18,769 nucleotides of DNA from Thermoplasmata archaeon (GTDB taxonomy: Archaea > Thermoplasmatota > Thermoplasmata > Thermoplasmatales > GCA-001856825): positions 1 to 18,769 of the forward strand of contig JAJYUV010000016.1 in assembly GCA_021792355.1 (NCBI GenBank), in the 5' to 3' direction. Both the position numbers and the translations under genes were made by a program. The notes under the pieces are model-generated. The model was given only the letters and a program-made list of their open reading frames with translations. It did not search any database and was not told the DNA's origin. Position 1 is the stretch's first letter. Each line of letters opens with the position of its first letter. Shown here in pieces: positions 1 to 18,769 of the stretch.

Positions 1-5
1 AACCA

Positions 6-170
6 ATGGCCGAGAAGAAGGGTGAGGGTTTTCAGTCTGGAGCAGGACTTATAAGATATTTCGATGAAGAAGAAATCACAGGACCGGCCCTGGATCCGAA
101 GTTGGTGATCTATATCGGCATAGCCATAGCCGTTGTTGTTGAACTATCAAAACTTTTCTGGCCTATTTAG
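6..170 (+). CDS. secG: Preprotein translocase Sec61-beta subunit (54 aa)
   Basis: Small tail-anchored subunit of the archaeal SecY/Sec61 translocon in the cytoplasmic membrane. The 54-residue product has the usual archaeal Sec61-beta layout. A short basic, glycine-rich N-terminus is followed by the conserved stretch SGAGLIRYFDEE at about residues 11-22, a proline-containing linker, and one C-terminal membrane segment at about residues 33-52 ending near FWPI. Length and domain order match the family. The ATG lies at the very edge of the window, so the upstream promoter cannot be seen. The gene is conserved chromosomal sequence and marks the left border of the accessory region that begins after the neighbouring tRNA. 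Identification rests on the characteristic RYFDEE motif and topology, and I consider it secure. Confidence 0.93.
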   Translation: MAEKKGEGFQSGAGLIRYFDEEEITGPALDPKLVIYIGIAIAVVVELSKLFWPI

Positions 171-198
171 TTTTAATTATTCCTTTAATTCTGTAACT
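168..198 (+). terminator. Probable T-rich terminator after Sec61-beta
   Basis: Immediately after the TAG stop the plus strand is pyrimidine- and T-rich (tagttttaattattccttt), with several runs of T. Archaeal polymerase commonly terminates at such T-tracts without a hairpin. No convincing stem-loop is seen. This is inference from composition only. Confidence 0.3.
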
Positions 199-242
199 GA
201 GAGAGAGTTCTCCTGAGGCTCAACATTTTCTTCAGGAAAAGT

Positions 243-252
243 AATAAATTTA
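243..252 (+). promoter_or_regulatory. Possible box A promoter for tRNA-Glu
   Basis: An AT-rich run (aataaattt) sits roughly 22-30 bases before the first base of tRNA-Glu, where an archaeal TATA-like box A is expected. The match to TTTATATA is imperfect, so the call is tentative. Confidence 0.3.
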
Positions 253-272
253 ACTTAAGAATCTGCAACGAA

Positions 273-347
273 GCTCCGGTAGTGTAGCCAGGTCAAGCAT
301 TAGGGACTCTCAATCCCTCGACTCGGGTCCAAATCCCGACCGGAGCA
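273..347 (+). tRNA. tRNA-Glu (anticodon CTC)
   Basis: A complete cloverleaf can be folded by eye. The acceptor stem GCTCCGG pairs with CCGGAGC at 340-346, followed by discriminator A at 347. The D arm is GTGT/GCAT. The anticodon stem AGGGA/TCCCT encloses the loop CTCTCAA, placing CTC at positions 34-36 and so decoding GAG (Glu). The T arm is TCGGG, loop TCCAAAT, then CCCGA. No intron is visible. The 3' half overlaps the end of a decayed tyrosine-integrase reading frame on the opposite strand, the arrangement expected where an element integrated into a tRNA gene. The tRNA itself appears intact and functional. Confidence 0.95.
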
Positions 348-641
348 TACCATGTAGTCTAGGTTGCGCCCGACCATTTCTTTTCCCTCCCTTTTCCGGG
401 GCCCATTAAAATCCAGCTTTTTCATATTCATGCTTACCTCCGAAAATGCGTCTTCAGCATCCGGCTGAATGTAGATCATGGTCATACCGACGCTTGTATG
501 ACCAAGGAGCTGCTATATCAACTCTGGTTTGAGGTCATTCTCCCACAGATGTCTCCCGTAGAGCCTCCTTGCCCTCTGCACCGCAAGGTCATCGGGCAGG
601 TAGAATGATTCACTTCTTGTGTACACGTCTTCGGATAAGTC
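300..641 (-). pseudogene. Tyrosine recombinase (integrase) C-terminal fragment, inactivated
   Basis: The minus strand encodes the C-terminal third of a XerC/phage-type tyrosine recombinase. A stretch resembling SFYLPDDLAVQRARRLYGRH is followed by the hallmark LLGHTS block (catalytic His) and TMIYIQP (catalytic Tyr). The frame is interrupted by an in-frame TAG at 513-515, just before the LLGH block (probably CAG to TAG). It meets a TAA at 648-650, and no N-terminal core-binding domain is present. It cannot make an active enzyme. The last codons run into the 3' half of tRNA-Glu, implying that the att site lay in the tRNA and at the 3' end of the int gene. This marks an old integration event. 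The family call is secure, and the attachment-site reading is inference. Confidence 0.8.
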
Positions 642-691
642 ACAATCTTACCTATAACCATTCCAGAAAATTAAAAATGAGAAAAAGAGCC

Positions 692-700
692 TATTTATAA
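692..700 (+). promoter_or_regulatory. Possible box A (TATTTATAA)
   Basis: A TATA-like run preceded by a purine-rich stretch lies in the roughly 210-base non-coding stretch between the integrase remnant and the first plus-strand gene. Apart from this box and the one at 760 I see nothing coding in that stretch. No start codon lies at a distance that makes assignment firm. Confidence 0.3.
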
Positions 701-759
701 GGCCGTACTATCTCCAGAAGCCAGTGCAATGTGAACTCGTAGCATGCTTCGTAACAAGG

Positions 760-768
760 TTTATAAAT
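760..768 (+). promoter_or_regulatory. Box A promoter for the left-hand gene run
   Basis: TTTATAAAT closely matches the archaeal box A. It would place a transcription start near 787-790. A 12-codon frame (795-833, starting MLPDAD) follows, then the first recognisable gene at 857 with a GGTGAG-type ribosome site. This is the best candidate promoter for the chain of small plus-strand genes. Confidence 0.5.
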
Positions 769-856
769 TGTTTTCGAGTAAATCATCTGTTCTCATGTTG
801 CCTGATGCTGATAAATTGGCAATTGAGGGATAATGCAATATTTACTGGGTGAGAAG

Positions 857-1024
857 ATGGACAAAAAAGAGATAGAGTTTGAGTTCGAGTGTGCGACCAA
901 GAACACGTAGAGGTTCCAGGAGAAATCATCGAGTACTCCTGTTATCGGCACGCTGTATGTTCAGAAATCTGTATTCAGTTCGAAGGAGCCAAAGAAGGTG
1001 AAGTTAACCGTGGAGTGGAATTAG
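857..1024 (+). pseudogene. Small conserved-type protein interrupted by an in-frame TAG
   Basis: Reading from the ATG at 857 gives 17 codons (beginning MDKKEIEFEFE), then TAG at 908-910, then 37 further codons in the same frame including TPVIGTLYVQKSVF, then a second TAG. The pieces join into one 55-residue protein with the look of a small, mostly beta, archaeal protein family. I recall related sequences continuing through this point with an aromatic residue, but cannot confirm this. A ribosome site (gggtgagaag) precedes the ATG. The simplest reading is a nonsense-mutated gene. Recoding of TAG is possible but unsupported, because TAG serves as the ordinary terminal stop of several genes here (Sec61-beta, the large methyltransferase, the medium-subunit oxidoreductase). 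Confidence 0.55.
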
Positions 1025-1092
1025 ATAATAATGGGATTACCTTTGCGGTGCGTTTGCGCTAACAACGTGAGAGACGGGAAGGTGAAGGGGAA

Positions 1093-1230
1093 ATGAGCAA
1101 GACACTCGAACCGGTCCAGTTCCGGAAGGAGAAGGGGAAACTTGAAGGAGTGATCGCGTGTAAAAGAGAAAAGAATGCTGCGGAGAAGCTGAAGGGAAAA
1201 GAGGGCATCATAAGCAGGTGGAATAGATGA
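1093..1230 (+). CDS. Small basic protein of unknown function (45 aa)
   Basis: The ATG at 1093 is preceded by a good ribosome site (aaggtgaagggga). The frame runs 45 codons (MSKTLEPVQFRKEKGK...) and its TGA overlaps the ATG of the next gene by four bases (ATGA), a classic sign of translational coupling. The product is short, lysine-rich and without membrane segments. I do not recognise a family. Support comes from the ribosome site, the coupling, and the fact that a near-copy of its start region (aaggtgaacgggaaatgagtaag) recurs at 3398-3419. It may be an antitoxin-like or DNA-binding partner of the following gene, but nothing in the sequence proves that. Confidence 0.5.
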   Translation: MSKTLEPVQFRKEKGKLEGVIACKREKNAAEKLKGKEGIISRWNR

Positions 1231-1691
1231 ATCCTATAAAATATGATCCAGAACTGAGGGTTTTCCCAAACAGTACATTGCTTGAGCATAAGACTGAGGG
1301 GGCACGCAAGACATACATAATTAAGGATTTGGGGAACGAGAGATTCCTGAGGGGAGAAAAAGGAACCTACTGGTTAAGAAGCCTAAGGCCTACCAACAGG
1401 ATATCGCCTGGCACAGTGGCGCTATTCAGGTTTAAGGATGACATTATTGGAGAAGGTATAATTAAGTCAGCGTCTGTTGAGCACTACTTCAAGGATGGGG
1501 ACGACGAGTACGAGGGTTACATTATGTTTGACTCTGGATCGTTAGTCGCTTACAAGAGAAAAATAACGGTGGAAGAAATCAATTTTCTTATAGCCCCTCT
1601 TAGAAAAACGCTTGGCAAAAGGAACGCTTGGACTCGAATTCCACTCTCGTTTCACGATGCAATACTAGCACTGCAAAGAGGCGATGGATGA
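1227..1691 (+). CDS. Unknown protein, possibly PUA-like fold (154 aa)
   Basis: A 154-residue soluble protein with the ribosome site aggtgg a few bases before its ATG and a 4-base overlap with the upstream small gene. The middle (about residues 45-110) contains GTYWLRSLRP, then VALFRFKDDIIGEGIIKSA, then a strand-like YIMFDSGSLVAYKRKITVEE. This alternating pattern, with a short 'f..k..iiGeG.v' element, is reminiscent of PUA/EVE-like nucleic-acid-binding domains, but I cannot place it in a named family. No membrane segments or signal peptide are seen. The context is a mobile-element-like run of small genes. The coding call is good; the fold is a guess. Confidence 0.72.
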   Translation: MNPIKYDPELRVFPNSTLLEHKTEGARKTYIIKDLGNERFLRGEKGTYWLRSLRPTNRISPGTVALFRFKDDIIGEGIIKSASVEHYFKDGDDEYEGYIMFDSGSLVAYKRKITVEEINFLIAPLRKTLGKRNAWTRIPLSFHDAILALQRGDG

Positions 1692-1764
1692 ATTGACGCA
1701 ACTACCTTAATTGGTGCAATGGGCACTGGAGAGGGAAGAAAGTGACCGAGCATTTGAGGGAGAC

Positions 1765-1794
1765 TGAGGAAATACTGAAGGGGTGAAAAGATTG
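1765..1794 (+). repeat. Gene-start cassette, copy C
   Basis: tgaggaaatactgaaggggt followed by gaaaagattg closely resembles copy A (3036-3072) and more loosely copy B (3424-3462). All three place a GGTGA ribosome site directly before a start codon. Here the cassette favours the TTG at 1792 as the start of the membrane protein. Confidence 0.5.
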
Positions 1795-2166
1795 AATACT
1801 TTACAGCATGTAAGGATAGCCAAAAGGGATCTTGAGGTTGCTGCATCCGCTGTCATCGGTACTGCTGCATACGTGCATTACCTTCAGCTCTTCATACTCA
1901 AGGTTACACTACCCACGCTAATAGCTGGTGTCGTGTTCGGAACCATTTATCTCGCCATTTCCATCGGGCTCTTTAAATCCGTGAATATTTTCTATCTTCT
2001 CGGGATAATCCTGCCGTTTCTGGGCGCTTCTCTTGCCGTTATCAGGTTACATCTCTACGGGTTTGAGGTGTTTTCCGTCATAAACATAGGATTTGACGCC
2101 TTTGTGGTGCCGGCATGTGCGTATTTATTTGCGGTTGAGAGGAGGGGACGCAGAAATGATTCATAA
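1792..2166 (+). CDS. Four-helix integral membrane protein, unknown function (124 aa)
   Basis: The product is hydrophobic, with about four predicted membrane helices: residues ~15-35 (SAVIGTAAYVHYLQLFIL), ~36-58, ~62-84 (NIFYLLGIILPFLGASLAVI) and ~92-112. A short basic tail follows. The start is a choice. A GTG at 1783 is in frame, but it sits inside the ribosome site gaaggggtgaaaaga, whose spacing fits the TTG at 1792. The repeat cassette shared with two other genes supports that choice. The 3' end overlaps the next gene by 11 bases, suggesting an operon. No family recognised. It could be an element-encoded membrane or entry-exclusion protein, but that is speculation. Confidence 0.65.
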   Translation: MNTLQHVRIAKRDLEVAASAVIGTAAYVHYLQLFILKVTLPTLIAGVVFGTIYLAISIGLFKSVNIFYLLGIILPFLGASLAVIRLHLYGFEVFSVINIGFDAFVVPACAYLFAVERRGRRNDS

Positions 2167-2443
2167 GAGGGGAGTGATTTACTGCGCCGCGATAGCTGCC
2201 GTTGCTTTTGCTCTGTTCGCTCCGGTCATTTACCAGGGAACTGCGGTTTATCCCACTCTTCCTCCCGGTGGCCCGTATTTCGGTGGCGCGGAGTTCGCTG
2301 CGAACAGGTACGTTTCCGCAAGTTTCTTTTTTACAGGTTCCGGAGGAAAACTCACCGTCTCGTCTCACGGGAATGCTTATCAACTGGTTTTCGGAAACTG
2401 GGTATTTCCACAGGCTATCCTGAATTCCGGGGTGATTCCATGA
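2156..2443 (+). CDS. Small exported or membrane-anchored protein (95 aa)
   Basis: An N-terminal basic MIHKRG is followed by a single hydrophobic segment (about residues 7-27), giving either a signal peptide or an N-terminal anchor. The remaining ~65 residues are glycine-, serine- and aromatic-rich (for example GGKLTVSSHGNAY) and look extracellular and beta-rich. The ATG at 2156 is chosen over upstream in-frame codons because it is preceded by a strong ribosome site (gaggagggga) and follows from translational coupling with the upstream membrane protein (11-base overlap). Its TGA overlaps the next ATG (ATGA at 2440). No family recognised. It probably works with the upstream membrane protein at the cell surface. 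Confidence 0.6.
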   Translation: MIHKRGVIYCAAIAAVAFALFAPVIYQGTAVYPTLPPGGPYFGGAEFAANRYVSASFFFTGSGGKLTVSSHGNAYQLVFGNWVFPQAILNSGVIP

Positions 2444-2997
2444 TCGATTCCAGGCCAACGGAAAGCCAGGTCTCCTTCATAAACAGGGTCCGGGAGGCAT
2501 CTCCGGAAAGAGAGGAGGTATTCCAGAAGCTTATCAGGGAGATGGGAAAATCCGGCGTGAATGACCTTACCATGCAGGAAGCCTCAGAGTTGATCGATGC
2601 CCTGAAGAAGGTCAGGGTGGAGAACGGCAAATCCGGTTCATCGTACCTGACGGGAAAGCAGCTCTCGTACCTGCAGAACCTTGTCAGGCACCCCGGAAGG
2701 AGGGAAGCATCGGAAAGGTACATTTTGGAACACGGAAAAGAGGGACTGAACTTCCTTGCGATGGACGAGGCTTCAGAACTCATAGACGTGCTGAGAAATG
2801 TCAAGACGGAGGGGGTGGGAAACAATTCCGAAGCTCCGGCCACGAAGAAACAGATCCAGTTCATAAAGAACCTCCAGGTTTTCGGGAAGCAGCTGGGCAT
2901 CACGAGCGAATACCTCGCGAAGCTGAAGAAGGTCACCATTGACGAGCTTACGGGGAAGGAGGCCAGCGGGCTGATTGACAGGCTGAAGGGTGCATGA
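2440..2997 (+). CDS. Protein of three tandem 'KQ...I..L - EAS.LI..L' repeats (185 aa)
   Basis: The whole 185-residue protein consists of three related units of about 50-60 residues. Each opens with T-x-x-Q-x-x-(F/Y)-(I/L)-x-x-(L/V) and closes with (M/G)-x-EAS-x-LID-x-L: TESQVSFINRV...EASELIDALK, TGKQLSYLQNL...EASELIDVLR and TKKQIQFIKNL...EASGLIDRLK. Single copies of this type of motif occur, as I recall, as C-terminal tails of phage and plasmid DNA-processing proteins. A stand-alone triple array is unusual. Each unit is probably a small helical hairpin, perhaps for binding DNA or a partner protein. The start overlaps the previous stop (ATGA). Coding status is strong and function unknown. Confidence 0.78.
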   Translation: MIDSRPTESQVSFINRVREASPEREEVFQKLIREMGKSGVNDLTMQEASELIDALKKVRVENGKSGSSYLTGKQLSYLQNLVRHPGRREASERYILEHGKEGLNFLAMDEASELIDVLRNVKTEGVGNNSEAPATKKQIQFIKNLQVFGKQLGITSEYLAKLKKVTIDELTGKEASGLIDRLKGA

Positions 2998-3035
2998 CGT
3001 GAAAGGAAAGGTTGCGCAGTATCTGAGGGAGATGA

Positions 3036-3072
3036 GTTTGGAAATGAGGAAATTTTGAAGAGGTGAAAATGA
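3036..3072 (+). repeat. Gene-start cassette, copy A
   Basis: gtttggaaatgagg, four variable bases, then tttgaagaggtgaaaatga. It matches copy B (3424-3462) at about 31 of 35 aligned positions and its second half matches copy C (1765-1794). Each copy delivers a ribosome site to a start codon. Confidence 0.6.
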
Positions 3073-3414
3073 ACGGCAGAATTTAGAGAAAGGAAGAAAA
3101 ATTTCTCGAAGCAGAGAGGAGACTTTAGGAAGCCATATAACAGATGTCCTCCAGGCCAACACTGGATTCGTGGATACTGGGCAAAGAACCCATCCGGTTT
3201 AGGGTCTCACTGGGTAAGTGCGCACTGCGCAGATGACACTCAACCTCCAGAAATGAGCGTTATTCGACAGGAGACCCGGACAAGGGGCGGAATACCTCGA
3301 ATTTTCGAGAGGGAAAGAACAATCGTTGAGGAACCTATCACGGAGAATCGTGATGAGTCTATTGAGGGGGATGACGCCAATAACCTGAAGGTCGGTAAGG
3401 TGAACGGGAAATGA
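3069..3414 (+). pseudogene. Frameshifted small gene with CPPGxHW motif
   Basis: The ATG at 3069 follows a good ribosome site (agaggtgaaa) but reaches a stop after five codons. One base over, an open frame of about 113 codons runs to a TGA at 3412-3414. It has no usable start of its own and contains a protein-like segment: RKPYNRCPPGQHWIRGYW, then SHWVSAHC. Removing one A after the ATG would fuse the two (M-TAEFRERKK...), so a single-base insertion is the simplest explanation. The CPPGxHW...HWV..HC pattern resembles small archaeal proteins with a Cys/His-rich turn, possibly metal binding. The last third is acidic and low in structure. The TGA overlaps an ATG (3411), like its neighbours. An assembly or sequencing error remains possible. 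Confidence 0.5.
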
Positions 3415-3423
3415 GTAAGAAAT

Positions 3424-3462
3424 GTTTGGAATTGAGGGGAGTTTGAAGAGGTGAGAATATGA
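3424..3462 (+). repeat. Gene-start cassette, copy B
   Basis: gtttggaattgagg, four variable bases, then tttgaagaggtgagaatatga. Near-identical to copy A 388 bases upstream, it supplies the ribosome site for the 50-residue gene at 3459. Confidence 0.6.
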
Positions 3463-3611
3463 CAGAGGAAGAATTTGTTAACAGATTCCAGATGGCAGTT
3501 AAAGTTGCTTCTAGCAAAGCGTTAGTTTTTTGGTCAAATATGGGTGATTACAGCGTGAGTTGGAATAGAATAAAATGTCAGATTCTACGAGGCGAGAAAT
3601 ATGAATGGTAA
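3459..3611 (+). CDS. Small protein of unknown function (50 aa)
   Basis: The ATG at 3459 is preceded by the ribosome site gaagaggtgagaat (repeat copy B). The frame gives 50 residues (MTEEEFVNRFQMAVKVASSK...) with a helical, mildly acidic N-terminus and an aromatic-rich C-terminus containing DYSVSWNRIKCQ, ending in W. The stop lies inside the next gene: the ParB-like reading frame begins at 3601, so the two overlap by 11 bases and are probably translationally coupled. No membrane segment and no recognisable family. Length, ribosome site and coupling support a real gene. The position suggests a small accessory or regulatory partner of the ParB-like operon. Confidence 0.55.
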   Translation: MTEEEFVNRFQMAVKVASSKALVFWSNMGDYSVSWNRIKCQILRGEKYEW

Positions 3612-4383
3612 AATGTCGTTGACTGAAATAAAATTGAGTGATTTAAGAGTCAGTGCAAATAATGTTAGGAAGGAGGACGCAGAGGTTAATCTCGATGGGT
3701 TGATAGCTAACATAAAGGATATTGGCCTTCAACAACCCATTGTTGTAGTCAAAAACGGCAACAAATATGACATAATTGTGGGACAGAGACGATACCTTGC
3801 TGCTAAAAAGATGGGGTGGGATACAATTCCTGCACGAATACTTGAAAACATCGAAACCACTCAGGCCAAGGTCATCTCTTTCAGCGAAAATATACATCGA
3901 CTTGATCTTAGTTACTCTGACAAAATGCATGTGACTCTAAGTTTGCTGGAATCCAATGATAACAATGTCAAGAAAGTAGCTGGCATTTTAGGTGTTTCAG
4001 AGGCGACTATACGGAATTATTTAGGATACAGCGCTGTTCCAGTCGAAGTGAAGCAGCTGGTAGAAGCCCATAAGATGAGCGCGGCACAAGCGATTCGTAT
4101 AACGCAAGCGTTTGAAGATGAGACCAAAGTGGCAGAAATTGCAAGGAAGATGCTCCAGTTCACCAGGTCTGATGATAAAAGGAGGTTTGTTCAAATGGCG
4201 AAGAACAGTCCGGATGAACCGGTTGAAAAGATCGCAAAACATATCGCAGATACCAGACCTATTACTATATATCTTAGCGACAACGTTTGGAATTATTTGT
4301 CAAAGGAAGCAAAGAATTCACAATTGGATATAGAAGATATAGCGTCTATCGCGGTTGAGGAATGGGTAGGAAGAAGAGCATGA
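3601..4383 (+). CDS. ParB/KorB-like protein with ParB CTPase domain and HTH (260 aa)
   Basis: ParB-family proteins bind a DNA site through a helix-turn-helix and use CTP as a switch to clamp and slide on DNA. They act in partition or gene control, and related domains act as nucleases. The three N-terminal ParB boxes are all visible: LQQPIVVV (about residues 43-50), GQRRYLAAKK (61-70) and ENIHRLDLS (96-104). A helix-turn-helix follows at about 122-142 (KKVAGILGVSEATIRNYL), then a linker with VPVEVKQLVE and a C-terminal segment (about 219-257) that may dimerise. No ParA gene is visible nearby. A paralogue lacking the ParB domain follows directly (ATGA overlap), then a nuclease-like protein and a PP-loop protein. 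ATG 3601 has gaggcgag upstream; ATG 3613 is an alternative start. The family is firm, the role open. Confidence 0.9.
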   Translation: MNGKMSLTEIKLSDLRVSANNVRKEDAEVNLDGLIANIKDIGLQQPIVVVKNGNKYDIIVGQRRYLAAKKMGWDTIPARILENIETTQAKVISFSENIHRLDLSYSDKMHVTLSLLESNDNNVKKVAGILGVSEATIRNYLGYSAVPVEVKQLVEAHKMSAAQAIRITQAFEDETKVAEIARKMLQFTRSDDKRRFVQMAKNSPDEPVEKIAKHIADTRPITIYLSDNVWNYLSKEAKNSQLDIEDIASIAVEEWVGRRA

Positions 4384-4958
4384 GTGTAGATGATAGCGAA
4401 AATGATGATTGGGCGATTATATTTTCTAATACGAAAACAAAGAAACGTTCTCTAGATATCCTAAGCATTTCTGACGCATTCGAAAGACTGATTGACGCGG
4501 AGGGGGATGTCAAAAAAGTTTCGAATAAAGCCGGCCTCCATCCAGAGATGATTCGTGAATTTCTCAAAGCAAAAACTTTGCCCCAAGAAGTGAGAGATAT
4601 GATTAAGAATCGTGAGATCGATAGCGTGGACACCGTAAGGGCACTCTCAACATTGAAAAATAACAAACAACAAATACAACTAGCGAAAGAGACCAAGAAT
4701 CTCACAAGTATGGAAGTAAGAGATGTCGCAAAGCTGATCAAAGAAGCGAGGATAAGTGTCGAAGACGCAGTATCTAGAGTAACTGGATCGAGAAAAGAAG
4801 CGGTTCATCTACTTTTCATCTCGCTTGATAATAAGCACTTTAAATTACTTAAAAAATTCTCGTCTACGATTGGTGTCTCCGAAGCTGTTTATCTTGAACA
4901 AATAGTAGAAAAATTCCTGGAAAGGCATAATGAGGGTGAGGAACTTGGAACTGACTGA
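4380..4958 (+). CDS. ParB paralogue without the ParB catalytic domain (192 aa)
   Basis: This protein aligns by eye with the second half of the ParB-like protein just upstream. DVKKVSNKAGLHPEMIREFL parallels its HTH (NVKKVAGILGVSEATIRNYL), TLPQEVRDMI parallels AVPVEVKQLV, and the C-terminal stretch LFISLDNKHFKLLKKFSSTI parallels ITIYLSDNVWNYLSKEAKNS. The GxRR and ENxxR boxes are absent. It may therefore read the same or a related DNA site, or pair with the full-length ParB, without CTP binding. ATG 4380 is preferred: it overlaps the upstream stop (ATGA) and has aggaag seven bases before it. ATG 4362 in the same frame is an alternative that adds MGRKKS. The end overlaps the next gene by 29 bases. 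Confidence 0.78.
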   Translation: MSVDDSENDDWAIIFSNTKTKKRSLDILSISDAFERLIDAEGDVKKVSNKAGLHPEMIREFLKAKTLPQEVRDMIKNREIDSVDTVRALSTLKNNKQQIQLAKETKNLTSMEVRDVAKLIKEARISVEDAVSRVTGSRKEAVHLLFISLDNKHFKLLKKFSSTIGVSEAVYLEQIVEKFLERHNEGEELGTD

Positions 4959-5904
4959 TGATATTACTATCCTTAACTTAGATAATATAGTCAAAGAACT
5001 GAAGCAAGAAATTAAAAACCGAAAACCACCAGGCCCAGTTCCTGGTTCTGTTCTTTTTGAATCTGTTTCTGCTAGGTTGCTGGCTGGTGTATTTAATCTC
5101 CCATTTTTTACTAACGATAATAGAAAACGTAGTTCAGACTGTGTTAAATGGCATGGATCGATTTTAAATAAATGTAAATCAAAGAAAGGACAAGACATAT
5201 CTGTTTTTGGGCATTCCCTTAAATTTCCCGTCGATGTAACATTAACGAATTCTCTCCCTCAGCTGGGAAGAGAGAAGGGCAGCTTTGAGACGCATGTTGA
5301 TAAATTTGTTTCTAAACATGATACAGATCCTTTCGGCCTATTCATTGTTCCATCCATAAAAGAACGTTGCTGGAACGTGCTGCAAAGTGAGGATAAATTC
5401 CAACTTGTCATTCTTGACTTAAAAGCGCTTACAGATCTGTTTCGAGCACAGGAATTTGGCATTTACTTTTCACATGCCGCTGTTCGTGATCTGTTTCGTG
5501 GTTTGTCAAGTGATCTTAAAAATAGTCTAACTAAGGCAAGGTATGTACAAAGCTTAAGAGAAGACGTAAAAAGATTTGTTAGGGATCAGCTGACAAGAAA
5601 GACCGATCTATTCATTTCTTTACGCTCCCTTTCCTTTGCTCGAGAAATCAGTCGAAAGAGTGTAGATGAGAAGGATCTTATAGATGGTCTTTTGCAAGAC
5701 TCACTTGTTAAGAAATACATGGGCATCGTGGACAAGCGGATCCTCAACAAAGATAAACTAACTGAGCATCTTCAGAAATCTGTAAAAAATTATAATTTAC
5801 TGACCACCTATCCAGCCTATAGGGGTGCAGGTAATTTATACGAAGCTTTGGACTGTGGTGACCTGCAGCAGGAATTCAGATTTATTGACGAAATATGTGT
5901 TTAA
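4930..5904 (+). CDS. Unknown protein with possible PD-(D/E)XK (AlwI-like) nuclease core (324 aa)
   Basis: I do not recognise this protein with certainty. The N-terminal half has features that recall AlwI-type restriction endonucleases: a helix with a glutamate (VLFESVSARLLAGVFNLPF, about residues 41-59), an acidic residue in GQDISVFG (~89), a strand PVDVTLTNS (~100-108), and then a Q...E..sfEtHv pattern (~111-124) like the 'EVTL..g..q...E.epv.rH' block of that family. A further strand (FGLFIVPSI) follows. Residues 150-324 are mainly helical and lysine-rich. The start overlaps the ParB paralogue by 29 bases. TTG codons just downstream are alternative starts with a better ribosome site (gggtgagg). 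Genetic linkage to two ParB-like proteins suggests a targeted nuclease, but the catalytic assignment is inference. Confidence 0.75.
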   Translation: MRVRNLELTDDITILNLDNIVKELKQEIKNRKPPGPVPGSVLFESVSARLLAGVFNLPFFTNDNRKRSSDCVKWHGSILNKCKSKKGQDISVFGHSLKFPVDVTLTNSLPQLGREKGSFETHVDKFVSKHDTDPFGLFIVPSIKERCWNVLQSEDKFQLVILDLKALTDLFRAQEFGIYFSHAAVRDLFRGLSSDLKNSLTKARYVQSLREDVKRFVRDQLTRKTDLFISLRSLSFAREISRKSVDEKDLIDGLLQDSLVKKYMGIVDKRILNKDKLTEHLQKSVKNYNLLTTYPAYRGAGNLYEALDCGDLQQEFRFIDEICV

Positions 5905-5954
5905 TCCTTCATGTGAAAACAGGAGAAACAGGAGAGATTAAATATGATAGTCTA

Positions 5955-5964
5955 TTATTATATT
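5955..5964 (+). promoter_or_regulatory. Probable box A upstream of the PP-loop gene
   Basis: ttattatatt is centred about 25 bases before the GTG at 5984, fitting a leaderless internal promoter. It lies in the only sizeable gap (79 bases) of the operon, beside a short direct repeat (acaggagaaacaggagag). A ribosome site (aaggtgg) is also present, so both expression modes are possible. Confidence 0.4.
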
Positions 5965-5983
5965 ACAAGGTAAGGTGGAAATA

Positions 5984-6724
5984 GTGGCAACTGATGAGAA
6001 AGCTCGTTGGATCCTGAGCTATGGTGGTGGTGTCAACACAACTGCATTAATGATTTACTTAGTCGAAAATAAGATGCCAATCGATGAAGCAGTTTTTGCT
6101 GATACTGGAGGAGAAATCCCTGAGACTTATTCATACTTGTCCATTGCACGAGAGTATCTCAAGAATCATGGGATACCGTTGAAAATAATACACGTCAGCG
6201 TCGGCGGAACTGGTCTTTATGAATGTGCAACTCGCAGGAGAGTAATCCCTTCACAGGTCTGGAGATGGTGCACCCGGGATTTTAAGATCAGACCAATTTA
6301 CAGATATTACAAATCGCTTGGGGTACATATAAATCAATACATAGGGATAGATTATGGCGAAGTACACCGTATAAAAGATAGCCAAGAAGACTTTGTCTCT
6401 AATCACTATCCACTTGTTGATGCCAAAATAGACCGAAAAGGCTGTATTGACATTATCAAGTTAGAAGGATTACCCGTACCGCCGAAAAGTGGTTGCTACT
6501 TTTGCCCATTTAATAACCATGCACGGTGGCAGTACATACTCGAAAACCACCCAAACTTGTATAACAAAGCCTTAAAACTTGAGGAGAATTCTAAACATTT
6601 TCCCAAGCAGAAACTGAATTCCTATATGTTAAGGGAGTTGAGACCCAAGCTCATTGAAATGAATTTGACTCTGCAGGAAGATGATTCCTCTCTGAATATG
6701 TGTGGGGGGCACTGCATGCTTTAA
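5984..6724 (+). CDS. PAPS reductase-like PP-loop protein with cysteine cluster (246 aa)
   Basis: A member of the PP-loop ATP pyrophosphatase superfamily related to PAPS/APS reductases and to the sulfur-transfer proteins DndC, SspD and IbrA. The N-terminus has the adenylation loop SYGGGVNTTAL (about residues 12-22), then FADTGGEIPETY (~38-49), typical of CysH-like enzymes. Downstream are WRWCTRDFKIRPI and SGCYFCPFNNHARW, and the protein ends with MCGGHCML. These cysteines could hold an iron-sulfur cluster. The start is GTG 5984, which has aaggtgg at proper spacing; the GTG at 5975 lies within that ribosome site. Its position after two ParB-like genes and a nuclease-like gene recalls IbrA/IbrB-type PAPS-reductase plus ParB pairs. 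Sulfate assimilation is less likely, as no sulfur-assimilation genes are adjacent. Confidence 0.85.
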   Translation: MATDEKARWILSYGGGVNTTALMIYLVENKMPIDEAVFADTGGEIPETYSYLSIAREYLKNHGIPLKIIHVSVGGTGLYECATRRRVIPSQVWRWCTRDFKIRPIYRYYKSLGVHINQYIGIDYGEVHRIKDSQEDFVSNHYPLVDAKIDRKGCIDIIKLEGLPVPPKSGCYFCPFNNHARWQYILENHPNLYNKALKLEENSKHFPKQKLNSYMLRELRPKLIEMNLTLQEDDSSLNMCGGHCML

Positions 6725-6895
6725 GGATGTAGTCTTCTTATCATAATTCTTTCTCCTGCGTTTACACATTATTACGCCCAGATCATAAACCATCGTAGGC
6801 CTGAAATGTTCCGTCACAAGGTTCGGCTCTCCAAATATCCCACTTATATGAGACTCGCTGCAGTCGCATGGATACAGCTACCTTGATAGGATGAG

Positions 6896-7018
6896 TTATC
6901 TTTGTTTCTTCCTCGTCACCGCCATTACACCGGCAATGGCAATGACAGCAATGACAACTGCGAAGAAATAGCATGCAATGCAGCCAACGCTTATAAATGA
7001 ATAAAGGATGAAACACAT
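6896..7018 (-). pseudogene. Remnant of a C-terminal membrane anchor (about 40 aa)
   Basis: On the minus strand a frame ending RKKQR contains one long hydrophobic helix (FAVVIAVIAIAGVMAVT). This is the type of C-terminal anchor found on archaeal cell-surface or solute-binding proteins. The upstream part (YSFISVGCIACY) is also hydrophobic and no larger extracellular domain is present, so it looks like a leftover 3' end. It lies inside the roughly 360-base stretch 6725-7085 between the PP-loop gene and the next plus-strand gene. I see nothing else there except a box A. A genuine 40-residue membrane peptide cannot be excluded. Confidence 0.3.
6990..6998 (+). promoter_or_regulatory. Box A promoter for the 317-residue gene
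   Basis: cttataaat matches the archaeal box A and would start transcription near 7015-7025. That leaves a short leader before the candidate start codons at 7044, 7047 or 7086. Confidence 0.4.
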
Positions 7019-7085
7019 GGGTCGATAGCCATGATGCTTCACATTGATGTATGTAACCTGCATTTTCCAGCATGTTCCACGCGCT

Positions 7086-8039
7086 ATGACATCGTTCTTT
7101 CCGGAGATATACAGTAGCATGCTCTACCGTGACGTCGACCGCAGCTTGGGCTACATGCTCTCGGTTTCCATGGTGCAGAATCATCCCCTTATCCCCGTGA
7201 TGGAGAAGGAGCTCGGCGAGGTTCCGCTCCACACTGACCGTATAGGTGAGGAGTCATACATAGACCTGTTCGTGCAGGGAGAGAAGGCTGCAAGGTTCGA
7301 GAAGCTGGTCCCGTCCTATGACCATGAGATGAGGGGAGATTTGCTCACCGTCAAGATCAAGTCCGCCGAGATGGACATCGTCAGCGGCATGATGGACAGG
7401 ATTCTTGATGTAAGAACCATGATGCCGGGAGGCCTCTACCTCTCCGGATCACGGATAAGGGCGGAGTTCAGGTTCCATCCGTCAGACCTGCACAGGGTCA
7501 CCGTACTTGCCGGCGGGATACTTCAGATGAGGAACGGCATGGACATCGTTTCGCTTGGCCCGGATCCGGGAGGCATAGCATCCATTGGATCGGTCAACGA
7601 TCGCATATCCCTCTCTGTAGTCGGTTTCGACACCGATCTCCCCGCGGAAATTGTATCTGCGGGAATAACGGAAGCATATTTCGAAGTCAACAGCGCACAT
7701 GCAATGAAGGATTCACTCAGGAGTATTGTCATATGCCCCTCCTCCACCGTTCCCGATTCATGGCAGCCGCTTCCCGGTGACAATGGCATCTACCTTGCTG
7801 ACGTCACCGCACCGTTCGTCAACCTTGTGCGCAACGGCGCCAATGAGGCACACATACCGAGGGCAGGTACCATCATGAAGATCGCCGGTGGAAAGCTCAG
7901 GGCTTTCGCATTCATGCCCAGGTCGCTGCTGAAAGAATACCTGGGCATCCTCTTCAAAGTGTCAGGGGATCGCCCTGACCTGCACTTCGATCTAAGCTAT
8001 GTGGGCGATTACGGCAAGGATATATGGGAATGGGTGTGA
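7086..8039 (+). CDS. Conserved-looking cytoplasmic protein of unknown function (317 aa)
   Basis: A soluble 317-residue protein I cannot assign. It has no signal peptide, no membrane segment and no helix-turn-helix that I can see. The sequence is well balanced, with many methionines, and falls into two halves. The first (about residues 1-150) includes FFPEIYSSMLYRDVDRSLGY and VKIKSAEMDIVSGMMDRILD. The second (about 150-317) is glycine-rich, including AGTIMKIAGGKLRAFAFMPR and ending GKDIWEWV. Higher G+C and codon choice set it apart from the AT-rich ParB operon before it, suggesting resident chromosomal or older sequence. ATG 7086 is chosen because protein-like sequence starts there. TTG 7044 and ATG 7047 are in frame upstream and closer to the box A. 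A regulator or fatty-acid/nucleotide-binding role would be a guess. Confidence 0.7.
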   Translation: MTSFFPEIYSSMLYRDVDRSLGYMLSVSMVQNHPLIPVMEKELGEVPLHTDRIGEESYIDLFVQGEKAARFEKLVPSYDHEMRGDLLTVKIKSAEMDIVSGMMDRILDVRTMMPGGLYLSGSRIRAEFRFHPSDLHRVTVLAGGILQMRNGMDIVSLGPDPGGIASIGSVNDRISLSVVGFDTDLPAEIVSAGITEAYFEVNSAHAMKDSLRSIVICPSSTVPDSWQPLPGDNGIYLADVTAPFVNLVRNGANEAHIPRAGTIMKIAGGKLRAFAFMPRSLLKEYLGILFKVSGDRPDLHFDLSYVGDYGKDIWEWV

Positions 8040-8076
8040 TGGACATGCACACAGTTTCAGAAGTGGGGTGACATAA

Positions 8077-8277
8077 ATGGCAGGGATCGAGGGAGAGGCG
8101 AAGAGGGTCATAGGCTTCGGGGTTGGGGAATTTTATACGTTTGTTCACAGGACTCCGGTTGGGCCGGTGAGCATACAGATACCGAGGGTAATGGTGGCGG
8201 GTGCCCCGGAGACCGTGAGGTTCGCAATTGAATGGGAGGGCAACGGCAATGGAATGCCGCCCGACCCGGACGACTGA
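8077..8277 (+). CDS. Small protein of unknown function (66 aa)
   Basis: The ATG at 8077 is preceded by a strong ribosome site (ggggtgacata) 37 bases after the 317-residue gene, so the two probably form an operon. The 66-residue product has a beta-like centre (YTFVHRTPVGPVSIQIPRVMV) and a glycine/asparagine-rich, acidic tail (GNGNGMPPDPDD). No membrane segment or cysteines. No family recognised. A T-tract about 50 bases downstream may end the transcript. Confidence 0.55.
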   Translation: MAGIEGEAKRVIGFGVGEFYTFVHRTPVGPVSIQIPRVMVAGAPETVRFAIEWEGNGNGMPPDPDD

Positions 8278-8326
8278 AGAGTCCGGGAAAGCTATATGAG
8301 ACAGATAAATGCCAGGCTGGTGTTAT

Positions 8327-8425
8327 TTCATCTTTTTTTAGGATGATGTTTCCGCTGTCCTCGTAAAACCCAACAATATCTTCTTCTTTGACACCAAGTT
8401 TGTCCGATCTTTCCTCAAGCTGCAC
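8327..8425 (-). pseudogene. AbrB/SpoVT-type DNA-binding domain remnant
   Basis: The minus strand encodes QLEERSDKLGVKEEDIVGFY followed by EDSGNIILKKDE. This matches the second half of a swapped-hairpin AbrB domain ('lp.eirekLGikeGD.v.f.e..g.iilkk'). The first beta strand (about 15-20 residues) is missing. The frame is closed by TAA directly upstream and only a GTG is available as start, so this is most likely the residue of an antitoxin or regulator gene. No toxin partner is visible beside it. Confidence 0.4.
8330..8340 (+). terminator. T-tract terminator after the 66-residue gene
   Basis: catcttttttta gives seven consecutive T residues on the plus strand about 50 bases after the stop codon, a plausible archaeal terminator. 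No hairpin seen. Confidence 0.35.
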
Positions 8426-8469
8426 TTACCTTGGCAGTACATATAGACATTCACAAAAAAATAGAAGGG

Positions 8470-8931
8470 TTATTTTGGTGTCAGCTTCATGTCGCTTGTG
8501 ATGGTGAACTCGCCATTGTGAACAACCAGATTGCCATTACTATTGAAATTGAGGTAGTATTCACCTGGCTGCAGTGTGACATTAAAGGATCCGAAGCTAG
8601 TCCATGACAAATCATTTACGAAGCTGTAATTCTTGGCAAGATATTGGGCCTCCGTCGTCAAAAAAACCTTCATCAAAGTGTTTGAAGTCCAATTGCCTGA
8701 GAGGAGGGAGGGCACGCTTACATTGAACGGATATAGGTTACCAATCTCCCACCCGCTCCCATTAAGGGAGAAATTAGTCTCGTAGCCTGCCGGCAGGATA
8801 ACCTGAGGGCCATCCGATGGAGTCGATTGCTTGTTAGCCGTGTACTCTTGATACGCGCCGATGGAGATGAAAGAAATTAAGAAGACTGTCACAATCACAA
8901 CAGCCGTAAGTGTAGATTTATCTGCCGGCAT
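8470..8931 (-). CDS. Membrane-anchored exported protein (153 aa)
   Basis: The N-terminus MPADKSTLTAVVIVTVFLIS continues as one hydrophobic helix (about residues 8-27), followed by an extracellular region of about 125 residues rich in Ser, Thr, Asn and aromatic residues. The external part has several NxT/NxS sites (for example NFSLNGSGW, NVSVPS, NWTSNT) and a beta-rich pattern (GSFNVTLQPGEYYLNFNSNG). It resembles the many N-anchored surface proteins of acidophilic archaea, but I cannot name a family. It stands alone on the minus strand. Upstream lie gtgaggga as a possible ribosome site and ataatattg as a box A candidate. Coding confidence is good, function unknown. Confidence 0.7.
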   Translation of the reverse strand: MPADKSTLTAVVIVTVFLISFISIGAYQEYTANKQSTPSDGPQVILPAGYETNFSLNGSGWEIGNLYPFNVSVPSLLSGNWTSNTLMKVFLTTEAQYLAKNYSFVNDLSWTSFGSFNVTLQPGEYYLNFNSNGNLVVHNGEFTITSDMKLTPK

Positions 8932-9061
8932 TTATTTCCCTCACAATATTATTCCATATTAGTTCAAATAGTTATCCCTGTGATTATGCACCAAAAGAAC
9001 CAGTGTAGAGCACTATCTCCTGATCTAGAGTCGGGGAACTGAAGTAGTGCCCCCCTTGCCA

Positions 9062-9214
9062 CTATCTCACGTTCCTGTCCAGTTCCGTGATCTTCTCCCT
9101 GAGTATCTGCGAGAACTCGGTGAAGTTCGTGCTCTGCCTTAGCGCTTCCTCGATGATGCTGAAGTCCTGGAACTTTCTGTCATTCCATCCCTTATTGTAT
9201 TTCTCGCTTCTCAT
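9062..9214 (-). CDS. Short charged helical frame, unknown (50 aa)
   Basis: Within the roughly 440-base stretch 8932-9375 I find only this frame. It starts at an ATG (complement of 9212-9214), with a stop codon two codons upstream, and runs 50 residues (MRSEKYNKGWNDRKFQDFSI..., ending ITELDRNVR). It is highly charged, amphipathic and likely helical, which could be a coiled-coil segment or the tail of a lost larger protein. No family recognised and no clear ribosome site. A genuine small gene and a remnant are about equally likely. Confidence 0.3.
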   Translation of the reverse strand: MRSEKYNKGWNDRKFQDFSIIEEALRQSTNFTEFSQILREKITELDRNVR

Positions 9215-9375
9215 TGCCTAGGGTGCAGCTTCTTCAGCACCCACAAGTGTACCTTTAGCTTTTATCATGGGTTAACACATCAAGTAAGATACAGGAACCA
9301 TCCTATTGCCCTGCAAAACGAGAAAAGAGATGGAAATCTTTAAGGAACCGTTTCAGCACAAGACCAGACCATGGA

Positions 9376-9549
9376 TTATTCAGGGTTCCTTCTGGGGATC
9401 GTGAAAGCCTCAACATCATCCTTGGAATAAGTATTGAAATCCTCAGTACAACCGTTGCAATGGAACCTCATCACGTAGTAAGGACCATAGGTCCACTCCT
9501 TCATTAATCTTGTATCTGCAGATCTGCATAAGGGACAGCCAGTGGCCAT
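9376..9549 (-). CDS. Small zinc-ribbon protein (57 aa)
   Basis: A 57-residue protein with two CxxC knuckles: C5-P-L-C8 near the N-terminus and C31-N-G-C34 in the middle, the spacing of a zinc ribbon. The region between contains an aromatic stretch (EWTYGPYYVMRF). Such small zinc ribbons often bind nucleic acid or partner proteins, but no specific role is evident. I chose the ATG at 9549, because on the minus strand cttaaatg lies about 27 bases upstream, fitting a leaderless transcript. In-frame ATGs at 9555, 9558 and 9573 would overlap the start region of the divergent methyltransferase gene. Only a few bases separate the two starts, so their promoters overlap. Confidence 0.65.
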   Translation of the reverse strand: MATGCPLCRSADTRLMKEWTYGPYYVMRFHCNGCTEDFNTYSKDDVEAFTIPRRNPE

Positions 9550-9558
9550 GCACATCAT

Positions 9559-12500
9559 ATGGATAGTTTGCATTTAAGATTTTCACAGGGTAATCCAAAA
9601 AATATTATCAGCTATATGATTTCACATGTAATGCCCGGCAATCCTGAGATAAGCATCTCCAGACCAAGCTTGTCTGAAATCGAATCCCTGGTTCAGAAGA
9701 TATCACGCATCTATGAGGATATTAAATCGGCCTACAAGGATCCAGAAAAGTTTATCGACGTCCTTTTTCATGGTGAGCATTTCACCTCCATGGACCTGGC
9801 TATTGAGCAGAAACCCGAGACATTCACCATAGAAAGGGTGGTGAGACCGCTGCTCGATTTCCTGGGTTATTCAATGATCGGCGAAACAACCCTCCGGACT
9901 CCCTCCGGCAGAAGAATACCTGATTTCACCATCACCGCACCTAGAAGTCCCACCGTCAAGCTTTATGTGGAGGTTGAACCCATCAACACTCCGCTTTACC
10001 AGGAGAGAAAGGGGAGGGGGCAGGTGCAGCAGTGGTTGATCTCCAAGGCGTCAGAAACTGAATATGGGATAGCATCTGACGGACTAATATGGAATCTAGT
10101 TAGATTCGATGAAGAAAGCGCTATGATCGTGGACGTTCTCACGGTATACCTTCACGATATTTTCAAGGCCGTTTCCACAGGTTCCAGAATAGAGGACCCA
10201 ATTGTGGGCCTGTGTTCTGAGTTCCTGAATTTAGCCTCCTCAAGAATCCCGGATTTTCTCATGGGGCACATACTGGAAACAACAGAGAAAAAGGAAGACA
10301 TAACTGAGGAATTTTACGGGAAGTATGTGAGATATGTCTTCGGTGTGGATGAGGACAGACAACCCACCAGGGAGATAAGCCTCATAGATTCTGTGAGACC
10401 GCCAACCAGTGTAGGCAGGTCCGAAAGGGCATTGTTCTCCGTCGTCACCATGAACAGGCTCATGTTCATCTCATTCCTTGAGGACAAGGAACTTGTGAAC
10501 AAGCAGCTTCTCCAGGGTCTCTATACACAGTATGAGAACGGAACATACTATGACAGCTTCTACAAGGCCATTTTGAAGGTGCTTTTCTTTGAGGTCTTCA
10601 ACAAGAACCTCAGGGACCGGAATCCCAGGGTAAGATCAGATTTCATACTTGGCCCTCTGCCATACCTCAACGGTGGTCTTTTCAGGACAGTGCTGCCAGA
10701 TGAGGAGAAGTACGATATTGATAATGATGCCCTCAAGATAATAATATTCGACCTTCTGGGGAAGTACAGCATAGGTGTTAGTGACGCCGCAGTGATCAAA
10801 CCCGAGATCCTGGGTTACATATTCGAGAAGACAATCAACGACATCTCCGTGTCGGAGAACAAGCAGAAGTCGCTGGGAGCCTATTACACACCCGATGATG
10901 TGGTCAAGTTCATACTCAGGAACACCCTGGACACGAAAATTGACGAGATAATTCGCGAGGGCATGTCCCAGCATCATGATCAGGCATTGAGGAATGTCAA
11001 GAGCCTGGGCGAATTCATAAGGGGAATAAATGAGGGCAGAATAGACAGGAAAACGGCGATGTCTATTGTTACAAGGATGGACTCCATCAGGATAATAGAT
11101 CCTGCCTGTGGTTCAGGGCACTTCCTCAGTGCGACCCTAAATGATCTGACAAGAGTCATAGCATCGATCTTCATAGCCCTTGACCAGGAATTCTCACTCT
11201 ACGACATAAAGCAGAAGATCCTTGCCTATAATATCTACGGGGTTGAGATAGACCCAAATGGCGCAGAGATAACAAGACTACGGTTATGGCTTTCCCTCAT
11301 AGGGGAAATAAGGAGGGACAGTTCAGAGCAAATGAAGACGCTGCCGAACATAGATTTCAACATTGTCAGGGGCAACTCACTCATCGGCATCTATGACGAA
11401 CCGGTGAACGTCCCCCTAGAAAAGCTGGATCTTGAGCTCGATGATGTGGACACGCCTATGTACCAGATCTCCCGAATCACCGGACAGGATGTCAGTGACA
11501 TCTGGGAACTCATAAGAAGTGCAAAGAGGAGCAATGTTACGGATGCCTACGAGAGACTCATAAATATCTACAGGGGGCTCTCGGGAGAGGTGGCCCTGAG
11601 TGTCAGGGGCTTGATGGTAGACATAAGAAGGACGCTATACAACCTGATGGATCATGACTATCTTAACTATGTCAAGGTTGCGACCATAAATGGGGATATC
11701 GATATCAGCCCATCTGATCTCAGGAACAGACATGCTCTTCACTGGCCAATTGATTTCCACAATGTCGTGAGGAGCGGGGGTTTTGACGTGGTCATAGGAA
11801 ACCCCCCATACATTGAGGACAGGGATTATGACAGTATCGATCTGCAAATTGTAAAGAGCATGGGCAAGAGAGGGAGGGAAAAGGTCCCTGCATTCTATGC
11901 GTCAAGGGATTCCGGGAACACCCATGCCTATTTTATTGAGAGGTCTCTCAAGATCCTGAAGGAAAATGGCAGATTTGGCTTCATAGTGCCCATTTCCCTT
12001 GTTTCAACGGACAGAATGGCCAGCATAAGAGCTGTGATACATTCGAAGTCCGGCGAGGTATCATACTATGATTTCGATGATAGACCCGGTAAAATCTTTT
12101 CTGGGATACAAGATTGTAGATCTACCATCGTGATCACGAAAAAGGGCTGTGGAGTAAATAAAGTATTAACAAGCAAATACCACAGGTGGTACTCCAGGGA
12201 CAGGCCCTCACTATTTGATAAACTCAAGACAACGACATACAACCTGAACAGTGGAAGCGAGTTGGTTCCCAAAATAGGCAACCAGATCGAGTTTGCTATT
12301 CTTGAAAAAATGAGGAAACAGGCGTCGGGCAAAACTGTGGTAGATTTTCTGAGCAAGAATGGTAAAAAGGTATGGTACCACAATGCGCCTCGATACTGGA
12401 TACATGCACACTATGATGAGTTTGTCCCACAAGCCGAGTACTACAGAGACTTTTCAATCGATAATAAGACAGGTAAAATAATGCTTGACGGAAAACCATA

Positions 12501-12939
12501 TGAAACTAAAATTACGGATCAATATAAGCCGCTTGAATTTTCTGAAACCATTGCGCCAGTTGTGGCGGCCATCCTTAACAGCTCCCTGGCCTATTGGTGG
12601 TTTGTAATATACTCGGATGGAAGGCACCTATTATCAGAGACTGTTATGTCAATACCAATTGATCTGGAAACCATTCCTGAAGGGTTGGCTGAAAAAATTT
12701 CCGCCAAATCACTGGAATCGATGAAAGATTTTGATACAAATAGCAACATCAACCCCAATGTAAGAAAAGGTGGTTATGCGATTAAGATTAAGGAGATCAT
12801 ACCAAAGAAATCTCTGTCCATTATATCAGAAATAGATGATCTTATCGCAGAGGCATTTTCATTGACCGGTGAAGAAGCCGAATTCATCAAGAACTTTGAC
12901 ATTGGATTCAGGATGGGTGTAGAAGCAAAAGAGGAGTAG
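9559..12939 (+). CDS. Type IIG/PglX-like restriction-modification enzyme (N6-adenine methyltransferase, 1126 aa)
   Basis: A single-chain DNA methyltransferase with a nuclease-like N-terminus. Residues ~118-165 form a PD-(D/E)XK-like block: RIPDFTI, then LYVEVEP, then a Q...Q helix. The usual ExK lysine is replaced by Glu (EVE), so cleavage activity is uncertain. Residues ~439-452 are motif X (LGAYYTPDDVVKF), ~514-523 the AdoMet motif I (DPACGSGHFL), ~561-572 GVEIDPNGAEIT, and ~748-751 the catalytic NPPY. The last ~300 residues resemble a TaqI/Eco57I-type target-recognition domain. Length suits type IIG enzymes and BREX PglX, but no other BREX genes are present. ATG 9559 abuts a divergent zinc-ribbon gene. 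ATGs at 9616 and 9631 are alternatives; 9631 has an AT-rich box (aaaaaatatta) about 28 bases upstream. Confidence 0.92.
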   Translation: MDSLHLRFSQGNPKNIISYMISHVMPGNPEISISRPSLSEIESLVQKISRIYEDIKSAYKDPEKFIDVLFHGEHFTSMDLAIEQKPETFTIERVVRPLLDFLGYSMIGETTLRTPSGRRIPDFTITAPRSPTVKLYVEVEPINTPLYQERKGRGQVQQWLISKASETEYGIASDGLIWNLVRFDEESAMIVDVLTVYLHDIFKAVSTGSRIEDPIVGLCSEFLNLASSRIPDFLMGHILETTEKKEDITEEFYGKYVRYVFGVDEDRQPTREISLIDSVRPPTSVGRSERALFSVVTMNRLMFISFLEDKELVNKQLLQGLYTQYENGTYYDSFYKAILKVLFFEVFNKNLRDRNPRVRSDFILGPLPYLNGGLFRTVLPDEEKYDIDNDALKIIIFDLLGKYSIGVSDAAVIKPEILGYIFEKTINDISVSENKQKSLGAYYTPDDVVKFILRNTLDTKIDEIIREGMSQHHDQALRNVKSLGEFIRGINEGRIDRKTAMSIVTRMDSIRIIDPACGSGHFLSATLNDLTRVIASIFIALDQEFSLYDIKQKILAYNIYGVEIDPNGAEITRLRLWLSLIGEIRRDSSEQMKTLPNIDFNIVRGNSLIGIYDEPVNVPLEKLDLELDDVDTPMYQISRITGQDVSDIWELIRSAKRSNVTDAYERLINIYRGLSGEVALSVRGLMVDIRRTLYNLMDHDYLNYVKVATINGDIDISPSDLRNRHALHWPIDFHNVVRSGGFDVVIGNPPYIEDRDYDSIDLQIVKSMGKRGREKVPAFYASRDSGNTHAYFIERSLKILKENGRFGFIVPISLVSTDRMASIRAVIHSKSGEVSYYDFDDRPGKIFSGIQDCRSTIVITKKGCGVNKVLTSKYHRWYSRDRPSLFDKLKTTTYNLNSGSELVPKIGNQIEFAILEKMRKQASGKTVVDFLSKNGKKVWYHNAPRYWIHAHYDEFVPQAEYYRDFSIDNKTGKIMLDGKPYETKITDQYKPLEFSETIAPVVAAILNSSLAYWWFVIYSDGRHLLSETVMSIPIDLETIPEGLAEKISAKSLESMKDFDTNSNINPNVRKGGYAIKIKEIIPKKSLSIISEIDDLIAEAFSLTGEEAEFIKNFDIGFRMGVEAKEE

Positions 12940-13023
12940 ACAATCCACTTTAAAGCGCCCTCTATGAATCGTCTCAAGTGTCCAACAAAGAAATCTTAAA
13001 GTTGACAGAAATTTTTGACCAGG

Positions 13024-13032
13024 GTTTTATAT
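13024..13032 (+). promoter_or_regulatory. Strong box A upstream of the Mrr-like gene
   Basis: ttttatata is a near-perfect archaeal box A predicting a start near 13055. A 17-codon frame (TTG 13065 to TGA 13118, beginning MTIAKAPKRI) with a gagggtagg ribosome site follows, before the nuclease gene. A second AT-rich box (aatattttta, 13091-13100) lies closer to the nuclease start. Confidence 0.5.
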
Positions 13033-13135
13033 ACTTTTGGCAGGTATTCCGAGGGTAGGTTTAGTTGACAATAGCAAAGGCACCAAAGAGAATATTTTTA
13101 GACAATTTTTTTAATTGATCTCATATTCTATTATT

Positions 13136-14011
13136 ATGCCAACCGATCTCATCAAGAGTAGATATCTTTCGGAACTGGCTTCATCCTTGTACAGTTGGTT
13201 ACCTGGGTCTACTCCACCATATTCTAAATCCTATACCTTCAATGACGTTGCAACTAGATTCGGTTTGAAATGGATCGGTGGAAGCAAATTACCTGCATTA
13301 CAGGACTTACTGGAAAAAGCAGAATTAAGATCAGCACTTCCAAAATTGGTGCTGAATGTAATTAAAGAGGGGATGAAATATCGAACGAGAAAGAGCGAAC
13401 CGGTCTCGAGGGAAGAGATAGAGACGATCAATTCCATTCTAGCAAAGCTTGGATACAGAATTCCTGAGCTGGCTGAAGAAAAATTCCTCTCGTCTTTTTC
13501 CAAGTATGATCTAAGAATGGTCTCCGTTGACCGGGTAAAACTGACTGATTTGAGTGTGGAGTATCAGGACATGAAGAAAAACCCTGATGTTCAGAGCAGG
13601 GGATACGAGTTCCAATCATTTCTTTGGAAACTGTTTACGCTCTGGGGTTTTAGTCCAAGGGAATCCTTCAGGATTTCAGGAGAAGAAATAGACGGTTCTA
13701 TAGAACTGGACAACGAGACATATCTGCTGGAAGCAAAATGGCGAAGAGATCCGACCGGCAAGAATGATCTTACAATATTTTCATCTAAAATTGGAATGAA
13801 AAGTAAATGGTCACGTGGTATTTTTGTGTCAGTCAACGGTTTTATGGACGAAGCTCTAAACGCGTTTACAAGTCGTGGTGGAATCAGTTTCATTGTCATG
13901 AGAGGGGGAGAAATAGATCTGGTTTTGACTGGGAAGATTGATTTAGCAGAACTACTGAGGAAGAAGATTAGAACCTCAGCCGAGGAAGGAAAATTCTATT
14001 TCCAGGATTAA
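13136..14011 (+). CDS. Mrr-like PD-(D/E)XK restriction endonuclease (291 aa)
   Basis: The C-terminal half carries a classic Mrr/RE_cat nuclease core. Positions are counted from the ATG at 13136: RGYEFQSFLWKLFTLWGFSP (about residues 155-174) with the helix glutamate, EEIDGSIEL with the catalytic Asp (~186), then YLLEAKW with the E-x-K pair (~199-201). A strand RGIFVSVNGF and a helix DEALNAF complete the fold. The N-terminal ~130 residues are helical and of unknown role, perhaps target recognition. Mrr-type enzymes cut modified or foreign DNA. A TTG at 13115 could add seven residues, but ATG 13136 is more natural and lies downstream of box A elements. It lies about 200 bases after the large methyltransferase, apparently with its own promoter. 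Confidence 0.85.
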   Translation: MPTDLIKSRYLSELASSLYSWLPGSTPPYSKSYTFNDVATRFGLKWIGGSKLPALQDLLEKAELRSALPKLVLNVIKEGMKYRTRKSEPVSREEIETINSILAKLGYRIPELAEEKFLSSFSKYDLRMVSVDRVKLTDLSVEYQDMKKNPDVQSRGYEFQSFLWKLFTLWGFSPRESFRISGEEIDGSIELDNETYLLEAKWRRDPTGKNDLTIFSSKIGMKSKWSRGIFVSVNGFMDEALNAFTSRGGISFIVMRGGEIDLVLTGKIDLAELLRKKIRTSAEEGKFYFQD

Positions 14012-14073
14012 ATGCAAGTATAATAATCCCCTTAGCTATTGCAGTTAACGCGCACCTGACAACTCATGGCACT

Positions 14074-14511
14074 TTAAATGTTGTTAAGTCTGTTGCTCTG
14101 TTGAACATTCTTAAAATTGACAGTTTGCAGGTTCCCCTTGATAATGTTATGAACCGTCCCTCTTCCCAGATTAGTTCTCTGTGAAATTTCCCTGATTGAA
14201 AGGCCATGTTTATTCAGCTCAATCACCTTCCTGAATTGAGCCTTCGTTTTATCGCTTGTTCTCTTGCCCAATTTCACGCCATCCTTCTTTGCCCTGGCCA
14301 ACCCATCTCGTACCCTTTCCGATATCAATTCGCGTTCAAATTCGGCAGCTGCTCCAAGGATGACAAGCATGAAGTCGTTCATTGGATCTTTTTTCTCGGA
14401 GATCTTCAGTCCTTTGTTTATGACCTCAAAGAATTTTCCTCTTGATCGGATCTCATTCAGTGATTCTAGGAGATGAATGAAAGGGAGGTAAAATGGCAGG
14501 AACCGTCTCAT
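14074..14511 (-). pseudogene. Serine recombinase (resolvase/invertase) lacking its catalytic N-terminus
   Basis: The minus strand encodes the C-terminal two thirds of a resolvase. It includes HLLESLNEIRSRGKFFEVIN, the conserved E helix ILGAAAEFERELISERVRDG, the G..lGK linker, and a C-terminal helix-turn-helix (LNKHGLSIREISQRTNLGRG). The N-terminal 'YaRvSt' strand with the catalytic serine and the following arginine-rich segment are absent, replaced by a short unrelated start (MRRFLPFYLPF). Nothing in the ~90 bases upstream restores them. It is therefore probably inactive, or could act only as a DNA-binding fragment. No partner transposase (TnpB-like) is visible. It separates two defence genes and marks past mobile-element activity. 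Confidence 0.8.
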
Positions 14512-14569
14512 TATTATTTTCGCATTTTGTTCAGAAACGTGAGAAACAGCACATTATTGAAAGAATAGT

Positions 14570-14578
14570 CTTTTAAAC
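14570..14578 (+). promoter_or_regulatory. Box A-like element before the DUF262 gene
   Basis: cttttaaac is centred about 25 bases before the ATG at 14599, as expected for a leaderless archaeal transcript. No ribosome site precedes the ATG. Confidence 0.4.
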
Positions 14579-14598
14579 GTACTCAAGTTATACTTCGT

Positions 14599-16473
14599 AT
14601 GGAAAAAGATTCTTTTAGAATAGTTGATGCAAAGCCAAAGTCCGTCTGGGAAGTTCTCGCACAAAAAAAATACACCTTAGACTACTATCAAAGAGAGTAT
14701 CTATGGGAAACAAAGCACATGCAAAAATTCATAGCAGATTTGACGGAAAAATTCTTAGAGAGTTACAAGACAGCAGATCCAAGGAGTAAGGTGAAAGAAT
14801 ATGGGGGATATTTCCTTGGCCCAATAATTATCAATTCGAAGGATGGGCAGATGTCAATAATGGATGGCCAGCAAAGATTAACTTCCCTGACTCTTTTGTT
14901 AATTTATCTTCATCACCTTCAAATAAATTCCTCAAATTCTGTTTCAATAGATCAGCTAGTATTTTCAGAAAAGTTTGGTGAAAAGTCATTTAACTTAAGT
15001 ATAGAGGATAGGAAAGATTGCATGAAAAATCTCTTCGAAACTGGAGAATATAGGTTTACCGGTAGTAGCGACTCTGTAGATGAATCCGTTAAAAATATTT
15101 TGCATCGTTACGAAGAAATTCAAGACATTTTCCCAGCAGAAATAGACACTAAAGCATTGCCGTATTTCATAGACTGGTTGATTGAGAAAGTATCTTTTGT
15201 GGAAATTTCCACATATTCTGAGGATGACGCCTACACAATTTTTGAGACCATGAACGACAGGGGGCTACACCTGTCACCTGCAGATATGCTGAAAGGATAC
15301 GTCATATCAATGTCTCCTAGCGAAGAAAGGAAAAAACTGAATGAAAGCTGGAGAAAAGACAGATTAAAACTTGTGGATGTTGTGGATGAGGAAGACCTCA
15401 ATGAAGAATTCAATGAGTTTTTAAAGGCATTTTTGAGGGCAAAATATGCGGTTTCAATCAGGCAGGGAAAAGAAGGAGCCGAAAATGAAGACTTTGAAAA
15501 AATTGGAACTCGTTTCCATGAATGGTTTAGAGAAAATGAGAAAAAACTCATTAAGATGAACAATGCTCAGGATTTTGCTAATTTTATCAAAATAGACATA
15601 CCATTTTATACAGGGATATATAAAACAATAATTGATCATCAAGAAAATTTCAATCCAGAATTTGAATCAATTTACAATATCAATAAACGGGGACTAGCGT
15701 ATTCAATATTTTATCCATTTCTAATTTCTTCGATAACACTAGAGGATGATGTTAAGACCATAGATAAAAAACTAAGACTTTCATCTTTGTATCTAGAATT
15801 CTTCGTTGTATTCAGGGGGGTTAACAACATGAGGTACCCGCAAAGTTCCATAAGGTATACCATGTACTCTCTAACTAAAGAAATAAGAAATAAAAGCGTG
15901 GATGAATTAGCAGAGATATTCAAAGATAGGGTTTCAAAGATTGGAAATGACTTGAGCGGAGTAAAGACGTTGACCCTTAATGGTAAAAACAAGAACTTTA
16001 TCCACTTTCTCTTGGCTAAGATAACCTCGCATATAGAAAGTGCCTCTGGTTCTAATTATTCGTTCAAGGAATACTTTGAAGGAAAATATGATATCGAGCA
16101 TATAATGCCAGCAAATTACTATGAAAGGAATCAGAACGAGTTTAGTGACGATGCCGAGTTCGAAGATTACCGAAATAGATTGGGTGGACTTTTGATTTTG
16201 CCTTACAGTTTTAACAGGAGTTATGGTGCGATGCCATATGAACAAAAAGTTGATCACTATTATGGACAGAACCTTCTTGCAAAATCTCTAAATTCTAAAT
16301 GTTATGAAAAGAATCCCGGGTTCCTGGGGTACATTAAGAATGCAGGATTACCATTCAAAGCGTATCCGCGCTTTGGAAAGGGAAGTACTGAACAAAGACA
16401 GGACCTATATGAAAGGATACTTGAAGAGATTTACAACATTGAAGTATTTTCAGAAATTGCCTCGAAAAGATGA
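14599..16473 (+). CDS. GmrSD-type DUF262-DUF1524 protein (624 aa)
   Basis: A fused DUF262 plus DUF1524 protein of the GmrSD type IV restriction family, which degrades DNA carrying modified (for example glucosylated) cytosines using NTP energy. DUF262 motifs: YTLDYYQREYLWE (about residues 25-37), the characteristic IMDGQQRLTSLT (87-98), and EISTYSEDDAYTIFETMNDR (~200-220). The C-terminal DUF1524 HNH nuclease shows DIEHIMP (~498-504) with downstream RLGGLLILPYSFNRSYGAMP and an EQKVDHYY helix. Length matches the family, and both catalytic regions look intact. The gene is AT-rich compared with the methyltransferase upstream, suggesting separate acquisition. It appears to have its own promoter. 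Known relatives, such as BrxU, sit beside BREX or type I systems, as this one sits beside a PglX-like enzyme. Confidence 0.92.
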   Translation: MEKDSFRIVDAKPKSVWEVLAQKKYTLDYYQREYLWETKHMQKFIADLTEKFLESYKTADPRSKVKEYGGYFLGPIIINSKDGQMSIMDGQQRLTSLTLLLIYLHHLQINSSNSVSIDQLVFSEKFGEKSFNLSIEDRKDCMKNLFETGEYRFTGSSDSVDESVKNILHRYEEIQDIFPAEIDTKALPYFIDWLIEKVSFVEISTYSEDDAYTIFETMNDRGLHLSPADMLKGYVISMSPSEERKKLNESWRKDRLKLVDVVDEEDLNEEFNEFLKAFLRAKYAVSIRQGKEGAENEDFEKIGTRFHEWFRENEKKLIKMNNAQDFANFIKIDIPFYTGIYKTIIDHQENFNPEFESIYNINKRGLAYSIFYPFLISSITLEDDVKTIDKKLRLSSLYLEFFVVFRGVNNMRYPQSSIRYTMYSLTKEIRNKSVDELAEIFKDRVSKIGNDLSGVKTLTLNGKNKNFIHFLLAKITSHIESASGSNYSFKEYFEGKYDIEHIMPANYYERNQNEFSDDAEFEDYRNRLGGLLILPYSFNRSYGAMPYEQKVDHYYGQNLLAKSLNSKCYEKNPGFLGYIKNAGLPFKAYPRFGKGSTEQRQDLYERILEEIYNIEVFSEIASKR

Positions 16474-16552
16474 GGATTTCCCATATCTCCTGCTCAATTT
16501 CTTCAAAAAGAGAGCAATATAATTTTCCCTAAATATCTGTCAAATCCATCCC

Positions 16553-16819
16553 TCAACCCATTTCCTTTCTATCCTCGTCATCAAACGGTATATTGAGGTA
16601 ATGCTCATACCGCGTCGTTGTGGTATGGCCCTGCGACAACGCGATCTGCAATGACTTATCGGGATAGTAGAACACCAACCAGGATTCCCAGGCCTTCCTG
16701 AACGTCTCGCTGTTAACAGGAGTTCCCTCGAGGATCCTTTTCAATAACCTTCTCAACTTCAGGTACAGGGCAGGGAGTTGCGGCACATCAGAGAGACCAG
16801 TTACGTATTGACGAACATT
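16553..16819 (-). pseudogene. Second tyrosine integrase C-terminal fragment
   Basis: The minus strand reads NVRQYVTGLSDVPQLPALYL, then basic LKLRRLLKRIL, then SETFRKAWESWLVFYYPDKS, SQGHTTTTRYEHYLNIPFDD and EDRKEMG. This is the C-terminal catalytic part of an archaeal integrase, with the catalytic His in QGH and Tyr in EHY. It is a different subtype from the fragment at 300-641. The frame closes with a TAA at 16820-16822 and has no N-terminal domain, so it is inactive. The break coincides with the box A of the neighbouring cysteine-rich gene, suggesting that an insertion or deletion created the junction. Confidence 0.72.
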
Positions 16820-16826
16820 TTATATA
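16818..16826 (+). promoter_or_regulatory. Near-perfect box A for the cysteine-rich mini-gene
   Basis: TTTATATAA is an almost ideal archaeal TATA box centred 25 bases before the ATG at 16847, predicting a leaderless mRNA. Confidence 0.6.
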
Positions 16827-16846
16827 ATAATCGCAGATAATTGTTT

Positions 16847-16990
16847 ATGTGCAGAAAATGTGTAACATCTGGGATATTTGTAAAAAAGGGTTGTACATGT
16901 ACGTGTCCCGACTTAAAACCAACAGGTTCGCATATAGGCAAAAGGGCTGAAACAGTATGTAGTCAGTGCCACCATAAAGTGTTAATTTAA
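16847..16990 (+). CDS. Cysteine-rich mini-protein, likely zinc binding (47 aa)
   Basis: The 47-codon frame MCRKCVTSGIFVKKGCTCTC... ending CSQCHHKVLI has seven cysteines and three histidines. They are arranged as CxxC near the N-terminus, CTCTC in the middle and CxxCHH near the end, a pattern suited to one or two zinc sites. The ATG stands about 25 bases after an excellent box A, so a leaderless transcript is expected. That match, together with the ordered cysteine spacing, is the evidence that it is a real gene despite its size. No family recognised. It lies between the second integrase fragment and an unrecognised minus-strand frame. Possible roles include nucleic-acid binding or metal storage. 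Confidence 0.6.
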   Translation: MCRKCVTSGIFVKKGCTCTCPDLKPTGSHIGKRAETVCSQCHHKVLI

Positions 16991-17081
16991 AACCCTAACA
17001 TCGCAATTTTATAGGGTATAGATTTATTTGTTCTTCAGGGTACATCTTTTTCCCGGTATTTTTGAATAGGAAACAATGGTT

Positions 17082-17363
17082 CTATTTCACATTTCGCAGA
17101 AATTCCACCACTTCTTTGTTCTGGAGTCCTTTGTTTAGGGAACTCAGTTCTCCTTCTTTTACCATCACATACAGATTCTTCACCTCAATACCAACTTTGT
17201 CTATGTTGTATTTCGATATTTTACTAGACAAGTTGTTTGAAGGTGTCAAGTCACCAATCGAACCATCTATGTTCTCGACAATCCACTCAACCAATTTCTT
17301 CCTCACATTCTCATCTGTCAAAGGGACATACCTATATGCACTCTCATCGATGAGTTTTGGCAA
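17082..17363 (-). CDS. Unrecognised protein or fragment (93 aa)
   Basis: A minus-strand frame of 93 residues with believable composition. It has a helical ENVRKKLVEWIVENIDG region (about residues 18-34), then SSKISKYNIDKVGIEVKNLY (~46-65) with a strand-like end, and a charged C-terminal helix ending EFLRNVK. The only start is a TTG at 17363. The open frame continues upstream to about 17426 (reading ...TRIFVPPIVEWKQ) without an ATG, so the true N-terminus may be lost. It converges on the MFS remnant and overlaps its first bases if extended. No ribosome site or box A seen. It could be a truncated gene from a mobile element. Function unknown. Confidence 0.4.
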   Translation of the reverse strand: MPKLIDESAYRYVPLTDENVRKKLVEWIVENIDGSIGDLTPSNNLSSKISKYNIDKVGIEVKNLYVMVKEGELSSLNKGLQNKEVVEFLRNVK

Positions 17364-17387
17364 TTGTTTCCATTCAACTATTGGAGG

Positions 17388-17603
17388 GACGAAGATACGA
17401 GTATTGTTGTTGCAACGATAGTCCTCTCACTTTACATACCCAGATCGCTCATTATAGGAATGTTTTCCGGAACCAAAGTAACAATCACGCCTCTCTTTTA
17501 TGACAGTTTTATCAATGGATTCAGGATCGTTATGCTGATATCTTCAGTGCTTGCATTCATCGGTGCAGTGACATCCCTGATGAAGAACAGGGGGAGAAGA
17601 TAG
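17388..17603 (+). pseudogene. C-terminal remnant of an MFS transporter
   Basis: The plus strand encodes the last ~70 residues of a major facilitator transporter: DTSIVVATIVLSLYIPRSLI, then GTKVTITPLFYDSFINGFRIVML and a final helix SSVLAFIGAVTSLMKNRGRR. This is two membrane helices and a basic tail, as at the C-terminus of 14-helix-type MFS proteins. The preceding helices are absent, and the frame before 17388 does not look like a transporter, so the gene is truncated. It lies directly before the molybdenum hydroxylase operon and probably represents the chromosomal side of the old insertion boundary. Confidence 0.6.
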
Positions 17604-17684
17604 GTTGCGCAAAAAGATCCTGCTAGGATCGAGGCCACAGTCTTCCCGCATAATCCAAAAACCCATTGTTTCACGCTCGTAAAT

Positions 17685-17693
17685 GTTAAATAT
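17685..17693 (+). promoter_or_regulatory. Box A-like promoter of the FAD-subunit gene
   Basis: gttaaatat is centred about 24 bases before the ATG at 17713, consistent with a leaderless transcript for the oxidoreductase operon. Confidence 0.45.
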
Positions 17694-17712
17694 CGTCTTT
17701 CGTTAGGCAATT

Positions 17713-18585
17713 ATGAACCCATCCTCATTTGAATATTTTGCGCCGAGGAGGATAGAGGAGGCATTTGACATACTTGCAAAACATGATGGAGAAGCAAAGA
17801 TACTAGCTGGTGGTCAGAGTCTCATACCTCTCCTCAAATTAAGGCTGGCCTCGATTCCCTATGTAGTAGACATTTCCAGGATTGAGGAAATGAACTATAT
17901 CCGGGAGTCTCACAGTGAACTCCATATAGGTGCACTCACCACAATTGACGACATTGAAAACAGTGCGTCAATCAGGGGGAAGTATCCGATCATATTCGAC
18001 GCCGCCTCCAACATAGCTGATCCGCTGGTCAGGAACCGTGGAACCATAGGTGGGAACATATCTCATGGCGACCCATCGAATGACATGCCCGCAGTCATGC
18101 TTGCACTTGGAGCAAAGTTCACCATCGCCAACGCCAGGGGAGACAGGGTTGCAGACGCGGACGGTTTTTTCATAGACACATTCACAACGGCGCTGGAATA
18201 TGGAGAAATACTCAGAGAGATAACAATACCCGCAAGGGGTGCTCACGAGGCCGGATGCTACATAAAGAACAAGAAGACGGCAGGAGATTTCTCCATAGCC
18301 GGAATAGCTGTGCAGATCAGATTCAGCAATTCCGGCATTATTGAAAAGGCAGGGATAGGAATGACGTCTGTAAGCCCAAAACCAATCAGGGCAAGAAAGG
18401 CTGAAAACTATCTCAAGGGAAAGAAGGTTGGCGATTCCGTTGTAAGGGAAGCGTCCAGGCTTGTGGTGTCGGAATCTAATCCGTCGACTGATTTCTACGG
18501 CACGGTAGAATTCAAGAAGCAGGTGCTTGCAAAGATTGCAGAGGATGCCATATACATGGCTACCGACAGAGCGGAGGAGAATTAG
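17713..18585 (+). CDS. coxM: Molybdenum hydroxylase (CO/xanthine/aldehyde dehydrogenase-type) FAD-binding medium subunit (290 aa)
   Basis: The FAD-binding subunit of the xanthine dehydrogenase/CO dehydrogenase family. It passes electrons from the 2Fe-2S small subunit to the acceptor. FAD-binding signatures are clear: LAGGQSLIPLLKLRL (about residues 31-45), IGALTTIDDIE (~76-86), and VRNRGTIGGNISHGDPSNDM (~105-124) with the TIGGN pyrophosphate loop. The C-terminal domain (SVSPKPIRARKAENYL onwards) is typical. Length of about 290 residues matches the family. The ATG directly follows a box A at leaderless distance. The small subunit starts immediately after the TAG, so the two are co-transcribed. 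The family is certain, but the substrate (CO, aldehyde or a purine) cannot be told without the large subunit, so the symbol denotes family only. Confidence 0.93.
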   Translation: MNPSSFEYFAPRRIEEAFDILAKHDGEAKILAGGQSLIPLLKLRLASIPYVVDISRIEEMNYIRESHSELHIGALTTIDDIENSASIRGKYPIIFDAASNIADPLVRNRGTIGGNISHGDPSNDMPAVMLALGAKFTIANARGDRVADADGFFIDTFTTALEYGEILREITIPARGAHEAGCYIKNKKTAGDFSIAGIAVQIRFSNSGIIEKAGIGMTSVSPKPIRARKAENYLKGKKVGDSVVREASRLVVSESNPSTDFYGTVEFKKQVLAKIAEDAIYMATDRAEEN

Positions 18586-18769
18586 ATGGAAAACATAAAG
18601 ATAAAATCAAAGGTGAACGGAAAAGACATAGAATCTGAGGTCGAGCCCAGAAAGCTGCTTGTTCATTATATTAGGGAAGACCTTGGGCTGACTGGAACCC
18701 ATGTGGGATGCGACACCTCTAACTGTGGTGCGTGCACTGTCCTGGTTGACGGTAAAGCAGTGAAATCCT
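18586..18769 (+). CDS. coxS: Molybdenum hydroxylase 2Fe-2S small subunit, N-terminal part (partial)
   Basis: The ATG abuts the TAG of the medium subunit. The 61 visible residues begin [20 protein letters not shown] and contain the plant-type ferredoxin cluster loop [16 protein letters not shown] (C-x4-C-x2-C, about residues 42-57), diagnostic of the iron-sulfur subunit of CO/xanthine/aldehyde dehydrogenases. The gene runs off the window. The second, four-cysteine all-helical domain and the large molybdopterin subunit would be expected downstream. Confidence 0.92.

What the first reader, a model, noticed from the sequence alone, without database searches (positions are those of the whole stretch)
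3459..6724. Candidate system: ParB-like CTPase, catalytic-less ParB paralogue, nuclease-like protein and PP-loop sulfur enzyme
Four consecutive genes, most with overlapping ends, combine a complete ParB-type protein, a shorter paralogue, a protein with a possible AlwI-like nuclease core, and a PAPS-reductase-like PP-loop protein with paired cysteines. ParB plus PAPS-reductase pairs (IbrA/IbrB type) are known, and PP-loop proteins act in DNA phosphorothioation (DndC, SspD). A version with a second ParB and a nuclease, in a defence-rich island without ParA, does not match any system I know. A sulfur-based mark with a dependent nuclease, or a partition-derived defence module, are both possible.
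Basis: partly seen in the sequence, partly recalled or inferred. Interest (0 to 1): 0.75.

Follow-up and report, generated by a model that had tools for sequence, protein, structure and literature searches.

The report
Mobile ParB and sulfur-enzyme gene cassette
A defence island, probably archaeal, carries a small mobile gene cassette that joins two ParB-type DNA-binding proteins to a sulfur-type enzyme; relatives in several archaea, a viral contig, a casposon and a bacterium keep these three genes but vary the fourth, most often using a proteasome-like gene, so it looks like an undescribed DNA-marking or conflict module whose job still has to be tested.

Summary
A (ParB, both CTP-binding motifs), B (ParB HTH plus weak RHH, no CTPase domain) and D (PP-loop) are co-conserved in Thermoplasmata, Bathyarchaeota, Nitrosarchaeum, one Chloroflexota MAG and a viral contig: of 15 fetched loci with a close D, 7 have A and B within 5 kb; of 135 with a distant D, none has B. 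C is an orphan. Its slot elsewhere holds a proteasome-like Ntn hydrolase (6 loci), an MBL nuclease-like gene (1) or nothing (2). C's nuclease fold could not be tested (pLDDT 31.5). D belongs to a PP-loop clade with five fixed cysteines and matches no assimilatory-reductase model. The same clade sits beside BREX-1 genes in six loci. In one Nitrosarchaeum genome the cassette is cargo of a casposon with 83-nt perfect inverted repeats. No ParA-type motif was found. Best reading: a mobile ParB clamp that brings a sulfurtransferase-type enzyme to DNA, with an exchangeable fourth gene, in defence or element-element conflict; the biochemistry is inferred. It varies the known ParB plus PAPS-reductase pairing; my paper searches showed no account of the proteasome-like version.

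The parts
3459..3611 (+). 50-aa ORF overlapping the start of ParB; possible leader gene. At this place four related loci carry an 80-103-aa gene that looks by eye like a C2H2 zinc finger, which this ORF does not resemble by eye
   Evidence: Sequence read; codon-usage score best in this frame but only -0.029. Small genes in L010, L012, L071/L152, L173; no Pfam family over cut-off for the two scanned (L012, L173)
3601..4383 (+). Gene A: ParB-type protein, ParB_N (3619-3897), HTH_ParB (3940-4158), RHH-like C-terminus (by eye)
   Evidence: Pfam ParB_N E 9.6e-17, HTH_ParB 2.7e-5; TIGR00180 106.8 bits; phmmer to Spo0J 6sdk_A E 2e-18 and to Noc
3781..3801 (+). CTP-binding motif 1 of A, GQRRYLA (G61-Q62-R63-R64 and A67 invariant in 8 cassette ParBs)
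   Evidence: Alignment A2; the motif's meaning is recalled from Spo0J/Noc
3886..3900 (+). CTP-binding motif 2 of A, ENIHR (E96, N97, R100 invariant in 8 cassette ParBs)
   Evidence: Alignment A2; meaning recalled
4362..4958 (+). Gene B: shorter paralogue, HTH_ParB (4452-4748) plus weak ribbon-helix-helix (4818-4928), no CTPase domain
   Evidence: Pfam HTH_ParB E 1.2e-8, RHH_3 0.0047 (below its cut-off); alignment A3 of 8 B proteins, 19-28% identity to the window
4930..5904 (+). Gene C: orphan 324-aa protein in the exchangeable fourth slot. By eye only: E44, D89 and D102-V-T104 could be a PD-(D/E)XK-like core (5194-5241)
   Evidence: One hit, itself, in the protein search; no family; no relation to the Ntn-hydrolase profile (hhalign probability 0.4%); AF2 pLDDT 31.5; coding frame
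5975..6724 (+). Gene D: PP-loop (PAPS-reductase/SspD-like) enzyme; start 5975 or 5984 (both GTG)
6017..6040 (+). Variant PP-loop of D, S-Y-G-G-G-V-N-T (residues 15-22)
   Evidence: S15, G17, G19 and N21 in 120 of 121 aligned rows, 1 gap
6443..6505 (+). Cysteines C157, C174, C177 of D (possible Fe-S or metal ligands)
   Evidence: 121 of 121 aligned rows; ligand role inferred from NcsA/TtuA/LarE/DndC
6701..6715 (+). C-terminal C243-GGH-C247 pair of D (possible sulfur-carrying dyad)
   Evidence: 120 of 121 aligned rows, 1 gap; role inferred; this tail is modelled with pLDDT under 50

Best explanation
A mobile cassette with an A-B-D core and an exchangeable fourth gene. A is a CTP-gated ParB clamp. 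B is its CTPase-less partner, which adds a second HTH/RHH DNA-binding unit. Together they would load at a specific site and coat the DNA next to it without ParA, so for recruitment or regulation and not for segregation. They would bring in D, a PP-loop enzyme that activates its target with ATP and transfers sulfur through a cysteine-bound Fe-S centre, so that D modifies the DNA (or something bound to it) and marks element or host DNA. The fourth gene is the executor or processing factor: a proteasome-like Thr-hydrolase in 6 of the 11 A+B loci seen, an MBL nuclease-like protein in one, the orphan C here. Shown: gene content, motifs, co-conservation, slot exchange, casposon/viral/BREX settings. 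Inferred: clamp loading, recruitment, Fe-S centre, sulfur transfer, DNA as target, executor role of the slot gene, anti-invader or inter-element conflict as the purpose.
For: A+B within 5 kb of D in 7 of 15 close-D loci against B in 0 of 135 distant-D loci, Fisher p 2e-8 (A and B profiles built from these loci); window A and B alone had already found the same seven. In 256 class-of-G005 genomes the three with B over 100 bits are the three with D over 340 bits; in the class of G002 both occur in G002 (400 genomes for D at E 1e-40, where one more has a distant D; 360 for B). L187 keeps A-B-Ntn with a different PP-loop protein. Ntn hydrolase in the slot with catalytic T/D/K conserved. D clade beside BREX-1 genes in six loci, all six BREX-1 genes confirmed in the one genome tested throughout. 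Cassette inside a casposon, on a viral contig, with an integrase gene (L173) or a type I restriction subunit (L010) nearby. A-D have GC 0.38-0.41 against 0.49-0.54 for three flanking genes.
Against: No cysteine desulfurase, nickase or translocase of the Dnd/Ssp kind is among the PADLOC families shown for the 10 window proteins scanned (for the type IIG and GmrSD proteins only the best 25 are shown). Nothing shows that D works on DNA: its fold neighbours include tRNA thiolases, LarE and GMP synthetases. L188 has A, B and an MBL gene but no D in the 16 kb fetched, and L170 has B and D without A, so the core is not strict. C is unrelated to the slot genes it was compared with. B-like matches of 34-84 bits occur in nine further genomes that have no close D. 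Seven distant-D loci have weak ParB-like hits within 5 kb, so ParB near a PP-loop gene is not special by itself. Casposon and viral residence fits plain element housekeeping equally well.
Confidence: 0.42

Rival explanations
1. Element-maintenance or gene-regulation module. The ParB pair acts like KorB/Noc or IbrB, a CTP-clamp regulator or stabiliser of integrated elements, and D (like IbrA) serves regulation rather than DNA modification; no defence function.
For: Found in a casposon, on a viral contig and near an integrase gene (L173). IbrA/IbrB of phages and archaeal viruses are described as co-activators of prophage genes or prophage transcriptional regulators (passages of PMC4490671 and PMC8813620). 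Most thaumarchaeal integrative-conjugative elements of one survey carry a ParB-like gene (passages of PMC6563490).
Against: No ParA-type motif. The D clade also sits beside BREX-1 genes and the window lies among type IIG, Mrr-like and GmrSD-type genes. A threonine hydrolase with its catalytic residues conserved is odd for plain regulation.
Confidence: 0.3
2. D acts on RNA, a protein or a small molecule (tRNA thiolation or a cofactor as in NcsA/TtuA/LarE), and the ParB pair merely regulates the operon.
For: Structural neighbours of D include NcsA, TtuA, LarE and TilS; an Ntn hydrolase beside a PP-loop enzyme recalls amide chemistry (recalled analogy to asparagine synthase).
Against: Linkage to DNA-binding ParB proteins and to BREX-1, and best defence-library match SspD. 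Rare and sporadic distribution (2 of 400, 4 of 256, 3 of 300 and 2 of 294 genomes at E 1e-40), unlike housekeeping tRNA thiolases.
Confidence: 0.15
3. In this window the cassette is a local remnant or chance mix: the usual fourth gene was lost and an unrelated orphan, C, fell into the slot.
For: C has no homologue found and no relation to the Ntn family; the small ORF before A does not resemble the small gene at that place in four other loci (by eye).
Against: C overlaps B by 29 nt, is in frame and has codon usage like its neighbours; slot genes vary in other loci too.
Confidence: 0.1

Closest known systems
IbrA/IbrB (ParB-like plus PAPS-reductase-like pair of phages and prophages)
   Same: A ParB-superfamily gene with an IbrA gene on viruses and prophages (passages of PMC4490671, PMC8813620); that IbrA is PAPS-reductase-like is recalled
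   Different: Here there is a second, CTPase-less ParB (B), a fourth slot gene and a distinct D clade; D has no second Pfam domain, whereas IbrA carries DUF3440 (recalled)
Ssp and Dnd DNA phosphorothioation systems (SspD, DndC)
   Same: D is an SspD-like PP-loop protein (114.5 bits) with a GCxxCP-type cysteine pair; a GmrSD-family protein 8 kb downstream (14599-16473) also matches SspE, at 65.5 bits, but HEC-06 better, at 150.7
   Different: No SspA/B/C or DndA/D/E among the PADLOC families shown for the 10 window proteins scanned; DndC models only about 15 bits
BREX type 1 and type 4
   Same: Close relatives of D sit beside BREX-1 genes in six loci, and type 4 BREX uses a PAPS-reductase (passages of PMC12839542)
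   Different: The window has no BREX gene set beside D; type 4 replaces the methyltransferase, while the D-linked BREX locus tested in full keeps PglX
Noc/KorB-type ParB proteins acting without ParA
   Same: CTP-binding motifs and HTH; sequence match to Noc structures
   Different: RHH-like C-terminus, paired with B and D; no link to cell division seen
New proteasome homologs of archaea, bacteria and phages (survey in PMC8665760)
   Same: The commonest slot gene is a proteasome-like Ntn hydrolase
   Different: That survey reported no genomic contexts suggesting a function (passage); here a conserved cluster is seen. Which of its families this is was not tested. The window itself has C instead

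Membership tests
ParABS partition | ParB with N-terminal CTPase motifs and HTH | tested here: met
   ParB_N and HTH_ParB over cut-off; G61QRR and E96N..R100 invariant in 8 proteins
ParABS partition | Cognate ParA ATPase next to ParB | tested here: not met
   No KGGxGK[ST] in ORFs of 60 aa or more of the window or of 11 related loci; a motif scan, not a profile search
ParABS partition | parS sites | tested here: inconclusive
   Repeat search of 1-9000 gave short leader-like repeats and no clear palindrome array; no site-specific test
Assimilatory PAPS/APS reductase (CysH) | Match to curated CysH/APS reductase models | tested here: not met
   None of TIGR00434, TIGR02055, TIGR02057 listed for D at E 0.1, though they are listed (below cut-off) for the other PP-loop protein in L187
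Assimilatory PAPS/APS reductase (CysH) | PAPS-reductase fold | tested here: met
Ssp phosphorothioation system | SspD-like PP-loop protein | tested here: met
   PADLOC SspD E 1.7e-33
Ssp phosphorothioation system | SspA, SspB and SspC partners | tested here: not met
   Not among the PADLOC families shown for the 10 window proteins scanned (best 25 only for two of them); smaller ORFs not scanned
Ssp phosphorothioation system | SspE-type restriction protein | tested here: inconclusive
   GmrSD-family protein 14599-16473 matches SspE at 65.5 bits but HEC-06 at 150.7 and Orf5 at 118
Dnd system | DndC with DndD/DndE | tested here: not met
   DndC models 14-15 bits; no DndD/E among the families shown for the 10 window proteins
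BREX | BrxC plus PglZ core in the locus | tested here: not met
   Not among the families shown for the 10 window proteins scanned (the type IIG protein matches PglX only below its type IIG models); present beside D relatives in L190 and L170/L192
IbrA/IbrB | IbrA with PAPS_reduct plus DUF3440 (recalled) | tested here: not met
   D hits PF01507 only at E 0.1; that DUF3440 defines IbrA is recalled
AlwI-type nuclease (gene C) | Match to PF09491 or a PD-(D/E)XK fold | tested here: inconclusive
   No PF09491 match up to E 10, though HMMER filters may hide weak ones; AF2 model unusable
Sulfur modification of DNA | Phosphorothioate or thiolated base in host DNA | not testable with these tools
   Needs mass spectrometry

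The most novel reading that the evidence does not exclude
An undescribed class of archaeal and bacterial conflict system, carried by viruses, casposons and islands. A two-protein ParB clamp (one CTPase, one CTPase-less) loads at a site and delivers an Fe-S PP-loop sulfurtransferase that writes a sulfur mark along the clamped DNA, while an exchangeable fourth protein (a proteasome-like Thr-hydrolase, an MBL nuclease, or the orphan C) acts as effector or licence. The same enzyme clade has been swapped with BREX-1, giving BREX-1 loci that carry both a methyltransferase and a sulfur enzyme.
Probability: 0.25. Interest if true: 0.85.

Novelty: new variant of a known kind. Interest (0 to 1): 0.62.

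Why it matters
It gives a genomic context for a proteasome-like Ntn hydrolase, a superfamily for which the 2021 survey reported no suggestive contexts (passage of PMC8665760), and ties it to ParB clamps and a sulfur-type enzyme on mobile elements. If the core works as proposed, ParB's CTP-gated clamp would be a targeting device for DNA modification. D-clade genes beside BREX-1 suggest a second, unrecognised chemistry in some BREX loci, testable by mass spectrometry.

Tried and rejected
C as a conserved partner: rejected. The protein search found only itself; no match in viral contigs or phages, one chance-level plasmid match at E 0.2, no relation to the Ntn profile or to the MBL gene of L188 (best E 0.085 for a single comparison). 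PF09491 (AlwI) was searched in 119 genomes to obtain members for a profile comparison; 1 of 119 rang and it was not pursued. The AF2 model of C failed, so no fold search was run on it. In viral contigs the Ntn family was found only in two records of similar length, one of them the contig of L071, counted here as one locus; none in plasmids.

Rows dropped: the tree was given 41 of the 150 loci later ones; L174 was left out as a copy of L017, five (L025, L026, L029, L030, L031) gave no usable row, and 12 of 120 listed D proteins and the window were added, making 53 rows. Of 68 neighbour ORFs listed, 58 were scanned, the eight of L187 and two of L188 left out; those two scans show only the first 25 of 40 and of 119 families. 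The cysteine counts use the 120 best of 885 homologues; the window is in them twice. The Ntn counts use the 120 listed of 152 plus four seeds, some of which recur in the list.
Full report
WHAT IS THERE. The window holds four same-strand genes at 3601-6724: A (ParB, 260 aa), B (198 aa), C (324 aa), D (249 aa, or 246 from the second GTG). A matches ParB_N and HTH_ParB over their cut-offs, TIGR00180 at 106.8 bits and Spo0J/Noc structures. Both CTP-contact motifs (GQRR..A; EN..R) are invariant in eight cassette ParBs (motif meaning recalled). B has the ParB HTH and a weak RHH, no ParB_N. D is PF01507, best PADLOC model SspD 114.5 bits, DndC about 15. C matches nothing above chance. A, B and C overlap; C and D are 70-80 nt apart. 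The finding's start coordinate belongs to a 50-aa ORF before A. A, B, C and D have GC 0.38-0.41, against 0.49-0.54 for three flanking genes, so the island looks acquired.

IS IT CONSERVED? D as an alignment (A1) brought 70 loci from genome contigs and 80 from viral contigs (the viral list was cut at the best 80). With the window's own A and B as queries, A relatives over 100 bits turned up in seven loci: L001 (Chloroflexota), L004 (Thermoplasmata), L007 and L009 (Nitrosarchaeum), L010 and L012 (Bathyarchaeota), L071 (IMG/VR contig); B relatives at 28-60 bits lay in the same seven. By profile, 7 of 15 loci with D at 250 bits or more have A and B within 5 kb; of 135 with a weaker D, 7 have a weak A-like hit (19-36 bits) and none has B (Fisher p 2e-8; the A and B profiles were built from these loci, the discovery was not). 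Of the other 8 close-D loci, 5 are Chloroflexota loci sharing one BREX cluster (L002, L003, L005, L008, L011); L006 starts at D; L013 and L072 show neither. Independently, a search with B of the 256 genomes of the class of G005 gave 12 at E 1e-8, three of them over 100 bits, the same three that have D over 340 bits; the other nine score 34-84 bits and have no close D. In the class of G002, 1 of 360 genomes has B, and it is one of 2 of 400 with D at E 1e-40, the other being a distant D. The cassette is rare: D at E 1e-40 in 2 of 400, 4 of 256, 3 of 300 and 2 of 294 genomes.

THE FOURTH SLOT IS EXCHANGEABLE. A and B together were seen in 11 loci: the window, the seven above, L173, L187 and L188. 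Between B and D, or just after B, six of them (L004, L010, L012, L071/L152, L173, L187) carry a 208-235-aa protein matching Proteasome PF00227 at 33-68 bits (five scanned) or grouped with those that do (L012). Against true archaeal beta subunits it scores 22.7 and 42.4 bits for the two tested, cut-off 224. In 124 aligned rows (four seeds and the 120 listed, with overlap) the Thr after Met is present in 123 (1 gap), and Asp and Lys at what I take for the proteasome D17/K33 positions in all 124 (position numbers recalled). The family has 152 members at E 0.001 among the 7995 candidates scored. L188 has an MBL nuclease-like gene directly after B and no D in its 16 kb; L173 has Ntn and, 470 bp on, an MBL-like gene just under its Pfam cut-off, 23% identical to the first (E 1.5e-11). 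L007 and L009 have no slot gene but a gene before A that is PIN in L007 (33.9 bits) and of the same cluster in L009. L001's slot is disrupted by a transposase-like insert (read by eye). L187 is the strongest case: A, B and Ntn at lower similarity (130, 84, 127 bits), with a different PP-loop protein (409 aa, PRK13795-like, below that model's cut-off) in place of D; the pairing was kept or rebuilt with another enzyme of the same kind.

BREX AND MOBILE ELEMENTS. The BREX cluster next to D was tested gene by gene in one genome (L190, same genome as L002): BrxA, BrxB, BrxC, PglX, PglZ and BrxL, each at 228-1360 bits, PglZ of type 1B. In the genome of L170/L192 (class of the Bathyarchaeota locus L010) BrxA, BrxC, PglZ and BrxL were tested and met; there D sits with B but without A. 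The paper seen on BREX says type 4 replaces the methyltransferase with a PAPS-reductase (passages and abstract of PMC12839542); D beside a PglX-bearing BREX-1 is not in the passages I saw. L007 holds a casposon: Cas1 and DNA_pol_B_2, 83-nt perfect inverted repeats whose outer ends are 256 and 10368, with B, A, the PIN gene and D inside, a 7-nt repeat just outside them and a second Cas1-like ORF 66% identical beyond. Neighbours of other cassettes include an integrase gene (L173), a DDE transposase (L172) and a type I restriction subunit (L010).

HOW IT MAY WORK. See Best explanation. Supported by sequence: a CTPase ParB, a CTPase-less partner, no ParA-type motif, a PP-loop enzyme with fixed cysteines, a swap-in fourth gene, a mobile and defence-rich setting. 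Not shown: any activity. The nuclease call for C rests on the eye alone. The GmrSD-family gene 8 kb downstream is an SspE-like relative by a weaker score (65.5 bits, HEC-06 150.7), so a link to D cannot be excluded.

PRINT. Ten searches were made: ParB with PAPS reductase or phosphoadenosine phosphosulfate reductase, with proteasome, with PP-loop (104), with casposon (93), IbrA/IbrB (92), BREX with phosphoadenosine phosphosulfate reductase (46), proteasome-like/Ntn with anti-phage or archaeal virus (52). None of the papers listed appeared from title, abstract or passages to describe this cassette; for only 15 of 634, 15 of 88 and 8 of 627 papers were listed. I saw passages of PMC10853773, PMC8665760, PMC6459918, PMC6563490, PMC8813620 and PMC4490671; PMC13329287 held none of the terms (54). 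No paper was read whole. Subscription papers and supplements were not searched.

Noticed in passing
L007:256-10368: A Nitrosarchaeum casposon (Cas1, family B DNA polymerase, 83-nt perfect terminal inverted repeats) carries ParB, HTH-ParB, PIN and the PP-loop gene as cargo; a second Cas1-like ORF lies beyond it, so two casposons may be in tandem.
   Followed up: partly
L190:1-12742 (same genome as L002) and L170/L192: BREX-1 gene sets with a close relative of D at one end; PglX confirmed beside it in L190; the one in L170/L192 also has a B-type gene.
   Followed up: partly
L188:8123-9148, 9206-10993: ParB plus HTH-ParB pair followed by an MBL nuclease-like gene, next to a ParB_N-DNA-methyltransferase fusion, no D-type gene in the 16 kb.
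   Followed up: partly
L171:5841-10499: A distant D relative in a run with a HerA/TraG-like ATPase, an N6/N4 methyltransferase and a C5 cytosine methyltransferase.
   Followed up: no
window 9559-16473: Defence island downstream: type IIG RM-like protein, Mrr-like nuclease, GmrSD/HEC-06-like protein (SspE at a weaker score) and a short reverse-strand ORF that looks by eye like part of a serine recombinase (14074-14511).
   Followed up: no
window 1057-1102 and 3375-3420; 1765-1789, 3045-3069 and 3433-3457: Repeated leader-like stretches, 72-88% alike, some lying just before start codons; possibly copied regulatory leaders or an element edge.
   Followed up: no
L010, L012, L071/L152, L173: A small gene (80-103 aa) that looks by eye like a C2H2 zinc finger precedes ParB in these cassettes; the window lacks it.
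   Followed up: partly
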